Shown in pieces: positions 1-64,000 of a stretch of DNA of 64,000 bases. The position numbers and the translations under genes are program-made. Source of the stretch: Altererythrobacter ishigakiensis (GTDB lineage Bacteria; Pseudomonadota; Alphaproteobacteria; Sphingomonadales; Sphingomonadaceae); assembly GCF_001663155.1 (NCBI RefSeq), contig NZ_CP015963.1, positions 434,001-498,000 of the forward strand, written 5' to 3'. The notes under the pieces are model-generated. The model was not told where the DNA came from. It saw only the letters and a list, made by a program, of their open reading frames with translations, and did not search any database. Position 1 is the stretch's first letter; the number at the start of each line of letters is the position of its first letter.

Positions 1-320
1 TTCATTTCGGAGAAGACGGTGTTGTTGATCTGCGCCAACATCAGAGCCGCCGGCATCGAGAATACAAGTGCTGCAATGGCCTTGGTTCGTAATGATTTTG
101 CGTCAAAGAAACGAAGAACAAACCAGAGTGCAAGTGTGACCAGTACCCCGCCAATCACTACAATGGCTCGCAACGCCATCATCTCGGTGGACAGCCCGAA
201 TCCGAGGATCTCCCAGCGGATCGAGGCAAGTACATAGTATACCGCCCATAGGACGATGATCGACAACAGCACCAGCTTGAATGGTACCCTGACGGGCGAT
301 TGGTTTGCGACGTTCTTCAT
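1..320 (-). CDS. Membrane sensor protein, N-terminal part (possible LytS-type histidine kinase)
   Basis: The reading frame starts at an ATG at 320 and runs off the left edge, so only about 106 N-terminal residues are visible. Three hydrophobic segments can be seen: roughly residues 13-30 (FKLVLLSIIVLWAVYYVLA), 43-62 and 75-92. The pattern of an Arg-Trp after the first helix, then short membrane spans, resembles the N-terminus of sphingomonad sensor histidine kinases of the LytS/His_kinase family. The kinase domain is outside the window, so that assignment is inference. It lies 99 bases downstream of the fumarase gene on the same strand and could be co-transcribed with it. Membrane location is well supported; function is not. 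Confidence 0.6.
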   Translation of the reverse strand, partial: MKNVANQSPVRVPFKLVLLSIIVLWAVYYVLASIRWEILGFGLSTEMMALRAIVVIGGVLVTLALWFVLRFFDAKSLRTKAIAALVFSMPAALMLAQINNTVFSEM

Positions 321-419
321 TAGAATTGCCCACTAGCGCCGCACACCCGCAAAGGCGAATCCGTCGTCGGGCAGAGAATGCCGTTCATCGAAAGTTCATC
401 GAACAGCCAGCCTTGCCGA

Positions 420-1946
420 TCAGCCATTTTCGAGGAGTTTTTCCTTCGAAATCCGTTCCTTCCATTGCGCTGGCGCCAGTTTATGTACGTTGGTCCCATC
501 ACTATCGACAGCTACAGTCACAGGCATGTCTTTCACGGTGAACTCGTAGATCGCTTCCATGCCAAGGTCTTCAAAGGCGACCACCTTGGCTTCCTTGATT
601 GCGCGGCTGACAAGATAGGCCGCTCCGCCGACCGCCATAAGATAGGAAACCTTATACCTGCTGATCACCTCGACAGCATCATGACCGCGCTCTGCCTTGC
701 CGATCATGGCAAGCAAGCCCAGGTCCAGCATCATCTCGGTGAATTTGTCCATGCGCGTGGCGGTGGTTGGGCCAGCCGGACCAACCACCTCGCCCATCAC
801 CGGATCAACCGGCCCGACGTAGTAGATAGCGCGGCCTTTGAAATCGACGGGCAGCTCTTCGCCTCTGGCAAGCATGTCCTGAATGCGCTTGTGTGCGGCA
901 TCACGCCCGGTCAGCATCGCGCCGTTCAACAGCAAGCGATCGCCCGCCTTCCAACTTGCAACTTCCTCTTGCGTCAAATTGTCGAGATCGACGTGTTTGG
1001 CCTCACTGTCAGGCGCCCACTCAACTTTGGGCCATGCATCAAGATCGGGCTTCGGCAGATAGGCCGATCCTGATCCATCCATGGTCACATGCGCGTGACG
1101 GGTTGCGGCGCAGTTCGGTATCATCGCCACGGGCTTGCCGGCGGCATGACATGGCCAGTCGAGAATCTTGACGTCGAGGATCGTGGAAAGACCGCCCAGC
1201 CCCTGAGCACCCACGCCTTGTGCATTGACTGCATCGAAAATGTCGATCCGCAATCGTTCAATATCGGTTTGAGGGCCGCGCTGTTTCAGCTGCGCCATAT
1301 CAATCGGATCCATCAGGCTTTGTTTGGCGAGCTTGAGGCAGTGCTCTGCCGTACCGCCGATGCCAATGCCCAGCATACCCGGCGGACACCAGCCCGCACC
1401 CATCGAGGGGATCTGCTCAACCACCCAATCGACGATATTGTCCGATGGGTTCATCATTTTGAACTTGGACTTGTTCTCGCTGCCGCCGCCTTTTGCCGCG
1501 ACATCAATATGGATCGAATCGCCAGGCACCATTTCGACTGAAAGAACACAGGGCGTGTTGTCGCGCGTATTGCGGCGCGTGAAGGCGGGGTCAGCCAGGA
1601 TCGAAGCACGCAGCTTGTTCTCAGGGTGATTGTACGCGCGGCGCACTCCTTCATCGACCACGTCCTGAAGGCTCTTGGCCGATTCGAGCCGGCAATTCTG
1701 CCCCCACTTGATGAAAACATTGACGATGCCGGTATCCTGACAGATTGGGCGGTGGCCCTCTGCACACATGCGGCTGTTGGTCAGGATCTGGGCAATCGCG
1801 TCCTTAGCGGCTGGACCTTGCTCGGCCTTATAGGCCTCACCCAGTGCCTGAATGTAATCCATCGGGTGGTAATATGAGATATATTGCAGCGCATCCGTGA
1901 TCGTTTCGATCAGATCGTCTTCGCGGATAATGGTCATGTCGCTCAT
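420..1946 (-). CDS. fumA: Fumarate hydratase, class I (iron-sulfur)
   Basis: This 508-residue enzyme interconverts fumarate and malate in the TCA cycle using a labile [4Fe-4S] cluster. It aligns by eye along its length with class I fumarases. Candidate cluster ligands are Cys69 (GHRPICQDTG), Cys187 (GWCPPGMLG) and Cys279 (IPNCAATRHAH). The N-terminal alpha-helical half and the C-terminal swivelling beta domain are both present. The start at 1946 was chosen because translation from there begins MSDMTIIRED and an AGGAG sequence lies 11 bases upstream. The longer open frame to 2231 adds 95 residues with no family character. The gene is divergent from the PCMT-like gene across a 176-base gap. Whether the symbol should be fumA or fumB cannot be told from sequence. 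Confidence 0.95.
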   Translation of the reverse strand: MSDMTIIREDDLIETITDALQYISYYHPMDYIQALGEAYKAEQGPAAKDAIAQILTNSRMCAEGHRPICQDTGIVNVFIKWGQNCRLESAKSLQDVVDEGVRRAYNHPENKLRASILADPAFTRRNTRDNTPCVLSVEMVPGDSIHIDVAAKGGGSENKSKFKMMNPSDNIVDWVVEQIPSMGAGWCPPGMLGIGIGGTAEHCLKLAKQSLMDPIDMAQLKQRGPQTDIERLRIDIFDAVNAQGVGAQGLGGLSTILDVKILDWPCHAAGKPVAMIPNCAATRHAHVTMDGSGSAYLPKPDLDAWPKVEWAPDSEAKHVDLDNLTQEEVASWKAGDRLLLNGAMLTGRDAAHKRIQDMLARGEELPVDFKGRAIYYVGPVDPVMGEVVGPAGPTTATRMDKFTEMMLDLGLLAMIGKAERGHDAVEVISRYKVSYLMAVGGAAYLVSRAIKEAKVVAFEDLGMEAIYEFTVKDMPVTVAVDSDGTNVHKLAPAQWKERISKEKLLENG

Positions 1947-2080
1947 CGAAGCTGTGCTCCTGTCGGTCGAAACTGGTCTTCTCACGCCTCGTGGCACTTC
2001 TAAGTCGAAAATCCAATTGCAAACATCGGCTTCTGGGTTGCAAAGAACTTGGCTGACACACGCACAAAGGCTAGAGGTGA

Positions 2081-2108
2081 TTGACGTAGTGTATTGTGCA
2101 TGTAATAC
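2081..2108 (+). promoter_or_regulatory. Sigma-70-type promoter for the PCMT-like gene
   Basis: A -35 box TTGACG (2081-2086) and a -10 box TAATAC (2103-2108) are separated by 16 bases. Transcription would start near 2115, leaving only about 8 bases before the ATG at 2123, so the mRNA would have almost no leader. TolC downstream probably shares this promoter, because only 4 bases separate the two genes. Confidence 0.55.
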
Positions 2109-2122
2109 AGTCGGTGAAGACA

Positions 2123-2710
2123 ATGACCAAGATTGATCCCTTTGCAGCCCGTAAGGCCATGATTGACAGCCAGCTCCGCACCAGCGGGGTGAATGAGCCG
2201 TTCGTGATCGCCCGAATGAGTGCGGTTGCACGAGAAGACTTTGTGCCTGAGAATGCCAAGTCTATCGCCTATATGGACCGTGCGATTCCACTGGGCGATG
2301 GCAAAGCGCTTGCCGCACCGCTGGTGCATGGCAAGTTGCTCGCCGAAGCTCGCCCCTCACTTGATGACAGCGCGTTGGTGGTAGAGAATGGTTCTGGCTA
2401 CTTGGCAGAATTGGTCAAGCCTCTGGTCGCAAAGCTCGACACAAAGTCAGCTGAAGAGATTGCCTCCGGCAAGAAGGGCCGCAAGACCTACACTTTGATC
2501 CTGATTGATGGCGCGATCGAGGCCTTGCCCGACGCGCTTGCCAAGCGTTTGGCAGAAAACGGAAGGATCGTGACCGGCCTGATAGAGCGCGGCGTTACGC
2601 GCATTGCAACTGGACACAGCGTATCCGGAAATGTCGTGCTACAGCCGGTTGCCGATATCGGCATTCCCTTGCTGCACGCTTTCGACAAGCCCAAGGAATG
2701 GAGTTTTTGA
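2123..2710 (+). CDS. Protein-L-isoaspartate O-methyltransferase-like protein, degenerate
   Basis: The 195-residue product has the N-terminal PCMT signature (ARKAMIDSQLRTSGV, then the REDFVPE segment) that canonical enzymes use to repair isoaspartyl residues with S-adenosylmethionine. Key parts have eroded. The usual TISQP motif reads ALAAP in DGKALAAPLVHG. The SAM-binding motif I (normally EIGTGSGYQ) is shortened to VVENGSGYLAE. The C-terminal half keeps the LILIDGAIEALP segment. Catalytic activity is therefore doubtful. A PCMT-family gene directly before a TolC gene is a familiar arrangement in alphaproteobacteria, and here the stop codon lies 4 bases from the tolC start. A role tied to envelope protein quality is possible but unproven. 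Confidence 0.8.
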   Translation: MTKIDPFAARKAMIDSQLRTSGVNEPFVIARMSAVAREDFVPENAKSIAYMDRAIPLGDGKALAAPLVHGKLLAEARPSLDDSALVVENGSGYLAELVKPLVAKLDTKSAEEIASGKKGRKTYTLILIDGAIEALPDALAKRLAENGRIVTGLIERGVTRIATGHSVSGNVVLQPVADIGIPLLHAFDKPKEWSF

Positions 2711-2714
2711 TTTG

Positions 2715-4199
2715 ATGGTGCGGAGCAAGACCTGGCGGCGTTCCGCCGCGCTACTCGTTTTAAGCTCCGCATTGGTTCCGGCCTCTGCGCAGGCCGACAC
2801 GCTGCGCGAAGCTTTGGCGCGCGCTTATGAGACCAACCCAACGTTGGAAGCAGCGCGAGCTCAGCAACGCGCAACGGATGAAGACGTGCCAATCCAGCTT
2901 TCGCGAGCCGGACCAGATGTCAGCGCAGTCGCCAATCACATCGAATTCGTGAAAGTCTCGCCTAATAGCTTCACCGCACCCGAGCGCCGGTTCCAAGGCG
3001 GTATCGATGTGACAGTGCCAATCTACTCAGGCGGCGCTGTCAAAAATGGCATAAAGGCGGCGAAGGAGCGCGTTGCGGCAGGCCAAGCCGATTTGCGCGG
3101 CACCGAAAGTTCCATCTTTAGCCAAGTGGTGGCTGCCTATATGGATGTGCTGCGCACCGAAGCATTAGCGACCCTGGCAGGAAATCAGGTCGATGTGTTG
3201 GGCGTAAATTTGGAAGCTACTAATGACCGATTTGAAATCGGCGAACTGACACGCACCGACATTGCACAATCGCAATCACGCCTTGCAATTGCACAGAGCG
3301 ATTTCCGCAATGCTCAAGCCAATCTGATTGCGGCGCGAGAGACCTATATTCAGCTGGTTGGAAGCGCACCTAATGATCTTCAGGCACCGCCGCCACTACC
3401 CGGTCTGCCAGATACAGTCGGAGAAGCTGTTACGGTAGCGTTGGAGTACAATCCCGATCTGATCGCAGCCAAGGAGCGCGCGGAAGCAGCCGGATACGAT
3501 TCCGAAGTGGCCGGAGCGGGCCGTTTGCCAACAATTGGCGGCTTCGTAAATTACGACTACACCGATTTCTTCGGAACGCTAGGAGGACCGATTTCGGCAA
3601 ATTTCGCGCAAGATGAGACAACTGCCAATGTTGGAGTTCAGCTCACCATCCCGCTTTATCAAGGTGGTCGCCCCGCCGCGCAGCAGCGGCAGGCTTACGC
3701 GCGCGAAAATGCGGCCCTCGAAAATATCATAGCAACTGAACGTAATGTTATTGCGCAAACTCGTTCTGCCTATTCTAGCTGGCAAGCATCGCAAGCTGTG
3801 ATCGAGAGCTCTCAGGCGGCTGTTGATGCTGCCGAGCTGAGCCTAGAAGGCGTTCGCGCGGAAAACTCTATCGGCAACCGTACGATCTTAGACGTCCTCA
3901 ATGCAGAACAGGAGTTGCTGTCTGCTCGAGCGCAGCTCGTGACCGCACGGCGCAATGCCTATGTTGCCGGCTTCAGTGTGCTGGCCGCGATGGGCCGCGC
4001 CGAAGCACGCGATCTTAATCTGGACACTGGCGGCGTTCTGTACGACCCGGTAGTCAATTACGATCGGGTGCGGAACAAGATCTTTGATTGGCATAGGGAC
4101 CCCGAACCCGAAGCAAAATCAACACGAACCGTTGACATCCCTGGCCCTGACGCGATGATTGGGCCGCCTGATGAGTCGGGTGACGTCAAAGATTATTGA
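2715..4199 (+). CDS. tolC: TolC-family outer membrane efflux/secretion channel
   Basis: This 494-residue outer membrane protein has a signal peptide (residues about 1-26, SAALLVLSSALVPASAQA, cleavage before DTLREAL). The opening phrase TLREALARAYETNPTLEAAR is typical of the first outer membrane efflux domain. Two tandem repeats follow, each with long helices rich in Ala and Gln; the second begins near GEAVTVALEYNPDLIAAKE. The protein would form the trimeric channel for type I secretion or RND efflux. The start at 2715 gives the complete signal peptide; earlier in-frame codons fall inside the PCMT-like gene. No inner-membrane partners lie nearby, so the substrate is unknown. The acidic C-terminus after residue 450 is variable in the family. 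Confidence 0.92.
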   Translation: MVRSKTWRRSAALLVLSSALVPASAQADTLREALARAYETNPTLEAARAQQRATDEDVPIQLSRAGPDVSAVANHIEFVKVSPNSFTAPERRFQGGIDVTVPIYSGGAVKNGIKAAKERVAAGQADLRGTESSIFSQVVAAYMDVLRTEALATLAGNQVDVLGVNLEATNDRFEIGELTRTDIAQSQSRLAIAQSDFRNAQANLIAARETYIQLVGSAPNDLQAPPPLPGLPDTVGEAVTVALEYNPDLIAAKERAEAAGYDSEVAGAGRLPTIGGFVNYDYTDFFGTLGGPISANFAQDETTANVGVQLTIPLYQGGRPAAQQRQAYARENAALENIIATERNVIAQTRSAYSSWQASQAVIESSQAAVDAAELSLEGVRAENSIGNRTILDVLNAEQELLSARAQLVTARRNAYVAGFSVLAAMGRAEARDLNLDTGGVLYDPVVNYDRVRNKIFDWHRDPEPEAKSTRTVDIPGPDAMIGPPDESGDVKDY

Positions 4200-4268
4200 C
4201 GTCACTAGCATTCCCGGGCGTTCGCAGTTTGAGATATATCTCGGGGTATGACAGGGGTTTAGCGCGCC

Positions 4269-4697
4269 ATGCCGCATAACAACGAAGCATCGGTTGAAGA
4301 GATTCTTGAGTCGATCAAGAAAGTTATAGCGCGCGACAATCGCGAGATACCTCCTGCTGTCCAGATTCCGGAAGAAGGCGGCGCGTTTGCGAGCGAAGAT
4401 GACGACGTACTCGATCTGGGCGAGATGGAAGTGGCTGAGGAGAACGACCCTTCCGAGGCACCACTGACAACCGACGAAGTGCAGAAATCCATGCGCGAGA
4501 ATTTCGAGGCTTTGGCGATGTTGGCCGAGCCCGGTGCACGACCGCAAATTGTACGCTCCGGCGAAACATCACTTGAAGGCCTTGTTCGAGAGATGCTGCG
4601 CCCGATGTTGGCTGAGTGGCTCGACACCAATCTGCCGGGCATGGTCGAGAAGATGGTGCAGGCGGAAATTGCCCGTATAGCTGGCAAACGCGGCTGA
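4269..4697 (+). CDS. PopZ-like polar organizing protein (DUF2497)
   Basis: The 142-residue protein has the two hallmarks of the PopZ/DUF2497 family. The N-terminal helix reads [18 protein letters not shown] (residues 7-24), the partner-binding segment. The C-terminal self-assembly region, [22 protein letters not shown] onward (residues 101-139), is predicted helical. Between them is an acidic spacer rich in Glu and Asp, as in Caulobacter PopZ. Known PopZ proteins form a polymeric matrix at the cell pole that captures ParB bound to parS. In this window it lies about 9.5 kb from the candidate oriC and 16-18 kb from the parS cluster, in keeping with a chromosome-anchoring role. That function is inferred from the family, not shown. 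The neighbours give no operon clue. Confidence 0.8.
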
Positions 4698-4714
4698 ACC
4701 GAAACTATTCACCC

Positions 4715-5110
4715 ATGTCACAACGTAGCCCACTTGAAGATGCCCGGTTGGGCCTCGCCAAGCTTGGCGGAGAGACTATAGAGCGGCACATCTTCCTTTG
4801 CGCCATGAGCGAAAAGCAAAAATGCTGCGCGCGTGAGGAAGGCGAGGCCGCCTGGAAATTCCTCAAGCGGCGCTTGAATGAGCTGAAGCTATCAGGTCCG
4901 AAACGCATCAACCCCGCAGGCAAACTCTGCGGCGGGGTTCAACGCACCAAGGCGGATTGTTTGCAGGTCTGCGCCGCCGGCCCAATCGCGGTCGTGTATC
5001 CAGACGGGGTTTGGTATCATTCAGCGAGCGAGGAGGCACTTGAACGGATCATTCAGGACCACTTGATCGGTGGTTACCCGGTTGAGGAATACCGCCTTTC
5101 CAATAGCTAA
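4715..5110 (+). CDS. Thioredoxin-like [2Fe-2S] ferredoxin domain protein
   Basis: The 131-residue protein matches small cytosolic thioredoxin-fold [2Fe-2S] proteins. Candidate cluster ligands are in [13 protein letters not shown] (Cys29, with Cys37/38) and [10 protein letters not shown] (Cys82 and Cys86); Cys72 is an additional conserved-looking cysteine. The C-terminal phrase [11 protein letters not shown] followed by an acidic helix is typical of the family, which resembles the NuoE fold. The start at 4715 sits 17 bases after the PopZ-like stop and excludes an upstream frame lying in that gene. The electron-transfer partner is not known. It converges with the small membrane protein gene downstream, with only 12 bases between stops. 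Confidence 0.8.
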
Positions 5111-5122
5111 GTGCGATGCAGC

Positions 5123-5416
5123 TCAGTCCTCTTCGTGTCTAGGCAAATTGTTGTCGACCGAGGCATCATGACCCGTTCCATTGGACAGGAATACCAGTCC
5201 CATCAACGCGCTGGTCAGTAACATGGTGAAGCCCACACCCAGAGCCACCGCTATATAAAGATGGATCGATACCGCGCCGTTGAACTTGTAGAGCAGCGCG
5301 ATCGCGATCAGAACGACACCCACCGTCACCAGGAACATGAATCGCATTATCCGGCGATAGCGCGCCCATGCGTATGCCGCGTTTTCCGGATCGTCTAGGG
5401 GTGATTTGCCGACCAT
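5123..5416 (-). CDS. Small two-helix membrane protein, unknown function
   Basis: This 97-residue protein begins with a polar segment (SPLDDPENAAYAWARYRRIMRF). Two hydrophobic helices follow, at about residues 28-44 (LVTVGVVLIAIALLYKF) and 51-76 (LYIAVALGVGFTMLLTSALMG), then an acidic C-terminal tail. This topology suggests an inner-membrane hairpin with both ends in the cytoplasm. Small proteins of this kind are common beside other genes in sphingomonads, but I do not recognise a functional family. The ATG at 5416 was chosen; an alternative ATG lies four codons upstream at 5428. The gene is divergent from the CBS-domain gene. Confidence 0.65.
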   Translation of the reverse strand: MVGKSPLDDPENAAYAWARYRRIMRFMFLVTVGVVLIAIALLYKFNGAVSIHLYIAVALGVGFTMLLTSALMGLVFLSNGTGHDASVDNNLPRHEED

Positions 5417-5537
5417 GTCTCTGCACATGGAGGCTCGGGTCGACGGATGCAATCTCCATTTCCATGCGATTGATTCGCCTTTTCGCAAGGAAAGTGGCAT
5501 GTTTTGCAAGGAATCAGGCTTCAAAGGAGAAGAGCCC

Positions 5538-5969
5538 ATGACCATCGCGCGAATCATAGAGGGGCGCAGCGGATCGCAGGTTATCTCTTGCGATTCGAAT
5601 GCAACCATGCGCGAGGCGGTGGCGCTACTGGCCGACAAACGCATCGGTGCGGTGCCTGTTATGCGTGGTGGAAACGTTGTCGGGATTTTTTCGGAACGCG
5701 ACGTTATCTACAAATTGGCGCATGAGGGGGAGGTCTGCCTGAACCGCCCACTTGAAGAGGTGATGACAGCGCCGCCAATCACAGTGGAACCGACGACACT
5801 GATCAATGATGCGCTTGCCTTGATGACTCGCCGCCGGATTCGTCACCTGCCCGTGTTGGAAGATGGCGCCATGGTCGCATTCATTTCAATTGGCGATCTG
5901 GTCAAGTTTCACACCGATGAAATCGAGCACGAGGCGGAAGCAATGCGTGAGTACATTCAGACCGCCTGA
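5538..5969 (+). CDS. CBS-domain protein (two CBS repeats)
   Basis: The 143-residue protein consists of a tandem CBS pair: repeat 1 at about residues 8-62 (ATMREAVALLADKRIGAVPV) and repeat 2 at about residues 74-128 (LINDALALMTRRRIRHLPVL). Such stand-alone pairs bind adenosyl nucleotides and act as cytosolic energy or redox sensors for partner enzymes. The partner is not evident here. The C-terminus ends with an acidic helix (DEIEHEAEAMREYIQ) common in these proteins. An AAGGAGA ribosome-binding site lies 9 bases before the ATG at 5538 and fixes this start over longer open-frame options. Confidence 0.9.
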   Translation: MTIARIIEGRSGSQVISCDSNATMREAVALLADKRIGAVPVMRGGNVVGIFSERDVIYKLAHEGEVCLNRPLEEVMTAPPITVEPTTLINDALALMTRRRIRHLPVLEDGAMVAFISIGDLVKFHTDEIEHEAEAMREYIQTA

Positions 5970-6032
5970 GCGCGCGGTTATGAGTCAGCGCATCTTGCTG
6001 TTAAGCTAAGGACCCCCTAAATTCGGATAGTT

Positions 6033-6362
6033 ATGGCCGAAACGCTTACATTGACTCCCGCAGCTGCCAAGCGCGTGTCCTGGATTGCCGAAAAGCAATC
6101 CAAACCTGCAATCTTGCGCCTTTCAGTCGAAGGGGGCGGTTGTTCAGGCTTTCAATACAAGTTCGATCTGGCCGATGCGCCTGAGGGCGATGACGCAGTT
6201 AGCGAAACTGATGGCGTTCAACTTGTCGTCGACCCGGTAAGTCTTGATCTGGTATCCGGAAGCGTAGTCGATTTCGTGGAGTCACTGGGCGGAGCGGCAT
6301 TTCGCGTGGAGAACCCGCAGGCTGCTGCCGGATGCGGATGCGGCTCAAGCTTCGGTATTTAG
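6033..6362 (+). CDS. erpA: Iron-sulfur cluster insertion protein, ErpA/HesB family
   Basis: This 109-residue A-type carrier delivers Fe-S clusters to apo-proteins. The three invariant cysteines are present: Cys37 in GGGCSGFQY, and Cys101 and Cys103 in GCGCGSSFGI near the C-terminus. The length matches the family. Possible clients in this window include FdxA and class I fumarase. It is 63 bases downstream of the CBS-domain gene and 38 bases before xth, so it may be transcribed with xth. The choice between ErpA and IscA rests on family resemblance; the Ala-rich NPQAAAGCGCG ending favours ErpA. Confidence 0.9.
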   Translation: MAETLTLTPAAAKRVSWIAEKQSKPAILRLSVEGGGCSGFQYKFDLADAPEGDDAVSETDGVQLVVDPVSLDLVSGSVVDFVESLGGAAFRVENPQAAAGCGCGSSFGI

Positions 6363-6400
6363 GTTAGACGCATGGTGCATCTTCAGGCACTAATGCCCGA

Positions 6401-7198
6401 ATGAAAATCGCGACTTACAACATCAACGGTATCAAGGCGCGCCTTCCAAGGCTGAAGGAGTGGCTCAGCGAGACACGGCCAACGGTTGCCTGTCTGCAAG
6501 AGATCAAGAGCATGGATGAAAACTTCCCGGGCGATGAGTTCGAGGAAGCGGGTTATCACGCGATCTGGCATGGTCAGAAAAGCTTCAACGGTGTCGCCAT
6601 TCTCGTCGATAAGGAATCTGGGTTGGGCGAAACTGTTGAGGTTCAGCGCGGCTTAGGGATTGATGGCCCGAAAGAAGGCGAGGGTGAGCAAGCGCGCTAT
6701 CTCGAAGCAGATGTTGGGGGTGTGCGTATCGTTTGCATTTACCTGCCCAATGGCAATCCGCAGCCAGGACCCAAGTTCGATTACAAGATTGCATGGATGG
6801 CGAGGCTGCGGGCACGCATGGCGCAGATCTGGGCTGAAGAAGTGCCTGCCGCCGTTTTGGGTGATTTTAATGTCATTCCTGAGGATAATGACGTGTGGGC
6901 CACCAAAGCCATGGCCGACGATGCCTTGATGCAACCCCAATCGCGTGCCGCCTATTCACGCCTGTTAGCAGACGGCTGGACCGACGCAGTGCGTACACAC
7001 AATCCGCGCGGCGGCGTGTGGACATATTGGGATTACCAGGCAGGCGCATGGCAGCGCGATCACGGATTCAGGATCGATCATATTCTGCTCAGCCCTGAAT
7101 TGGCCGATCGGTTGGATGCGGTGGGCGTCGACAAGGAGCATCGCGGCCGCGAGAAGGCAAGCGACCATGCACCTGTTTGGGCGGTTTTGCGGGACTAG
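6401..7198 (+). CDS. xthA: Exodeoxyribonuclease III (AP endonuclease)
   Basis: This 265-residue member of the exonuclease-endonuclease-phosphatase family cleaves abasic sites and 3'-blocked ends during base excision repair. Visible motifs in order are IATYNINGIKARL at the N-terminus (Asn for metal and phosphate binding), CLQEIKS (metal-ligand Glu), YLPNGNP, GDFNVIPEDND (Asp/Asn catalytic pair), RIDHILLSP and SDHAPVWA at the end (catalytic Asp-His). All residues expected for activity are present. The length is normal for XthA. A strong stem-loop immediately follows the stop. Confidence 0.95.
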   Translation: MKIATYNINGIKARLPRLKEWLSETRPTVACLQEIKSMDENFPGDEFEEAGYHAIWHGQKSFNGVAILVDKESGLGETVEVQRGLGIDGPKEGEGEQARYLEADVGGVRIVCIYLPNGNPQPGPKFDYKIAWMARLRARMAQIWAEEVPAAVLGDFNVIPEDNDVWATKAMADDALMQPQSRAAYSRLLADGWTDAVRTHNPRGGVWTYWDYQAGAWQRDHGFRIDHILLSPELADRLDAVGVDKEHRGREKASDHAPVWAVLRD

Positions 7199-7207
7199 AG
7201 CGCAAAA

Positions 7208-7233
7208 GGGCCCGTCTGTTGCCAGACGAGCCC
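7208..7233. terminator. Bidirectional terminator between xth and the cell-wall hydrolase
   Basis: An 11-base stem with one mismatch closes on a four-base TTGC loop (7208-7218 pairs with 7223-7233). AAAA precedes it and a T-rich run follows, so it can serve the convergent genes on both sides. The minus-strand version has the better U tract. Confidence 0.7.
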
Positions 7234-7261
7234 CGTTGTTCAATCCGACCAGACCGATCGA

Positions 7262-7915
7262 TCAGCGATAAAAGATATGCTGGTTGATCGTTGCTCGCGC
7301 GATCATCTTGCGGTTCCAGCTCGGATTCACATATTTCGCGTGGAAATAGAGCGAGTCAGCTGCTTCGGATTCCCACAAACCTTCATGTGCAATCCGCGCG
7401 ATTGCCTTCGCCCGGTCCCAAGCTGCCGATCCCTTGTTGATGAGCGGCATTGCGCCGCCACGCACGAATGAGAATTGCGCGCGCTGATAAACAACGCCGC
7501 AATAGCTCGAAGGGAAGCGCGAACTCTCAGCGCGGTTGATCACGACCTGCGCCACCGCCAGTTGCCCGGCCAGCGGTTCACCGCGAGATTCAAAGTACAC
7601 CGCACCGGCAAGGCAGCGCATCTGCTCGGACAGTGCAAAATCAGTGTCGGTCTGCGAGACCAACTCGCGCAAATTTGAGGCATCGCCTGGCTGGGCGTCG
7701 CCCGCGTTGCTGTCGTCAGCAACCGGCTGCACCACTTCCTGCGATACGAATACAGGCTCTGATGCCGTCTTGGCATCAGCCGTAGCGGCTTGCGCTACTA
7801 CTGCTTCAGGTTCTGCAACCTGGGCAGCCGCGCCGGACATCTCAGCGCTTGCAAATGTAAGCCCCAGCGCAACCACAGTTGTGGCAGCCCCGAGCCCATG
7901 GCTCCTGCGAGTCAT
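7262..7915 (-). CDS. Cell wall hydrolase, SleB family
   Basis: The 217-residue protein has a signal peptide (residues about 1-32, ending near SGAAAQ), an Ala/Asp-rich low-complexity linker to about residue 85, and a C-terminal SleB hydrolase domain. That domain is recognised by MRCLAGAVYFESRGEPLAGQ, with the catalytic-type Glu after YF, then VVINRAESSRFP and the closing YFHAKYVNPSW. Family members cleave peptidoglycan glycan strands, and alphaproteobacterial versions are periplasmic. The gene is isolated, with 202 bases of non-coding DNA upstream that should contain its promoter. A role in growth or septation is inferred. Confidence 0.85.
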   Translation of the reverse strand: MTRRSHGLGAATTVVALGLTFASAEMSGAAAQVAEPEAVVAQAATADAKTASEPVFVSQEVVQPVADDSNAGDAQPGDASNLRELVSQTDTDFALSEQMRCLAGAVYFESRGEPLAGQLAVAQVVINRAESSRFPSSYCGVVYQRAQFSFVRGGAMPLINKGSAAWDRAKAIARIAHEGLWESEAADSLYFHAKYVNPSWNRKMIARATINQHIFYR

Positions 7916-8117
7916 AAATCCATTTAATTAGGCGGTGAGCTAGCTCCGTCGCAGGCTGGGACCGTTGCCTTTTTGGCTTATCAATAGTGGTCTAGTTACT
8001 TGGCCTGCCGGCCGCCCCCCGTCTGCGTGCTAGCGAGTTCGACCGTATTGCCGAACATGCGCCGCCTACGCGCCTGGAAGCTGGGGGGCAAATAGTCTGG
8101 TTTCCGATCAGGTCAAG

Positions 8118-8453
8118 TTAACGCGGCAGGGATGCGACGAACCGTGCACCATCAGCGATATCTACCTCCAAAATCCAGATATCGGGGTCCTGGTTCTTGC
8201 GCCTCTCAAGATAATCAAAAATTTCTTCTGGTTTTTCAGTGTTTTGCTGCTTTGCAGCAATAAACGGTCGCGAGCCGTCCAATTGTGGCATTTTTTCGAA
8301 AAGAACGGCGTTCTCACCACGATAGATAGTTAAGATCAGGATCGTTCCAGCGTCTCTTTCGCCCTTTGCGGTAACCATTGCGAAACCACCGGCAGATTCT
8401 GCCAAACGGATTATCGCGGAAACTTCGAGATGTGCTGGTAGCCGAGCGTCCAA
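8118..8453 (-). CDS. DUF1491 family protein
   Basis: The 111-residue protein begins MDARLPAHLEVSAIIRLAES and contains GGFAMVTAKGERDAGTILIL, the conserved opening of DUF1491 proteins found across alphaproteobacteria. The function is unknown. It has no signal peptide or membrane segment and is probably cytosolic. It is the last gene of a tight minus-strand group with the thioesterase (5 bases apart) and ptsN, so these are likely one transcript. The C-terminal segment IWILEVDIADGARFVASLP fits the family ending. Confidence 0.8.
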   Translation of the reverse strand: MDARLPAHLEVSAIIRLAESAGGFAMVTAKGERDAGTILILTIYRGENAVLFEKMPQLDGSRPFIAAKQQNTEKPEEIFDYLERRKNQDPDIWILEVDIADGARFVASLPR

Positions 8454-8458
8454 AGCGT

Positions 8459-8947
8459 TTACTCCGCTGGGCTCGAGTACCCTGGCAGGCTCGATAGTGC
8501 GATATGCGAACGCATGAACGTGCCAGTGCCACGGCCAATTTCATCGCCTTCTGCATCCACCAGACGAGATTCAGCAACAAACACCCGCCTCTTGCCGCTG
8601 ATCCACATACCCTCCGCTACAACTTCACCGGCGCGCACCGGTTTGGTGAAGTGCAGGTTGAATGACGTAGTCAGCAAAAATCGGTCTGTCGCACGCGTAT
8701 TCGCAGCGTAGAAAGCTGCATCATCGAGCATCTTAAAATAGATCGTGCCGTGGGCAGCGCCGGCCGCATGGAAAACACTTTCCTCGACTTGGAAGATGAT
8801 CCGCGAACGGCCGTCTCCGGTGATTTCAAGCCTTGAGTTGAATTTCTCATTGATCGGAGCTGAAGCGTAGAGACGTTCCAACGCGCGATGGTGCAGCTCA
8901 GCACCCTGGCTCGAGGCACTTGCTATGCTGCCGGCTTCACGCGGCAT
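8459..8947 (-). CDS. PaaI-type hotdog thioesterase
   Basis: This 162-residue hotdog-fold protein resembles PaaI/YbgC-like acyl-CoA thioesterases. Visible features are the helix segment HGTIYFKMLDDAAFYAANT (with Asp/Asn candidates for catalysis), LLTTSFNLHFTKPV and VAEGMWISGKRRVFVAESRL, a strand order typical of the fold. It probably hydrolyses a CoA thioester in the cytosol; the substrate is unknown. The ATG at 8947 overlaps the 3' end of ptsN by 11 bases. A second ATG at 8977 would extend the overlap to 41 bases and is less likely. Confidence 0.8.
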   Translation of the reverse strand: MPREAGSIASASSQGAELHHRALERLYASAPINEKFNSRLEITGDGRSRIIFQVEESVFHAAGAAHGTIYFKMLDDAAFYAANTRATDRFLLTTSFNLHFTKPVRAGEVVAEGMWISGKRRVFVAESRLVDAEGDEIGRGTGTFMRSHIALSSLPGYSSPAE

Positions 8948-9398
8948 CGCGTTCCAGACGGCTTGAAAGCAATGCATACATCGCCTCGGTGTCGGGCGCC
9001 TCGATCAATGCATCACGCATATTGTCGTCGCGCGCCAGCCGCGAAATTGCCGCTAGAGCGTGCAAGTGGCCAGCGCCAGCATCGTCAGGCGAAAGCAACC
9101 CGAAAATCAGGTCAACCGGCATGCCGTCCGCCGCAGCGAAATCGACCGGGCTTTCCAGTCGAAGCAGGACCGCGACCGGCCGATTGACCAATGGCGAACG
9201 CGCGTGGGGAATGGCGACTCCATTACCGAATCCGGTGGAGCCGAGCTTCTCGCGCTCCTCTAATCCATCGAGTACATCCGACGCGTCCGCATTGTAACAA
9301 TCCGCAAACAGCGCACCAACGCGTTGAAGCACTAGCTCCTTGGACGCCAGACAGTCGGTTGCGACCGCTTCTGGAAGCAATTGAAAATTCACATTCAT
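8937..9398 (-). CDS. ptsN: PTS IIA-Ntr regulatory protein
   Basis: This 153-residue EIIA domain of the nitrogen-related phosphotransferase system carries its phosphorylatable histidine at residue 65 in GNGVAIPHARSP. It regulates by protein contact and does not transport sugar. DLIFGLLSPDDAGAGHLHALA is the expected second conserved block. It follows hpf on the same strand, the classical hpf-ptsN pairing, although rpoN is not in front of hpf here. The 127-base spacer contains a hairpin discussed separately. Confidence 0.93.
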   Translation of the reverse strand: MNVNFQLLPEAVATDCLASKELVLQRVGALFADCYNADASDVLDGLEEREKLGSTGFGNGVAIPHARSPLVNRPVAVLLRLESPVDFAAADGMPVDLIFGLLSPDDAGAGHLHALAAISRLARDDNMRDALIEAPDTEAMYALLSSRLERDAA

Positions 9399-9453
9399 TT
9401 CAGGCTGTTTTCACGTTTGGTGTTCTTGTTTCAGCGACCCCAACCATCGAGAG

Positions 9454-9478
9454 CCACTCCTCAAGGAGTGGTTTTATT
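9454..9478 (+). terminator. Intrinsic terminator on the plus strand between ptsN and hpf
   Basis: A perfect 7-base stem CCACTCC/GGAGTGG (9454-9460 and 9465-9471) with a TCAA loop is followed by TTTTATT. The U tract exists only on the plus strand, while both flanking genes are on the minus strand. It therefore terminates no annotated gene. Confidence 0.6.
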
Positions 9479-9525
9479 CAGATGGTGTCCGTTTTTCTTT
9501 GTGCCTGCCGCCACGTCTTAGCGGC

Positions 9526-10116
9526 CTAGCCCCCACGCGGCTCAACCCAACCGATCGAGCCATCGGAGCGGCGATAAACCATATTATGCCGCCCAGTTCC
9601 AGCATTTTTGAAGAAAAGCGCATTCGTGTGCCGCAGGTCGAGCATCATGACAGCATCCGCGACACTTGCTTCAGGAATATCCACGCTAGTCTCAGCAATG
9701 ATCGGTGGAGCATCGCTCGAAACTTCGTCTTCGCCTTCGTCGCTGGCGAAAATCGTATATCCCGCTTCTTCGACTACATAAGCCGCATCTTCTTCGGCGC
9801 GCGCATGATCGGCTTGCTCGTGCCTGTCCTTGAGCCGCCGCTTATAGCGCCGCAATTGTTTGTCGATCTTCTCAGCCGCCGCATCGAGCGCCTGATGCGC
9901 GTCAGCAGCGTCGGCATGCGCCTTTAGGATCAATCCCTGCATGACGTGGGTGACTATATCGCAAGCGAACATGCCTGCGGGTGCCTTTCCAAAAGTGACA
10001 TGCGACGAAATCGCGCGGTCAAAATATTTGTCGACGATGCCGCCCAATCGATTATCCACATGCTCTCGCAATGCATCACCGGTTTCGATCTGATGGCCTG
10101 ACACGCGAATATCCAT
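9526..10116 (-). CDS. hpf: Long-form ribosome hibernation promoting factor
   Basis: The 196-residue protein has the N-terminal S30AE fold (MDIRVSGHQIETGDALREHV to about residue 100), which binds the decoding centre. An acidic linker follows, then the C-terminal dimerisation domain (about 135-190) ending VMMLDLRHTNALFFKN and YRRSDGSIGWVEP. This is the long type that pairs 70S ribosomes into inactive 100S dimers in stationary phase or starvation. The start at 10116 has a strong AGGAGG 10 bases upstream. The longer open frame to 10356 lies inside dnaQ and is rejected. Confidence 0.95.
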   Translation of the reverse strand: MDIRVSGHQIETGDALREHVDNRLGGIVDKYFDRAISSHVTFGKAPAGMFACDIVTHVMQGLILKAHADAADAHQALDAAAEKIDKQLRRYKRRLKDRHEQADHARAEEDAAYVVEEAGYTIFASDEGEDEVSSDAPPIIAETSVDIPEASVADAVMMLDLRHTNALFFKNAGTGRHNMVYRRSDGSIGWVEPRGG

Positions 10117-10165
10117 AAGCGCGATTTCCTCCTGCTTGTTTCTGAAGGCATGTGCCTTCAAAGCC

Positions 10166-10858
10166 TTAACTCGACCAGACCGGATTCTCGATCCGTTCGA
10201 GGAATTCCTTGTGGCGCGCAATCTCCGCTGCGCTGGCCGCGTGGGGGCGTGGTTCACGTCGTGGGCCATTCGGCGCTGTCGGACGTGATCGGCCACCCTC
10301 GGCCTCACCATCACTTTGAAGATCGGCTGCCAGCTCCAACCCGATCTGCCGCCCACCCATCAGCTCGACATAAACCTGTGCAAGCAATTCGGCGTCGAGA
10401 AGCGCGCCGTGCTTTACGCGGTGGCTGCGATCCACACCGTAGCGAGAACACAGGGCATCGAGCGAAACCTTCGCTCCCGGATGCCGTTTCCGAGCTATCG
10501 CCACGGTATCAACCATGCGGCTCATCTCGATCGGCTTGCGTCCAATCAACTCGAGTTCACTGTTGAGAAATCCGAAGTCAAAGCCGGCGTTATGGGCGAC
10601 CAGCGGCGCGTCTCCCAGAAATTCCAAAAGCTCGTCAGCCTGCGACGCAAACAGCGGCTTTGTCTCAAGGAATGAAATTGAAAGCCCATGTACTGCCTCT
10701 GCAGCAGAGGGCATGTCGCGTTCAGGATTGTAGTAAGCGTGATAAGTCGCACCGGTCGCAACCCGATTGACCATTTCGACACATCCAATTTCAACCATCC
10801 GATCTCCAGACTTGGGGTCCAGGCCGGTGGTCTCAGTGTCAAAAACGATTTCCCGCAT
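10166..10858 (-). CDS. dnaQ: DNA polymerase III epsilon subunit (3'-5' proofreading exonuclease)
   Basis: The 230-residue DEDD exonuclease has Exo I in IVFDTETTGLDP (Asp and Glu ligands), Exo II in LVAHNAGFDFGFLN and Exo III in HGALLDAELLAQVY (His-x4-Asp, DEDDh type). The C-terminal tail after residue 180 is Pro/Arg-rich and matches the region that binds the alpha subunit. It proofreads the replicative polymerase. It is the last gene of the ppsR-maf-aroE-coaE-dnaQ block, a conserved arrangement beside hemE in alphaproteobacteria. Confidence 0.95.
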   Translation of the reverse strand: MREIVFDTETTGLDPKSGDRMVEIGCVEMVNRVATGATYHAYYNPERDMPSAAEAVHGLSISFLETKPLFASQADELLEFLGDAPLVAHNAGFDFGFLNSELELIGRKPIEMSRMVDTVAIARKRHPGAKVSLDALCSRYGVDRSHRVKHGALLDAELLAQVYVELMGGRQIGLELAADLQSDGEAEGGRSRPTAPNGPRREPRPHAASAAEIARHKEFLERIENPVWSS

Positions 10859-10922
10859 TGGATATACTATCGGACTGAGTCAGCGATTTGGCAAGCGATT
10901 CTGGATCGTGGCCAAAGCTATC

Positions 10923-11516
10923 TTACGCAGCACCAAGCTTTGCGATCAATTCGGCGACTGCTGCCTCGGTCTCTCTCAGCGATACGCCTGTATCGATGAC
11001 AAAGTCCGCGGCTTCCCGTTTTTCTGCATCCGGAGTCTGTAGCGAGAGGATATGGGCAAATTTCTCCGGCGTCATGCCTTCGCGGGCCAGAACCCGCTGG
11101 CGCTGTACCTCCGCTGGCGCAGATACGACTAAGACTGTGTCAACGTTCTCGTGGCCGCCCTTTTCGAACAACAACGGTATATCGAAAACAACCATTGGTG
11201 CGCCGCCGTGCTCGATCAGGAATTCAACGCGCTTGGCTGCAACTGCCGGATGCACGATGGCCTCCAATCTTGCGAGCGCTTCGGGATCACCGAAAACCCG
11301 GGCTCCAAGCGCATCTCGCCTGACACCTTCGTCACTGGTTGAGCCAGGGAACGCTGCTTCGATCGATTCGATCAATTCGCCACGCGGACCCTGCATCTTG
11401 CGAACTTCTGCATCGGCATCAAAAACAGGGACGCCGTGCCGTTCAAACATCTCGGCAACGGTAGACTTGCCCATACCAATCGAGCCGGTGAGACCGATAA
11501 TGCGTGGGTGCGTCAT
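10923..11516 (-). CDS. coaE: Dephospho-CoA kinase
   Basis: This 197-residue P-loop kinase phosphorylates the 3'-hydroxyl of dephospho-CoA in the last step of coenzyme A synthesis. The P-loop is GLTGSIGMGKST at the N-terminus. Other family blocks are PVFDADAEVRKM, FDIPLLFEKGGH and AREGMTPEKFAHILSLQ. The ATG overlaps the aroE stop by 4 bases (ATGA type), indicating translational coupling. The length is standard for CoaE. Confidence 0.95.
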   Translation of the reverse strand: MTHPRIIGLTGSIGMGKSTVAEMFERHGVPVFDADAEVRKMQGPRGELIESIEAAFPGSTSDEGVRRDALGARVFGDPEALARLEAIVHPAVAAKRVEFLIEHGGAPMVVFDIPLLFEKGGHENVDTVLVVSAPAEVQRQRVLAREGMTPEKFAHILSLQTPDAEKREAADFVIDTGVSLRETEAAVAELIAKLGAA

Positions 11517-12367
11517 TTGGTCAGCAGCTCCCGCAGGTCGGCATCGTGTTCACGCGGGGCGGGCAATCCGAAGAATTTTTCGAACGCGACTGCTGCCTGA
11601 CCAATCAACATGTTGAGCCCGTCAATGGTGCGGTGACCGGCGGCGCGCGCATTCTTGAGGAACACGGTCTCCAGCGGATCGGTGACAATATCATAGGCAA
11701 TGGCGCCTGGTGGTGCATGGCTCCAGTCAAACTTGAGGTACGGCTGGCCGCGCATGCCCAACGGGGAGGCGTTGACCACGAGATCGAAGCAACCCTCGCG
11801 GTCGTCAAAAGCAAAATTGGTCGTTTCCGCAAAGTGATCAAGATGCACGGCATGATGTTCACCGACAGGTGCAAGCTCATCAAGGATCGCGCGCGCTTTA
11901 TCGGGATCGCGTCCGGCCAGTACCAACGTGAAACCATGCTCCGCTAGCGCCGTGATGATCGCACGCGCCGCGCCGCCAGTCCCCAACACACGCGCCATGC
12001 GGAAATAATGATCCTTGGCGAGCTCACTCTTCAGCGGCTCAAGAAATCCGGATGCGTCCGTGTTGTACCCAATCAACTTGTGATCTTCGCGTACCAACGT
12101 GTTTACGGCGCCGATTTTCTTTGCCACCGGATCCATGTGGTCGATCAGTGCAACAACGGCTTGCTTGTGCGGCATGGTGATATTGCAGCCGCGCCAGCCG
12201 GTCTCATCGCGGTGGGTCGCAATGTAATCGGACAGCGCGCCACGCACCACATGCTCCGCGCGATAGCTGGGTTCACACCCCAACTTCGTCAGCCAGAAAT
12301 TGTGGATCGCGGGCGATTTTGATTGAGCAATCGGATCTCCGATCACTTGTGCATAGGGGATGCTCAT
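11513..12367 (-). CDS. aroE: Shikimate dehydrogenase
   Basis: The 284-residue enzyme reduces 3-dehydroshikimate with NADPH in aromatic amino acid synthesis. It has the substrate-binding N-terminal motif DPIAQSKSPAIHNFW, the catalytic Lys in GCNITMPHKQAVV and Asp in YNTDASGFLEPL. The Rossmann glycine loop is VLGTGGAARAII, and LVVNASPLGMRGQP lies near the end. It is joined to maf and coaE by 4-base ATGA overlaps on both sides. Confidence 0.95.
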   Translation of the reverse strand: MSIPYAQVIGDPIAQSKSPAIHNFWLTKLGCEPSYRAEHVVRGALSDYIATHRDETGWRGCNITMPHKQAVVALIDHMDPVAKKIGAVNTLVREDHKLIGYNTDASGFLEPLKSELAKDHYFRMARVLGTGGAARAIITALAEHGFTLVLAGRDPDKARAILDELAPVGEHHAVHLDHFAETTNFAFDDREGCFDLVVNASPLGMRGQPYLKFDWSHAPPGAIAYDIVTDPLETVFLKNARAAGHRTIDGLNMLIGQAAVAFEKFFGLPAPREHDADLRELLTK

Positions 12368-12948
12368 GATGGTAATTCCCCCAGTTCGCGCAAGGCGCCA
12401 AGGACGCCTAGCAACGGCATACCCAACACAGTGAACTGATCACCTTCGATCCGTTCGAAGAGCTGCGGGCCCATCGCTTCGATCCTGAACGCGCCCGCAC
12501 AATAGCCAATCTCTGGCCATTCTGCGTCGAGGTAAAACTCGATAAATGCTTCGCTGAAATCGCGCACATGAAGCTGCGCCAAGGACTGCGCGCTCCATTC
12601 GCATGTATCATCACGGACAATGGCCGCGCCGCTATGCAGCTCCATGGTTTTGCCGGAGAAGAAGCGCAAATGTTCTACAGCCTGTTCACGGGTTTCGGGT
12701 TTGTCGAAACGTTTCCCTTCACACACCACCAGGCTATCGCTGCCCAGAACCAGACGGCCGCGATATTCAGACGCGACAACCTCTGCTTTAGCGACACTGA
12801 GCGCCTCTGCGATCTCGCCAGGCGTGCACCCCTCGATCCCGGCTTCGACTGCACGCTCGTCAAGTTGCGCCGGGACAGCTTCGTATTCAACGCCAGCCGC
12901 ATCAAGCATAGTGCGGCGCGACGCGCTTTTGGAAGCAAGGATGATCAT
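12364..12948 (-). CDS. maf: Maf family nucleoside triphosphate pyrophosphatase
   Basis: This 194-residue protein is a Maf/YceF-like pyrophosphatase that hydrolyses non-canonical or methylated nucleotides. Diagnostic segments are LASKSASRRTMLDAAGV (substrate loop), LVLGSDSLVVCEG (metal-binding Asp), the Lys/Arg-rich PETREQAVEHLRF region and IGYCAGAFRIEAMGPQL. The YhdE versus YceF subtype, and so the exact substrate, is not certain. It sits between ppsR and aroE with 4-base overlaps to each. Confidence 0.9.
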   Translation of the reverse strand: MIILASKSASRRTMLDAAGVEYEAVPAQLDERAVEAGIEGCTPGEIAEALSVAKAEVVASEYRGRLVLGSDSLVVCEGKRFDKPETREQAVEHLRFFSGKTMELHSGAAIVRDDTCEWSAQSLAQLHVRDFSEAFIEFYLDAEWPEIGYCAGAFRIEAMGPQLFERIEGDQFTVLGMPLLGVLGALRELGELPS

Positions 12949-13784
12949 ATCGCACCAGTGCCTGAAGATTCAGGGGTCTTGGCCTTGTCCTTGCGCTCCT
13001 GGAAGAAACGGATCACCGCAGCTGCCGTCTCTTCGATCGAGCGACGAGTAACATCGATTACAGGCCATCCATTGTCAGCGAACATGCGGCGGGCGAACTG
13101 AACCTCTTCGCGCACTCTCTCATCATCGACATATGATGTTTCCGTGCCTTCATTGAGGGACAGCAGCCGGTTGCGGCGGACTTGCACCAGCCGTTCGGGC
13201 GCGGTCGTCAACCCAACAACCAATGGTTTGCGCAAACCGAACAGCACATCCGGTGGTGGCGACTCCATAACCAGAGGAATATTGGCGACCTTGTACCCGC
13301 GATTGGCGAGGTAGATGCTGGTAGGCGTTTTTGAACTGCGCGATACGCCGGCAAGAACAATGTCCGCCTCTTCCCAATCCTCCCATCCGATCCCATCGTC
13401 ATGAGCTATGGTATAGTGGATCGCATCAACACGGCTGAAATAGGCTTCATCCATCAAATGCTGACGGCCGGGTTTGCCATGCGCTTCTTCGCCAAGCTGC
13501 GCCTCAAGCGCAGCAGTAACTGAGTCGAGAACGGGCACCGCAGGCAATCCGATCTGGCGGCAATGTTCTTCCAGTCTTGCGCGTGTCTCTGCATTAACCA
13601 GTGTAAAAAGAACCAGACCGGGGCTATCGGCAAGCGCAGGAACGATGCGGTCCAAGTGCTGGCGAGAACGCACCATCGGCCAGAAATGGCGCACAACCTC
13701 TGGATTGTCGAATTGTGCAAGCGCAGCTTTCGCGATCATCTCCAGCGTCTCGCCGGTTGAATCAGAGACAAGATGAAGATGCAT
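12945..13784 (-). CDS. ppsR: Pyruvate,phosphate dikinase/PEP synthase regulatory protein (DUF299, RP001 type)
   Basis: The 279-residue bifunctional kinase/pyrophosphorylase regulates PEP synthase or pyruvate,phosphate dikinase by threonine phosphorylation. The N-terminus MHLHLVSDSTGETLEMIAK and the P-loop-like GVSRSSKTPTSIYLANRGYK near residue 155 are the family signatures. The target dikinase is outside the window. It is the first gene of the leftward operon and is divergent from hemE across the candidate replication origin. Its family includes Rickettsia RP001, which flanks the Caulobacter and Rickettsia origins in the same way. Confidence 0.93.
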   Translation of the reverse strand: MHLHLVSDSTGETLEMIAKAALAQFDNPEVVRHFWPMVRSRQHLDRIVPALADSPGLVLFTLVNAETRARLEEHCRQIGLPAVPVLDSVTAALEAQLGEEAHGKPGRQHLMDEAYFSRVDAIHYTIAHDDGIGWEDWEEADIVLAGVSRSSKTPTSIYLANRGYKVANIPLVMESPPPDVLFGLRKPLVVGLTTAPERLVQVRRNRLLSLNEGTETSYVDDERVREEVQFARRMFADNGWPVIDVTRRSIEETAAAVIRFFQERKDKAKTPESSGTGAI

Positions 13785-13957
13785 GAGCGGCGTTCCGGAT
13801 TAAGTTATCCCTGTGGAAGAGGGTTGGCATAAACCACGGGAGAAGTCTGAGGACAAGTTCGTGGAGCCAATCCATGCCCGCTGTCCGGGATTCCACCAAG
13901 GGCTGTGTGAACAGGCGCTCAAGCTTTCCCCAGCCTGTTGATAGCAGGCAAAAGTTT

Positions 13958-13984
13958 GACTCGACTCCACAAGAGTCGCGAGTC
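13958..13984. repeat. Cluster of four GANTC (CcrM) sites in inverted arrangement
   Basis: GACTC occurs at 13958-13962 and 13963-13967. Its inverse, GAGTC, occurs at 13973-13977 and 13980-13984. The block forms an imperfect inverted repeat in the middle of the candidate origin. GANTC is the target of the alphaproteobacterial cell-cycle methyltransferase CcrM. Confidence 0.75.
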
Positions 13985-14067
13985 GCTGAGCATCAGCACC
14001 TTTGCATTGCGGGAAAAAAGCGGGCAGGAACCACTTGTTCCCGAAATCCACAGGGCCAACAGACTCC

Positions 14068-14100
14068 ATAATCCTATATATAAATATTATTATATTGATT
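14068..14100. other. AT-rich tract, possible DNA unwinding element
   Basis: Only 3 of 33 bases are G or C in this stretch, in an otherwise GC-rich region. It lies immediately upstream of hemE and 16 bases after the AAATCCACA DnaA-box-like site. It could serve as the melting element of oriC, as the hemE promoter region, or both. Confidence 0.6.
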
Positions 14101-14112
14101 GGACTTAGACCT

Positions 14113-15132
14113 ATGCCTGGTTTGCTACTTGATTCTCTGCGCGGTCACAAACCGGCAAGGCCACCTATGTGGCTTATGCGTCAGGCGGGGCGATACTTGC
14201 CAGAATATCGCGAACTGCGGGCGGAAAAGGGCGGTTTTCTGGACCTTGTTTATGACAGCGATGCCGCAGCCGAGATTACGATACAGCCTTTGCGACGGTT
14301 CGGCTTTGATGGCGCAATTCTTTTCTCCGATATCCTGATTGTCCCGCATGCGATGGGACAAGGTCTGGAGTTTCTCGCCGGTGAGGGACCCAAGTTGTCG
14401 CCACCATTGCTTGAAGCCAATCTGACCGAGTTTGCACCAAAGCCGGAACGTTTCGATCCAGTCTATGAGACAGTGCGTCTGTGTCGTCAGCAGATTGGCG
14501 AGAATGTAACCATGCTGGGGTTTGCCGGCAGCCCATGGACTGTTGCTACATACATGGTGAATGGCGAAGGCAGCCGCGATCAGCATGCAACGCGCGAACT
14601 CGCTTACACTGATCCAGAGCGTCTTCAGTCCATCATTGATGCGATTGTTGAAACATCGATTACCTATCTGCGTGGTCAAATCGATGCCGGCGCGGAAGCG
14701 GTGCAGCTGTTTGACAGTTGGGCAGGCAGCCTCGCGCCGGACCAGTTCGAGCGCTGGGTGATTGCTCCGAACGCGGCAATAACCGCTGCGATCAAACAAT
14801 CGCACCCTGACACACCGGTTATCGGTTTCCCCAAGGGTGCGGGCGCGAAGCTGGCCCAGTATGCGAGAGAAACCGGTGTCGATGCGATCGGTCTTGATGA
14901 GACAGTGGACCCCATATGGGCTAACAAGGAATTACCGCAGGGTATGCCTGTACAGGGCAATCTCGACCCTCTGATGCTGATGGCAGGCGGCAAAGCAATG
15001 AGCGACCGGATAGAATTCATAATCGAGGCCTTTGCTGACCGCCCGCATATCTTCAACTTGGGGCATGGTATCGGTCAATTCACGCCGATCGAACATGTCG
15101 AGCAGCTAGTTGCGGCGGTGCGCGGCGAATGA
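14113..15132 (+). CDS. hemE: Uroporphyrinogen decarboxylase
   Basis: The 339-residue enzyme removes four carboxyl groups from uroporphyrinogen III to give coproporphyrinogen III in heme and chlorophyll synthesis. The signature MWLMRQAGRYLPEYRELR is at residues 20-37, and GFAGSPWTVATYMVNGEGS is the second conserved block. The active-site Asp is in DGAILFSDILI. The ATG at 14113 gives the normal family length. The longer frame from 14002 reads through the AT-rich origin tract and is rejected. hemJ follows 52 bases downstream on the same strand. Confidence 0.96.
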   Translation: MPGLLLDSLRGHKPARPPMWLMRQAGRYLPEYRELRAEKGGFLDLVYDSDAAAEITIQPLRRFGFDGAILFSDILIVPHAMGQGLEFLAGEGPKLSPPLLEANLTEFAPKPERFDPVYETVRLCRQQIGENVTMLGFAGSPWTVATYMVNGEGSRDQHATRELAYTDPERLQSIIDAIVETSITYLRGQIDAGAEAVQLFDSWAGSLAPDQFERWVIAPNAAITAAIKQSHPDTPVIGFPKGAGAKLAQYARETGVDAIGLDETVDPIWANKELPQGMPVQGNLDPLMLMAGGKAMSDRIEFIIEAFADRPHIFNLGHGIGQFTPIEHVEQLVAAVRGE

Positions 15133-15184
15133 ACGGTTGGGCAAGGGGTGACGCAGCGATGACGCATACCTACATTGTTCAGCG

Positions 15185-15643
15185 ATGCAGGATATTCTCG
15201 CTGTGACCTATCTTTGGCTGAAGGCTGGCCACATCATTTTTGTGGTCTTCTGGATGGCTGGCTTGTTCATGCTGCCGCGTCAGATGATCTATGTGCACCC
15301 CTCCGCTTCCGGATCCGAGGAAGAGGCCCTATGGGTCAAGCGAATGGGGCTGTTGCGCAAGATTATCCTGACTCCCAGCCTGATCGTGGTTTGGGTTCTG
15401 GGCTTGCTGATGAGTATCCAGTTGGGCCTGCTTGATGGAGCGCCGGGCTTAGGCTGGCTGCACGCCAAGATATTCGTTGTCGTGCTTCTGACGGGCTTTC
15501 ACGGATATCTGGTGGCCCAGAGCAAGAGGATTGCGAAGGGAGAGCGGCCGTTGAGCGAGAAACAGCTTCGCATGCTGGGCGAGCTTCCAGGTCTCCTGCT
15601 TGTCATCATCGTAATTCTGGTCGTTGTAGTCAGGGCTTTCTGA
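15185..15643 (+). CDS. hemJ: Protoporphyrinogen IX oxidase, HemJ type
   Basis: This 152-residue integral membrane protein belongs to the HemJ/UPF0093 family and converts protoporphyrinogen IX to protoporphyrin IX. About four hydrophobic helices are visible, starting with YLWLKAGHIIFVVFWMAGLF, whose His is conserved. GLGWLHAKIFVVVLLTGFHG contains further conserved His residues and a Lys. The hemE-hemJ-rho order is typical of alphaproteobacteria and supports the call. Confidence 0.93.
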   Translation: MQDILAVTYLWLKAGHIIFVVFWMAGLFMLPRQMIYVHPSASGSEEEALWVKRMGLLRKIILTPSLIVVWVLGLLMSIQLGLLDGAPGLGWLHAKIFVVVLLTGFHGYLVAQSKRIAKGERPLSEKQLRMLGELPGLLLVIIVILVVVVRAF

Positions 15644-15685
15644 ACGACATGAACTGATTGCCTGATGACGTTATCGCAATTCCGA

Positions 15686-15712
15686 TTGACGATAGCGGCG
15701 CGCAAATATAAT
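15686..15712 (+). promoter_or_regulatory. Promoter of rho
   Basis: A -35 box TTGACG (15686-15691) and a perfect -10 box TATAAT (15707-15712) are separated by 15 bases, slightly short. Transcription would start near 15719, giving rho a leader of about 130 bases. Confidence 0.65.
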
Positions 15713-15784
15713 TCAGATAGATCAAACCGGCATCAAGGCATCGCATGTAAGCGAAGCCAAGGTCTGCTTTCTCCAAGCCCAAAA

Positions 15785-15805
15785 ACCTCGCCTCTTTGAC
15801 GAGGT
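15785..15805 (+). promoter_or_regulatory. Hairpin in the rho leader
   Basis: ACCTCG (15785-15790) and CGAGGT (15800-15805) form a 6-base stem with a 9-base loop within the untranslated leader of rho. Rho genes in other bacteria are autoregulated by premature termination in the leader. This hairpin could contribute, but there is no U tract and the link is inferred. Confidence 0.35.
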
Positions 15806-15848
15806 ACTGACCTGTCGGCCAACATTTTCCAATACGGATACAATCAAA

Positions 15849-17114
15849 ATGCATCTTAAAGACTTGAAAGCAAAAACCCCGGCCGAACTGGTTGCCATGG
15901 CAGAAGAGCTGGATGTCGAAGCGGCTGGCACAATGCGTCGGCAGGATCTGCTGTTCAGCATCCTTCGCGAGCTTGCCGAAGACGAAGAATACGAAGAAAA
16001 GATCATGGGTATCGGCACGATTGAAGTGCTCCAGGATGGCTTTGGCTTCCTGCGTTCGCCCGAAGCGAACTATCTCGCCGGGCCGGATGATATCTATGTT
16101 TCTCCAAACCAGATCCGCAAATGGGGTCTGCGCACCGGCGATACTGTTGAAGGTGAAATTCGTGCACCCGGAGAAGGAGAGCGTTATTTTGCGCTGACCA
16201 GCCTGAGCCAGGTGAACTTTGAGAACCCTGAAGCGGTGCGGATGCGCACCAATTTCGATAACCTTACACCGCTTTACCCTGATCAAAAGCTGACCCTCGA
16301 TCCTGCCGATCCAACCGTGAAGGACAAGTCAGCCCGGGTGATCGACATTATCGCACCTCAGGGCAAGGGGCAGCGCGCATTGATCGTTGCGCCACCGCGC
16401 ACAGGTAAAACCGTGCTGTTGCAGAATATCGCCAAAGCGATCACTGACAATCACCCTGAGGTTTTCCTGCTAGTTCTGTTGGTCGACGAACGTCCAGAAG
16501 AAGTAACCGACATGCAACGCAGCGTGAAAGGTGAGGTTATCTCTTCGACCTTTGACGAGCCTGCGAACCGGCACGTTCAAGTCGCAGAGATGGTGATTGA
16601 GAAGGCAAAACGCCTGGTAGAACACAAGCACGACGTGGTGATCCTGCTTGACTCGATCACGCGTCTGGGACGTGCCTACAACACAGTCGTGCCAAGCTCG
16701 GGCAAGGTGTTGACCGGTGGTGTCGATGCCAACGCATTGCAGCGCCCGAAGCGTTTCTTTGGTGCGGCGCGTAATATTGAGGAGGGCGGATCGCTCTCAA
16801 TCATCGCTACTGCGCTGATCGATACCGGCAGCCGTATGGACGAAGTGATCTTCGAGGAGTTCAAGGGTACCGGTAACTCGGAGATCGTGCTGGATCGCAA
16901 GGTTGCGGACAAGCGAATCTTCCCGGCGCTTGATGTTGGCAAGTCTGGCACGCGCAAGGAAGAGCTGTTGGTTGATAAGGACAATCTGTCGAAGATGTGG
17001 GTGCTGCGCCGCATCCTGATGCAGATGGGCACTGTCGATGCGATGGAGTTCCTGCTCGACAAGATGAAGGATTCGAAGACCAACGAGGACTTCTTCGAAA
17101 CCATGAACCAGTAA
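15849..17114 (+). CDS. rho: Transcription termination factor Rho
   Basis: The 421-residue hexameric RNA helicase terminates transcription. The Rho N-terminal helical domain begins [20 protein letters not shown]. The cold-shock-like RNA-binding domain contains the RNP motif [12 protein letters not shown], and [15 protein letters not shown] is the Walker A region. The Q-loop and R-loop regions follow ([32 protein letters not shown]). The length matches alphaproteobacterial Rho. A long leader precedes it. Confidence 0.98.
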
Positions 17115-17174
17115 GGGAAATCACCGAAGCGAGAATTCGGTTTGATTTCATGGATTTGTGGTCTTTTCCCAAAC

Positions 17175-17576
17175 ATGGAGAAAAGACCACTCATTCAGAT
17201 CGTCTATACCAGCCTTGTTTCGGACCGGGTTGATGCAGGCGAATTCTTTGCGATGGTTCAGGGCGCGTCACGCAATTTTGCATCCATGGGCATCACAGGC
17301 AGGCTGATCTTCGCTGACGGCAGGTTTTTTCAGGCGCTTGAGGGACCACCACTGAATTTCGACCCATGGATCAGAGATGTCGAGCGCGATCCGCGGCATC
17401 ACTCTATGGCAATCGTTTTAAGGCGCTCCATTGAGAAACGGCAGTTTGAAGGCTGGCGCATGCGGCGTCTTGGTTTTTGTGACGGAGCACAGGCCATTGC
17501 TGCGTTCGAAGCGATACTTGCGCGCAGGCATGATGCGGGCTCGATAATGAGCCTCCTCGAAAACCGACTTGGCTGA
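17175..17576 (+). CDS. BLUF-domain blue-light sensor protein (flavin-binding residue altered)
   Basis: The 133-residue protein is a stand-alone BLUF domain, which binds FAD and senses blue light through a hydrogen-bond switch. The photocycle Tyr11 (IVYTSLV) and Gln53 (FFQALEGP) are conserved, as are ITGRLIF and the RDPRHHSMAIVL, KRQFEGWRM blocks. The Asn that normally lies six residues before the Thr of (I/L)TG is Phe35 here in ungapped alignment; an Asn sits one position earlier (Asn34). Light activity is therefore uncertain. The start at 17175 was chosen because it begins just before the first beta strand. The gene follows rho by 60 bases. Short BLUF proteins act through partner proteins, and none is evident here. 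Confidence 0.88.
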   Translation: MEKRPLIQIVYTSLVSDRVDAGEFFAMVQGASRNFASMGITGRLIFADGRFFQALEGPPLNFDPWIRDVERDPRHHSMAIVLRRSIEKRQFEGWRMRRLGFCDGAQAIAAFEAILARRHDAGSIMSLLENRLG

Positions 17577-17593
17577 GAACGGATGTTTTCCGG

Positions 17594-18001
17594 TTAGGAC
17601 GAGGATCCTTTTTCCAGCTGAGCAGCCATCATTTCCCAGACTTTGTTTACTGCTTTGAGCGGGCGAACCATTACCTTGAAGTCGGTGATCAAGCCCTCAT
17701 CGTCAAAGGTGATCATGTCGATACCGTTGACGTGAATCCCGTCCATGACGGTCTGGAACTCTAGCACCGCGGTGTTTCCATCAACCACTTCGCGCAAGTA
17801 TTGGAAGCTGTCATTGCCTAAGGTCTTTCCCGCAGCAGACAGATAGGCGACAACGATAGGGCGGCCCTTTTGCGGGGTGTGGACGACTGGGGAGTGAAAC
17901 ACCGCATCTTCGCGCATTATTGAAGCAAGAGCGGCGGGGTCACTTCCACCTTCGATTACCTCATGCCAGCGTGTGAGCCCGACGGCTGCGGGGCTGCTCA
18001 C
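17594..18001 (-). CDS. SnoaL/NTF2-like fold protein
   Basis: The 135-residue protein has the cone-shaped NTF2/SnoaL fold signature. A helical N-terminus leads into LASIMREDAVFHSPVVHTPQ, followed by curved-sheet strands VLEFQTVMDGIHVNGIDMIT and LITDFKVMVRPLKAVN. Such proteins are small isomerases, hydrolases or ligand-binding folds; the activity is not predictable here. It starts with GTG at 18001, overlapping the dienelactone hydrolase stop by 4 bases (GTGA), so the two are translationally coupled. Confidence 0.8.
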   Translation of the reverse strand: MSSPAAVGLTRWHEVIEGGSDPAALASIMREDAVFHSPVVHTPQKGRPIVVAYLSAAGKTLGNDSFQYLREVVDGNTAVLEFQTVMDGIHVNGIDMITFDDEGLITDFKVMVRPLKAVNKVWEMMAAQLEKGSSS

Positions 18002-18696
18002 GCCAGATGCTCCGCGAAGAATTCTCTTGTTCGTCCGTCCGCAAGCTGCGCGCCAGCTTCATCACGGCGATTGCCGCTTTCGGTCGCGAATCCATGATCG
18101 AGTCCTTCGTAGTCATATAGAGTCACGCGGGGATGATCGTCTAATCCGGCATGCATCGCAGCTTGCGCTTCCGGACCAACAAAATGATCTGCGGTGGGAA
18201 CGTGCAGCAAGAGCGGGTTCGCGATACCGTGTTTCTCATCCAGCATCTGGTCGATCATCACACCATAATAGCCGACCGATGCATCGATGTCTGTTCGTGC
18301 TGCGGTCATATAGGCAAGCTTGCCGCCTAGGCAGTAACCGACACAGCCAACCTTTGCGACGCCGGCTTCCTGGCGGATCCAATGGATTGTTGTCTCGATA
18401 TCCTTTACGCCGTCATCGGGATTATATTTGCCAAAATATTCAAGTGCTTCATTGAATTCAGCCTCGACATCTGGGTCCAGTTCAATTCCCGGCTTCATGC
18501 GGAAGAACAGGTCTGGTGCCACCGCGAGATACCCTTCGGCGGCCCAGCTTTCGCACTTGTTGCGGATGCCAGGGTTCACACCGAAAATTTCCTGAATAAC
18601 GATTATGGCGGCCTTGGGCGCGCCTTCAGGCCGGGCGACGTAAGCGCTGAAATTGGCGTCGCCATCAAGGGTGGAAATGCTAACCATCTCGGACAT
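17998..18696 (-). CDS. Dienelactone hydrolase family protein
   Basis: This 232-residue alpha/beta hydrolase has the Cys-Asp-His triad of dienelactone hydrolases: Cys122 in VGYCLGGKLAY, Asp170 in PTADHFVG and His201 in YEGLDHGF. The oxyanion-side segment IIVIQEIFGVNPGIRNKCES is also typical. The substrate may be a lactone or another ester; chlorocatechol degradation genes are absent nearby. It lacks a signal peptide and should be cytosolic. It is the first gene of a two-gene operon with the NTF2-like protein. Confidence 0.9.
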   Translation of the reverse strand: MSEMVSISTLDGDANFSAYVARPEGAPKAAIIVIQEIFGVNPGIRNKCESWAAEGYLAVAPDLFFRMKPGIELDPDVEAEFNEALEYFGKYNPDDGVKDIETTIHWIRQEAGVAKVGCVGYCLGGKLAYMTAARTDIDASVGYYGVMIDQMLDEKHGIANPLLLHVPTADHFVGPEAQAAMHAGLDDHPRVTLYDYEGLDHGFATESGNRRDEAGAQLADGRTREFFAEHLA

Positions 18697-18807
18697 TTGG
18701 GGGCTGCTCCTTTGATTCTTCGTGAAAGCGGCTTATCGCTTGGCAGGTAGAATTGCCAAACCCAAATGTAACAGGGTTATAGCGCGTTGTAGCACGGAGA
18801 TGATGTC

Positions 18808-19071
18808 ATGAAGGTCAATATTGAGATCGACTGTACGCCGGAAGAGGCGAGGGCCTTCATGGGTTTGCCCGACGTGTCTGAAGCCAACAAAGTCTATGTG
18901 GACACCATGACCAAAGCGATGAAGGGTGTTTCAAGCCCCGAACAGTTGCAGGAGTTTGCCACACAACTGGCCCCGATGGGGCAAGCTGGTTTGAAAATGT
19001 TTCACAACTTTATCGAATCTGGGCTGACAGGTGGATTCGGAAAGTCATCAACCCGAAAGTCGGGCGACTGA
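18808..19071 (+). CDS. DUF6489-type small conserved protein
   Basis: The 87-residue protein starts MKVNIEIDCTPEEARAFMGLPD, with a Met/Gln-rich helical middle (VYVDTMTKAMKGVSSPEQLQ) and a Gly-rich C-terminus. I recognise it as a short conserved sphingomonad/alphaproteobacterial family placed just before mnmE, probably DUF6489; the function is unknown. A GGAGA ribosome-binding site precedes the ATG. mnmE starts 22 bases after the stop, so co-transcription is likely. Confidence 0.75.
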   Translation: MKVNIEIDCTPEEARAFMGLPDVSEANKVYVDTMTKAMKGVSSPEQLQEFATQLAPMGQAGLKMFHNFIESGLTGGFGKSSTRKSGD

Positions 19072-19093
19072 AGCCACTGGAAACCGTTCGCTT

Positions 19094-20371
19094 ATGAATG
19101 ACACTGTCTTCGCTTTGTCGAGTGGGGCACCCCCCGCCGCGATCGGTGTGATCCGCATCAGTGGCCCTCAAGCCGGGGCTGTGTTGCGCCAACTCATTCA
19201 GCGCGAGATCGAGCCTCGCAGGGCAAGCTTGGCTAAATTGCGCGGTCTGGATGGCGCCTTGCTAGATGAGGCCCTGGTGCTTTGGTTTCCGGGTCTGGAG
19301 ACAGCGACTGGAGAGGATCTGGCCGAGCTCCATTGCCATGGCGGCCGAGCTGTGATCGCAGCGGTAGAGGCTGAGCTCGCAGGCATTGATGGTCTTCGCA
19401 AGGCGGAGCCGGGTGAGTTCACTCGCCGCGCCTTTACCAATGGCCGGATCGATCTGGCCGAAGCTGAGGGTCTTGCGGACCTCCTGAACGCTGAGACAGA
19501 GCTTCAACGCAGCGCCGCTATGGCTATGGCGGGAGGGGGCTTTTCGCGCCAAGTTGAGTGTTGGCGAGACGCACTGTTGCGGCTGGCTGCAGAGGTTGAA
19601 GCGGCGCTTGATTTTTCGGACGAGGATGATGTCGCCGGTCTTTCCGATGACTTTGGTGCGCGTTTGAGTGACCTGTCTGGCGAATTGGCCGATTGGCTTG
19701 CGCGCCCGAGGTCGGAGCGGCTGGGTGGAGGCTATCGAGTGGTGCTGGCGGGTCCACCGAATGCAGGAAAGTCCACTCTTTTCAACGCTTTGATTGAAAG
19801 TGAGGCGGCGATAACGTCGCCGATTGCGGGGACAACCCGAGATGTAATTGAGCGTTCGGTATCAATTGCCGGTATCCCGTTCACTTTCATCGATACCGCA
19901 GGTCTCCACGAGGGTGTTGGCGATGAAATTGAGGCTATCGGCATCGACCGCGCGCGAATGCAGCTGGAAAGTGCCGATCTGGTTCTTTGGCTGGGTGCTG
20001 AACACGAAGGGCCGGAAGGTGTTTGGGAGATTGAAGCACAGGTTGACCATAGCGCGCATTTGGTTAAATCTGATCCGAAGTTTCGTGTTTCTGCGCGAAC
20101 GGGCGAGGGACTTTCAGAGTTGAAGCGCGCCTTGGTTCAATCTGCGCGGGCCAGCCTTCCAAAACCGGGAGAGGCGGCGCTCAACACCCGACAGCATGCT
20201 TTGTTGAATGAGGCTATGGGGGGTCTGAGCGATGCAGGCTCATCTGCCGATCCCTTGATCATTGCAGAATGTTTGCGCCGGGCGAGGGTTGCGTTTGATC
20301 GCTTGATTGGGCGGGCAACGACCGAAGATATGCTCGATGCGCTGTTCGGGCGCTTCTGTATCGGCAAATAG
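19094..20371 (+). CDS. mnmE: tRNA uridine-5-carboxymethylaminomethyl GTPase
   Basis: The 425-residue GTPase works with MnmG to modify the wobble uridine (U34) of tRNAs. The N-terminal folate-binding domain (FALSSGAPPAAIGVIRISG) leads into the helical domain. The G domain has the P-loop GPPNAGKSTLFNALI and switch regions AGTTRDVIE and DTAGLHEG. The protein ends in CIGK, the CxGK motif that carries the catalytic cysteine. The start at 19094 excludes a longer frame overlapping the upstream gene. mnmG follows after a parS-containing gap. Confidence 0.96.
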   Translation: MNDTVFALSSGAPPAAIGVIRISGPQAGAVLRQLIQREIEPRRASLAKLRGLDGALLDEALVLWFPGLETATGEDLAELHCHGGRAVIAAVEAELAGIDGLRKAEPGEFTRRAFTNGRIDLAEAEGLADLLNAETELQRSAAMAMAGGGFSRQVECWRDALLRLAAEVEAALDFSDEDDVAGLSDDFGARLSDLSGELADWLARPRSERLGGGYRVVLAGPPNAGKSTLFNALIESEAAITSPIAGTTRDVIERSVSIAGIPFTFIDTAGLHEGVGDEIEAIGIDRARMQLESADLVLWLGAEHEGPEGVWEIEAQVDHSAHLVKSDPKFRVSARTGEGLSELKRALVQSARASLPKPGEAALNTRQHALLNEAMGGLSDAGSSADPLIIAECLRRARVAFDRLIGRATTEDMLDALFGRFCIGK

Positions 20372-20388
20372 CCAAGAATGTGGGGCAG

Positions 20389-20404
20389 TGTTCCACGTGA
20401 AACA
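20389..20404. other. parS centromere site 1
   Basis: TGTTCCACGTGAAACA differs at one position from the bacterial parS consensus TGTTTCACGTGAAACA. It lies in the mnmE-mnmG gap, about 6.3 kb from the candidate oriC and 3.3 kb upstream of parB. Confidence 0.93.
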
Positions 20405-20460
20405 TGCCGGGAAAAGAAAGTCCTTTGACCCGCGGGTGTGCTGCGAGTATCGGGCGGCGC

Positions 20461-22314
20461 ATGCTAGACTTTGATGTCCTCGTTGTCGGCGGTGGTCACG
20501 CCGGTGTCGAGGCGGCCTGCGCAGCCGCCCGCATGGGCGCGCGTGCTGGCTTGGTAAGCTTCGATCTCGAAGCCATCGGGGCAATGAGCTGTAACCCTGC
20601 GATTGGCGGTCTGGGCAAAGGGCACCTCGTACGCGAAGTCGATGCACTTGATGGGGTTATTGGCCGGGCTGCTGATGCCGGCGCGATACATTACCGCATG
20701 CTCAACCGGTCAAAGGGTAGTGCGGTATGGGGTCCGCGGGTTCAGGCGGACAGGGTTTTGTTCAAGGCCGCCGTTCAGAAGGTGGTGACGGCGCAAGCAG
20801 GCCTGACTCTGATCGAAGGTGAGGCGGCGGCATTAAAGATGCGCGGCGAACGGGTTGCTGGTCTGGAGCTGGGCGACGGAACTGTGCTTGAAGCGCCCAC
20901 GGTTATACTTTGCACCGGTACGTTTCTGGGTGGAACGCTGTTTCGCGGCGAAGAGCGGTTTGAGGGCGGGCGGATCGGCGAGAGTTCAGCCCGTAAGCTC
21001 GCCGAGCAATTGCGCGGTGCAAACCTACCCATGGCACGGCTGAAGACGGGCACGCCTCCGCGTCTTGATGGTCGCACTATCGATTGGGCGAGTTTGGAAG
21101 AGCAGCCCTCTGATACGGATCATTGGACGATGTCGCCACTAACCGAGCGACGTATCAATCCGCAGGTCTTTTGTGCAATTACTCGCACGACCGAGGCTGC
21201 GCATGAGGCAATCCGGGAAAATCTTCATCGTTCTCCGATGTTTACCGGTGCAATCGGGGCGGCGGGGCCGCGATACTGCCCCTCGATTGAGGACAAGATC
21301 CATCGTTTCGGGGATCGTGATGGGCACCAGGTTTTTCTTGAGCCGGAGGGCTTAAGGACGCACCTTGTCTATCCCAACGGGATCAGCACATCATTACCGG
21401 TTGACGTTCAACTCACGATGCTCCGCGCCATGCCTGGGCTTGAGCGCGTTGTGATGGAAGTGCCCGGCTACGCGGTTGAATATGATCACATCGACCCGCG
21501 TGCATTGACAGCGGATCTGCAGTTGCGCGTCATTCCCGGACTTTATTGTGCAGGCCAGATCAATGGTACGACCGGGTATGAAGAGGCTGCAGCGCAAGGG
21601 CTTGTTGCGGGCCTTAATGCGGCTTCAGCTGTGTTAGACAAGGAGCCACCAAAGCTCGATCGTGCGAACAGTTATATCGCGGTGATGGTCGACGATCTGA
21701 CGCTACAGGGTGTAAGTGAGCCCTATCGTATGCTCACCGCGCGTGCCGAATACCGCCTGCGGCTTAGGGCGAACAATGCAACGACTCGCCTGACCCCGCT
21801 GGGCATGAAGGCGGGTAGTGTCGACAACGAACGGGCGGAATGGTATGTTTCACGTGAAACACGCCGCGCTGAACTCGCACCGCTGTTTGAGGTGGAGCTG
21901 AGCGCGAAAGACCTGAACGACGCGGGGCTTAATATCCGGCGTGACGGCGGCATGAAGCCCGTGGCCGAGTGGCTGAGGCACGATGGTGTGGGCCTTGACG
22001 ATCTGGCCCCTTGGCTAGACGCGGATCTGGACCCCAGGGACGCTCTGGTTTCTGAAATGGCGGAGGATGCCGCCTACGCGCCCTATCTGGCGCGTCAGGA
22101 CGCGGAGCTGCGGGATCTGCGCGCGAGCGAAGCTTTGGAGCTTGGCGCGAACTTCCCTTTCGGTGATGTCCCGGGACTTTCCAACGAGATGGTGGAGCGC
22201 CTTCAGGCGGCGCGACCGGCAAGCCTGGCTGCTGCGGGCCGGGTTCCTGGCATCACGCCAGCTGCACTCTCTGCTTTGCTTGTCCACGCACGCCGAAGGC
22301 AGCAGGCCGCGTGA
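20461..22314 (+). CDS. mnmG: tRNA uridine-5-carboxymethylaminomethyl modification enzyme MnmG (GidA)
   Basis: This 617-residue FAD protein is the partner of MnmE in wobble-uridine modification. It has the dinucleotide fold [14 protein letters not shown], the signature [19 protein letters not shown], a [13 protein letters not shown] block and the C-terminal helical domain. ATG 20461 was chosen because it begins [12 protein letters not shown]. An upstream ATG at 20404 overlaps the parS site and adds 19 unconserved residues. A perfect parS is embedded in its coding sequence, at residues reading VSRET. Confidence 0.96.
21846..21861. other. parS centromere site 2 (perfect), inside mnmG
   Basis: TGTTTCACGTGAAACA is an exact 16-base palindrome and a perfect parS. 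It is read as part of the MnmG peptide YVSRETR, so the coding sequence accommodates the centromere site. Confidence 0.96.
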
Positions 22315-22934
22315 GCCACAGGATCCTGATCAGCGAAGCTGGTGCCCGTGATTACGTGGCCGGCCTAACCAATATGGATGGTGTGGAGCGTCTTGAAGCG
22401 CTGATCGCGGCGCTAATCGAAGAAAATCAACGACAGAACCTTATTTCCAAGCCATCCGAAACCCAAATGTGGGTGCGCCACATAGCGGATAGCGCGCAGC
22501 TGTTGCGGTTTGTTCCACGTGAAACATCCGGCTCCTGGCTCGACCTTGGGACCGGAGCTGGATTCCCCGGTCTGGTAATCGCGGCGCTTCAACCGGAGCG
22601 AGAGGTTGTTCTGGTGGAATCGCGTGCGCGACGGGTCGAATGGCTTGAGCGTATGACGGAGGAATTGAGTTTGCCTAAATGCCGGGTGGAGGGGCAGCGA
22701 CTTGAGCTTGTTACACCCTTCAAAGCCCGTATCATTTCGGCACGCGCCTTCGCCCCGCTCGAAAAACTCCTCCGTTTGTCCGCACCCTTTTCCACAAAGG
22801 CAACCACCTACCTGTTGCCCAAAGGACGTTCCGCGGCGCAAGAATTACAAGCGATGCGGCGCAAGATTCGCAAGATGTTTCACGTGGAACAGTCCTTGAC
22901 CGATGATGAGGCGGGGATCATCGTAAGCACATAG
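22311..22934 (+). CDS. rsmG: 16S rRNA (guanine-527-N7)-methyltransferase
   Basis: This 207-residue SAM-dependent methyltransferase modifies G527 of 16S rRNA. The SAM motif is [32 protein letters not shown] and [14 protein letters not shown] are family blocks. It starts with GTG at 22311, overlapping the mnmG stop by 4 bases (GTGA). Two parS sites lie inside the gene, at the peptides FVPRETS and MFHVEQS. It is followed by parA after 25 bases. Confidence 0.95.
22511..22526. other. parS centromere site 3, inside rsmG
   Basis: TGTTCCACGTGAAACA is identical to site 1 (one mismatch to consensus). It encodes part of the RsmG peptide FVPRETS. Confidence 0.93.
22876..22891. other. parS centromere site 4, near the rsmG 3' end
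   Basis: TGTTTCACGTGGAACA is the reverse complement of the site 1/3 variant, with one mismatch to consensus. It encodes MFHVEQ in RsmG and is 84 bases before the parA start. Confidence 0.93.
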
Positions 22935-22959
22935 CTGCACAGAAAGGCGGGTAGGGCCC

Positions 22960-23736
22960 ATGATAACGATCGCGATTGCCAATCAAAAAGGCGGTGTGGG
23001 CAAAACCACGACCGCGATCAACATTGCCACTGCCATGGCAGCTATCGGCTGGCGCACGCTGTTGATTGACCTCGATCCGCAGGGAAACGCCTCGACCGGC
23101 CTGGGTATCGGCAGCGAAGCCCGTACGGCGTCAAGTTATGATGTCCTGGTTGATGGCATTCCTCTGGCAGAGGCTATGGTGCCGACCAGCATTCCAGGCC
23201 TCGACATTGTACCGGCAACTGTCGATCTTAGCGGGGCAGAGGTGGAACTTGTCTCTATGGAAGAGCGTACTGCGCGTCTGTCACAAGCACTGGCTCAACA
23301 CCGCGGTCATGACATTTGTTTTGTCGATTGCCCGCCGTCACTGGGTTTGCTGACGCTTAATGCACTATCTGCGGCCAATACATTGCTGGTCCCTCTGCAA
23401 TGCGAATTCTTTGCATTAGAAGGGCTTAGCCAACTTTTGCAGACGGTCGAGCAGGTGCAGCAACGCTTCAACCCCAGGCTTGGCATCGTAGGCGTGACGT
23501 TGACCATGTTTGATCGACGCAACCGCCTTACCGATCAGGTTGCAGAGGATGTGCGTGAATGTTTGGGCAATCTTGTGTTTGAGACCGTCATTCCTCGCAA
23601 TGTTCGATTGTCCGAGGCGCCCAGCCACGGCCTGCCAGCGCTGGTCTATGATCATTCCTGTGCGGGAAGCCGCGCCTATATCGCTTTGGCGCGAGAGTTG
23701 ATTGGCCGCCTGCCCGAAGAGAGGAAAGCCGCGTGA
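22960..23736 (+). CDS. parA: Chromosome partitioning ATPase ParA
   Basis: The 258-residue deviant Walker ATPase drives segregation of ParB-parS complexes. It contains the deviant Walker A NQKGGVGKTTTAINIA, Walker A' LLIDLDPQGNASTGLG and Walker B FVDCPPSLGLLTLNAL. This is the short chromosomal form without an N-terminal HTH. It overlaps parB by 4 bases (GTGA). The ParA/ParB/parS set lies on the rightward arm close to the candidate origin. Confidence 0.96.
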   Translation: MITIAIANQKGGVGKTTTAINIATAMAAIGWRTLLIDLDPQGNASTGLGIGSEARTASSYDVLVDGIPLAEAMVPTSIPGLDIVPATVDLSGAEVELVSMEERTARLSQALAQHRGHDICFVDCPPSLGLLTLNALSAANTLLVPLQCEFFALEGLSQLLQTVEQVQQRFNPRLGIVGVTLTMFDRRNRLTDQVAEDVRECLGNLVFETVIPRNVRLSEAPSHGLPALVYDHSCAGSRAYIALARELIGRLPEERKAA

Positions 23737-24713
23737 GCGACTCAACTGACCCAATTCGATTCTCCGTACCGGCACGCAGCCCCGCCGATCGAAAGAAGAA
23801 GCTGGGGCGCGGCCTGGGGGCCTTGCTGGGTGAAACTAATCGCGAGGAGCCACTTGCGCAGCCAGAGACGAATGAGTCTGGAGAATCATTCGAAAATTCA
23901 GATGTTTACTCCAAATCAGGACTAAGCTCACTACCGATTGCCTCAATCGAACCATTGCCCGGGCAGCCCCGCCAGCGCTTTGATGAAGGCGCCCTTGACG
24001 AACTGGCTGCCTCGATCGCGTCGCGTGGCGTGATCCAGCCAATTATCGTCACGGCCAAGGGGCAGGGGCGGTATCAGCTTGTGGCGGGCGAACGGCGCTG
24101 GCGTGCCGCACAGAAGGCGCGCCTGCACGAAATTCCCGCTCTGGTGCGCGAGCTCGATGAACGTGAAGTCATGGCGTTGGCTTTGATCGAGAATATCCAG
24201 CGCGAAGACCTGAATCCGGTCGAAGAGGCGCGAGCCTACCACCGGTTGAGCGAGGATGAAGGTCTTACACAGGCCGAAATCGCGCAAATGGTTGAAAAAT
24301 CGCGCAGTCACGTTGCTAACCTGCAAAGATTGCTCGCATTGCCGGAGGGTGTTCTTGCCCTGGTCGAAGGCGGCGAGCTGTCGATGGGTCATGCGCGCGC
24401 GCTGATCGGGAATGATGATGCGGTAAAAATCGCCAGGCAGGCCGTGCGCGAAAAACTGTCTGTGCGTGAGGTCGAGGATCTCGCGCGCGGTGATGCAGCT
24501 CCAAAAGCCCGCAAATCACCCAGGCGCAGCACGCGTGACCCGGCGAAGGATGCGGATATTGCGGCGGTTCAGGCCCATCTGGAAGAATTTCTGGGGCTGA
24601 CAGTGCGGATCAAGACCGAGGCAGATCCACGCAAGGGCGCTGTTACGATCAAATACCGCACGCTCGACCAGCTTGATCTGATTTGTCAGCGGCTGACTGG
24701 TGGCGATATCTAG
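23733..24713 (+). CDS. parB: Chromosome partitioning protein ParB
   Basis: This 326-residue CTP-dependent clamp loads at parS and spreads. The N-terminal ParA-contact region contains KKKLGRGLGALLGE. The nuclease-like CTP-binding domain has PGQPRQRFDEGALDELAASI and the CTPase motif GERRWRAAQKARLHEIPALV. The helix-turn-helix region follows (GLTQAEIAQMVEKSRSHVAN), then the C-terminal dimerisation domain. It begins with GTG at 23733 preceded by GAGAGGAAAG. Its cognate parS sites are at 20389, 21846, 22511 and 22876. Confidence 0.97.
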   Translation: MSDSTDPIRFSVPARSPADRKKKLGRGLGALLGETNREEPLAQPETNESGESFENSDVYSKSGLSSLPIASIEPLPGQPRQRFDEGALDELAASIASRGVIQPIIVTAKGQGRYQLVAGERRWRAAQKARLHEIPALVRELDEREVMALALIENIQREDLNPVEEARAYHRLSEDEGLTQAEIAQMVEKSRSHVANLQRLLALPEGVLALVEGGELSMGHARALIGNDDAVKIARQAVREKLSVREVEDLARGDAAPKARKSPRRSTRDPAKDADIAAVQAHLEEFLGLTVRIKTEADPRKGAVTIKYRTLDQLDLICQRLTGGDI

Positions 24714-24722
24714 AGCAGAGCT

Positions 24723-24782
24723 AGTTGCGCCGCGCGACTTCAAGGGCAGTTGAAGCGGGGCGAGAAGTTGCGCCGCGCAACT
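24723..24782. repeat. Twin 17-base palindromes downstream of parB
   Basis: AGTTGCGCCGCGCAACT at 24766-24782 is a perfect palindrome around a central C. A near-identical copy with one change (AGTTGCGCCGCGCGACT) is at 24723-24739, 43 bases away. The second copy extends to a longer stem with flanking GAG/CTC. They could act as parB terminator hairpins, although no T run follows, or as a protein-binding pair. Confidence 0.6.
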
Positions 24783-24817
24783 CTCGTGTCCCTAAATCTC
24801 TGATTTGTCGTGTGAAA

Positions 24818-25315
24818 CTAGATTCTGTTGGCCATAATGCCGGCCAAGTCTTCTAGACCGGTCGCATCGTCAGCGGTGAACCTCGCTGGTTCAGGAGAAT
24901 CAAGGTCAATAACCGCGATGACTCGCCCGTCGCGTTTCACAGGAACAACCACTTCGGATCGGCTGGCTGCATCGCAAGCGATATGCCCCGGAAACGCGTG
25001 AACATCTTCCACCAATTGCGTCTTACCCGACTGTGCCGCTGTGCCGCACACCCCGGCACCCATCGGGATGCGGATACAGGCAGGTCGGCCTACAAACGGG
25101 CCGAGGACGAGTTCCTCGGCTTCGTTCCCTTTAGGAACCACCCGGTAGAAACCAGCCCAATTCAACTCTGGCACAAATTCCCAGATTAGCGCGGCAACGT
25201 TGGCCATATTGGCGACGGAATCGCTCTCGCCTTCGGTTAGGGCATCGGCAGCATCGCGCAACTGCCGATAACGCTCGGCGGGTTCCAGATCGGCATCGGG
25301 TCGAAAATCATACAT
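24818..25315 (-). CDS. msrC: Free methionine-(R)-sulfoxide reductase (GAF domain)
   Basis: The 165-residue GAF-domain enzyme reduces free methionine-R-sulfoxide. All three cysteines of the family are present: Cys80 (GRPACIRIP), Cys90 (GAGVCGTA) and Cys114 (GHIACDAAS). The block SRSEVVVPVKRDGRVIAVID is also typical. The length matches stand-alone fRMsr. The ATG at 25315 was chosen; the open frame continues to 25585 without family features and would collide with the divergent gene. No signal peptide is present, so it is cytosolic. Confidence 0.9.
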   Translation of the reverse strand: MYDFRPDADLEPAERYRQLRDAADALTEGESDSVANMANVAALIWEFVPELNWAGFYRVVPKGNEAEELVLGPFVGRPACIRIPMGAGVCGTAAQSGKTQLVEDVHAFPGHIACDAASRSEVVVPVKRDGRVIAVIDLDSPEPARFTADDATGLEDLAGIMANRI

Positions 25316-25406
25316 CGCTGGTGAACTAAGGCGGTCTTCGCGAATAACAACCCTCAAATGCCAAACCCATTGCCGCCGGCGAGCGGCTCGCTTATGCCTC
25401 TCTTTC

Positions 25407-26876
25407 ATGAGCATTCTCAAGAAAACCCTGATCACGCTGCTTGTTATCCTGGTGTTGCTGGCAGCTGCCTTGTGGTGGTTCTCTCGCGGAGACACCGCCG
25501 ATCTATCGGTCGATGAAGTCGCGGGTACAGAGCCCACGCTGGAGGAACCCAATGCGGAAAGCTTCCCGACAGTCCAGATCGCCAAACCCGTAGGCTGGGA
25601 AGATGGCGATGCGCCGCAGGCTGCCGAGGGTCTGGCGGTGGGACGTTTTGCGCAAGGGCTCGATCACCCGCGTGTGCTGCAAGCACTCCCCAATGGTGAC
25701 ATTCTTGTTACCCTAACCCGGTCCCCCAAAAGCGAAGAGGGCGGCGGCATTACCGCCTGGATTGCGGAATGGCTGATGACCCGCGCCGGAGCAGTGGGAG
25801 ACTCCGCCAATGAAATCGTACTTCTGCGTGATGAGGATTCCGATGGAGTGGCGGAAACGCGACTCACAATTGCCAATGAAAGCAATGGTTTGAATTCGCC
25901 ATCCGGTATGGGATGGCACGAGGGCAAACTCTATGTTGCGAACCACAACGCTCTGCTCGCCTATGATTATGAACTTGGCGCTGAAAGTGTCTCTGGCGAA
26001 GCAACCAAGCTGATGGATCTTCCGCCGGGCGGTGGCCACTGGATGCGCAATCTTGAACTAAGCCCTGACGGCACGCGGATCTATGTCGCTGTCGGATCAG
26101 TCTCGAACATCGGTGAGCAAGGCATGGAAGTTGAAGCCGGTCGCGCGATGATCTGGGAATATAATCTGGAGACAAATCGTCAGCGTCAATTTGCTGCCGG
26201 CCTGCGCAACCCGAATGGTTTGGCGTTCAGCCCGTGGTCCGGCGAACTTTGGACCACTGTGAACGAGCGCGACATGCTGGGCAGTGATCTGGTTCCTGAT
26301 TACCTGACCAATGTCCCGGTCGGTGCGCAGTATGGCTGGCCATGGGTATATTGGCGCAACAATATCGATGAACGCGTCGATGCACCGCGGCCGGCCTATC
26401 TGGCTGAATATGCGCGCGAGCCTGTCTATGCCCTCGGGCCGCATGTAGCGGCGCTGGGAATGGTATTTACGCAAGATGGCCATTTGATGGGGACTGAATT
26501 TGCCAGTGGCGCATTTATCGCCCGCCACGGCTCATGGAACCGCAAGCCTCCATCAGGCTATGACCTGATTTATGTGGACTTTGATGAGCGTGGCAACCCC
26601 CAAGGAAAGCCGGTGCCTGTCCTCAGCGGCTTCCTGAACGACGATGGCACGACCAAAGGCCGCCCGACCTGGGTTGAATGGGCGGGTGATGGCTCTTTGT
26701 TGATGACCGACGATACCGCGGGAATTATCTGGAGGGTTCACGCTTCAGGCGCAGAACCCGGTCCGGGCATCGCCCGGCTGAATTCAGAGCGATTGCCTCC
26801 GCGCAACCAATTGACAGGAGAAGCGCGGGCAACATTCGCTGAAGACGATTTTGCGCGTGAAGTACCCGCGCAATAG
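25407..26876 (+). CDS. Membrane-anchored PQQ-dependent sugar (sorbosone) dehydrogenase-like protein
   Basis: The 489-residue protein has an N-terminal membrane anchor (ITLLVILVLLAAALWWF, residues about 8-24). A periplasmic six-bladed propeller resembling glucose/sorbosone dehydrogenases follows, with segments LDHPRVLQALPNGDILVT, GLRNPNGLAFSPWSGELW and FIARHGSWNRKPPSGYDLIYV. Family members oxidise aldoses using PQQ, but many homologues have no demonstrated activity. The start at 25407 gives the signal anchor directly. The gene is divergent from msrC. Confidence 0.85.
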   Translation: MSILKKTLITLLVILVLLAAALWWFSRGDTADLSVDEVAGTEPTLEEPNAESFPTVQIAKPVGWEDGDAPQAAEGLAVGRFAQGLDHPRVLQALPNGDILVTLTRSPKSEEGGGITAWIAEWLMTRAGAVGDSANEIVLLRDEDSDGVAETRLTIANESNGLNSPSGMGWHEGKLYVANHNALLAYDYELGAESVSGEATKLMDLPPGGGHWMRNLELSPDGTRIYVAVGSVSNIGEQGMEVEAGRAMIWEYNLETNRQRQFAAGLRNPNGLAFSPWSGELWTTVNERDMLGSDLVPDYLTNVPVGAQYGWPWVYWRNNIDERVDAPRPAYLAEYAREPVYALGPHVAALGMVFTQDGHLMGTEFASGAFIARHGSWNRKPPSGYDLIYVDFDERGNPQGKPVPVLSGFLNDDGTTKGRPTWVEWAGDGSLLMTDDTAGIIWRVHASGAEPGPGIARLNSERLPPRNQLTGEARATFAEDDFAREVPAQ

Positions 26877-26882
26877 TGTGCG

Positions 26883-27737
26883 TTAAATCCGCTTTCCGGC
26901 GCGCCCGGCGATCTCGACTACAAACTGCCATGCGGCGCGCCCTGAGCGCTGTCCACGCTGCATGGCCCATTCGAGCGCTTCCTCCTCGCTGAATGTAAGC
27001 TCCAGCGGGTCGGCATATGCTCGTACGATCTCGATGTAGTCCGTCTTGCTACACGGGTGGAAACCTACCGTCAGACCAAAACGGTCCGCCAGTGCAAGCT
27101 TATCATCGGTCGCATCGCGGCGATTGAGCGGGCTTTCGCCGGAATCGGTGCTTTGTTCATTGGCTTGACGGACCAGAATAGCCCGACGGTTTGAAGTGAC
27201 TGCCAATCGGCAGTTTGCTGGCCTCGCTTCGACACCACCTTCAAGCCAGCTGCGCAGACGCCTCGGGCCGACGGTATCTTCCTCCGCGAAACCCAGGTCA
27301 TCGATAAAGATCAGAAACCGGCGCCTCTCTTCGCTAAGCCGCGAAAACAATTCCGGAATGGTGTCTAGCGCATCTGGTGCGACTTGAACGAGCCCCAGCG
27401 CCATCGGTGCGCCATCCTGTACCCGCCGCGTGGCAGAGCGGATCAGCGCGGATTTTCCCATCCCGCGCGATCCCCACAGCAACATATCATGCGCTGCCTT
27501 GCGCCATGCAAACCGGTCGATGTTCTCAAGAACCCTCTCCTTCTGGCGGTCAATCCCGCGCAACTTGTCAAGATTGGGTGCCGTAATCTTGTCAAGCTCT
27601 CGTGCATTGCGGCCATCCCACACATATGCCGGCTGGGTCCGCCAATTGGTTGTTACCGGAGCGGGAGGAGCCAATCTCTCCAGAGCATTCGCAATACGTC
27701 GCAGTGCATCGCGATCAGAGGCTTGGTCGTTGTCCAC
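26883..27737 (-). CDS. DUF815 AAA-type ATPase
   Basis: This 284-residue P-loop ATPase belongs to the DUF815 family. Walker A is LLWGSRGMGKSALI, Walker B is FLIFIDDLGF, and sensor-like LAVTSNRRAI follows. The family is often annotated as a predicted AAA+ protein of unknown role. It starts with GTG at 27737, and its C-terminal block GRAAWQFVVEIAGRAGKR is conserved. It lies 10 bases downstream of the acyl-CoA dehydrogenase gene on the same strand. Confidence 0.88.
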   Translation of the reverse strand: MDNDQASDRDALRRIANALERLAPPAPVTTNWRTQPAYVWDGRNARELDKITAPNLDKLRGIDRQKERVLENIDRFAWRKAAHDMLLWGSRGMGKSALIRSATRRVQDGAPMALGLVQVAPDALDTIPELFSRLSEERRRFLIFIDDLGFAEEDTVGPRRLRSWLEGGVEARPANCRLAVTSNRRAILVRQANEQSTDSGESPLNRRDATDDKLALADRFGLTVGFHPCSKTDYIEIVRAYADPLELTFSEEEALEWAMQRGQRSGRAAWQFVVEIAGRAGKRI

Positions 27738-27747
27738 GCATATCTAC

Positions 27748-29490
27748 CTAGCTTGCGAACGCCTCCGCCGGAAGAGCGTATAGCAGGTCGGCTCCCGCGG
27801 TCGCCGCTACCTTCAATCCGCTGGCTTCAGGCACGATCCGTTCAAGGAAGAAACGCGCGGTGACCGGCTTGGTCCGTTCAAGGGCCGGCGCTGTACCCTG
27901 CGCCACTGCGTCTGCCTGTCTCTTGAGCTGCCATCCAGCTACAGCAACCGCAAACATGGTGCAGAAAGGCACGCTGCCAGCCAGCCGGTCATCCAGGCTT
28001 GCTTCAGATGTCATCCATTGCGCGATAGCCACGCAGTCCTGTGCGAGAGCCTGCAATTGCGGCTCGTCGCTTGAATCCCTCACGATATCCGCGATCAGCG
28101 ACTGCACGACGCCACCTGCTTCAAGCCCCAGCTTGCGCGTAACCAGATCGGCGGCCTGAATGCCGTTCGTACCTTCGTAGATTGGCGCAATCTTGGCATC
28201 GCGCCAGTGTTGGGCCGCGCCGGTTTCCTCGATGAAGCCCATCCCGCCGTGAACCTGAACACCAATCCCGGCGACTTCGATGCCGACGTCGGTGCCCCAT
28301 GCCTTGACCAGTGGAACCAGGACTTCGGCGCGAAGCTTTGCGGACTGGTCGCCCAGCGTCCCGCGATCGACCTGCCCTGCACAGTAGTAAAGCAGAGCGC
28401 GTGCACCTTCGGTGAGCGCTTTCATACGCACCAGCATGCGCCGTACATCGGGATGCTCGATGATCGCGACAGGGTTCTTGTCAGGCGATCCGGCGCGAGC
28501 TGACTGGACGCGATCTGTCGCGTAAGCGATGGCCTGTTGGGTTGCGCGCTCGCCGATCTGCACTCCCTGGTTGCCGACATTGATGCGCGCATTATTCATC
28601 ATAGTGAACATGGCCATCAGGCCACGATTTTCAGCACCAACCAGTTCGCCAATACATTCGCCATTGTCGCCATATGACATGACGCAGGTCGGCGATGCAT
28701 TGATGCCCAGCTTGTGTTCCAGGCTGACACAGCGCAGGTCATTCTTGGGCCCCAGCGATCCGTCATCCTTCACGTGATACTTAGGCACGAGGAATAGCGA
28801 GATGCCGCGTGAGCCTTCCGGCGCGTCCGGCAGACGCGCGAGCACAAGGTGCACGATGTTCTCTGCCAGCTCGTGCTCCCCCCAGGTAATGTAGATCTTC
28901 TGGCCCTGAATTCGATATTTTCCCGCGTGCTCGCCTTCCTCAATGGGCGTGGCTGTGCTGCGCAGCGCGCCGACGTCACTGCCCGCCTGCGGTTCCGTCA
29001 GGTTCATCGTCCCTGACCATCTGCCACTGACCAGATCCGGCAGATATTTCGCTTTTTGCGCGTCTGAGCCGTGGTGCTCCAGCGCTTCGATCGCACCCAC
29101 ACTCAGCATTGGCAGCAGGTTGAACGCCATGTTTGCGCTGCCCAGGTTTTCCAGCACGTTGCAGGCAAGTGTGAAGGGCAGGCCCTGCCCGCCGAACTCT
29201 TCAGGCGAAGCAATGGCGTTCCAGCCTTGCTCCACATACGCGGCATAGGCTTCCTTGAAGCCTTCGGGCAATCGCACCACCCCGTTCTCAAGCTTCGCAC
29301 CTTCCAGATCGCCCAAGCGATTCAGCGGCGCGAATTCGCCGGCAGCAAACTGGCCCACACCTTCGACAATCGCTTCGACCAGATCAGCTTCTGCAGCGGC
29401 GAAATGTTCGCTCTCGGCCAGCTCTTCGATCCCCGCATTTACGCGAATGGCTAACAACTGGTCCTGTGTTGGCGGTGAATAGGGTGTCAC
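27748..29490 (-). CDS. Acyl-CoA dehydrogenase (long form)
   Basis: The 580-residue flavoprotein oxidises acyl-CoA in beta-oxidation. It has the FAD/substrate signature GTMNLTEPQAGSDVGALRST, NLPGGEH-like IYITWGEHELAENIVHLVLA, and a C-terminal acyl-CoA dehydrogenase extension typical of the roughly 590-residue class that is common in sphingomonads. The catalytic Glu is probably in APIYEGTNGIQA. The start was set at GTG 29490 (VTPYSPPTQDQ, with AAGAGA upstream), because the longer frame to 29562 runs into the divergent Sua5 gene. The chain-length preference is unknown. Confidence 0.92.
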   Translation of the reverse strand: MTPYSPPTQDQLLAIRVNAGIEELAESEHFAAAEADLVEAIVEGVGQFAAGEFAPLNRLGDLEGAKLENGVVRLPEGFKEAYAAYVEQGWNAIASPEEFGGQGLPFTLACNVLENLGSANMAFNLLPMLSVGAIEALEHHGSDAQKAKYLPDLVSGRWSGTMNLTEPQAGSDVGALRSTATPIEEGEHAGKYRIQGQKIYITWGEHELAENIVHLVLARLPDAPEGSRGISLFLVPKYHVKDDGSLGPKNDLRCVSLEHKLGINASPTCVMSYGDNGECIGELVGAENRGLMAMFTMMNNARINVGNQGVQIGERATQQAIAYATDRVQSARAGSPDKNPVAIIEHPDVRRMLVRMKALTEGARALLYYCAGQVDRGTLGDQSAKLRAEVLVPLVKAWGTDVGIEVAGIGVQVHGGMGFIEETGAAQHWRDAKIAPIYEGTNGIQAADLVTRKLGLEAGGVVQSLIADIVRDSSDEPQLQALAQDCVAIAQWMTSEASLDDRLAGSVPFCTMFAVAVAGWQLKRQADAVAQGTAPALERTKPVTARFFLERIVPEASGLKVAATAGADLLYALPAEAFAS

Positions 29491-29555
29491 GTCTCTTGGT
29501 TCCTTGGGTTCGGGAATCTCTTGGCAATTGGTGGCGCTCTCTATAGCGGGCAGGC

Positions 29556-30503
29556 ATGGCAACGAACAAGAACGCTACGGAAGTGCTGCATGCCGATGCT
29601 CAGGGCATTGCCCGTGCAGCTGCGATTCTTGAACGTGGCGGGCTTGTCGCGGTTCCGACTGAAACAGTTTACGGGCTTGCAGCACGCGCGGACAGCGCTG
29701 ATGCAGTGGCGAAGATCTACAAAGCGAAGGGGCGGCCAAGCTTCAATCCACTGATCGTCCATACCCGCGATGCAGAGCAAGCAGCTGACTTTGCGGAGTT
29801 TGGCAAACAGGCTTTGGCGTTGGCAAACGCGTATTGGCCGGGGCCGCTGACCATGGTTTTGCCCTTACGGTGCGATGCGGGATTGGCACCTGCTGTAACC
29901 GCCGGTCTGCCAACTCTGGCAGTTCGATGTCCTGAACATCCGGTGATGCAGCAACTGCTCAGTACAGTGTCATTCCCGCTCGCCGCACCCTCAGCCAATC
30001 GCAGCGGGTACATCAGTCCCACCAGCGCTGCGCATGTGCTGGAAACACTGGAGGGCCGGATTGACGCGGTGATCGACGGGGGCCGATGTGTAGCTGGTCT
30101 GGAATCCACTATCGTAGCAGTTCGCGAAGACGGTTCGCTTCACGAGTTGCGGCCAGGCCCGATCGAAATTCGCGGAGCGCACGGCCACAGTGGCGGTCCG
30201 GTCGAAGCTGGTATCGAGTCTCCAGGCCAACTTGCGAGCCACTATGCCCCAGGCAAGGACCTAAGGCTCAATGCAACCGACGCGGAAGATGACGAATTTC
30301 TGATTGGCTTCGACACAATCGATGGTGATTGCAACCTGTCGAATTCGGGCGATCTTACAACCGCTGCTGCACGGCTATACGACTGCCTGCATCAGGCAGC
30401 CGCCAGCAAGAAACCTCGGATCGCTGTTGCACCGATCCCTGATCAGGGTGCCGGAAAAGCGATCAATGACCGGCTCAAACGGGCGGCTACGCCCGCCGAC
30501 TGA
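29556..30503 (+). CDS. tsaC: L-threonylcarbamoyladenylate synthase, Sua5/YrdC
   Basis: This 315-residue protein makes threonylcarbamoyl-AMP for the t6A modification of tRNAs. The YrdC domain is recognised by VAVPTETVYGLAARADSADA, KIYKAKGRPSFNPLIVH, YWPGPLTMVL and SANRSGYISPTSAAHV. The additional C-terminal Sua5 domain (from about residue 215 to the end) makes it the long, Sua5-type enzyme. It converges with the following lipoprotein gene, and their stop codons abut in a shared TGATCA. Confidence 0.93.
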   Translation: MATNKNATEVLHADAQGIARAAAILERGGLVAVPTETVYGLAARADSADAVAKIYKAKGRPSFNPLIVHTRDAEQAADFAEFGKQALALANAYWPGPLTMVLPLRCDAGLAPAVTAGLPTLAVRCPEHPVMQQLLSTVSFPLAAPSANRSGYISPTSAAHVLETLEGRIDAVIDGGRCVAGLESTIVAVREDGSLHELRPGPIEIRGAHGHSGGPVEAGIESPGQLASHYAPGKDLRLNATDAEDDEFLIGFDTIDGDCNLSNSGDLTTAAARLYDCLHQAAASKKPRIAVAPIPDQGAGKAINDRLKRAATPAD

Positions 30504-30854
30504 TCAGTCCGCTTCAGTCGGCGTATCCGCATTGCCTAGGGCTGGATTGTTTCTGAGCAGAATCTGGATTTCTGAATAGGTCTCACGCGCAGCAAAGCAC
30601 TCGCGATCATCGCCCTCGCGGCAATTCTCCATCTGGCGCTCATAGCGACGATTGAGTTTGCCCAGCTGCTCCTCGGCCTCGCGCAACTCGCGGCCCCGCT
30701 TTGCATCAGCTTCGGACTGGCTGGTGGTCGCAGCATCAACTCCTGCGCTCACCACTTTGACTGGTGCCGTCACGACGTCGGCCGCTGCACGAACCAGACA
30801 TCCATTGAGCATGAAGGAAGAGAACACGAGTGCAATACAGGAAAGGCCGCGCAT
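30504..30854 (-). CDS. Small putative lipoprotein, unknown
   Basis: The 116-residue protein starts [19 protein letters not shown], a signal peptide with a lipobox (LNGC), so it should be lipidated at Cys19. The body is highly charged and helical (ADAKRGRELREAEEQLGKLN), with two further Cys residues around NCREGDDRECFAA that may form a disulfide. I do not recognise a family. The ATG at 30854 gives better spacing to the upstream GAGAAG than the one at 30860. Confidence 0.65.
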   Translation of the reverse strand: MRGLSCIALVFSSFMLNGCLVRAAADVVTAPVKVVSAGVDAATTSQSEADAKRGRELREAEEQLGKLNRRYERQMENCREGDDRECFAARETYSEIQILLRNNPALGNADTPTEAD

Positions 30855-30934
30855 GAGCATTGGCTTCTCACACGCGGCCTGCAAATGTCCAGCCTCAGCC
30901 GTCGCGCCTGCGACCAGCCGCCCCTGTTCGGGGG

Positions 30935-31684
30935 TTATTCTGCTGTTTCAACCGTTTGGCACTTGAGCGTGCCAGACCCCATCGAGCTGATTTCGCAGGT
31001 CGCATTGCCGTTTACGGTGACATTGCCGGAACCAACGATATTGGCTTCGACGGTCCCATCCGATGCGAACTCTGCGTCACCCGATCCGGCAACGGTAACC
31101 TCCGCATCGTCAACGCTCAGGCCGGCCATCTCGCTTTTCCCTGAGCCAACGATGTTCAACTCCATGCGTTCGGCGGTACCAGCTGCTGACATCGAGCCGG
31201 AACCGGCGATGGTCACTTCGAGCTTGCTGGCAGAAAGGCCAGAGACATCAGCCCGGCCAGAACCGGCAATCGTTATGTCGGCGTCGTCCGCCATGGCTGA
31301 TGCTTCAACCTTGCCGGAACCGGCGATCACGATTGTTTTGGGAGCAGGCATGGTGACCCGCACGATTGCTGTACCGACATCGCTCCATTTGCCGTTGGCC
31401 CTCGAGACAGCAAGTGTGCCATCCTTATTCGAGAAGCGCACCAGATCCACAGCCTCGCTGTCACCCTCTACATTGATATCAAGCGTGTCACCTTCGGTGA
31501 GGACAACCTGATCAGGGCCAGCAAGCACCAATTCGTTGGGCGGCTCGCCGGACATGTCGAGTTCTGCGAGGGGCACACCCTCTTCACCATTGATTTCGAT
31601 ATTCATGTCGCCGCAACCGGCAACAGTAGCTGACAACGCGATGGCGGCCACAGGGGCCAGGCCTTTGACGAGTTTCTTGAGCAT
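30935..31684 (-). CDS. DUF2807 (GIN domain) lipoprotein with GSG repeats
   Basis: The 249-residue protein has a lipoprotein signal (VAGCGD lipobox, lipidation Cys at residue 24) and a C-terminal repetitive beta structure. The phrase (I/V)(A/V)GSG recurs about every 18-22 residues: IAGSGKVE, IAGSGRAD, IAGSGSMS, IVGSGKSE, VAGSGDAE, IVGSGNVT, then MGSGTLK. This is the DUF2807/GIN pattern of a right-handed beta-helix on the cell surface or in the periplasm. The function is unknown. Confidence 0.85.
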   Translation of the reverse strand: MLKKLVKGLAPVAAIALSATVAGCGDMNIEINGEEGVPLAELDMSGEPPNELVLAGPDQVVLTEGDTLDINVEGDSEAVDLVRFSNKDGTLAVSRANGKWSDVGTAIVRVTMPAPKTIVIAGSGKVEASAMADDADITIAGSGRADVSGLSASKLEVTIAGSGSMSAAGTAERMELNIVGSGKSEMAGLSVDDAEVTVAGSGDAEFASDGTVEANIVGSGNVTVNGNATCEISSMGSGTLKCQTVETAE

Positions 31685-31758
31685 TTCGGTGGTTCTCCCA
31701 ACTTTGCGTGTTGCTGATGTAATACACCTCAACGCCAACTTCAACTGCGCAACGAAAA

Positions 31759-31783
31759 AGGGCCGCCGAGATGGCAGCCCTTG
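31759..31783 (-). terminator. Terminator of carD
   Basis: On the minus strand, AAGGGCTGCC pairs with GGCGGCCCTT around an ATCTC loop (one G-T wobble) and is followed by TTT. It is 28 bases beyond the carD stop. Confidence 0.8.
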
Positions 31784-31810
31784 ATCGATTTAAGAATGCG
31801 TTTGGTCGAG

Positions 31811-32344
31811 TTACGCCTCTTCGGCATTCTCGTAATATTGCGGCGCATGCTCACGCAGCACTTCGAGGATCTTCTCAAGCGCCGTCGGTTCGTCCGTCTC
31901 TTCCATCGCGGCCAGTTCACGGGCAAGGCGGCTGGAGGCTGCTTCGAAAATCTGGCGTTCTGAATAGCTCTGCTCGGGCTGGTCATCCGGACGGAACAGG
32001 TCGCGCGTTACTTCGGCAATCAGAACGATTTCGCCTGAGTTGATCTTCGCTTCATATTCCTGAGCGCGACGCGACCACATGGTGCGCTTTACCTTTGGCT
32101 TGCCCTTCAGGGTTTCCATCGCCTCTTTCAAGGTCTTGTCCGATGACAGCTTGCGCATGCCGATAGACTCAACCTTGTTGGTGGGCACGCGCAATGTCAT
32201 GCGCTCTTTCTCAAAGCGCAGAACATAAAGTTCCAGCTGCATTCCGGCGATCTCTTCGTTCTGAAGCTCGATCACACGGCCTACACCATGCTTGGGGTAT
32301 ACAACGTAGTCGCCGACACTGAAGGCGAGAGCCTCGTTTGCCAT
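31811..32344 (-). CDS. carD: CarD family transcriptional regulator
   Basis: The 177-residue protein has the N-terminal CarD/TRCF RNA polymerase interaction domain (FSVGDYVVYPKHGVGRVIEL). Its C-terminal helical domain carries the conserved Trp in KRTMWSRRAQEYEAKINSG. CarD proteins bind the polymerase beta subunit and stabilise the open promoter complex, notably at rRNA promoters. The start at 32344 has AAAGGA at good spacing. A strong -10 box lies about 160 bases upstream. Confidence 0.95.
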   Translation of the reverse strand: MANEALAFSVGDYVVYPKHGVGRVIELQNEEIAGMQLELYVLRFEKERMTLRVPTNKVESIGMRKLSSDKTLKEAMETLKGKPKVKRTMWSRRAQEYEAKINSGEIVLIAEVTRDLFRPDDQPEQSYSERQIFEAASSRLARELAAMEETDEPTALEKILEVLREHAPQYYENAEEA

Positions 32345-32501
32345 GCAGAATCCTTTCATGTGGTGCGACCTTTTCAGACAGTCGACGGGGCCTTATCGGG
32401 CCTGCCGGGGCAGACGCCGCACGAGCTCTATCGATGTTTGCTGTTGGCCGTACCTTCCTAGTTTCACCCGAACGCCGGGACCAATCCGGCGCGATTGTTT
32501 G

Positions 32502-32539
32502 ATTATATAACACAATTGCAACAAAATTGCGAGTCGCAA
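32502..32539 (-). promoter_or_regulatory. Promoter with palindromic operator upstream of carD
   Basis: On the minus strand a perfect TATAAT -10 box occupies 32507-32502. About 20 bases upstream is a 13-base palindrome, TTGCGACTCGCAA (32539-32527), overlapping where a -35 element would lie. No good separate -35 is present. The leader to carD would be about 150 bases. The palindrome may bind a regulator. Confidence 0.5.
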
Positions 32540-32623
32540 CCTAATAGGTGCGAAAAATCGCTCGAGCGGGGTGATTTGGTGCTGAAGGCCGGTTGCAGCG
32601 AGGGTGATTGCCGCTGATTCGAA

Positions 32624-32962
32624 TCAGTCGCCTTCGCCGGGCTCTTCGCTGAAGTATTTTTCGAACTTGCCTTCTTCACCCTTGTGATCATCTGCGTCAG
32701 CAGGCGGTTCCTTCTGGCCGGTGATGTTGGGCCATTCAGCAGAAAACTTGGTGTTGAGCTCAAGCCACTTTTCCAGACCGTCTTCGGTATCAGGAAGGAT
32801 TGCCTCTGCCGGGCATTCAGGCTCGCAAACGCCGCAATCGATGCATTCGGAAGGATTGATGACGAGCATGTTCTCGCCTTCATAGAAACAGTCGACCGGA
32901 CACACCTCTACGCAATCGGTGTATTTGCATTTGATGCAGGCCTCGGTGACGACATAAGTCAT
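32624..32962 (-). CDS. fdxA: Seven-iron ferredoxin FdxA
   Basis: The 112-residue ferredoxin has a [3Fe-4S]-type ligand set near [19 protein letters not shown] and a [4Fe-4S] set in [16 protein letters not shown], the pattern of Azotobacter-type FdI/FdxA. A C-terminal acidic tail ([17 protein letters not shown]) is typical in alphaproteobacteria. It transfers electrons in the cytosol; the partner is unknown. It lies 17 bases downstream of the S4 protein and upstream of carD, in the order S4-fdxA-carD typical of the group. Confidence 0.95.
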
Positions 32963-32979
32963 GTGGCGATATTCCCTTT

Positions 32980-33285
32980 TCAGTCGCGGTCTTTGTTGCT
33001 TGCTATGGCGTTTTTGTCGCCGCGGTCAAGCTCGCGATAGTGAGAGCGAGCCATTCCAGGCGGCCCGCGTCGGTCAGGCAATCCGAGTACTTCAATAATC
33101 TTGACCTTACTGCCCATCATGAAAGTCAGTACGTCGCCGGCCCGCACTTCCTCGCTGGCCTTGCTGATATGTGTGCCATTGCAGCGCATATGACCTTGCT
33201 CGACCATTGCAGAGGCCCGGCTGCGGGTGCGGGCAAAGCGCAGATAGACCAGCAACCGATCGATCCGCATTGCGCCCTCGTGCAT
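32980..33285 (-). CDS. S4-domain RNA-binding protein (Hsp15-like)
   Basis: This 101-residue protein is almost entirely an S4 RNA-binding fold: [20 protein letters not shown], then [26 protein letters not shown] basic C-terminal tail follows. Homologues such as Hsp15 recycle stalled 50S-tRNA complexes. The ATG at 33285 overlaps the helicase stop by one base (TGATG), so translation is coupled. Confidence 0.88.
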
Positions 33286-35909
33286 CAGCCAAGCAAGTCC
33301 TTGAGCGCATCAAACGCACCGCTTGCCTTGGCGGGTTGATGGGCGGGCTTACCGGCATGCTTGCCGCTTCGCGTGTGGGGCTTTCGTTGCCTGTCGCCGC
33401 GATCGCCCTGTTTTCCGCGATTTCCAGTCTCACCACGCCGGTGCGGCTTTTTTCCGTTAGCGCGCCTCGGGCGCCAGCTCCAGCTATCGGGAGTGGCGGG
33501 GCCGAATGCACCTTCGGCCAAGCCAGGGGCTGCGAAGCGTTTGAACCCAGCGCTGCCTAGCAGGCGCGGCACATTGGACGCCTCAAGCCCGATCGAGATT
33601 GGCAAGGCCGTGTCGAAAAAGAACCGCTGAGGGGGCTTGCCATCTTTCGGCGTTGCCTTGGCGCGCGCATCAAACGCGGCGCGCAAGACCTTCTCGGCCA
33701 GATCGACACGAATCATTTGCGAACCGGCCGGGCGGTAACCGGCGGGGGTTTGCTTCACGTCTTTCAGCACCGGCAGCATCGCGTCATTGAGAGGCCGTTT
33801 GTCGATCCCCAATGTATGGAGCAACTGTCGCGGCGCAGGCTTGAGCAGAGCGTGAGCAAAGATGTCGAGCGCGCCAAACACAACTCCTAGCTTACGCAAA
33901 TAGGGGCGCATTTCCTTGGGAAGATGTTGCAGCCCGGCGTCTTCGCGCGACACCACACCGTGACCTGCGATGACCGCGTGGAGTAATGCACGGGCCTCTG
34001 AACCCGCGTCCGGGTCCTGCGCGGCCGCGGCCAGTTTGCGCAGCGGCTCCAGCGGTTCAAGCTTTTTGTCGAGCCAGTTTTGCAGGGCGGCCTCGAAGCT
34101 CGTTCTGGCGGCGTCGGGCAGGGCGCTCAGTTCGCGTACGAACACAATGCGCGCCGTACCAAAATCATCGGAAAGCTCGATTGAGGCCAGTCTGTGCTCT
34201 CCCCACATGATCGCGCCTTCGGCGATACTGAGTTCGCTCAGGCCCTCGCTTGCGAGCCATGCGGCCCGCTGAGCCAGGATCGAAGGCAGCGCCTTCTCGC
34301 CCGCAGCAAGCAGCATCTTGCGATCCGACACGGTCGCATCCGAATCAACTGCAAAGCGGAAGCCATCCAGTCGCCCGATTGGCTCACCATCAACTGTCAG
34401 CGCACCGTCTGCGCCAAGTTCGACAGGCAATGCACTTCCATCCTGACCCAGTGATTTCATCAAAAGCGACGTCCTTCGGTTTACAAATCGTTCGGTTAGC
34501 TGCGCGTGGAGCGCGTCCGATAGCTTGGCCTCGACCGCGCGGGCACGGGCAAACATTTCATCTCGTGCCAGAACCCAGTCAGGCCGCTGGCAGATATAGG
34601 CCCATGATCGGATCGCGGCTATCCTTCCTTGCAAAGTATCTATGTCACCTTGCGTCCGATCAAGATCGGCAATCCGGGCAGCAACATAGTCTGCACCCAG
34701 ATAGCCTTCGCGCAAGTCCTGCCACAGCCGCTTTACAAAACCGGCATGGACGCCTGCACCAACAGAGCGGAAATCGGGCAGCGAACACGCCTCCCAGAAC
34801 CGCCGGACAGAACCTGCTCCAGATACGCTTTGTGCAACAGGATCATCGGCAAGGCGTTTCAGAACAGCCAGATCTATCGCTTCAGGAGCAGGGCGGAGCT
34901 CGGGCTCGTCCGGCTTGGCCTCCAGATCCGAGATCAGGATCGACAGACTATCAAAACGCGGCTCCGCCTCACGCCAGAACAGATGTGTCAGCGGGGCAAA
35001 CTTATGCTCTTCGATCGCATAGATCTCTTCGTCGGTGAATTCGGGGGGAGAGGCGTTGTTGCCGCGCATGCCCGTTACCGTGCCAAAAGTGCCATCACGC
35101 TGATGCCGCCCAGCGCGCCCGGCAATCTGCCCCATCTCGGCAGGGGTCAGCCGGCGCTTGCGTTTGCCGTCGAATTTGGACAGCCCCCCAAATGCGACAT
35201 GGTGCAGGTCAAGGTTGAGCCCCATACCGATTGCGTCGGTGGCAACGATATAATCCACCTCACCATTTTGGAACAGTTCGACCTGCTTGTTGCGCGTCTC
35301 AGGTGAAAGTGCACCCATGACAACTGCAGCGCCCCCCCTGAAGCGGCGCAAAGCCTCAGCCATGGCGTAGACCTGCTCTGCACCAAAGGCCACGACCGCG
35401 CTGCGCGGAGGCAGGCGGGACAGTTTGCGGCTACCGGCATGTTTCAGGGTCGAAAACCGTGGGCGTTCCACCATTTTGGCACGTGGTATCAGCGCCCTGA
35501 CGAGTGGTTCGAGCGTGGCGGAACCCAGAATCATTGTTTCTTCCCGGCCGCGTGCATTCAGCAGTCTGTCTGTGAATATATGACCGCGCTCCGGATCAGC
35601 CGCGATTTGCGCTTCATCAAGCGCGACAAAGGCATGAGGGCCGTTCTTGCCGGCGCCCAGACGATCCATCGCCTCGGCTGTGCAGCAGAAATAGCGGGCC
35701 TTGGGTGGTTCGATCCGCTCTTCTCCGGTGATCAATGCAACTGCCTTGTCACCTTTGATCGCGCGCACCCGATCATAGACTTCGCGCGCCAGCAAGCGAA
35801 GCGGAAAGCCCATCATCCCGCTCGAATGGCCACACATCCGCTCGATGGCCAAGTAGGTCTTGCCGGTGTTTGTGGGTCCAAGAACCGCTTTGATGGTGCT
35901 GTCGCTCAC
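33285..35909 (-). CDS. Suv3-like DExH/DEAD helicase
   Basis: The 874-residue helicase resembles mitochondrial Suv3 and the alphaproteobacterial MgpS-type helicases. Walker A is AVLGPTNTGKTYLAIERM, motif II is ALDEAQIAADPERGH, motif III is GSATL and motif VI is QIAGRAGRHQRDG. A Suv3 C-terminal region follows, then a basic tail from about residue 810 (RPRRANGKKPHRRGETG). It probably unwinds RNA in decay or surveillance. It begins with GTG at 35909 and is followed directly by the S4 protein. Confidence 0.88.
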   Translation of the reverse strand: MSDSTIKAVLGPTNTGKTYLAIERMCGHSSGMMGFPLRLLAREVYDRVRAIKGDKAVALITGEERIEPPKARYFCCTAEAMDRLGAGKNGPHAFVALDEAQIAADPERGHIFTDRLLNARGREETMILGSATLEPLVRALIPRAKMVERPRFSTLKHAGSRKLSRLPPRSAVVAFGAEQVYAMAEALRRFRGGAAVVMGALSPETRNKQVELFQNGEVDYIVATDAIGMGLNLDLHHVAFGGLSKFDGKRKRRLTPAEMGQIAGRAGRHQRDGTFGTVTGMRGNNASPPEFTDEEIYAIEEHKFAPLTHLFWREAEPRFDSLSILISDLEAKPDEPELRPAPEAIDLAVLKRLADDPVAQSVSGAGSVRRFWEACSLPDFRSVGAGVHAGFVKRLWQDLREGYLGADYVAARIADLDRTQGDIDTLQGRIAAIRSWAYICQRPDWVLARDEMFARARAVEAKLSDALHAQLTERFVNRRTSLLMKSLGQDGSALPVELGADGALTVDGEPIGRLDGFRFAVDSDATVSDRKMLLAAGEKALPSILAQRAAWLASEGLSELSIAEGAIMWGEHRLASIELSDDFGTARIVFVRELSALPDAARTSFEAALQNWLDKKLEPLEPLRKLAAAAQDPDAGSEARALLHAVIAGHGVVSREDAGLQHLPKEMRPYLRKLGVVFGALDIFAHALLKPAPRQLLHTLGIDKRPLNDAMLPVLKDVKQTPAGYRPAGSQMIRVDLAEKVLRAAFDARAKATPKDGKPPQRFFFDTALPISIGLEASNVPRLLGSAGFKRFAAPGLAEGAFGPATPDSWSWRPRRANGKKPHRRGETGNRGKQGDRGDRQRKPHTRSGKHAGKPAHQPAKASGAFDALKDLLG

Positions 35910-36070
35910 GGTGTCGTAGTGGCACCGCGCAGCAGGCGCGGCAACCGCATCGAGAGCGTGCGGGGCTGCTTCTCAACATTTCGCCGCTTGAAGGACTCGC
36001 TTGATCGCTGCTTAAACCGAAATTTACTTTGATTTGAGACGATCTTCAGCCATTTAACAACACGGGATGC

Positions 36071-36084
36071 GGTGCCTAGGCACC
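36071..36084. promoter_or_regulatory. 14-base perfect palindrome upstream of the M23 peptidase
   Basis: GGTGCCTAGGCACC is a complete inverted repeat lying in the 264-base gap between the divergent helicase and M23 genes. The rest of this gap shows no gene. The size and symmetry suit a dimeric regulator, but none is identified. Confidence 0.45.
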
Positions 36085-36173
36085 ACTTGGGAGTTTTGGG
36101 TCAGTTGGATCATTTGCGCGACATCGACAGCCAATTGGGCGAGCCGATTGATGAGCCGAAAACCGATGAACCC

Positions 36174-37751
36174 ATGCTCGATTTCGGCGAGCCGGGCGCG
36201 GGAGATCGTTCGCGAGAATCGAAAGCGTATAGCTCCCGCAGGATCATGCTCAAGCGAGTGAGTGACTGGCGCGCGCGCTACGAAGACTGGCGCGATGAAA
36301 CTTCACGCAAGCTGGATAGTGTGGATCTCGCACCCGACCTTGCGCAAGATATCGGCAGTGGGCGCTGGTTTCGGGGATTGGGCACCATGCTTGGTCTTGG
36401 GGCCGTTGCATTGTTTCTGTGGCCGGACCTCGCCCCGCTTGAAGCGCGACCGGCAATGGCGATTGACGATGTAGCGCGCGATGAGTTTCGCAGCCATATG
36501 ATTATGCCGCTGGCACTGGGTGCGGACAGCGGCCGCCAGATGGGCGCAGGCCCCAATGTGCGCGCACTCGAAGCTGCGCCTGAACGCCCGCAATTGGAAC
36601 TGGTGGCCACCTTGGGTCGAGGCGACAGCCTTGACCGTATGTTGCAGCGCGCTGGTTTGCGCACAGCCGATGCGGAGCGCGTTGAGGAACTGATCGGCGG
36701 TGCGATCGTGCTTGACGAGCTTGAGCCCGGGACGCGCTTCGACATCGTTCTGGGCCGGCGCGACGAGCAAGGCGGGCCACGCCCGCTAGAACAGCTGTCC
36801 TTCCGCGCAAAATTTGAGCTTGAGCTCCGGGTCGAGAGCAACAATGGCAATCTCTCACTTCGCCGCAACACAATCCGAGTGGACGACACGCCGCTGCGCA
36901 TCCGTGGCCGGGTCGGTTCAAGCCTCTATCGCTCGGCGCGTGCGGCTGGCGCGCCTGCCAGCTCGGTTCAGGATTTCATCAAGGCGATGGACGGATATAT
37001 CAATCTGAACCGCAATGTCGGCTCGAACGACGAATTTGACATGATTGTCGAATACCGCCGCGCTGCGACAGGCGAGCGGCAGGCTGGCCGTGTGCTCTAT
37101 GCTTCAATCGAACGCAACGGAGAACCGCGGGCGCAGATAATGCGCTGGGGGGAAGAGGGTATCTTCTATGACGCAACCGGTGAAGGTGAGCAGCGCAATG
37201 GCCTGATCGCACCAGTTCCAGGAAGAATGACCTCCCGATACGGAATGCGGCGCCACCCTGTGCTTGGCTATCGACGCATGCATTCAGGCGTAGACTTCCG
37301 CGCGCGAACAGGAACGCCAATTGTTGCAGTCACTGACGGGCGTGTTAGCGGTGCCGGCCGAATGGGTGGCTGCGGCATCGCCGTAAGGCTTGATCATGGC
37401 AATGGGCTGGCGACACGTTACTGCCACATGAGTCGCATGGCTGTCAGTCGCGGCCAGCGCGTGCGCCGCGGCCAGGTAATCGGATATTCCGGGTCTACCG
37501 GCCTCGTTACAGGGCCACACTTGCATTACGAGATGTATCGCAACGGGCGCGCGATTAACCCCGAGAGCGTGAAGTTTGTGACGCGCGCCCAGCTTGAGGG
37601 CGGAGAGCTGATCGCTTTCCGCTCTGCGCTCGCGCAATTGAAAGAAATCGAGCCAGGTGCTGCATTGGAAGATCTGGAGCAGCGCCCGAGCGAGATTGAA
37701 GAACCACAGCGAGAGATCGAAAAGCTCGATAACCGCCGCGAAGTGCGCTGA
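36174..37751 (+). CDS. Membrane-anchored M23 (LytM) peptidoglycan endopeptidase
   Basis: This 525-residue protein has a cytoplasmic N-terminal part, one transmembrane helix (WFRGLGTMLGLGAVALFLWP) and a periplasmic region. A LysM/OapA-like segment (RGDSLDRMLQRAGLRTADAE) precedes a complete C-terminal M23 domain. Zinc ligands are visible in HSGVDFRARTG (His and Asp) and HLHYEMYRNGR (HxH), so it should cut peptide cross-links. The start is uncertain. ATG 36174 is the first in-frame ATG, but the frame is open with coding-like sequence to GTG 36072, and TTG starts at 36096 or 36105 are possible. Confidence 0.88.
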   Translation: MLDFGEPGAGDRSRESKAYSSRRIMLKRVSDWRARYEDWRDETSRKLDSVDLAPDLAQDIGSGRWFRGLGTMLGLGAVALFLWPDLAPLEARPAMAIDDVARDEFRSHMIMPLALGADSGRQMGAGPNVRALEAAPERPQLELVATLGRGDSLDRMLQRAGLRTADAERVEELIGGAIVLDELEPGTRFDIVLGRRDEQGGPRPLEQLSFRAKFELELRVESNNGNLSLRRNTIRVDDTPLRIRGRVGSSLYRSARAAGAPASSVQDFIKAMDGYINLNRNVGSNDEFDMIVEYRRAATGERQAGRVLYASIERNGEPRAQIMRWGEEGIFYDATGEGEQRNGLIAPVPGRMTSRYGMRRHPVLGYRRMHSGVDFRARTGTPIVAVTDGRVSGAGRMGGCGIAVRLDHGNGLATRYCHMSRMAVSRGQRVRRGQVIGYSGSTGLVTGPHLHYEMYRNGRAINPESVKFVTRAQLEGGELIAFRSALAQLKEIEPGAALEDLEQRPSEIEEPQREIEKLDNRREVR

Positions 37752-37792
37752 TCCGTTGCTAACCCGGCAATAATGCGGCAACAATCAGCGGC

Positions 37793-38788
37793 ATGAGTGG
37801 ATCGTACCCCAATCTGCGCATGCGGCGCACAAGAGCTAGCGGCTGGAGCCGCGCAATGTTTCGTGAAACCGTTATGACTCCGGCCGATCTGATCTGGCCG
37901 CTGTTTGTTACCGATGGGTCAGGTGTCGAGGAACCGATCGCCACGCTTCCAGGTGTATCGCGTTGGTCAGTTGACGGGATTGCGACACGTGCAAAAGAAG
38001 CGGTGCGACTAGGTATACCGTGTGTCGCGCTATTCCCCAACACCCCCGCTGATAAGCGCAACGATGACGGGGCAGAGGCGCTCAACCCGGACAATCTTAT
38101 GTGCCGCGCGATCAAGGCCATTCGCGACGCATGCGGGAACGATATCGGCATTCTCACCGATGTTGCGCTTGATCCCTACACAGCCCATGGTCAGGACGGG
38201 CTGATCGACGAGGCGGGATATGTGGTCAATGATGACACAGTCGCGGTGCTGGTAGACCAGTCGCTCAATCAGGCGGAGGCAGGCGCTGACATCATCGCGC
38301 CGTCTGACATGATGGATGGGCGTGTGCATGCGATCCGCATGGCGCTTGAGATGAATGGCTACCCCAATGTCCAGATCATGAGCTATGCCGCTAAATACGC
38401 CAGCGCGTTCTACGGCCCCTTCCGCGACGCGGTTGGATCAAGCGGCCTGCTGAAAGGCGACAAGAAGACTTATCAGATGGATCCGGCCAATAGCGATGAA
38501 GCGCTGCGTGAAGTGGCGCTCGACATTGCCGAAGGAGCCGATAGCGTAATGGTGAAGCCGGGGCTTGCCTATCTCGACATCATCTATCGGGTTAAACAGG
38601 AATTCGGCGTGCCGGTCTTCGCGTATCAGGTGTCTGGTGAGTATGCGATGATCGAAGCAGCAGAGGCTGCGGGCATTGGTGATCGTGACGCGTTACTGAT
38701 GGAAAAACTGATCGCATTCAAACGCGCCGGCTGCAGCGGCGTGCTAACCTACCATGCGCCGATTGCCGCGCGCATTCTCAATGGCTGA
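37793..38788 (+). CDS. hemB: Porphobilinogen synthase (delta-aminolevulinate dehydratase)
   Basis: The 331-residue enzyme condenses two aminolevulinate molecules to porphobilinogen in tetrapyrrole synthesis. Catalytic lysines are in SYAAKYASAFYGPFRDA and VMVKPGLAYLDIIY. The metal-binding segment reads DVALDPYTAHGQDG, lacking the cysteine triad of zinc enzymes, so it is the magnesium-type HemB. It overlaps the next gene by 8 bases (ATGGCTGA). hemE and hemJ are 22-24 kb away in the same window. Confidence 0.96.
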   Translation: MSGSYPNLRMRRTRASGWSRAMFRETVMTPADLIWPLFVTDGSGVEEPIATLPGVSRWSVDGIATRAKEAVRLGIPCVALFPNTPADKRNDDGAEALNPDNLMCRAIKAIRDACGNDIGILTDVALDPYTAHGQDGLIDEAGYVVNDDTVAVLVDQSLNQAEAGADIIAPSDMMDGRVHAIRMALEMNGYPNVQIMSYAAKYASAFYGPFRDAVGSSGLLKGDKKTYQMDPANSDEALREVALDIAEGADSVMVKPGLAYLDIIYRVKQEFGVPVFAYQVSGEYAMIEAAEAAGIGDRDALLMEKLIAFKRAGCSGVLTYHAPIAARILNG

Positions 38789-39350
38789 AACTGAGGCAGA
38801 GTTCCGGCACGAGACCGAACGGCTAATCCTGCGCGATTGGCGTGAGGCTGACTGGGTGGATTTCTGGGAAGGCACCAATACACCCAATGTCATGCGCTGG
38901 CTTGGCGGGGTGTGTGACGCGGAAAAGCGACAGGCAGCGCAGGACCGGCTTTTATCCTACACCTTGGATCACGGGCACACTTTCTGGTGTGTCGAGCGCA
39001 AGGCTGATGGTGCCATACTGGGCTTTTGCGGGCTCAAGCGCTGCAATCAGAAGGGTGGCCCAATTGGCATGATGGAGGTCGGCTGGCGATTGCGCGAAGA
39101 TGCCTGGGGGCAGGGTTATGCGAAAGAGGCGGCGCTTGCCTCGCTAGATCTGGCGTTCGACCGTTTTGGCGCGGATGAAGTGATTGCGCTGACCGTTCAA
39201 GGGAATGCGCCAAGTTGGGGTTTGATGATCAAGCTTGGCATGCGGCGGCGCGAAGACCTCGATTTCGAAAACGCCGATTTCACGCCCGATACTCCCGTGA
39301 TCATCGTCTACTCGATTGATCGTGCAAGCTGGGAAGCGCAGCATGCCTGA
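38781..39350 (+). CDS. GNAT family N-acetyltransferase (RimJ/RimL type), copy 1
   Basis: This 189-residue acetyltransferase shows ETERLILRDWREADWVDF at the N-terminus. The acetyl-CoA loop region is GWRLREDAWGQGYAKEAA (RxxxGxG/A-like), with ALTVQGNAPSWGLMIKLGM near the C-terminus. The substrate may be a ribosomal protein N-terminus or a small amine. Its start overlaps the hemB stop by 8 bases. It resembles the following gene in several segments, suggesting a tandem duplication. Confidence 0.85.
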   Translation: MAETEAEFRHETERLILRDWREADWVDFWEGTNTPNVMRWLGGVCDAEKRQAAQDRLLSYTLDHGHTFWCVERKADGAILGFCGLKRCNQKGGPIGMMEVGWRLREDAWGQGYAKEAALASLDLAFDRFGADEVIALTVQGNAPSWGLMIKLGMRRREDLDFENADFTPDTPVIIVYSIDRASWEAQHA

Positions 39351-39915
39351 TATCGTGATCGAAACCGAGCGGCTGATTCTGCGAAAGATCGGGGAAAGCG
39401 ACGCCGCCCTTCAGTATGAATTGCTCAATACTCCAACGGTGATGGAATACCTTGGTGGAGTGAAGGAGCTTCACGAGATCGAAGCCAAGCATGCCAAGTC
39501 AATGAGCTGGTTCGCGCGCGAAGGGTTTGGTTTCATGATGCTAATCGAAAAATCGACCGGCGAGCTTGTTGGCCATTGCGGCATGAAGCGGATCGACAAT
39601 CCGCTTGCGCCTAACGTTGGTGATCATGAGATCGGCTGGCTGGTGCGCGAAGACCGTTGGCGCCACGGCTATGCAAACGAAGCCATGCGCGCGGTGATTG
39701 ATTGGGCATTTCAATCGATTGGTGTGCCGCATATTGTCGCATTGACTTGTGAACGCAACGTTCCGAGCTGGCGTTTCATGGAAAAGCTCGGGATGGAACG
39801 CCGCGGGGATCTGGACTTTACCGATCCGTCCTATGATCTGCGCGACAATCCGACGATTCAGTATTCGCTTACCAGGGCTCAATGGGAGACAGTACAATGC
39901 ACCGACCAGGCGTAA
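39343..39915 (+). CDS. GNAT family N-acetyltransferase (RimJ/RimL type), copy 2
   Basis: The 190-residue protein begins MPDIVIETERLILRKI and has GWLVREDRWRHGYANEAM as its acetyl-CoA loop, with CERNVPSWRFMEKLGMERRG near the end. It is related to the preceding GNAT but clearly diverged, as shared motifs differ at many positions. The ATG at 39343 overlaps the copy 1 stop by 8 bases (ATGCCTGA). Confidence 0.85.
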   Translation: MPDIVIETERLILRKIGESDAALQYELLNTPTVMEYLGGVKELHEIEAKHAKSMSWFAREGFGFMMLIEKSTGELVGHCGMKRIDNPLAPNVGDHEIGWLVREDRWRHGYANEAMRAVIDWAFQSIGVPHIVALTCERNVPSWRFMEKLGMERRGDLDFTDPSYDLRDNPTIQYSLTRAQWETVQCTDQA

Positions 39916-40463
39916 ACATCATCCCGATTCATGGCAAAGTGCCACATATTCACGACACCGCTTTTATCGCGCCGGGCTGCACGATCATCGGCGATGTCAC
40001 GATCGGGGCGGAAAGCTCGGTCTGGTACAATTGCGTGCTGCGCGCCGATGTCAGCCGGATCGAGATCGGGGAGCGTACAAACATCCAGGACGGGACGGTG
40101 TGTCATTGTGACCCGCCGCGCCCGGGAGATGAAGATGGCTCCCCTCTGATCATCGGTGATGACGTGCTGATCGGGCACATGGCGATGGTGCACGGATGCA
40201 CGATCAAAGACCGCGGCTTCGTGGGCCTGGGCGCGATTGCGATGAACAAGGCGGTGATCGGCCATGATGCGATGCTGGCCGCCGGCGCGATGCTGACAGA
40301 GGGTAAGGTCATGGAAGACCGCATGCTGTGGGCAGGCCGACCGGCCAAACCGATGAAAGAGCTCTCCGAAGCGGCGATCGCCGGCATGCGTATGGGCGTG
40401 GCGCATTACGCCGAGAACGCAAGGCACCACGCGGTCGCTGTATTCGAGGCGGGGCTCGACTAA
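39897..40463 (+). CDS. Gamma-type carbonic anhydrase family protein
   Basis: The 188-residue protein is a left-handed beta-helix trimer of the gamma carbonic anhydrase/PaaY/YrdA family. Hexapeptide repeats run from IIGDVTIGAESSVWYNC to MAMVHGCTIKD and end at VGLGAIAMNKAVIG. Zinc-type His residues are in GTVCHCD, LIGHMAMVHGC. Many members lack demonstrated CO2 hydration. The start at 39897 has GGAGACA upstream and overlaps the copy 2 GNAT by 19 bases. Confidence 0.9.
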   Translation: MHRPGVNIIPIHGKVPHIHDTAFIAPGCTIIGDVTIGAESSVWYNCVLRADVSRIEIGERTNIQDGTVCHCDPPRPGDEDGSPLIIGDDVLIGHMAMVHGCTIKDRGFVGLGAIAMNKAVIGHDAMLAAGAMLTEGKVMEDRMLWAGRPAKPMKELSEAAIAGMRMGVAHYAENARHHAVAVFEAGLD

Positions 40464-40471
40464 GTCAGCGA

Positions 40472-42535
40472 TTATTCGTTATTATCACCGCTGCGGTACT
40501 TATCGAACCACTTGATAACCGAATCGGTCTTCGCGGCGAGCTGGCTCGGTGACATCGTAAGATCGCCGTGGCTCCCGCCGGGCGTGACCAGCAAAGCTGT
40601 GTCTACGCCCAGCACCTGTAATGCGCCGTAGAGCTGTTCAGCCTCGCTGCGCGGTGTGCGATAGTCTTCCGCAGCCACCAATACCAATGTTGGTGTCTTG
40701 ATGTTCGCTGCTGCGGCCAATGGGGAACGCCGCCAATAGTCGTCCGGGCGTTCCCATGGCTGACCCTTCATCCAGTACTTGCCGAAGAAGGCATACCCGT
40801 CGCTCATCAACGCCATGCTGGTCCAGTTGATCACCGGCTTGTTGGATGCGGCCGCCGCAAATCGGTCCGTCTGGCCAACAATCCACGCGGTCAATATCCC
40901 GCCGCCAGACCCGCCTGTCACAAACAGATTATCAGGATCCGCATAGCCGGCTGCGATTGCGGCATCGGCCGCAGCCATCAACTCGTCGTGGTTTGAAATC
41001 GGGTAGTTGCCTTCGATCCTGTCGGCGAAAGCATGACCATACCCGGTTGATCCGCCCGGATTGGTGAATAGCGTTGCGTAGCCGGCGCTGCCGTAAAGCT
41101 GATAATCTGTGCTGAAATGTGCACCGTAAGCAGCATAGGGGCCGCCGTGAATCTCAAACACCAGCGGCACGCGCGTACCCGCCTCATAGTTAGGAGGCAA
41201 CGTGATCCAGCTGGGAATTCTCGTTCCGTCTTCTGCCGTTACGTCCAGTTCAATCGTCCGCCCCAGCGTTTTCCCGGAAAGCCAGGTTTCGTTGAGCGCC
41301 GTCAGACGACGGGCATCGCGTCCGGTCAGAACGGATACGTCTGTGGGCCGGGTTGCTGATCCAGATGTAAAGGCCAGTTCGCCGCGATCTGCCACGCTCC
41401 ATTGCCCGCCAACGTAAGGTCGCGAATAGCCAGGGTCGGCGATCCGCGCATTCAGCATATCGACCTTTCCGGTCGATGAAACCCGGGCAACGCGGTAGAC
41501 GCCCTCATCCTCAAACCCGGCGTAGAGGCCGCTTTCGGTCCATTCCAGACTGTCAAAACTGCGGTCAAAACCGCCTGTAATCCGCCGCTTTCCCGAACCA
41601 TCGCGGTTCATCAGGTAGAGTTCGCTTTGCTGATATGCCATCGAGCGATCATCGAAACCGAGATAGGCAATCTGCCGTCCGTCCGGGCTGATCTGCGGCG
41701 CATAATCCGGTCCGTCGCGATCAGTGAGTGCGGAAATCTTGCCCGAAGCCAGATCAATCGCGTAGATCTCGCTATCAACGCCTGAGAGCTCCCAGTCGTC
41801 ATCGCGGTTGCCGCTGATCAGGATTGTTTTTCCATCGGGCGACCATTCCAACGCTCCGCCGTGATGGCGGTCCCCAGATGTTAGCTGGCGCGGTGCCCCT
41901 CCTTTGGCGGAAACGACGAATATCTGAGTGAAACCTGGTTTCAGGTAGCCGCCGCCATCGATGCGATAGGTGACTCTTTCGGTAATACTGGGCGGGGATT
42001 TCCACTCAGCCCCCTCAGGTTTTGCCGGTGCGCTGCCGAGCGTTGCGGCCTCGCCTGCAACGCGCGCAGAATATGCAATTTGTGATCCATCGGGGGACCA
42101 GCTGATCCCCCCGGGGCTTTCGGGAAGCGCTGTGATGTTCGCTGAAACGCCGCTATCCATCCAGCGCACGTGGAGTTCAGGCCCGCCGCCGCTTTCAGTC
42201 GAAATATAGGCGAGCCGCGCTCCATCAGGGGACCAGCGTGGCGAGAAATGTGCGCCCGTTCCGGTAACCAAAGGCGTTTCGACCCTGCTGGCAATGTCAA
42301 TCAGCCAGATCGACGTGACCGCACTATCGGTCATGATGTCATTCGCTCTGCGGACATAGGCGATCTTGCGCCCGTCCGGGCTGATCTGCGGATCTGTGGC
42401 GACGGTCAGATTGAACAGATCTGCCCCGGTAAAGAGGGCAGGATCCGATTTGTTTTCAGCATGATCGTCGCCAGCCAGCGGCGCCAATGGCGCGGCGAGA
42501 ATTAGAGCAGCGGCAGAGAGTTTGAATGAGTGCAT
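40472..42535 (-). CDS. S9 family prolyl oligopeptidase-like peptidase
   Basis: The 687-residue exported protein has a signal peptide (residues 1-22, ALILAAPLAPLAG). An N-terminal seven-bladed WD40-like propeller contains repeated SPDG motifs (ISPDGRKIAY, SPDGARLAYIS, SPDGSQIAYSA). A C-terminal alpha/beta hydrolase follows, with nucleophile Ser in TGGSGGGILTAWI and His in PGGSHGDLT; the Asp lies near AEDYRTPRSEA. It probably cleaves small peptides in the periplasm. It converges with the carbonic anhydrase gene 8 bases away. Confidence 0.93.
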   Translation of the reverse strand: MHSFKLSAAALILAAPLAPLAGDDHAENKSDPALFTGADLFNLTVATDPQISPDGRKIAYVRRANDIMTDSAVTSIWLIDIASRVETPLVTGTGAHFSPRWSPDGARLAYISTESGGGPELHVRWMDSGVSANITALPESPGGISWSPDGSQIAYSARVAGEAATLGSAPAKPEGAEWKSPPSITERVTYRIDGGGYLKPGFTQIFVVSAKGGAPRQLTSGDRHHGGALEWSPDGKTILISGNRDDDWELSGVDSEIYAIDLASGKISALTDRDGPDYAPQISPDGRQIAYLGFDDRSMAYQQSELYLMNRDGSGKRRITGGFDRSFDSLEWTESGLYAGFEDEGVYRVARVSSTGKVDMLNARIADPGYSRPYVGGQWSVADRGELAFTSGSATRPTDVSVLTGRDARRLTALNETWLSGKTLGRTIELDVTAEDGTRIPSWITLPPNYEAGTRVPLVFEIHGGPYAAYGAHFSTDYQLYGSAGYATLFTNPGGSTGYGHAFADRIEGNYPISNHDELMAAADAAIAAGYADPDNLFVTGGSGGGILTAWIVGQTDRFAAAASNKPVINWTSMALMSDGYAFFGKYWMKGQPWERPDDYWRRSPLAAAANIKTPTLVLVAAEDYRTPRSEAEQLYGALQVLGVDTALLVTPGGSHGDLTMSPSQLAAKTDSVIKWFDKYRSGDNNE

Positions 42536-42609
42536 GAGGGGCCCCTGAACACATAAGATTGAGGGACGCACTCATGCATATCTGTGGCCTGAATGCCAGC
42601 GAAGAAAGA

Positions 42610-45015
42610 TTAGGACTTGTCGCCCTTGTCGCCATCCGCACCGCTACCGGCGTCTGCATCAGGCTTCTTCTTGGTCGGGGCCTTCTTTGCCGCCGGCTTC
42701 TTCTTCGTAGCCGGCTTGCGCTTCGGCTTGGCCTTAGGCGGCGCAGGCGTCAGCTCGAAACTCGGCTTGCCATCCTTGATTGTGACATGGACTTCCCCGC
42801 CATCGGCCAGCTTACCGAACAGTAACTCTTCGGCGAGCGGTTGCTTGATACGGTCCTGCAACAAGCGGCCCATCGGGCGCGCACCGTAAAGGCGGTCATA
42901 GCCTTTGTCCGCCAACCAATCACGCGCATCCTTGTCAAACTGGATGTGCACATTCTGCTCAGCCAGCTGCAACTCAAGCTGCAGAATGAACTTGTCGACC
43001 ACACGGGCAACGGTGCTCTTGCCGAGATAGGCAAAGGGCACAATCGCATCCAGTCGGTTGCGGAATTCAGGGGTGAACATCTTCTTCACCGCTTCCTCGC
43101 CCGCGTCCTCCTTCGACACATCGCCAAAGCCGATACCTTGCGTCGCCATCATCGCCGCGCCGGCATTAGTGGTCATGATCAACACGACATTGCGGAAGTC
43201 GACCGTCTTGCCATGATGATCGGTCAGACGACCGTTATCCATCACCTGCAGCAGGATGTTGAACAGGTCAGGGTGTGCTTTCTCGATTTCGTCGAGCAGC
43301 AGCACGCAATGCGGGTTCTGGTCGATCGCATCGGTCAGGAGACCGCCTTGGTCGTAACCAACATAGCCCGGAGGGGCACCGATCAGGCGTGATACGCTGT
43401 GGCGCTCCATATATTCGGACATATCGAAGCGCTTCAGTTCAATGCCCATGATTGACGCGAGTTGGCGAGCCACCTCTGTCTTGCCGACACCGGTCGGGCC
43501 GGAGAACAGGAACGAACCGATTGGCTTGTCCGGATCACGCAGGCCAGCTCGGCTGAGCTTCATCGCGGTAGAGAGGCGGGTAATCGCTTCATCTTGTCCG
43601 AACACAACGTGCTTAAGATCGCGTTCGAGATTCTCGAGCGCCTTCTTGTCATCCTTGCTGACCGATTTTGGCGGAATGCGCGCCATAGTTGCAATGACTG
43701 ACTCGATTTCGCGCGCAGTGATCTTCTTCTTGCGGCGGCTGGGCGGGACCAGCATCTGCATCGCGCCGACTTCATCGATCACATCGATGGCCTTGTCGGG
43801 CAATTTGCGGTCATTGATGTACCGGGCCGAAAGTTCAACCGCAGTCTTCAATGCATCGGGCGTGTATTTGACCTTGTGGTGGTCCTCGAAAGCGGACTTC
43901 AGACCTTTCAGAATTTTGACAGTCTCTTCGATGGTCGGCTCATTCACATCGATCTTCTGGAACCGGCGTAGCAGTGCGCGGTCTTTCTCGAAGTGATTGC
44001 GGAATTCCTTGTAGGTTGTTGAACCGACACAGCGGATCGCACCTGAAGACAGCGCCGGTTTGAGCAGGTTGGACGCATCCATCGCACCGCCGCTGGTTGC
44101 GCCAGCACCGATGACCGTGTGGATCTCGTCAATGAACAGGATTGCGTCCGGCATTTGCTCAAGCTCGGCGACCACCTGCTTCAAACGTTCTTCGAAATCG
44201 CCGCGATAGCGTGTTCCGGCGAGCAGCGCGCCCATGTCCAGCGAGTAGATCACTGCGTCTTGCAGAACTTCAGGAACGTCGCCTTCCACGATCTTACGCG
44301 CCAGGCCCTCTGCGATTGCGGTTTTGCCCACGCCCGGATCGCCGACATACAGCGGGTTGTTTTTACTGCGGCGGCACAGAATCTGGATCGTCCGATCTAC
44401 CTCCGGACCGCGGCCAATCAGTGGATCGACCTTGCCGGCCTCAGCTTTGGCGTTGAGATTGACGGTAAACTGATCAAGCGCGGTCTCTTTCTTCGTGCCG
44501 CCTTCCTTGGCCTGATCGCCGCCTTCAACTTGCGGATCTTCCGCACCTTGCGGTGTTTTGGCCTCCAATTGACGACCGCCCTTGCCGATGCCGTGACTTA
44601 TGTAACTAACGGCATCCAGGCGGCTCATGTCCTGCTGCTGCAGGAAATACACAGCGTAGGAATCGCGCTCGCTGAAAAGAGCAACCAGAACATTGGCGCC
44701 GGTTACTGTATCCTTGCCCGAAGATTGCACGTGCAGGATTGCACGCTGGATGACCCGCTGAAATCCAGCGGTCGGTTGCGGGTCTGCGCCATCTTCTGTT
44801 TTGAGCGACTGATATTCCTGATCGAGGTACTGCTTCACCACTTCGCCCAGCTCGGCCAAGTCCACACCGCAAGCTGCCATGACTTGCGCTGCATCCTCAT
44901 CATCGATCAGCGCCAGAAGCAAATGCTCTAGCGTGGCATATTCGTGCCGACGCTCGGAAGCATTTCCAAGAGCATTGTGCAGCGTTCTTTCGAGGTTCTG
45001 GGCAAAACTTGGCAT
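42610..45015 (-). CDS. clpA: ClpA ATPase subunit of ClpAP, with a lysine/alanine-rich C-terminal tail
   Basis: This 801-residue Clp unfoldase has the Clp_N double repeat (1-145), a first AAA+ domain with [16 protein letters not shown] and a second with [16 protein letters not shown]. The second domain also has the loop [14 protein letters not shown]. It unfolds substrates for ClpP. A C-terminal tail of about 44 residues ([20 protein letters not shown] and more, ending acidic) is unlike canonical ClpA. clpS is not adjacent. Start ATG 45015 matches the family N-terminus [16 protein letters not shown]. Confidence 0.95.
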
Positions 45016-45152
45016 GTGTCGACTCTATATCGGGGGTTGGCACTTCTCCCTTGAAGGAGAGAGTGAAGTGAGTTGGTTAAACGATCTTAAGCGCTTGCCC
45101 TTGATATGGGCAGTGATTGCATGATTGCGAATCTGGAACGCGTGAAAAGCCT

Positions 45153-45356
45153 TCATGGGTCCGATTTCTTGAAAAGGGCGTCGGCGGCGCTGCGATGCGC
45201 TGCAGCTTTACCATGGTGGGCTTTGACGCGCGCGATCTCGGCTTCGAGCAGCGCGACCCGCTCTTCCAGCTCGTCTTGTGAGTAAGGTGAGAGATCTTCC
45301 ATCGCGAGCTTGCTCGCGGCATCGCCCTTGGGGCGCGGAAGGTCCTCCAGATCCAT
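45153..45356 (-). CDS. DUF1192 small protein
   Basis: This 67-residue protein reads MDLEDLPRPKGDAASKLAME, then a coiled-coil helix (SQDELEERVALLEAEIARVK), the pattern of the DUF1192 family. Its function is unknown. It is the first gene upstream of clpA on the same strand, 137 bases away, and may share its transcript. The ATG at 45356 was preferred over the longer frame to 45431. Confidence 0.75.
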   Translation of the reverse strand: MDLEDLPRPKGDAASKLAMEDLSPYSQDELEERVALLEAEIARVKAHHGKAAAHRSAADALFKKSDP

Positions 45357-45497
45357 CGTGTTCCTAACATCCTGCGATGGCGGCTTGCTGTCAATGCACT
45401 GCGCCGCTAGTTCACAGCGCAATTTCGACAAGGGCTACCAGGTGTCGCCATGGAGACACAGCAGTCCTGCCACAGGAAACGCGGGGGCTTTAGGGAA

Positions 45498-46514
45498 ATG
45501 GCCGGACAAGTTCTGCCGGAAATGATGCAAGCGGTCGGATTTGATACGCCGGGCGGACCCGAAGTGCTCGCGTTGCGAGATATGCCTCTCCCGGACATCA
45601 AGCCTGCCGATGTCTTGATCAAGGTTGCCTATGCCGGAGTCAACCGACCTGACTGCATCCAGCGCGCAGGCCACTATCCGGCGCCTCCTGGCGCATCACC
45701 ACTGCCCGGGCTCGAGGTTGCTGGCGAAGTGGTGGCCATCGGCAGCGAAGTGCCTGAGGAGATGTTGGGACAGACTGTCGCCGCGCTGACGCCAGGCGGT
45801 GGGTATGCCGAATATTGCACCGCGCCTTGGGGTCATTGTCTATCCGTACCGGAAGGCATGCCACTCGCAGAGGCTGCCGCGCTGCCGGAAACGCTGTTCA
45901 CCGTATGGCATAACGTATTTGAGCGCGGCATGTTGCGTGATGGCGAGACATTGCTGGTGCATGGCGGCACATCGGGCATTGGAACAATGGCGATAATGCT
46001 GGCGAAGGCTTTCGACGCGCAGGTCATCGCGACCTGCGGCGATGAAGCGAAGTGCCGCGCGGCGCGAGAATTGGGCGCGGATCTGGCAATCAACTACCGC
46101 GAGACAGATTTCGTTGATGCAGTCACAGATTTCACCGACGGGAAAGGTGTCAACGTCGTGCTCGACATGGTCTCTGGCGACTATGTTCCGCGCAATCTCA
46201 AATGCTTGGCGCAGGATGGTCGCCATGTGACTATCGCGGTTCTGGGTGGGCCTAAGGCAGAACTCAACATGGCCTTTGTCATGATGCGACGCCTGACGCT
46301 GACCGGATCGACGCTCCGCCCGCGCTCGGACGGGTTCAAGACTGCGCTGGCAGACGAGATCGCGCAGGCTGCCTGGCCGCTGTTCACTTCGCGCGAATTG
46401 CAGCCGGTGATGGATCAGGTTTTCCCTTTGGCCGATGCCGCTGCGGCGCATTCGCGGATGGAAGCCGGCGATCATATTGGCAAGATCGTGCTAAAGGTCG
46501 GGCATGGCCAATAA
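45498..46514 (+). CDS. NAD(P)H-quinone oxidoreductase, zinc-independent MDR family (PIG3/Qor type)
   Basis: The 338-residue protein belongs to the medium-chain reductase family. A GroES-like N-terminal domain (VLIKVAYAGVNRPDCIQRAG) leads into a Rossmann fold with the glycine loop LVHGGTSGIGTMAIMLAK. YAGVNRPD and the PIG3-like GHYPAPPGAS indicate the quinone reductase branch; no zinc-ligand cysteines are at the usual places. It reduces quinones or enones with NADPH in the cytosol. The ATG at 45498 has TAGGGAA upstream. It is divergent from the DUF1192 gene. Confidence 0.9.
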   Translation: MAGQVLPEMMQAVGFDTPGGPEVLALRDMPLPDIKPADVLIKVAYAGVNRPDCIQRAGHYPAPPGASPLPGLEVAGEVVAIGSEVPEEMLGQTVAALTPGGGYAEYCTAPWGHCLSVPEGMPLAEAAALPETLFTVWHNVFERGMLRDGETLLVHGGTSGIGTMAIMLAKAFDAQVIATCGDEAKCRAARELGADLAINYRETDFVDAVTDFTDGKGVNVVLDMVSGDYVPRNLKCLAQDGRHVTIAVLGGPKAELNMAFVMMRRLTLTGSTLRPRSDGFKTALADEIAQAAWPLFTSRELQPVMDQVFPLADAAAAHSRMEAGDHIGKIVLKVGHGQ

Positions 46515-46569
46515 GGCGCCCTGAAATGGGTAGACGCACCTGTCTTTCAGATGTCGCAGTTACCCCAAA

Positions 46570-46598
46570 CAGTCATCTAAATGTGAATCGGCTGTAAC
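46570..46598 (+). promoter_or_regulatory. Pho-box-like triple repeat upstream of plcP
   Basis: Three heptamers occur with an exact 11-base period: CAGTCAT (46570-46576), ATGTGAA (46581-46587) and CTGTAAC (46592-46598). They resemble CTGTCAT/CTGTCAC half-sites of the PhoB box, separated by 4-base spacers; the first and third differ at one position each. A weak -10 candidate (CATAGC, 46609-46614) lies 10 bases downstream of the third repeat. Confidence 0.65.
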
Positions 46599-46659
46599 AA
46601 TATGCTGCCATAGCTCCTGAGCGAGAAGCCTTGTTTGGGCCAAGATCGCAGGAGTTCTC

Positions 46660-47586
46660 ATGGACGATCTCGCATCCTCAGCTTTCCCGTCGTTTTCAGT
46701 TGACAGCGGCTTGGGCTCCGTCGCCAAACTTCCCACCAGGCGACTGCAAACGCCCGAGCCCGAAGGTATCAAGCGTCGCAAGTATCGGACCATCTGGATC
46801 AGCGATGTGCACTTGGGCACCAAGGGCTGCAACGCTGAGTTGTTGACCGACTTTCTCGACCACACCGACAGCGAGACCATGTACCTTGTTGGCGACATCA
46901 TTGATGGCTGGCGTCTCAAGAAGAAGTTTTTCTGGCCGCCTGAGCACAACGATATCTTCTGGCGCGTACTAAAACGCGCCCGACGCGGAACGCGGATTGT
47001 CTATATTCCAGGTAATCATGACGAGATGTTCCGACAGTTCACTGGGCTGAACTTTGGTGGCGTCGAGATCCGCCGCGCGGCGTTCCACGATACTGCAGAT
47101 GGTCGTCGCCTTATGGTGCTGCATGGCGACGAGTTCGACGCTGTAATGCTCGCCCACCGTTGGCTCGCTTTCGTTGGAGACACGCTATACCACGTGATGA
47201 TGGGGCTTAACCAATGGGTCAACAAGGCACGCCGAGCGCTGGGTCTGCCCTATTGGTCGCTCTCAAAAGTGGCCAAGCACAAGGTTAAGAATGCAGTTGA
47301 GTTTATTGGCCGCTACGAAGAAGTGGTTGCCAAAGCCGCGGCAGAGCGCGGTGTCGATGGTGTGGTGTGCGGGCACATCCACACTGCCGAGTTTCGCGAA
47401 TTCACCTACAGCGGCAAGACCATCGAATACTGGAACGATGGTGACTGGGTCGAGGGCTGCAACGCGCTGGTGGAGCACTTTGACGGGCGAATGGAGATTC
47501 TCAACTGGCCCCAAGAGATCGCGGCGCGCGATGGCCAGAACAACCCCCACATCCAAAGTGAGCCTAAAGAGTTGGAGGCAGCATGA
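46660..47586 (+). CDS. plcP: PlcP-like metallophosphoesterase (phospholipase C for lipid remodelling)
   Basis: The 308-residue calcineurin-like phosphoesterase has all metal motifs: ISDVHLGTKG, VGDIIDGWRLKK, IPGNHDE, LHGDEFD and CGHIHTAE. It is often annotated as UDP-2,3-diacylglucosamine diphosphatase-like. From remembered family features (GTRIVYIPGNHDE, NKARRALGLPYWSLSK, VKNAVEFIGRYEE) it matches Sinorhizobium PlcP. That enzyme degrades phosphatidylcholine to diacylglycerol during phosphate starvation. It is coupled by a 4-base ATGA overlap to a GT4 glycosyltransferase and has a Pho-like box upstream. LpxH activity is an alternative but less likely. Confidence 0.85.
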   Translation: MDDLASSAFPSFSVDSGLGSVAKLPTRRLQTPEPEGIKRRKYRTIWISDVHLGTKGCNAELLTDFLDHTDSETMYLVGDIIDGWRLKKKFFWPPEHNDIFWRVLKRARRGTRIVYIPGNHDEMFRQFTGLNFGGVEIRRAAFHDTADGRRLMVLHGDEFDAVMLAHRWLAFVGDTLYHVMMGLNQWVNKARRALGLPYWSLSKVAKHKVKNAVEFIGRYEEVVAKAAAERGVDGVVCGHIHTAEFREFTYSGKTIEYWNDGDWVEGCNALVEHFDGRMEILNWPQEIAARDGQNNPHIQSEPKELEAA

Positions 47587-48680
47587 ACGCGTTTGGTGCT
47601 TTCGCCTCTGACAGCTTTATTGCTGCCCCCCACTCCCCGCACACAATTACAATTGTGACTGACGCATGGCATCCGCAGACGAACGGCGTCGTTCGTACGC
47701 TTTCCACCACTTGTGACATCCTGCGCCGCTGGGGGCATGATGTTACGGTAATTTCGCCTGATAACTATGCGTCGGTACCATGCCCGACTTATCCAGAAAT
47801 CAGGTTGGCAATTACTTGGCCGGGCGCAGTAGGGCGCCGCTTGGCGCGACTCAACCCTGACGCAGTGCACATTGCAACCGAAGGTCCACTCGGTCTTGCC
47901 GCACGTAAATATTGTGTGAGGCGCGATATTCCTTTCACCACCGCGTATCACACGCAGTTTCCCGATTATGTCGCTCGGCGCACCGGTCTTGATCCGGATC
48001 GAATCTGGCCGTTCATCCGCTGGTTCCATAAGCCTGCGCAGCGCGTGATGGTGGCGACGGGCAGTATTCGCACCCAGTTACGGGCACAGGGCTTGCACGA
48101 GCTGCATCACTGGAGTCGCGGTGTTGACCTGAAGTGTTTTACGCCCGATGCGCCGCCCCCGCCCGAGTTCCGCAATCTCGAGGGGCCAATCCTGCTCTAC
48201 GTCGGGCGGGTCGCCGTAGAAAAGAATATCGAAGCATTCTTGTCTTGCGACTACCCCGGAAGCAAAGTTGTAGTCGGAGATGGCCCGGCGCGGACTGAAT
48301 TGGAAGCGAAATTTCCAGATGCGATATTCCTTGGGAAACGGACTGGGCGCGAATTGGCAGGATGCTATGCCGGGGCGGATGTGTTTGTCTTTCCCAGCAA
48401 GACCGACACGTTCGGCCTGGTCATGATCGAAGCACTGGCCTGCGGTACACCGGTGGCCGCATTCCCTGTCGCTGGCCCGGTCGACATACTGACCGAGGAG
48501 GTCGGCGCGATGTGCAGCGAACTCGCGCGAGCAATTGATGTTGCTCGATATTCTGATCGCGCAGCTTGTGCCCGTCTTGGCGCCAGCTACAGCTGGGAAA
48601 CAGCCGCGCGACAGTTCATCTCAGGTCTCGTGCCGTTGGAGGAGCAGGAAGCGGAAAGCGCTGAAGTTATACTCGCCTGA
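47583..48680 (+). CDS. agt: GT4 glycosyltransferase, Agt-like (diacylglycerol glycosylation)
   Basis: The 365-residue GT-B fold enzyme has the N-terminal segment VTDAWHPQTNGVVRTLST typical of SqdX/Agt/MgtA-type transferases. The C-terminal donor-site motif contains GADVFVFPSKTDTFGLVMIEALACG (E-x7-E in SKTDTFGLVMIEA). Its position directly behind plcP with an ATGA overlap matches the plcP-agt pair, in which Agt adds sugar to the diacylglycerol released by PlcP. The sugar (glucose, galactose or glucuronate) cannot be predicted. A mannosyltransferase for another glycolipid is the main alternative. Confidence 0.8.
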   Translation: MNAFGAFASDSFIAAPHSPHTITIVTDAWHPQTNGVVRTLSTTCDILRRWGHDVTVISPDNYASVPCPTYPEIRLAITWPGAVGRRLARLNPDAVHIATEGPLGLAARKYCVRRDIPFTTAYHTQFPDYVARRTGLDPDRIWPFIRWFHKPAQRVMVATGSIRTQLRAQGLHELHHWSRGVDLKCFTPDAPPPPEFRNLEGPILLYVGRVAVEKNIEAFLSCDYPGSKVVVGDGPARTELEAKFPDAIFLGKRTGRELAGCYAGADVFVFPSKTDTFGLVMIEALACGTPVAAFPVAGPVDILTEEVGAMCSELARAIDVARYSDRAACARLGASYSWETAARQFISGLVPLEEQEAESAEVILA

Positions 48681-48739
48681 ACGGCCGGCCTAATTGGCTT
48701 GCCGAATCCGAAGGTTTTCCCTATCTAAGCTGGTGCAAC

Positions 48740-48772
48740 GGCCGCTCCGAAAGGGGCGGCCCTTCTATTTTT
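48740..48772 (+). terminator. Intrinsic terminator of the plcP-agt operon
   Basis: GGCCGCTCC (48740-48748) pairs with GGGGCGGCC (48753-48761) around a GAAA tetraloop, with one G-T pair. A T-rich run to 48772 (CTTCTATTTTT) follows. It lies 60 bases past the agt stop and isolates trcR. Confidence 0.85.
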
Positions 48773-48817
48773 ACGCCCGATCTGGATCGCGGCGAGACTG
48801 TCTGAGGAATTTTCATC

Positions 48818-49531
48818 ATGGCCCAACCAACACCGTTGATGCCGCACGCGACCGCCACCTGGCTGGTCGATCACACTGGCCTGTCGTTTGAGCAGATTGC
48901 CGAATTTTGCGGCCTCCACATTCTGGAAGTGCAAGCGATGGCAGACGATCTGGCAGGCAGCAAATATACCGGCCGTGACCCTGTGCACTCTGGTGAACTG
49001 ACGCAGGAAGAGATTGCGCGCGGCGAAGCCGACGCGAGCTATGAACTCAAGATGCAAAAGGCGCCTGTTGAAGTGACCCGCACTAAGGGGCCGCGCTATA
49101 CGCCGGTGTCAAAGCGCCAGGACAAGCCGGATGGCATCGCCTGGATCCTACGGAGCCACCCTGAAATGTCCGACGCTCAGATCTCGAAGCTGATCGGCAC
49201 GACGCGCAACACGATCAATGCGATCCGCGACCGCACGCACTGGAATATTCAGAACATTCAGCCGAAGGACCCGGTCACTTTGGGCCTGTGTTCGCAGCGC
49301 GAGCTTGACGCTGTAGTCGCAAAGGCAGCGAAGCGGGCCGGTATCGAAGCAACCGAAGCTGCAGAAGGCGACAACCGTAGCGACAAGGAAAAGCTGATCG
49401 AAGAGCTGCGCGCAGAGCGTGAGGCTGCCACAAAAGCCGCTAATGAAGCCGCGCAAGAAGCCGAAGCTGAAGCATGGCTGGAGGCGAAGCGCGCTGCAGA
49501 GGCAGGCGAAGCGACAGACGGCGGCGAATAA
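48818..49531 (+). CDS. trcR: Cell cycle transcriptional regulator TrcR (DUF1013)
   Basis: The 237-residue protein matches the DUF1013/TrcR family of alphaproteobacteria, cell-cycle-linked regulators associated with RNA polymerase. Conserved blocks are LMPHATATWLVDHTGLSFEQ at the N-terminus, GPRYTPVSKRQDKPDGIAWI, and an HTH-like ISKLIGTTRNTINAIRDRTH. A long, charged, Ala/Glu-rich helical tail follows residue 180. A terminator upstream separates it from agt; a GAGGAATTT ribosome-binding site precedes the ATG. Confidence 0.9.
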   Translation: MAQPTPLMPHATATWLVDHTGLSFEQIAEFCGLHILEVQAMADDLAGSKYTGRDPVHSGELTQEEIARGEADASYELKMQKAPVEVTRTKGPRYTPVSKRQDKPDGIAWILRSHPEMSDAQISKLIGTTRNTINAIRDRTHWNIQNIQPKDPVTLGLCSQRELDAVVAKAAKRAGIEATEAAEGDNRSDKEKLIEELRAEREAATKAANEAAQEAEAEAWLEAKRAAEAGEATDGGE

Positions 49532-49589
49532 GCGCTGAATTGGGGCGTTTTCGCTTGTCTGGTGGGAACGTATCGGCCACCATGCTTAC

Positions 49590-51254
49590 ATGGATGTAAG
49601 TAGGTCGCACTATCATCACCCCACGCCTTGGGATACGCAGTTCACACCCGTGACACTGCCAGAAATGTTCGCGCGTACCGCTGAGGTGCGCGGTGAGGCA
49701 GCATTCCTGCATTTCCTTGGCCGGACTTACACCTATTCCGAGGTGTTTGCCGAGGCGCAACGCTTTGCCGCAGGCCTTGTCTCTGCCGGGATCTCCCCGG
49801 GGGACAGAGTCGGGCTTTTCCTTCCCAATGTGCCGATTTACGCCAGCGCCTATTATGGCGCGATGATGGCGGGCGCCATCGTCGTGAACTTTTCTCCGCT
49901 CTATTCGGTCGAGGAACTGTCTTGGCAGGTTGCAGATTCAGGCACCAAGCTGCTCGTGACAGTGGACGTGCCTGAGCTTTTCCAGACGGCCAGCGAAGTT
50001 CTTGCAGCCTCCGACCTTGAGACGCTGGTGGTGGGTTCGCTTGCAGACATGCTGCCAACGCTGAAGGGTCTCGCGTTCAAACTGTTGAAACGGGACCAGA
50101 TCGCAAAGGTCAATTTTGGTAATACGATCAACCGCTGGGATGAGGTTGCCAGGACCGGACAGCCGGCCCCGCAAATCTCAGTCACAGCTGAGGATGTGGC
50201 CTTGCTTCAATACACTGGTGGCACAACGGGTCGACCAAAAGGCGCGATGCTGACACATGCGAACCTGTCGGTGAATGCGCAGCAGGTTGTTGCGATCAAT
50301 CCTTTCGAAGATCCATCAACTGAAGTGTTCATGGGTGCGCTGCCGTTCTTCCATGTCTTTGCGAACACGGCACTGCTTAACCACGCAGTTGCAAGCGGCG
50401 CTTCAATCGCGATGGTGCCGCGTTTCGATGCGGGTCAGGTCCTGAAAACCATCGCCAGGCACAAGGCGACTGGCTTTCCCGGCGTGCCGACCATGTTTCA
50501 GGCGTTGCTTGATCACCCTGATCTGGCGAAGACGGACCTGTCATCGCTGAAGGTTTGCATCTCCGGCGGCGCGCCGATGCCAGCCCCGGTTCATGAGAAG
50601 TTCGAAGACGTCACAGGCGTTCGGCTGGTAGAAGGCTATGGCCTCACTGAAAGTTCGGGGGTCGTTTCGGCCAACCCATACGAAGGAACACGCAAACGGG
50701 GCACAATCGGGCAGCCGGTCGCTGGCACCGAGTTGCTTCTGCTCGACAAGGAGGATCACACCCAACTCGCACCCGAAGGCGAACCGGGTGAACTGGCGGT
50801 GCATGGGCCGCAGGTCATGCGCGGTTATTGGAATCGTCCGGAAGCGTCGGCTGATGTTCTGATTGAGCGCGACGGTAAGGTTTGGCTTCGTACCGGCGAC
50901 GTGGCGGTGATTGATGAAGACGGCTTCCTGAAGATCGTCGATCGCATCAAGGACATGATCACGGTCGGTGGTTTCAAGGTATTTCCCAGCCAGGTCGAAG
51001 ACGTGCTCCTGCAGAACGACGCAGTTAAGGAAGCTCTCGTGATCGGAGTTCCCGACGACTATCGGGGCGAAGTGCCGCGCGCTTTTGTGACTCTGAACAG
51101 TGACGCGACTGCTACCGCAGAAGACCTGGGTGATTGGCTTAACGATCATGTTGGAAAGCACGAGAGAGTGGATGAAGTGGTAATTCGCGAAAGCCTGCCG
51201 AAAACGCTGATTGGCAAGCTTGATCGCAAAGCGCTGCGCGCCGAAGTCCTTTAG
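49590..51254 (+). CDS. fadD: Long-chain fatty acid-CoA ligase
   Basis: This 554-residue adenylate-forming enzyme activates fatty acids to acyl-CoA. The AMP-binding motif is LQYTGGTTGRPKGAMLTHAN, with the acyl-site region GYGLTESSGVVSANP. The C-terminal hinge contains LRTGDVAVIDEDGFLKIVDR, and the catalytic Lys is probably in SLPKTLIGKLDRK. The chain-length preference is not determinable. The gene begins at ATG 49590 close behind trcR (58 bases). Confidence 0.93.
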   Translation: MDVSRSHYHHPTPWDTQFTPVTLPEMFARTAEVRGEAAFLHFLGRTYTYSEVFAEAQRFAAGLVSAGISPGDRVGLFLPNVPIYASAYYGAMMAGAIVVNFSPLYSVEELSWQVADSGTKLLVTVDVPELFQTASEVLAASDLETLVVGSLADMLPTLKGLAFKLLKRDQIAKVNFGNTINRWDEVARTGQPAPQISVTAEDVALLQYTGGTTGRPKGAMLTHANLSVNAQQVVAINPFEDPSTEVFMGALPFFHVFANTALLNHAVASGASIAMVPRFDAGQVLKTIARHKATGFPGVPTMFQALLDHPDLAKTDLSSLKVCISGGAPMPAPVHEKFEDVTGVRLVEGYGLTESSGVVSANPYEGTRKRGTIGQPVAGTELLLLDKEDHTQLAPEGEPGELAVHGPQVMRGYWNRPEASADVLIERDGKVWLRTGDVAVIDEDGFLKIVDRIKDMITVGGFKVFPSQVEDVLLQNDAVKEALVIGVPDDYRGEVPRAFVTLNSDATATAEDLGDWLNDHVGKHERVDEVVIRESLPKTLIGKLDRKALRAEVL

Positions 51255-51313
51255 GACTGCTCAAACAAATGTTGGTCCAGCAGGCACCGGCGACCCATTC
51301 GGGTACGTAAAAT

Positions 51314-51333
51314 GGCGCTGAAAATTAAGCGCC
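51314..51333. terminator. Hairpin between acyl-CoA ligase and bactofilin genes
   Basis: GGCGCT (51314-51319) and AGCGCC (51328-51333) form a 6-base stem with an AT-rich 8-base loop. It sits in the 103-base gap between convergent genes and could terminate both, but a U run is lacking. Confidence 0.4.
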
Positions 51334-51357
51334 CTAACCTCCCGTCAGAAATCCGAC

Positions 51358-51843
51358 TTAGTTGCTAACCAGACCCAACTTGGGTTCATCGCCTTCCGAT
51401 TTCGGCTCATCACCCGCAGGCTGCGCCGGCTTGGCGGCAGTCTTCACCGCTTCGTTGGCCTTGGTGCCATGTGCGAAGCGCCCATCAACTTGAGCGCCTT
51501 GCTCTATTGTTAGCGCTTCGTATTGAACGTCGCCGTGGATCTGCGCGCTACGCAGAATCACAAGCTCCCGCGCGCGGATCGATCCATTGACTTTACCGGC
51601 AAGCCTTGCGGTCTCTGCGATTACCCCGCCTGCGATGGCACTCGTCTCGCCCTGCACAAGCGAGGAACATTTGATGTCGCCTTCGATCGTGCCGTCAACA
51701 TGAAGGTCGGCAGATGCTTCAACATCCCCTTTGATCTTCACATCAGAGCCGATGACGGAAAAGGTCGAGCTGGAACTGCTGCTGGCCATGGTATTACTTA
51801 CCGGTGCCGGCCGCGTCGGATTCGCGGGCTTCTTTGAGAACAT
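51358..51843 (-). CDS. Bactofilin
   Basis: The 161-residue protein is a bactofilin, a polymerising cytoskeletal protein. The beta-helical core runs from TFSVIGSDVKIKGDVEASAD through LHVDGTIEGDI, VIAETARLAGKVNGSIRA and IHGDVQYEALTIEQGAQVDG. Flexible Ser-rich and Ala/Pro/Glu-rich tails flank it. Bactofilins localise peptidoglycan hydrolases and shape the cell. Its start lies inside the last 50 bases of the upstream M23 peptidase gene, the usual partner. Confidence 0.92.
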   Translation of the reverse strand: MFSKKPANPTRPAPVSNTMASSSSSSTFSVIGSDVKIKGDVEASADLHVDGTIEGDIKCSSLVQGETSAIAGGVIAETARLAGKVNGSIRARELVILRSAQIHGDVQYEALTIEQGAQVDGRFAHGTKANEAVKTAAKPAQPAGDEPKSEGDEPKLGLVSN

Positions 51844-52957
51844 CTTGCGCTGTCTCCAAAAAGGGGCGCGGATTGACCGCGCGATCATTGATGCGCACTT
51901 CGAAATGCAAGTGCGGGCCTGTTGAGCGGCCAGTATTGCCTAGCTTGGCGATTTGATCGCCCGCTTCGACTTCGTCACCGACTTGTGACGTGAACCCAGA
52001 AAGGTGCGCGTAGCGGGTCAAGACACCATTGCCATGGCGAATCTCGACCACCTTGCCATAACCGGCCTTGCGGCCGACAAAGCTGACCCGGCCATCGGCT
52101 GCGGCATAGATCGGCGACCCGCGTGGACCCTTGAAGTCCAGGCCGCGATGCATCGCGCCGCGGCGGGTAAAGGGGTCGCGGCGATAGCCAAAACCAGATG
52201 ACATGCGGGTTTGCCCGGGATTGGTCGGCGTCACCTGCGGAATGGCGTCAAGGCTTGCCTCGAGCGCTGCCATACGCGCCAGGCTGAGACCCAAACGCTC
52301 GAAACGCGGGTCAACCTCTCCGCTGGCCGATGTCGCCAATATTTCAAGCGGACCACCCATGGCCTCTCGTTCAGCGCGGCGCAGCGTTGCCTGCGGGTCG
52401 AGGCCCAATTTACGCATCGCGTCTGCGGTACGCTCAGCCCGGCGGTCAGCAAAGCGGGTCAGGCGTTCCACAAATGCAAGCTGTCGTGCTTCGATTTCAG
52501 CCAGACCACGCGCTTCAGGGATCAGCGCACCGACCTTCTCGATTGTCGCCGCCGCCTCACTCGTCGAATCTGATACAGTCTCGCCTTCGCGAATATCTTC
52601 CGGCAACATCGGTTCGATTGCTTCAAGGAAGTCTTGCCGGGCCTTCAGGTCCTCAACGACGCCTTCTATGTCACCGCTATAGGCATCCATCCGCTCTTGC
52701 CAGGTTGCGACGGTTGCTTCGCGAGCCAGCAATGAAGCACGGTCAGCCGATGCGCGATACTGCGTCCATGCCATCGCCGCCATCGAAATACCCCAGCCAA
52801 CGAGCAGCGCGAGCACGATTGATGCTGCAGCCATCTGCACACGAGAGGATATCTTGATGAAGCGGACTTGACCCTGTGACCGCATGAAAAATTCGCGGTC
52901 TGGGAACCATCGACGCAAGCGGTTGCCCCACCCGCTTACGGATTGTTCGTTTTGCAA
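51794..52957 (-). CDS. M23 (LytM) peptidoglycan endopeptidase, bactofilin partner
   Basis: The 387-residue membrane protein has a short cytoplasmic N-terminus (GNRLRRWFPDREFFMRSQGQ), a transmembrane helix (ASIVLALLVGWGISMAAMAW) and a long periplasmic coiled coil. A C-terminal M23 domain has intact zinc ligands in HRGLDFKGPRG and HLHFEVRINDR. TTG at 52957 is the proposed start, with GAGGGG 5 bases upstream. It retains the conserved RRWFPDREFF segment, which ATG 52885 would remove. Pairing with bactofilin by overlap supports a shape-determining role. Confidence 0.85.
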   Translation of the reverse strand: MQNEQSVSGWGNRLRRWFPDREFFMRSQGQVRFIKISSRVQMAAASIVLALLVGWGISMAAMAWTQYRASADRASLLAREATVATWQERMDAYSGDIEGVVEDLKARQDFLEAIEPMLPEDIREGETVSDSTSEAAATIEKVGALIPEARGLAEIEARQLAFVERLTRFADRRAERTADAMRKLGLDPQATLRRAEREAMGGPLEILATSASGEVDPRFERLGLSLARMAALEASLDAIPQVTPTNPGQTRMSSGFGYRRDPFTRRGAMHRGLDFKGPRGSPIYAAADGRVSFVGRKAGYGKVVEIRHGNGVLTRYAHLSGFTSQVGDEVEAGDQIAKLGNTGRSTGPHLHFEVRINDRAVNPRPFLETAQDVLKEARESDAAGTGK

Positions 52958-53204
52958 AGCGACCCCTCTTCGTGGTGCGTTATTTTTACCCTCTACGATG
53001 CGTATCGGGGCTAATCGGAAAAATCGAATCAAATCTTAACGTCCACGTCGAATCGATATGATGCTGCGATGAACTGCACCGACACGGGAAAACCTTAAGC
53101 TTTGGCGCGATTTGATTCACCAAAGAAGCCCGCGAAGCCAGAGTTTCTGCGGCGTAAGGATTCGCGCGCTGACAGCAAGAGGCCGCGCTGCTATTGATGG
53201 CAAT

Positions 53205-54482
53205 ATGGCCAAAGACTTAGACTCCGGTAAGACAGATTTTACCAGCCTTGTTGAAGGTCTGGCGCGCAAAGGGCGTGCCGCGCAACGTATGATTGCGGCG
53301 ATGCCCAGCGCCAGCAAGGCCGATGCCCTGATGCGCGCAGCATCTGCTATCCGCGAATCTGCCGAAGCCATCCTCGCCGCCAATGAACAGGATTACGCCT
53401 CAAGTGAAGCGCGGGGTCTCGCGCCAGCGATGCTTGATCGGCTGAGGCTGGATACGGGCCGTCTGGAAGACATTGCCGCGGCGGTTGAGGCTGTTGCGCA
53501 GCTTCCCGATCCGGTTGGCGACATCATTGATGAATCTGAGCGGCCGAACGGTTTGCGGATGCGCCGCGTAAGGGTTCCAATCGGCCTGATCGGCATAATT
53601 TACGAGAGTCGGCCTAATGTAACTGCTGACGCGGCGGCGCTTTGCGTGCGTTCTGGCAATGCTGCTTTGTTGCGCGGTGGCAGCGAAGCCGTTCACACCA
53701 ACCGCGCCATTCACGAATCGTTTGTTCGCGGACTGGGTGACGCGGGTGTCTCGCCCGAACTGGTACAGTTGATGCCGACACAGGATCGCGATGCGGTGGG
53801 TGCCATGCTAATGGCGTCAGGGCTGATCGATATGATTGTGCCGCGTGGCGGTAAGAGCCTGGTCGAAAGGGTGCAGAATGACGCCCGCGTACCGGTGCTC
53901 GCTCATCTTGATGGCATCTGTCACACCTATGTGCATGCCGCAGCCGATCCGGCAATGGCACGCAGGATCGCCGTCAATGCGAAGATGCGGCGCACAGGCA
54001 TTTGCGGTTCGATGGAAACACTTTTGATCGATCGTGGTTATTCAGCGCCGGCAGAATTGATTGGCGATTTGATTGATGGGGGCTGCGAAGTGCGCGGCGA
54101 TGCACAGGTTCAGGCACTCGACAGCCGGGTTATGCCAGCAAGCGAAGATGATTGGAGCACTGAATATCTGGCCGCGATCGTGTCCGTTGCGATGGTTGAG
54201 GATATCGATGCAGCGATGCAGCATATCGAGCAATATTCCTCGAGCCATACCGAGGCGATCATTACTGACGACCAGTCAGCTGCTGAGCGTTTTATGGCGC
54301 AAGTCGACAGCGCGATCGTGATGCACAATGCTTCAACCCAGTTCGCAGATGGCGGGGAGTTTGGGCTGGGCGCAGAGATAGGCATTGCCACCGGCCGGCT
54401 GCATGCGCGCGGCCCCGTCGCGCTGGAAGGACTTACCACCTACAAATGGCAAGTTCGTGGCGCCGGGCAGGCGAGGCCTTAG
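53205..54482 (+). CDS. proA: Glutamate-5-semialdehyde dehydrogenase (gamma-glutamyl phosphate reductase)
   Basis: This 425-residue enzyme reduces gamma-glutamyl phosphate in proline synthesis. It has VPIGLIGIIYESRPNVTADA, the glycine loop region IDMIVPRGGKSLVERVQND and the catalytic Cys block MRRTGICGSMETLLIDRG. ALEGLTTYKWQVRGAGQ is at the C-terminus. proB is not in the window. It leads the conserved proA-nadD-rsfS-rlmH-envC-ctpA run, with 12 bases to nadD. Confidence 0.95.
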   Translation: MAKDLDSGKTDFTSLVEGLARKGRAAQRMIAAMPSASKADALMRAASAIRESAEAILAANEQDYASSEARGLAPAMLDRLRLDTGRLEDIAAAVEAVAQLPDPVGDIIDESERPNGLRMRRVRVPIGLIGIIYESRPNVTADAAALCVRSGNAALLRGGSEAVHTNRAIHESFVRGLGDAGVSPELVQLMPTQDRDAVGAMLMASGLIDMIVPRGGKSLVERVQNDARVPVLAHLDGICHTYVHAAADPAMARRIAVNAKMRRTGICGSMETLLIDRGYSAPAELIGDLIDGGCEVRGDAQVQALDSRVMPASEDDWSTEYLAAIVSVAMVEDIDAAMQHIEQYSSSHTEAIITDDQSAAERFMAQVDSAIVMHNASTQFADGGEFGLGAEIGIATGRLHARGPVALEGLTTYKWQVRGAGQARP

Positions 54483-54494
54483 GCTCTGCGCAGC

Positions 54495-55163
54495 ATGACC
54501 CCCATCCGCACAGGCTTGCTCGGCGGCAGTTTCAATCCTGCACATGGCGGGCATCGCCGGATTTCGCGCTTTGCGATGGAGGCGCTTGGCCTGGATGAAG
54601 TCTGGTGGCTTGTTTCCCCCGGCAACCCCCTGAAGCCGAAGAAGGGAATGGCGCCGCTAGCTTTACGGCTCAAATCGGCTCGAGATCAGGCGCGCCGGCT
54701 GCCAATTGTGCCAACCGCGATCGAGCGCGAGTTGGGCACACGCTACACAGTCGAGACGCTGCAGGCACTCAAGCGGCGATACCCGAAGCGCGAATTCGTC
54801 TGGTTGATGGGGTCAGATAATCTCGCGCAGTTTCACCTCTGGCGCAAATGGCGCACAATTGCCCGCACAATGCCGATTGCGGTCATCGCAAGGCCCGGCT
54901 ATGATGCGGATGCTATGGCGAGCCCCGCCATGGCCTGGCTAAGGCGCTATCGGGTGCCGAAGGCCAGTCTCTTTAACGGGGGCAATGGGAGCGCACCGGC
55001 ACTGGTGTTATTGCGTTTTGATCCCGATCCGCGTTCGGCCACGGCGATCCGCCGCGCCGTTCCAGATTGGTCTACGCACTACGCCGGAGCTCCTCCTCGC
55101 GATCCGCTGACCCATCGCCTGGTGCATACCAGGTGTGAAGTTATGGCAGAGGAGGGTTCATGA
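54495..55163 (+). CDS. nadD: Nicotinate-nucleotide adenylyltransferase
   Basis: The 222-residue enzyme adenylates nicotinate mononucleotide in NAD synthesis. The nucleotidyltransferase signature is GLLGGSFNPAHGGHRRIS with the HxGH motif. FVWLMGSDNLAQFHLWRKW and a C-terminal SATAIRRA (ISxTxIR type) motif complete the family pattern. It starts 12 bases after proA. Confidence 0.95.
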   Translation: MTPIRTGLLGGSFNPAHGGHRRISRFAMEALGLDEVWWLVSPGNPLKPKKGMAPLALRLKSARDQARRLPIVPTAIERELGTRYTVETLQALKRRYPKREFVWLMGSDNLAQFHLWRKWRTIARTMPIAVIARPGYDADAMASPAMAWLRRYRVPKASLFNGGNGSAPALVLLRFDPDPRSATAIRRAVPDWSTHYAGAPPRDPLTHRLVHTRCEVMAEEGS

Positions 55164-55241
55164 TAGAGCGCATGGGCGTTCCATCTGATCCCGTGCGGCT
55201 ACTCGCACCCGTTTCCACTAACAGGAGTATCGCAATCGCCT

Positions 55242-55667
55242 ATGAATCAGGCGCAAACCACTTCGGCATCTGCCGATCACGCCAGCCACGGGATGCAGCC
55301 CATGGCTAAACCCGATCTTTCATCAGATGCACTTCACGACCTCGTGATGGGCCAGCTTGATGATGATCAGGCCCAGGAAATTGTCTCGATTCCGCTTGAG
55401 GGGAAGAGCTCGATTGCTGACCATATGGTGATCGCCTCGGGTCGTTCGACCCGTCAGGTTGCCGCAATGGCGCAGAAACTGGCTGAAAAGATCAAGCAAC
55501 AGGGCTTTGGCTCTGCGCGCGTTGAAGGACTCCCGGCCGCTGACTGGGTGCTCATCGATGCGGGCGACGTTGTCGTGCATCTGTTCCGTCCGGAAGTCCG
55601 CAGCTTCTATAATCTGGAACGCATGTGGGGTTTCGGCGAAGCTGAGCCGGCTGCCGGCACGGCATAA
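55242..55667 (+). CDS. rsfS: Ribosome silencing factor RsfS
   Basis: The 141-residue protein is a RsfS/Iojap factor that binds ribosomal protein L14 and blocks subunit joining under starvation. Family blocks are LEGKSSIADHMVIASGRSTR, VEGLPAADWVLIDAGDVVVH and LFRPEVRSFYNLERMWG. The N-terminal 20 or so residues are unconserved; ATG at 55293 or 55302 are alternative starts. Along with HPF, it gives the window two starvation-linked ribosome regulators. Confidence 0.93.
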   Translation: MNQAQTTSASADHASHGMQPMAKPDLSSDALHDLVMGQLDDDQAQEIVSIPLEGKSSIADHMVIASGRSTRQVAAMAQKLAEKIKQQGFGSARVEGLPAADWVLIDAGDVVVHLFRPEVRSFYNLERMWGFGEAEPAAGTA

Positions 55668-55714
55668 ATTGCTTCGCCGCAAGCGCTGGCGGACGCATTG
55701 GTTGCCTTGAGCTT

Positions 55715-55732
55715 ACGCGCCAGTCGGCGCGT
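55715..55732. repeat. Hairpin 1 between rsfS and rlmH
   Basis: ACGCGCC (55715-55721) and GGCGCGT (55726-55732) form a perfect 7-base stem with an AGTC loop. No T run follows. It may attenuate or process the operon transcript. Confidence 0.5.
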
Positions 55733-55776
55733 CGGGCAGCCACCCATTGGCTCGAGACTGCATGTCAGCCGTTCAG

Positions 55777-55792
55777 GCCTCCCTTCGGAGGC
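55777..55792. repeat. Hairpin 2 between rsfS and rlmH
   Basis: GCCTCC (55777-55782) and GGAGGC (55787-55792) form a 6-base stem with a CTTC loop, 39 bases before the rlmH start. The stem contains a GGAGG sequence, but it is too far upstream to be the rlmH ribosome-binding site. Confidence 0.5.
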
Positions 55793-55830
55793 ATTGGTTA
55801 AGGCCAAATGCCGTTAGAGAAAGGAAGTCC

Positions 55831-56250
55831 ATGCTTCTGCACGTTATCGCACGCGGCAAGATCGCTCGTTCGCCAGAGGCCGATCTTGTTGCAAGATACG
55901 AAAAGCGCCTCACCTGGCCGGTCAAGCTGACAGAGTTGCCTGAAACAGGCGGTCGCATTCCTGATGCGCAATCACCTTTCAAGACTGTTCTTCTTGATGA
56001 GCGTGGCAAAAACCTGAGCTCTGCCGAGCTGGCCTCAACCATGGATAAGTGGCGCGACGACGGCATGCGCGAAGCGCGTTTTGTGCTTGGTGCAGCCGAC
56101 GGGCACAGCAAGGGGGAGAGGGCCGAAGCGGATCTTTTGCTGGCATTCGGCAAAGCGACATGGCCGCATCTGATGGCACGCGCGATGCTGATGGAGCAGC
56201 TCTATCGTGCGACGACGATTCTTGCCGGCCACCCCTATCATCGGGCATGA
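55831..56250 (+). CDS. rlmH: 23S rRNA (pseudouridine-1915-N3)-methyltransferase
   Basis: This 139-residue SPOUT methyltransferase modifies pseudouridine 1915 in helix 69 of 23S rRNA. The start MLLHVIARGKIARSPEADLV, the segment VLLDERGKNLSSAELAS, the SAM-binding FVLGAADGHS and the C-terminal RAMLMEQLYRATTILAGHPYH are diagnostic. GAGAAAGGAAG before the ATG fixes the start. It overlaps envC by 4 bases (ATGA). Confidence 0.95.
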   Translation: MLLHVIARGKIARSPEADLVARYEKRLTWPVKLTELPETGGRIPDAQSPFKTVLLDERGKNLSSAELASTMDKWRDDGMREARFVLGAADGHSKGERAEADLLLAFGKATWPHLMARAMLMEQLYRATTILAGHPYHRA

Positions 56251-57512
56251 ATGACGCCATGGAAGGGCTGACATCACGACTGACTGCAATGGCCGTCTCG
56301 GCATTGGGCCTGACGCTGGCTGGATGGGGCGCTGTGACTGCCCAATCTCAGCTCTTTGTGAGCACAGCTGCTGTGTCCGGCTTTTCCAGTCAGAATGAAG
56401 CCCGCGAGGCACTGGAGCGAGCACAAGCGTCAGCAGGTTTTGCTCAGCAGCGCGCACAGCAATTCTCTGAAGCAGCCGCCAGTGCAACAGCTGAAGTGGA
56501 TCGGCTGGCTAATGAAAGCGCGGCGCTTGCGGCTCAAATACAGCAAAGCGAAGCGGACATTCTTGTCGCAACCGCTCAGCTCTCTCTGATCGCGGATCAA
56601 CGGCGGGCGCTGGATGCACGGCTGGCAGAAAAGCAGCAGCCCTTGGTCAAGCTGACAGGGGCAATACAGAATATGGCCCGCAGACCTGTCGTCCTCTCCG
56701 CCTTTCAACCCGGATCGCTTCGCGAGACAGTCTATGTGCGCGCGGTGCTGGAAACCACGCTTCCCACTATTCGCGAAAAGACCGCGGAATTGCGCAGTGA
56801 AGTTGAGCAAGGCCGCGCGCTGGAGCGTGACGCGGCGCGGACGCTAGCCAATCTTCAAAGTAGCGAAGCCGCACTGCAGACGCGCCGCAACGAATTGACG
56901 GCATTAATCTCGCAGCAGCAACAGGCTTCGCGCAGCAACAGCGCGATGGCTCGCCGGGAAGCGCAACGAGCGCTCGCCTTGGCCGAAGAAGCCCGCGATC
57001 TGGATGAATTGGTCGGCGAGTTTGATCGTGCAGGATCGGTGCGTAGTGCGCTGGCGGCACTTCCCGGCCCGATTATCAGGCCCGAGCGACCCGATGCATC
57101 GCGCGTTATGCCCGCAGCGGTGCAGTCTGCACGATCGCAAGACACCTCGCCCCCGGGCGAATTTCAGTTGCCGGTCCAGGGCCGTACTCTCGCGGGGTTC
57201 GGTGCGACAGACGGGGCGGGGATGCGAAGCAAAGGCCTCACGATTGCACCTTCACCTGGTGCGCAAGTGGTTTCTCCGGCTGCGGGTCGCGTTTCCTTCG
57301 CGGGGCCTTATCGCGGATTCGGGCGAATCGTGATTATTGAGCATGCAAATGGCTGGACCAGCCTCATCACAGGTCTGTCCCGAAACAGCATTGAAACAGG
57401 CGATCTGGTTATCGCGGGCGCACCAATAGGCACTGCCGGTCTTAGTCAACCGGAAATCGGATATGAAATTCGCGAAAGCGGCAATCCTGTTAACCCTCTG
57501 AACTTACTATAA
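56247..57512 (+). CDS. envC: EnvC-like murein hydrolase activator with degenerate LytM domain
   Basis: The 421-residue exported protein has a signal peptide, a long coiled coil (residues about 45-230, rich in Ala/Glu/Gln) and a C-terminal LytM-fold domain. Zinc ligands are lost: the HxxxD site reads SKGLTIAPS and the position of the YxHL motif reads SLITGLSRN. EnvC proteins use such inactive domains to switch on amidases at the septum, so loss is expected. It overlaps rlmH by 4 bases and precedes ctpA by 159 bases. Confidence 0.88.
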   Translation: MNDAMEGLTSRLTAMAVSALGLTLAGWGAVTAQSQLFVSTAAVSGFSSQNEAREALERAQASAGFAQQRAQQFSEAAASATAEVDRLANESAALAAQIQQSEADILVATAQLSLIADQRRALDARLAEKQQPLVKLTGAIQNMARRPVVLSAFQPGSLRETVYVRAVLETTLPTIREKTAELRSEVEQGRALERDAARTLANLQSSEAALQTRRNELTALISQQQQASRSNSAMARREAQRALALAEEARDLDELVGEFDRAGSVRSALAALPGPIIRPERPDASRVMPAAVQSARSQDTSPPGEFQLPVQGRTLAGFGATDGAGMRSKGLTIAPSPGAQVVSPAAGRVSFAGPYRGFGRIVIIEHANGWTSLITGLSRNSIETGDLVIAGAPIGTAGLSQPEIGYEIRESGNPVNPLNLL

Positions 57513-57671
57513 TTATCGGGCTGTTTGCGTCGGGAAATTACACGCAATTCGGCTGCTCCAATTAGACTTTGTATCGAATTGCGAACCATTGCGGGACGAC
57601 CTTTCATCATCATCTGGCATTCAGGCGCACTGCGCGATACTATGTGCATATAGCTTTGGAGAGCACGACTG

Positions 57672-59066
57672 ATGAAGATGGCTAATCTGCTGCGTAGCGC
57701 TGCTTTGGTGACAGCGGTGGCTTTGATCCCGGCGACCACGGCCGGAATGGCTCAGATTGATGGGCGCGCGGGTCCGGAGTTTGCCAAGCTTTTTGCCGCT
57801 TATCAGCAAGTGAAGGCCAACTATGTTGAAGACGTCGAAGATGATCAGCTGATCCGTGGTGCCATCAACGGTATGCTCGGTTCGCTCGATCCGCATTCGT
57901 CTTACGTTGATGGCAGTGCGCTTCAGCGTCTTACGACAATGATTGACGGCAATTATTCCGGACTTGGTTTATCAGTCGTGCTGGATGACGGCGCGGTGAA
58001 GGTTATCTCGCCATTCAAAGGCAGTCCTGCGGACAAAGCGGGCATCAAGGCCGGCGATTTCATCACGCATCTCGATGGTGAACTAATTTACGGCAATGAT
58101 CTTGATTCCTCGGTTGCGCGGATGCGCGGTGAGGTGGGTACATCGATCGAGCTGACAGTTTTCCGCCCGGGCCGCGAAGAGCCGCTTGAAGTCAGTGTGA
58201 CGCGCGGCGTAATCGAGCTGGAGCCGGTTACCTATGAATTGCAAGGCGGAAATGTAGGCGTCATTTCGGTCAACGAGTTCTCGACCAATGTCGGGCGCGA
58301 TGTTTACACGGCATGGGAAGCGCTACAGCGCGAGGCAGGCGGGAGCCTTTCCGGTCTGATCCTCGATCTGCGCTCAAACCCGGGCGGATCGCTTGACGAA
58401 GCGGTTGGTCTTTCGGACCTGTTCCTGAGCGAAGGGCGCATCGTAACCCAGCGCGGCCGTGCACGTGGAGAGAACGTGCACTACGATGCGGACAAGCTGT
58501 CGAACTATCGCCATTTGCCGCGTCAACAGGCGCAACGCTACATGGGCGAGATTGCAGCTGACCTGCCATTGATCGTGTTGATCGACGCGGGCTCAGCGTC
58601 CGCTTCTGAGATCGTTGCCGGCGCATTGCAGGATCATCGCCGCGCTCTGGTTATGGGTGAACGCAGTTTCGGCAAGGGCAGCGTGCAGTCGCTGTTACCG
58701 CTGGGCCGTGATGCCGCGATCAAGTTGACGACCGCACGTTACTATACGCCCGCCGGTCATTCAGTACAGGAAGGCGGGATCAAACCGGATATCGCTGTGC
58801 CTCAACTGTCTGATCCGGATCTTGAACTCCGCAACAAGTATCTGATGCGCGAAAGCGATCTGCGTGGTCACCTGGTCAATGATCTTGGCATCGAAGTGGA
58901 AGCGCTCGAAGATGATACGATCGATGATCCGCGCTTCAAGATCACCGCCGCTGAGCTTGAGGAGCAGGGGGTTAAAGACTTCCAGCTGCATTATGCAGCG
59001 GAAACTTTGCGCCGCACTACGCTGGCAACGGTTGCGTTGCGCAATACAGTGGAACTCAGAAACTAA
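57672..59066 (+). CDS. ctpA: Carboxyl-terminal processing protease (S41, CtpA)
   Basis: This 464-residue periplasmic serine protease has a signal peptide (ending AGMAQ near residue 28). A PDZ domain (GLSVVLDDGAVKVISPFKGS, SPADKAGIKAGDFITHLDG) precedes the S41 domain with nucleophile Ser in DAGSASASEIVAGAL and general-base Lys in SFGKGSVQSLLP. NPGGSLDEAVGLSDLFL is also typical. It trims or degrades envelope proteins. The order envC-ctpA is conserved in the group. Confidence 0.95.
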   Translation: MKMANLLRSAALVTAVALIPATTAGMAQIDGRAGPEFAKLFAAYQQVKANYVEDVEDDQLIRGAINGMLGSLDPHSSYVDGSALQRLTTMIDGNYSGLGLSVVLDDGAVKVISPFKGSPADKAGIKAGDFITHLDGELIYGNDLDSSVARMRGEVGTSIELTVFRPGREEPLEVSVTRGVIELEPVTYELQGGNVGVISVNEFSTNVGRDVYTAWEALQREAGGSLSGLILDLRSNPGGSLDEAVGLSDLFLSEGRIVTQRGRARGENVHYDADKLSNYRHLPRQQAQRYMGEIAADLPLIVLIDAGSASASEIVAGALQDHRRALVMGERSFGKGSVQSLLPLGRDAAIKLTTARYYTPAGHSVQEGGIKPDIAVPQLSDPDLELRNKYLMRESDLRGHLVNDLGIEVEALEDDTIDDPRFKITAAELEEQGVKDFQLHYAAETLRRTTLATVALRNTVELRN

Positions 59067-59085
59067 TTGAGCTAGCGGCCTCTGC

Positions 59086-59574
59086 ATGGACCACTCGCAA
59101 GCGGAAAAACCCGCCGACCTTTTCGCACAACACCTGGCGCTGAGCATTCCCGCTTTGTTGCTGGGCGGTGCCTACCTCTCTCAATACGGCTTCGGTCTTT
59201 ATCCATGCGAGATGTGCTGGTGGCAGCGCTACCCGCACTTTGCCGCCCTGGCCCTCGCATTTATGTCATTCTTCGCGCCGCCCCGCAGCCTTTGGATCGC
59301 ACTGGCGGGCCTTTCGATCTTTATCTCGGGCGCTATTGGCGGTTTTCATGCAGGCGTCGAATACGGTTGGTGGGAGGGCCTCACCTCTTGTTCAAGTGCA
59401 GTGCCTGCAGATGTTGATCCGATGGAAGCAATCATGAGCGCGCCGATCATCCGCTGTGACGCATCGCCATGGGACCTTTTCGGAATTTCACTGGCAGGTT
59501 GGAATTTTCTGATCTCATGCGGAACCGGCGTTCTGATCTGGGCGCTTCTGGCAAAGAGCAGCAAGGCATCTTAA
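59086..59574 (+). CDS. dsbB: Disulfide bond formation protein B
   Basis: The 162-residue membrane protein has about four hydrophobic segments and the periplasmic CxxC motif in LYPCEMCWWQRYPHF, the quinone-linked site. A second pair of Cys residues is in LTSCSSAV and IIRCDASPW. It re-oxidises DsbA by passing electrons to ubiquinone. The gene lies 20 bases after ctpA and 10 bases before the coq7-like gene, which makes ubiquinone. Confidence 0.9.
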   Translation: MDHSQAEKPADLFAQHLALSIPALLLGGAYLSQYGFGLYPCEMCWWQRYPHFAALALAFMSFFAPPRSLWIALAGLSIFISGAIGGFHAGVEYGWWEGLTSCSSAVPADVDPMEAIMSAPIIRCDASPWDLFGISLAGWNFLISCGTGVLIWALLAKSSKAS

Positions 59575-59583
59575 GTAGGGCAA

Positions 59584-60105
59584 ATGACTAAAGACGAAAT
59601 GCATCGCATGATCCGTGTTGACCAAGCTGGTGAGTTTGGTGCGACCCGGATCTATGAAGGCCAACTGGCGGTAATGGGTGAACGCGGACCGCACGCTCAG
59701 GAAATCGTCCATATGGCGGAACAGGAAAAGGTTCATCGCGAGAAGTTCGATGCTCTCATGGCAGAGCGCGGTGTTCGCCCCACCGCGCTGCAACCGTTCT
59801 GGTCTGTAGCAGGCTACGCATTGGGTGCGGGAACGGCATTGCTGGGCCCGGAAGCAGCCATGGCGTGTACCGCGGCTGTCGAAGAAGAGATCGACAAGCA
59901 TTATTCGGAGCAGCTTGATCGATTGGCGGAGACCGGTGAAGATCCTGAGCTCGCCGAGATGATACATCAATTTCGCGAGGAAGAGCGCGAGCACCGCGAT
60001 ACCGCGCTGGAGCATGGCGCAGAGAAAGCTCCCGCATATCCATTGCTGTCTGGCGCCATCCGGCTGGGTTGTCGCGCGGCGATCAAGCTGGCTGAACGCA
60101 TTTGA
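59584..60105 (+). CDS. coq7: Demethoxyubiquinone hydroxylase, Coq7 family
   Basis: This 173-residue di-iron enzyme hydroxylates demethoxyubiquinone in ubiquinone synthesis. The carboxylate and His ligands are seen as DQAGEFGATRIYEGQ, EQEKVHREKF, EEEIDKHYSEQ and FREEEREHRDTALEH, the Ex(n)ExxH pairs of the family. The protein is short, as in bacterial Coq7. It follows dsbB by 10 bases, probably in one transcript. Confidence 0.93.
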   Translation: MTKDEMHRMIRVDQAGEFGATRIYEGQLAVMGERGPHAQEIVHMAEQEKVHREKFDALMAERGVRPTALQPFWSVAGYALGAGTALLGPEAAMACTAAVEEEIDKHYSEQLDRLAETGEDPELAEMIHQFREEEREHRDTALEHGAEKAPAYPLLSGAIRLGCRAAIKLAERI

Positions 60106-60114
60106 TTGCAATCA

Positions 60115-60132
60115 AAGCGCACGCCTGCGCTT
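60115..60132 (+). terminator. Hairpin after coq7
   Basis: AAGCGCA (60115-60121) and TGCGCTT (60126-60132) form a perfect 7-base stem with a CGCC loop, 10 bases past the coq7 stop. An AT-rich but not T-only tail (AATATGCTATT) follows. It is a probable end of the ctpA-dsbB-coq7 group. Confidence 0.5.
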
Positions 60133-60201
60133 AATATGCTATTCAACTGTGCGCCGCTTTAAACGGTTATTTATTATCGACTCAGAAAAGGAACGCTCAC
60201 C

Positions 60202-60810
60202 ATGAAATGCGTGGCTTCACTCGGTGTATTGGCAATGGCTGGAGTGGCTTTTTCTGCCGCACCCGCATCCTCTCAGGAAGAGGGCGGCGACCGCGTCAAT
60301 ATGGTCATTGCTTATGCTGAAGACGAGTGCCCTGAGCCGGTAGACGACGAAGAGATCGTCGTTTGTCAGATCCTGGTTGAAGCGGAGCGCTATCGCATTC
60401 CGTCCAATTTGCGCACCAGCTCCAGCCCTGAGAACACGCCTTGGGCGGAACGGGTTGAGCAATTCAAGATGATCGGTGCGTTTGGAACAATGTCATGCAG
60501 CCCAACCGGTGCGGGCGGTTTTACCGGCTGTACGCAACAGATGATTGATGCGGCCTATGCCGATAAAGCAGAAAGCTCACGTGTCCGGTTCAGCCAGCTT
60601 ATTCAGGAAGCACGCGAAGAGCGTCTTTCGACCATCGATGCTGATGCAGCGGCAGAGCAGGAGCGGGTTGAACAGATCGAGCGTGAGTATCTTGAGCGGC
60701 TCGAGCGAGAGCGACAGCAACCCCTGCCGGGCGAAGAGGCTGAGGCCCCGCTGCCAGATCTCGGTCCCGAGAATGCAGAGGAAGCGCCTTCGGACCCGAA
60801 TAACGGCTGA
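60202..60810 (+). CDS. Exported protein of unknown function
   Basis: The 202-residue protein has a signal peptide (MKCVASLGVLAMAGVAFSAA, cleavage near ASSQ). The mature part has three or more cysteines (DECPEPVDD, VVCQILVEAERY, SCSPTGAGGFTGC), suggesting disulfides. A Glu/Arg-rich helix and a Pro/Glu-rich acidic tail follow. Similar proteins occur in sphingomonads, but I do not recognise a named family. The segment from RIPSNLRT onward is the most conserved-looking part. It precedes another unknown gene on the same strand. Confidence 0.75.
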   Translation: MKCVASLGVLAMAGVAFSAAPASSQEEGGDRVNMVIAYAEDECPEPVDDEEIVVCQILVEAERYRIPSNLRTSSSPENTPWAERVEQFKMIGAFGTMSCSPTGAGGFTGCTQQMIDAAYADKAESSRVRFSQLIQEAREERLSTIDADAAAEQERVEQIEREYLERLERERQQPLPGEEAEAPLPDLGPENAEEAPSDPNNG

Positions 60811-60882
60811 CCTGCGTTTGAGAGATGAGCGCGTTCGCGCTATGACTGATGTGAAGTTCGCATGCTTCGCAGGAGTTCATCC

Positions 60883-61734
60883 ATGATTGAGCGCAATCCT
60901 TTTCTGGCACTGGCGCTGACCACATTGGTCGGAATTGGCATCATCATTGCGCTATATATTTCGCTGAACGATCCGGGTCCTCCGCCAGAAACCGAGCAAG
61001 AGCGCTTTGATCGTGTGCACACGGTATTTGTAGAAGCTTTGGCAGGCGGCGCGGCATGGTCGGGCCGGGTCGAAATCTTAGGGCTGCAAACCAATCGGAC
61101 GGCTGCGCATACGCCTGGCTGGCAGGTCACCGGGACTGGCGGCGCGTGCGACGCCTCGGGGAGCTACACAATCCGCGATCGTCCCGCCAATCCACTGGCT
61201 ATAATGGCTCCGCATAGCCAGTCAGACGTCAATACGGGCGAATTGGCGCAGCTTTTGTTCGAACAGGCCAATGCTCGTGCTGTGGCGTTCAACACAGCGC
61301 CGCGCAGGGCAACAGATGAATGCGAATCCGGCCTTGATCTGACGACCGACCGTTGGAACCCATTCTCTGCATTCGCATTGGCATTTGCGGATTCGAACCG
61401 AGACGGGCTTGTTGTGCAGCTGCATGGGTATGAGGAATCTGGCGGCAATGCCGGCCAGGGAGTGGAGGTCCTCATTGGCGCAGGGTTGGGCGCTTCGCAG
61501 CCGGTGAATGCGTCCCTATCTTCGTGCTTTGCCGAAGTGCTTGGTGGAGGCGATATCAGGGTTTTGGCCAGTGATGCGGCGGCAAACAACGCGCAAGGCA
61601 GGGTGCTACAAGTGCGGGGGCACCGCAATTTCGTCAATATTGAGCTGTCAGAAGAACTGCGCCAAGCCATGCTCTCTGATGCAGGCTTACGAGGTAGCTT
61701 CGCAAACTGCCTGGTCGCCGCAACCAATGCCTAG
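60883..61734 (+). CDS. Membrane-anchored exported protein, possible zinc hydrolase-like fold
   Basis: The 283-residue protein has an N-terminal membrane helix ([20 protein letters not shown]) and a periplasmic domain. Segments [45 protein letters not shown] and [15 protein letters not shown] resemble poly-gamma-glutamate hydrolase-like, carboxypeptidase-related folds. In those, PHGG...E, an HG strand and an E-LR ending recur. That link is my inference and rather weak. A CAGGAG site precedes the ATG at 60883. The gene converges with the epimerase, sharing the bases CTAG as stop codons. Confidence 0.7.
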
Positions 61735-62741
61735 ACAGAATAATACTCGCGGTACCAGTCGACGAATTTTTGCACGCCCTCGCGCACTTCAGTTTCCGGA
61801 GTGTAGCCGGTTAACGCCCGCAGAAGCGAATTATCCGCCCATGTGGCCGGCACGTCCCCCCTTTGCATGGGCATGAAATTCTTGATGGCTTTGCGCTCGC
61901 ATGCCGCCTCGATAGCCTCGATGAAATCGAGCAGCCTGACTTTGTCGCCATTACCGATATTGACCACACGATGGGGTGCATTGGGAGATAGGCTGTCGCC
62001 TTCGATTGCCCGGCCGCGGGCGCTAGGGGCCTCGGGCGGTTGATCGATCAACAGTTCGATACCGCGCACCAGATCGGTTACATAGGTGAAGTCTCGGTGC
62101 ATATTCCCGTCGTTATATACGTCGATCGGCGTGCCCTCGAGAACCCCCTTGGTGAATTTGAATAGCGCCATGTCGGGTCTTCCCCAAGGTCCGTAGACTG
62201 TAAAAAAGCGAAACATGGTGGTGGGGATGCCATGCAAATGCGCGTAGCTATGCGCCATAGCTTCGTTTGCTTTCTTGGTCGCTGCATAAAGCGTCATTGG
62301 CGCATCGGCTTTGTCGGTTTCCGCAAAAGGGATTTTCTCGTTGGCGCCGTAAACCGAACTGGTCGATGCCATCAGCAGATGCGCGACTGAAAGTTCGCGC
62401 GCCACTTCGATCACGTTGAAGGTGCCGACCAAATTGGCGTCAACATAGGCGCGCGGGTTTTCCAGGCTGTATCTGACGCCGGCTTGCGCAGCGAGATGGA
62501 CGATGACATCGGGCTGTTCCTCAAGCGCGATGGCACGCAATCGATCATAGTCTTCGAGCATACCCTCTTCACGTCGAAACTGTTCGTGCTGTGAGAGCAA
62601 TTGGTGGCGACGCTCTTTGAGCCTCACATCGTAATATGATGTCATGCCATCATAACCGATGACGCGGTTTCCCGCTTGAAGCAAAACTTCGCTCAAATGA
62701 AAACCGATAAACCCTGCAGAGCCAGTGATAAGAACTGTCAT
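61731..62741 (-). CDS. NAD-dependent nucleotide-sugar epimerase (UDP-glucuronate 4-epimerase type)
   Basis: This 336-residue extended SDR has the glycine motif [17 protein letters not shown] and the catalytic Ser-Thr-Ser and YxxxK in [16 protein letters not shown] and [30 protein letters not shown] and the final region fit the UDP-glucuronate 4-epimerase (CapI/GAE) branch. It probably makes UDP-galacturonate for surface polysaccharide. It is divergent from manA/manC, the start of a polysaccharide region. Confidence 0.9.
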
Positions 62742-63024
62742 TTTGGCCTTTGCTCTGTGACTAAAGTCATCAGGCTATTTCATAATCTTGGGCCTTGGCA
62801 AGTGATCGACATAATTCTATCTCTCGCTTCGCCATTAGGCGCTTACTTCTTAAGCTAAATGAAAAAGATGGAACCGACCCGTTTGATCAGCCGATTAACT
62901 TAGGTGGAACGATAACGCTCATTCTTTGACAATGGAAAGCGCCCGCCAAGTAGCTCCTCATCTAGCTCCCATGCTTCAGGCCAGACGAGAATTTTTTGAA
63001 AGTGCATCAAGTGGAAATAATCCA

Positions 63025-63849
63025 ATGAGCGAAGCAGCGCTCCTAACTCGCAAGGCCGTCGCAAAGCCTTGGGGGCGTACTGCTCTGCCTCCTCCATTTG
63101 ATATCGCACAATCTGGAACAATTGGCGAAATTTGGTTTGAACACGCAGGCAAGCCGCTCGACTTGCTAGTCAAATACCTTTTCACCAGCGAGAAGCTCTC
63201 AATACAGGTTCATCCATCCGATGAACTGGCTGCCGTCAAGGGCTTGCCTTCAGGTAAGGAAGAATGCTGGTTGGTGCTCGATGCTGAGCCAGGTGCAGTG
63301 CTGGGAATTGGAACGCTCGAGCCGCTATCCTCTGATGAGCTGCGCACTGCAGCGCTCGACGGCTCCATTGAACACATGATCGACTGGAAACCTGCAACTC
63401 GTGGAGATTTCTATTACATCCCCGCCGGAACTGTGCATGCGATCGGAGCGGGTGTCACCCTGGTTGAAGTGCAACAGAACTCCGACATCACTTATCGATT
63501 GTTCGATTATGGCCGGCCTCGCGAACTCCATTTGGACAACGGCGTTGAGGCCGCATCGGCCGCACCCTATCCGGACAAGTTGGGAGCAAAGATTGATCTT
63601 ACTGTTGTGCAGCAACTTGTCGCTGGGCCCAAATTTGACTTATGGCTGGGCCATGGTTGGCCGTCACGGGGGCTGACCGGAGAATTGGCGCATTTGGTCC
63701 CGCTCACCGGTTCAGTCACTGCGGACGGAGTGACCGCTCGGGCTGGCGAATGTCTGATCTGTTCACCCTGCTCCGAACTTCGGATAGGGCACGACGCCCA
63801 GCTTTTAATTGCGCAAGCGCGCTGCGACAATCGAGGCGCAAATGCCTGA
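63025..63849 (+). CDS. manA: Class I mannose-6-phosphate isomerase
   Basis: The 274-residue cupin enzyme converts fructose-6-phosphate to mannose-6-phosphate. It begins [20 protein letters not shown], and the zinc-binding segments are seen as [30 protein letters not shown] and [20 protein letters not shown]. It provides precursor for GDP-mannose. The ATG at 63025 gives the usual short-form length; the open frame back to TTG 62926 has no support. It overlaps manC by 8 bases (ATGCCTGA). Confidence 0.92.
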
Positions 63850-64000
63850 TAGGATCACCCCTCTTGTGCTGTCAGGCGGCTCCGGAACACGTCTTTGGCC
63901 GCTTTCGACTCCCGAGCGCCCCAAGCAATTTCTACGCCTATATGGTGATGAGACTATGATCGCTCAGACGCTGCGACGGGCGGAGGGTCGCGATATGTTT
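63842..64000 (+). CDS. manC: Mannose-1-phosphate guanylyltransferase, N-terminal part
   Basis: The visible 53 residues include the nucleotidyltransferase signature [15 protein letters not shown] and [15 protein letters not shown]. They identify ManC/CpsB, which makes GDP-mannose from mannose-1-phosphate. The gene runs off the right edge. It begins inside manA by an 8-base overlap, so both are translated from one mRNA. Confidence 0.93.

Follow-up and report, generated by a model that had tools for sequence, protein, structure and literature searches.

Origins beside hemE and the gap between ppsR and hemE

The mapped replication origin of Caulobacter crescentus (Cori) lies in the gap between hemE and a DUF299 gene (PMC1914354) and is described, in the available parts of the reports on it, as containing an AT-rich region of about 40 b, weak DnaA sites and five CtrA sites, with parS within about 8 kb (PMC1914354, PMC4468827). 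hemE is also a boundary gene of the predicted origins of Rickettsia and Wolbachia, for which zero to seven CtrA sites are reported; R. prowazekii additionally has the COG1806 gene, and the other boundary gene of the Wolbachia origin encodes a CBS-domain protein, unlike the locus studied here (PMC1914354, available part). An oriC beside hemE has further been predicted in Sphingopyxis granuli TFA and in most Sphingomonadaceae in DoriC (PMC4741004), and in Novosphingobium PP1Y the origin was predicted near hemE and also near a dnaA gene (PMC4059872), as stated in the accessible portions of these papers. A literature search on the replication origin of Sphingomonas together with marker frequency found nothing.

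A stretch of Altererythrobacter ishigakiensis DNA of 64,000 nucleotides (the window, positions 1-64000) was analysed, and the features located in it are collected in Table 1. Judged from sequence comparison, the gap between ppsR and hemE is very probably the chromosomal oriC, of the hemE type, of this alphaproteobacterium of the Erythrobacter/Sphingomonas group. Because a hemE-side oriC had already been predicted for most of the family, an origin at this position is well supported but ordinary. The locus resembles the Sphingopyxis granuli TFA prediction, as far as the available text of that paper describes it, in the placement of the gap next to hemE, the conserved order of the genes, DnaA-like boxes (likened by description, not base by base) and a putative unwinding element; it differs in belonging to another organism and in that parS, dif and skew were also tested here (PMC4741004). 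With Cori it shares the hemE/DUF299 position, an AT-rich region, candidate weak DnaA sites, nearby parS and, encoded in the genome, homologues of GcrA and CcrM (best solved match CcrMI, 6pbd, E 6.4e-153). A difference from Cori is the distance of 448 kb separating dnaA from the gap.

Table 1. Positions of the candidate origin, its sequence elements and the neighbouring partition genes and sites, numbered within the window.
Feature	Position	Strand	Remarks
ppsR / DUF299 gene, left boundary	12945-13784	-	NF003742, 325 bits (cut-off 225)
Candidate oriC gap, ppsR-hemE	13785-14112		328 b; putative
DnaA-like box A, CTGTGGAAG	13811-13819	-	weak; TGTGGA in 24 of 30 gaps
Block GGCATAAACCACGGGA-N10-GACAAG	13826-13857	+	lineage-specific in the genomes searched
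Six GANTC (CcrM-type) sites	13889-14066		starts 13889, 13958, 13963, 13973, 13980, 14062
DnaA-like inverted pair, box B	13925-13943		exact TATCNACAG on - at 13935-13943
DnaA-like box C, AATCCACAG	14045-14053	+	one mismatch to TATCNACAG; adjoins AT tract; in conserved stretch to 14062
AT-rich tract, putative unwinding element	14068-14100		3 G/C in 33 b
hemE, right boundary	14113-15132	+	TIGR01464, 390 bits (cut-off 303)
parS	20389-20404		1 mismatch
parS	21846-21861		0 mismatches
parS	22511-22526		1 mismatch
parS	22876-22891		1 mismatch
ParA-like gene	22960-23736	+	ParA/RepA/MinD-type models, all below cut-offs
parB	23733-24713	+	TIGR00180, 183 bits (cut-off 58)

The limits of the gap and, by profile matches, the identities of both flanking genes, as proposed in a sequence-only reading of this DNA, were upheld, and with them the proposed correspondence to the gene pair at the Caulobacter and Rickettsia origins (PMC1914354, available part). 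The ppsR product scored above the cut-off of NF003742 and fell short of the one set for the narrower PpsR equivalog model. In the ORF list of the window a longer hemE ORF is possible from a TTG at 14002; the start was taken as 14113 because the proteins of relatives align from that position. The flip in coding direction at the gap was likewise found, ppsR being on the - strand with Maf-, AroE- and DnaQ-like genes and hemE on the + strand with HemJ-like, Rho, MnmE, MnmG, RsmG, ParA-like and ParB genes, where the Maf, HemJ and ParA names denote profile matches below curated cut-offs. The gap sequence is single-copy, its sole match in the genome (G000) being itself at G000:C1:447785-448112.

For comparison, 59 family genomes (own included) were searched, hemE was found in 58 and the 30 best-scoring loci of these 58 (own included) were fetched. 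The divergent ppsR-hemE pair was present in 30/30 loci, with gaps of 302-412 b.

Sequence elements of the gap

No shuffle of the gap out of 100 matched the composition of the 33-b AT tract picked out by the sequence-only reading, and the tract was the only 33-mer with such low G/C in the 724,900 b sampled, where the other match consisted of masked N. The reading had also counted six GANTC sites in about 180 b. These span 178 b; for the whole gap 0.61 sites would be expected from the sampled density (1.85 per kb) and 1.3 from shuffles, none of which (0/200) reached six; across the 30 family gaps 155 sites were counted against 43 expected from shuffles, related sequences being treated as independent. 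The cluster is the densest 178-b window in the 725 kb sampled, tied with L049:7508. This second cluster extends over L049:7508-7700 (G000:C1, around 377.5 kb) and lies partly within a predicted ORF.

Several DnaA-box-like 9-mers with two mismatches had been noted, and eight were counted, compared with a shuffle mean, at two or fewer mismatches, of 1.8 per gap (54.0 over 30 gaps). Taken alone, these 9-mers would be weak evidence, because none comes closer to TTATNCACA than two mismatches. At one or fewer mismatches 59 sites were found in 29 of the 30 family gaps against 5.0 in shuffles (relatives counted as independent), the own gap being the sole one of the 30 to have none; such a site is also missing from 10 of the 93 block-bearing gaps described below. 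AT tract and DnaA-like boxes recur in the same gap of the relatives. From ppsR to hemE, the conserved order comprises TGTGGA (box A), GGCATAAACCACGGGA, GACAAG ten bases on, the box B pair, a stretch rich in GANTC, another resembling GGGA-AA-TCGGGCAGG, box C, which passes into CCACAGGGCCAACAG, and finally the AT tract.

Unlike Cori with its five CtrA sites, as given in the available parts of PMC1914354 and PMC4468827, no exact TTAA-N7-TTAA was found in the own gap, the 30 family gaps or the 93 block-bearing gaps. At one mismatch the own gap had 0 sites and 3 of the 30 gaps together had six, compared with 2.9 (maximum 8) in shuffles. The IHF motif WATCAN5WTR occurred once in the own gap and in 5/30 gaps (1.4 gaps in shuffles), and WATCAN4TTR in 0 positions of the own gap and in 3/30 gaps (1.2 in shuffles). 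The DnaA-trio origin motif is a run of at least three 5'-[CT]TA triplets by an AT tract. An origin of this type was rejected, as a run of at least three triplets was present in 0/30 gaps and the own run was two (shuffle mean 1.4).

Since the Caulobacter origin encodes the small RNA CcnA, according to the part of PMC8959179 available, a gap that is the origin and in addition encodes a CcnA-like RNA was considered; this is unlikely, given that no Rfam match above the gathering score was obtained for 12000-24000 or for the whole window and that three folded stretches were no more stable than shuffles (z -1.11, -0.98 and 0.13). One terminator-like site was located at 14025-14043 on the - strand (shuffle mean 0.6). 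No tRNA gene was found in the whole window.

The block beside ppsR was not explained by any of the DnaA, CtrA, IHF and GANTC motifs tried. Its conservation was judged solely on the 30 gaps selected through hemE, because 93 of the 123 inputs to the conservation track had been chosen for the block itself; in 21 of these 30 gaps its first 14 bases were present within two mismatches. A search of genome_contigs with the pattern GGCATAAACCACGGGA-N10-GACAAG returned 106 stretches, and the 80 titles listed among them came mostly from Erythrobacter, Qipengyuania and allied genera or from unclassified bins, with a single bin titled Gammaproteobacteria. The block was placed between ppsR and hemE in 93 stretches, which formed the set used for the extra CtrA and DnaA-box counts, beside ppsR only in 10 and beside hemE only in three; in 13/13 of these one-gene stretches the stored DNA runs out no more than 350 b from the block in the direction of the absent gene. 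Among 289 genomes of the class the block was found at 0-1 mismatch in three, all from the own family (three of its four members there), and one further genome matched at three mismatches, no more than chance would give, as the pattern reversed as a control hit 14 times in 12 genomes. On these searches the block is lineage-specific. A literature search on its core letters returned nothing related, and we know of no binder for it.

From these elements, their conservation and the chromosome-scale signals given below, we infer how protein binding, unwinding and control might proceed at the gap. ATP-DnaA would bind a small number of weak boxes spaced out across the gap and would extend from box C into the AT tract, which would open and allow two replisomes to start in opposite directions. 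CcrM-methylated GANTC sites would report whether the origin had just been copied, and ParB bound to parS 6-9 kb away would move new origins apart. It is conceivable, and put forward here only tentatively, that origins of the Erythrobacter/Sphingomonas type are a distinct regulatory variant in which the Caulobacter gene neighbourhood has been kept, CtrA sites were dropped or never present, and DnaA is gated by clustered GANTC methylation (CcrM/GcrA) together with a lineage-specific protein on the block beside ppsR; if so, the protein on the block would be a regulator of the origin not described before. The conserved block and the GANTC clusters without CtrA sites make the control of the sphingomonad origin testable.

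Placement of the origin on the chromosome

The genome is a single contig of 2,673,978 b with one dnaA match, which belongs to a frame starting at base 1. As in many bacteria, the origin could lie beside dnaA, where the record begins, rather than in the hemE gap. However, numbering from the dnaA start codon says in itself nothing about the origin, and skew fit, parS cluster and dif position all favour hemE over dnaA, leaving an origin beside dnaA highly improbable.

The GC skew was fitted with two breakpoints on a sample of 27% of the genome. The first fit gave an origin at 445-455 kb and a terminus at 1.645 Mb, with a worse fit at dnaA (SSE 545 vs 430). As the window had been cut at 13950 in this fit, possibly favouring the candidate, uniform 7-kb bins were also used, which returned the same place, with the best origin at 450 kb (hemE at 448 kb) and an R2 of 0.302, compared with 0.204 at dnaA and at most 0.209 in any of 500 permutations. 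In bootstrap samples 58.6% of origins fell within 50 kb of 448 kb and 1.8% within 50 kb of dnaA, with a wide 5-95% interval from 210 kb to 2.41 Mb. The skew is thus weak (R2 0.30) and by itself places the origin loosely. Within 414001-512000 the cumulative minimum was at window position 13599, 186 b from the left edge of the gap; for the full genome it had been predicted near 14 kb of the window. Gene-strand bias was rejected as an independent test of the origin, being too weak to discriminate (leading-strand ORFs 301/544 with a hemE origin and 288/544 with a dnaA origin).

Four parS sites at 0-1 mismatch, the only near-perfect ones of the genome, are clustered at 454.4-456.9 kb, 6.3-8.8 kb from the gap, and parAB extends up to 10.6 kb from it, in keeping with the 6-10 kb first proposed for parABS. 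Five other listed matches have three mismatches each and are scattered over the genome, and near dnaA no parS match is better than three mismatches. A dif-like site with a TTATGTTAAAT half was located between ORFs at G000:C1:1714123-1714144; seen from hemE it divides the chromosome 47:53, and seen from dnaA, off-centre, 36:64. In the dnaA surroundings (1-14000 and 2659901-2673900, the tract scan ending 78 b before the contig end) there was no 33-mer with three or fewer G/C and no excess of DnaA boxes (0.29 per kb at one or fewer mismatches, compared with 0.22 in the window). In Sphingomonadales dnaA is reported, in the available part of the source, not to be conserved near the origin (PMC8116508).

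The assignment of oriC to the hemE gap by the sequence-only reading is thus supported by the skew fit on 27% of the genome, the clustering of parS and the position of dif, and the gap is likely to be the true zero point of the chromosome. Since the record counts from dnaA, 448 kb off, any analysis of replichores, gene dosage or skew made in its coordinates would be displaced.

A further reading, that the origin lies nearby but elsewhere, for instance nearer mnmG-parAB, and that the gap is mainly a methylation-controlled divergent ppsR/hemE promoter, draws on skew and parS locating the origin only to tens of kb, on GANTC sites also marking promoters (PMC8116508, available part) and on the equally dense cluster elsewhere, but is very unlikely in view of the AT tract, unique in the sample and recurring with DnaA-like boxes in relatives, of a sigma-70-type promoter scan that found none, and of the mapped Caulobacter origin in the same gene gap (PMC1914354, available part).

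Agreement among relatives

For parS, dnaA and dif the comparison covered 16 of the 59 genomes (own included), picked as the least fragmented or nearest. parS at one or fewer mismatches was found in 13 of the 16 and in none of the other three, and all 28 sites were 4.5-23 kb from hemE. In the eight single-contig genomes among these 13, dnaA is 251-889 kb from hemE; in three more a single contig carries both genes at a separation of 227-477 kb, contig 1 of G057 also bears both, far from each other when measured along it, and G002 has them on separate contigs. A single dif-like site was detected in each of 15/16 genomes. Chromosome arms were computed for the nine of the 16 with a single contig and a dif match, relatives' lengths being rounded, and the shorter hemE-dif arm was 0.411-0.485 of the chromosome, compared with 0.106-0.486 for the shorter dnaA-dif arm. 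dif was more nearly opposite hemE than dnaA in eight of the nine; the exception, which speaks for an origin beside dnaA, was G033 (0.486 for dnaA vs 0.411 for hemE). parS, dif and the hemE gap therefore largely agree across the relatives examined, and their agreement provides a simple rule for placing the origin.

Two observations were made in passing. In G057, sixteen extra weak DnaA-domain matches were found in equal-score sets beside one strong match; our guess is that these are perhaps transposon-borne ATPases. At L063, G052:C1:447992-448989 and G007:C1:1262055-1263055 the match to hemE was either interrupted by an in-frame stop or split in two, reflecting sequencing error or decay.
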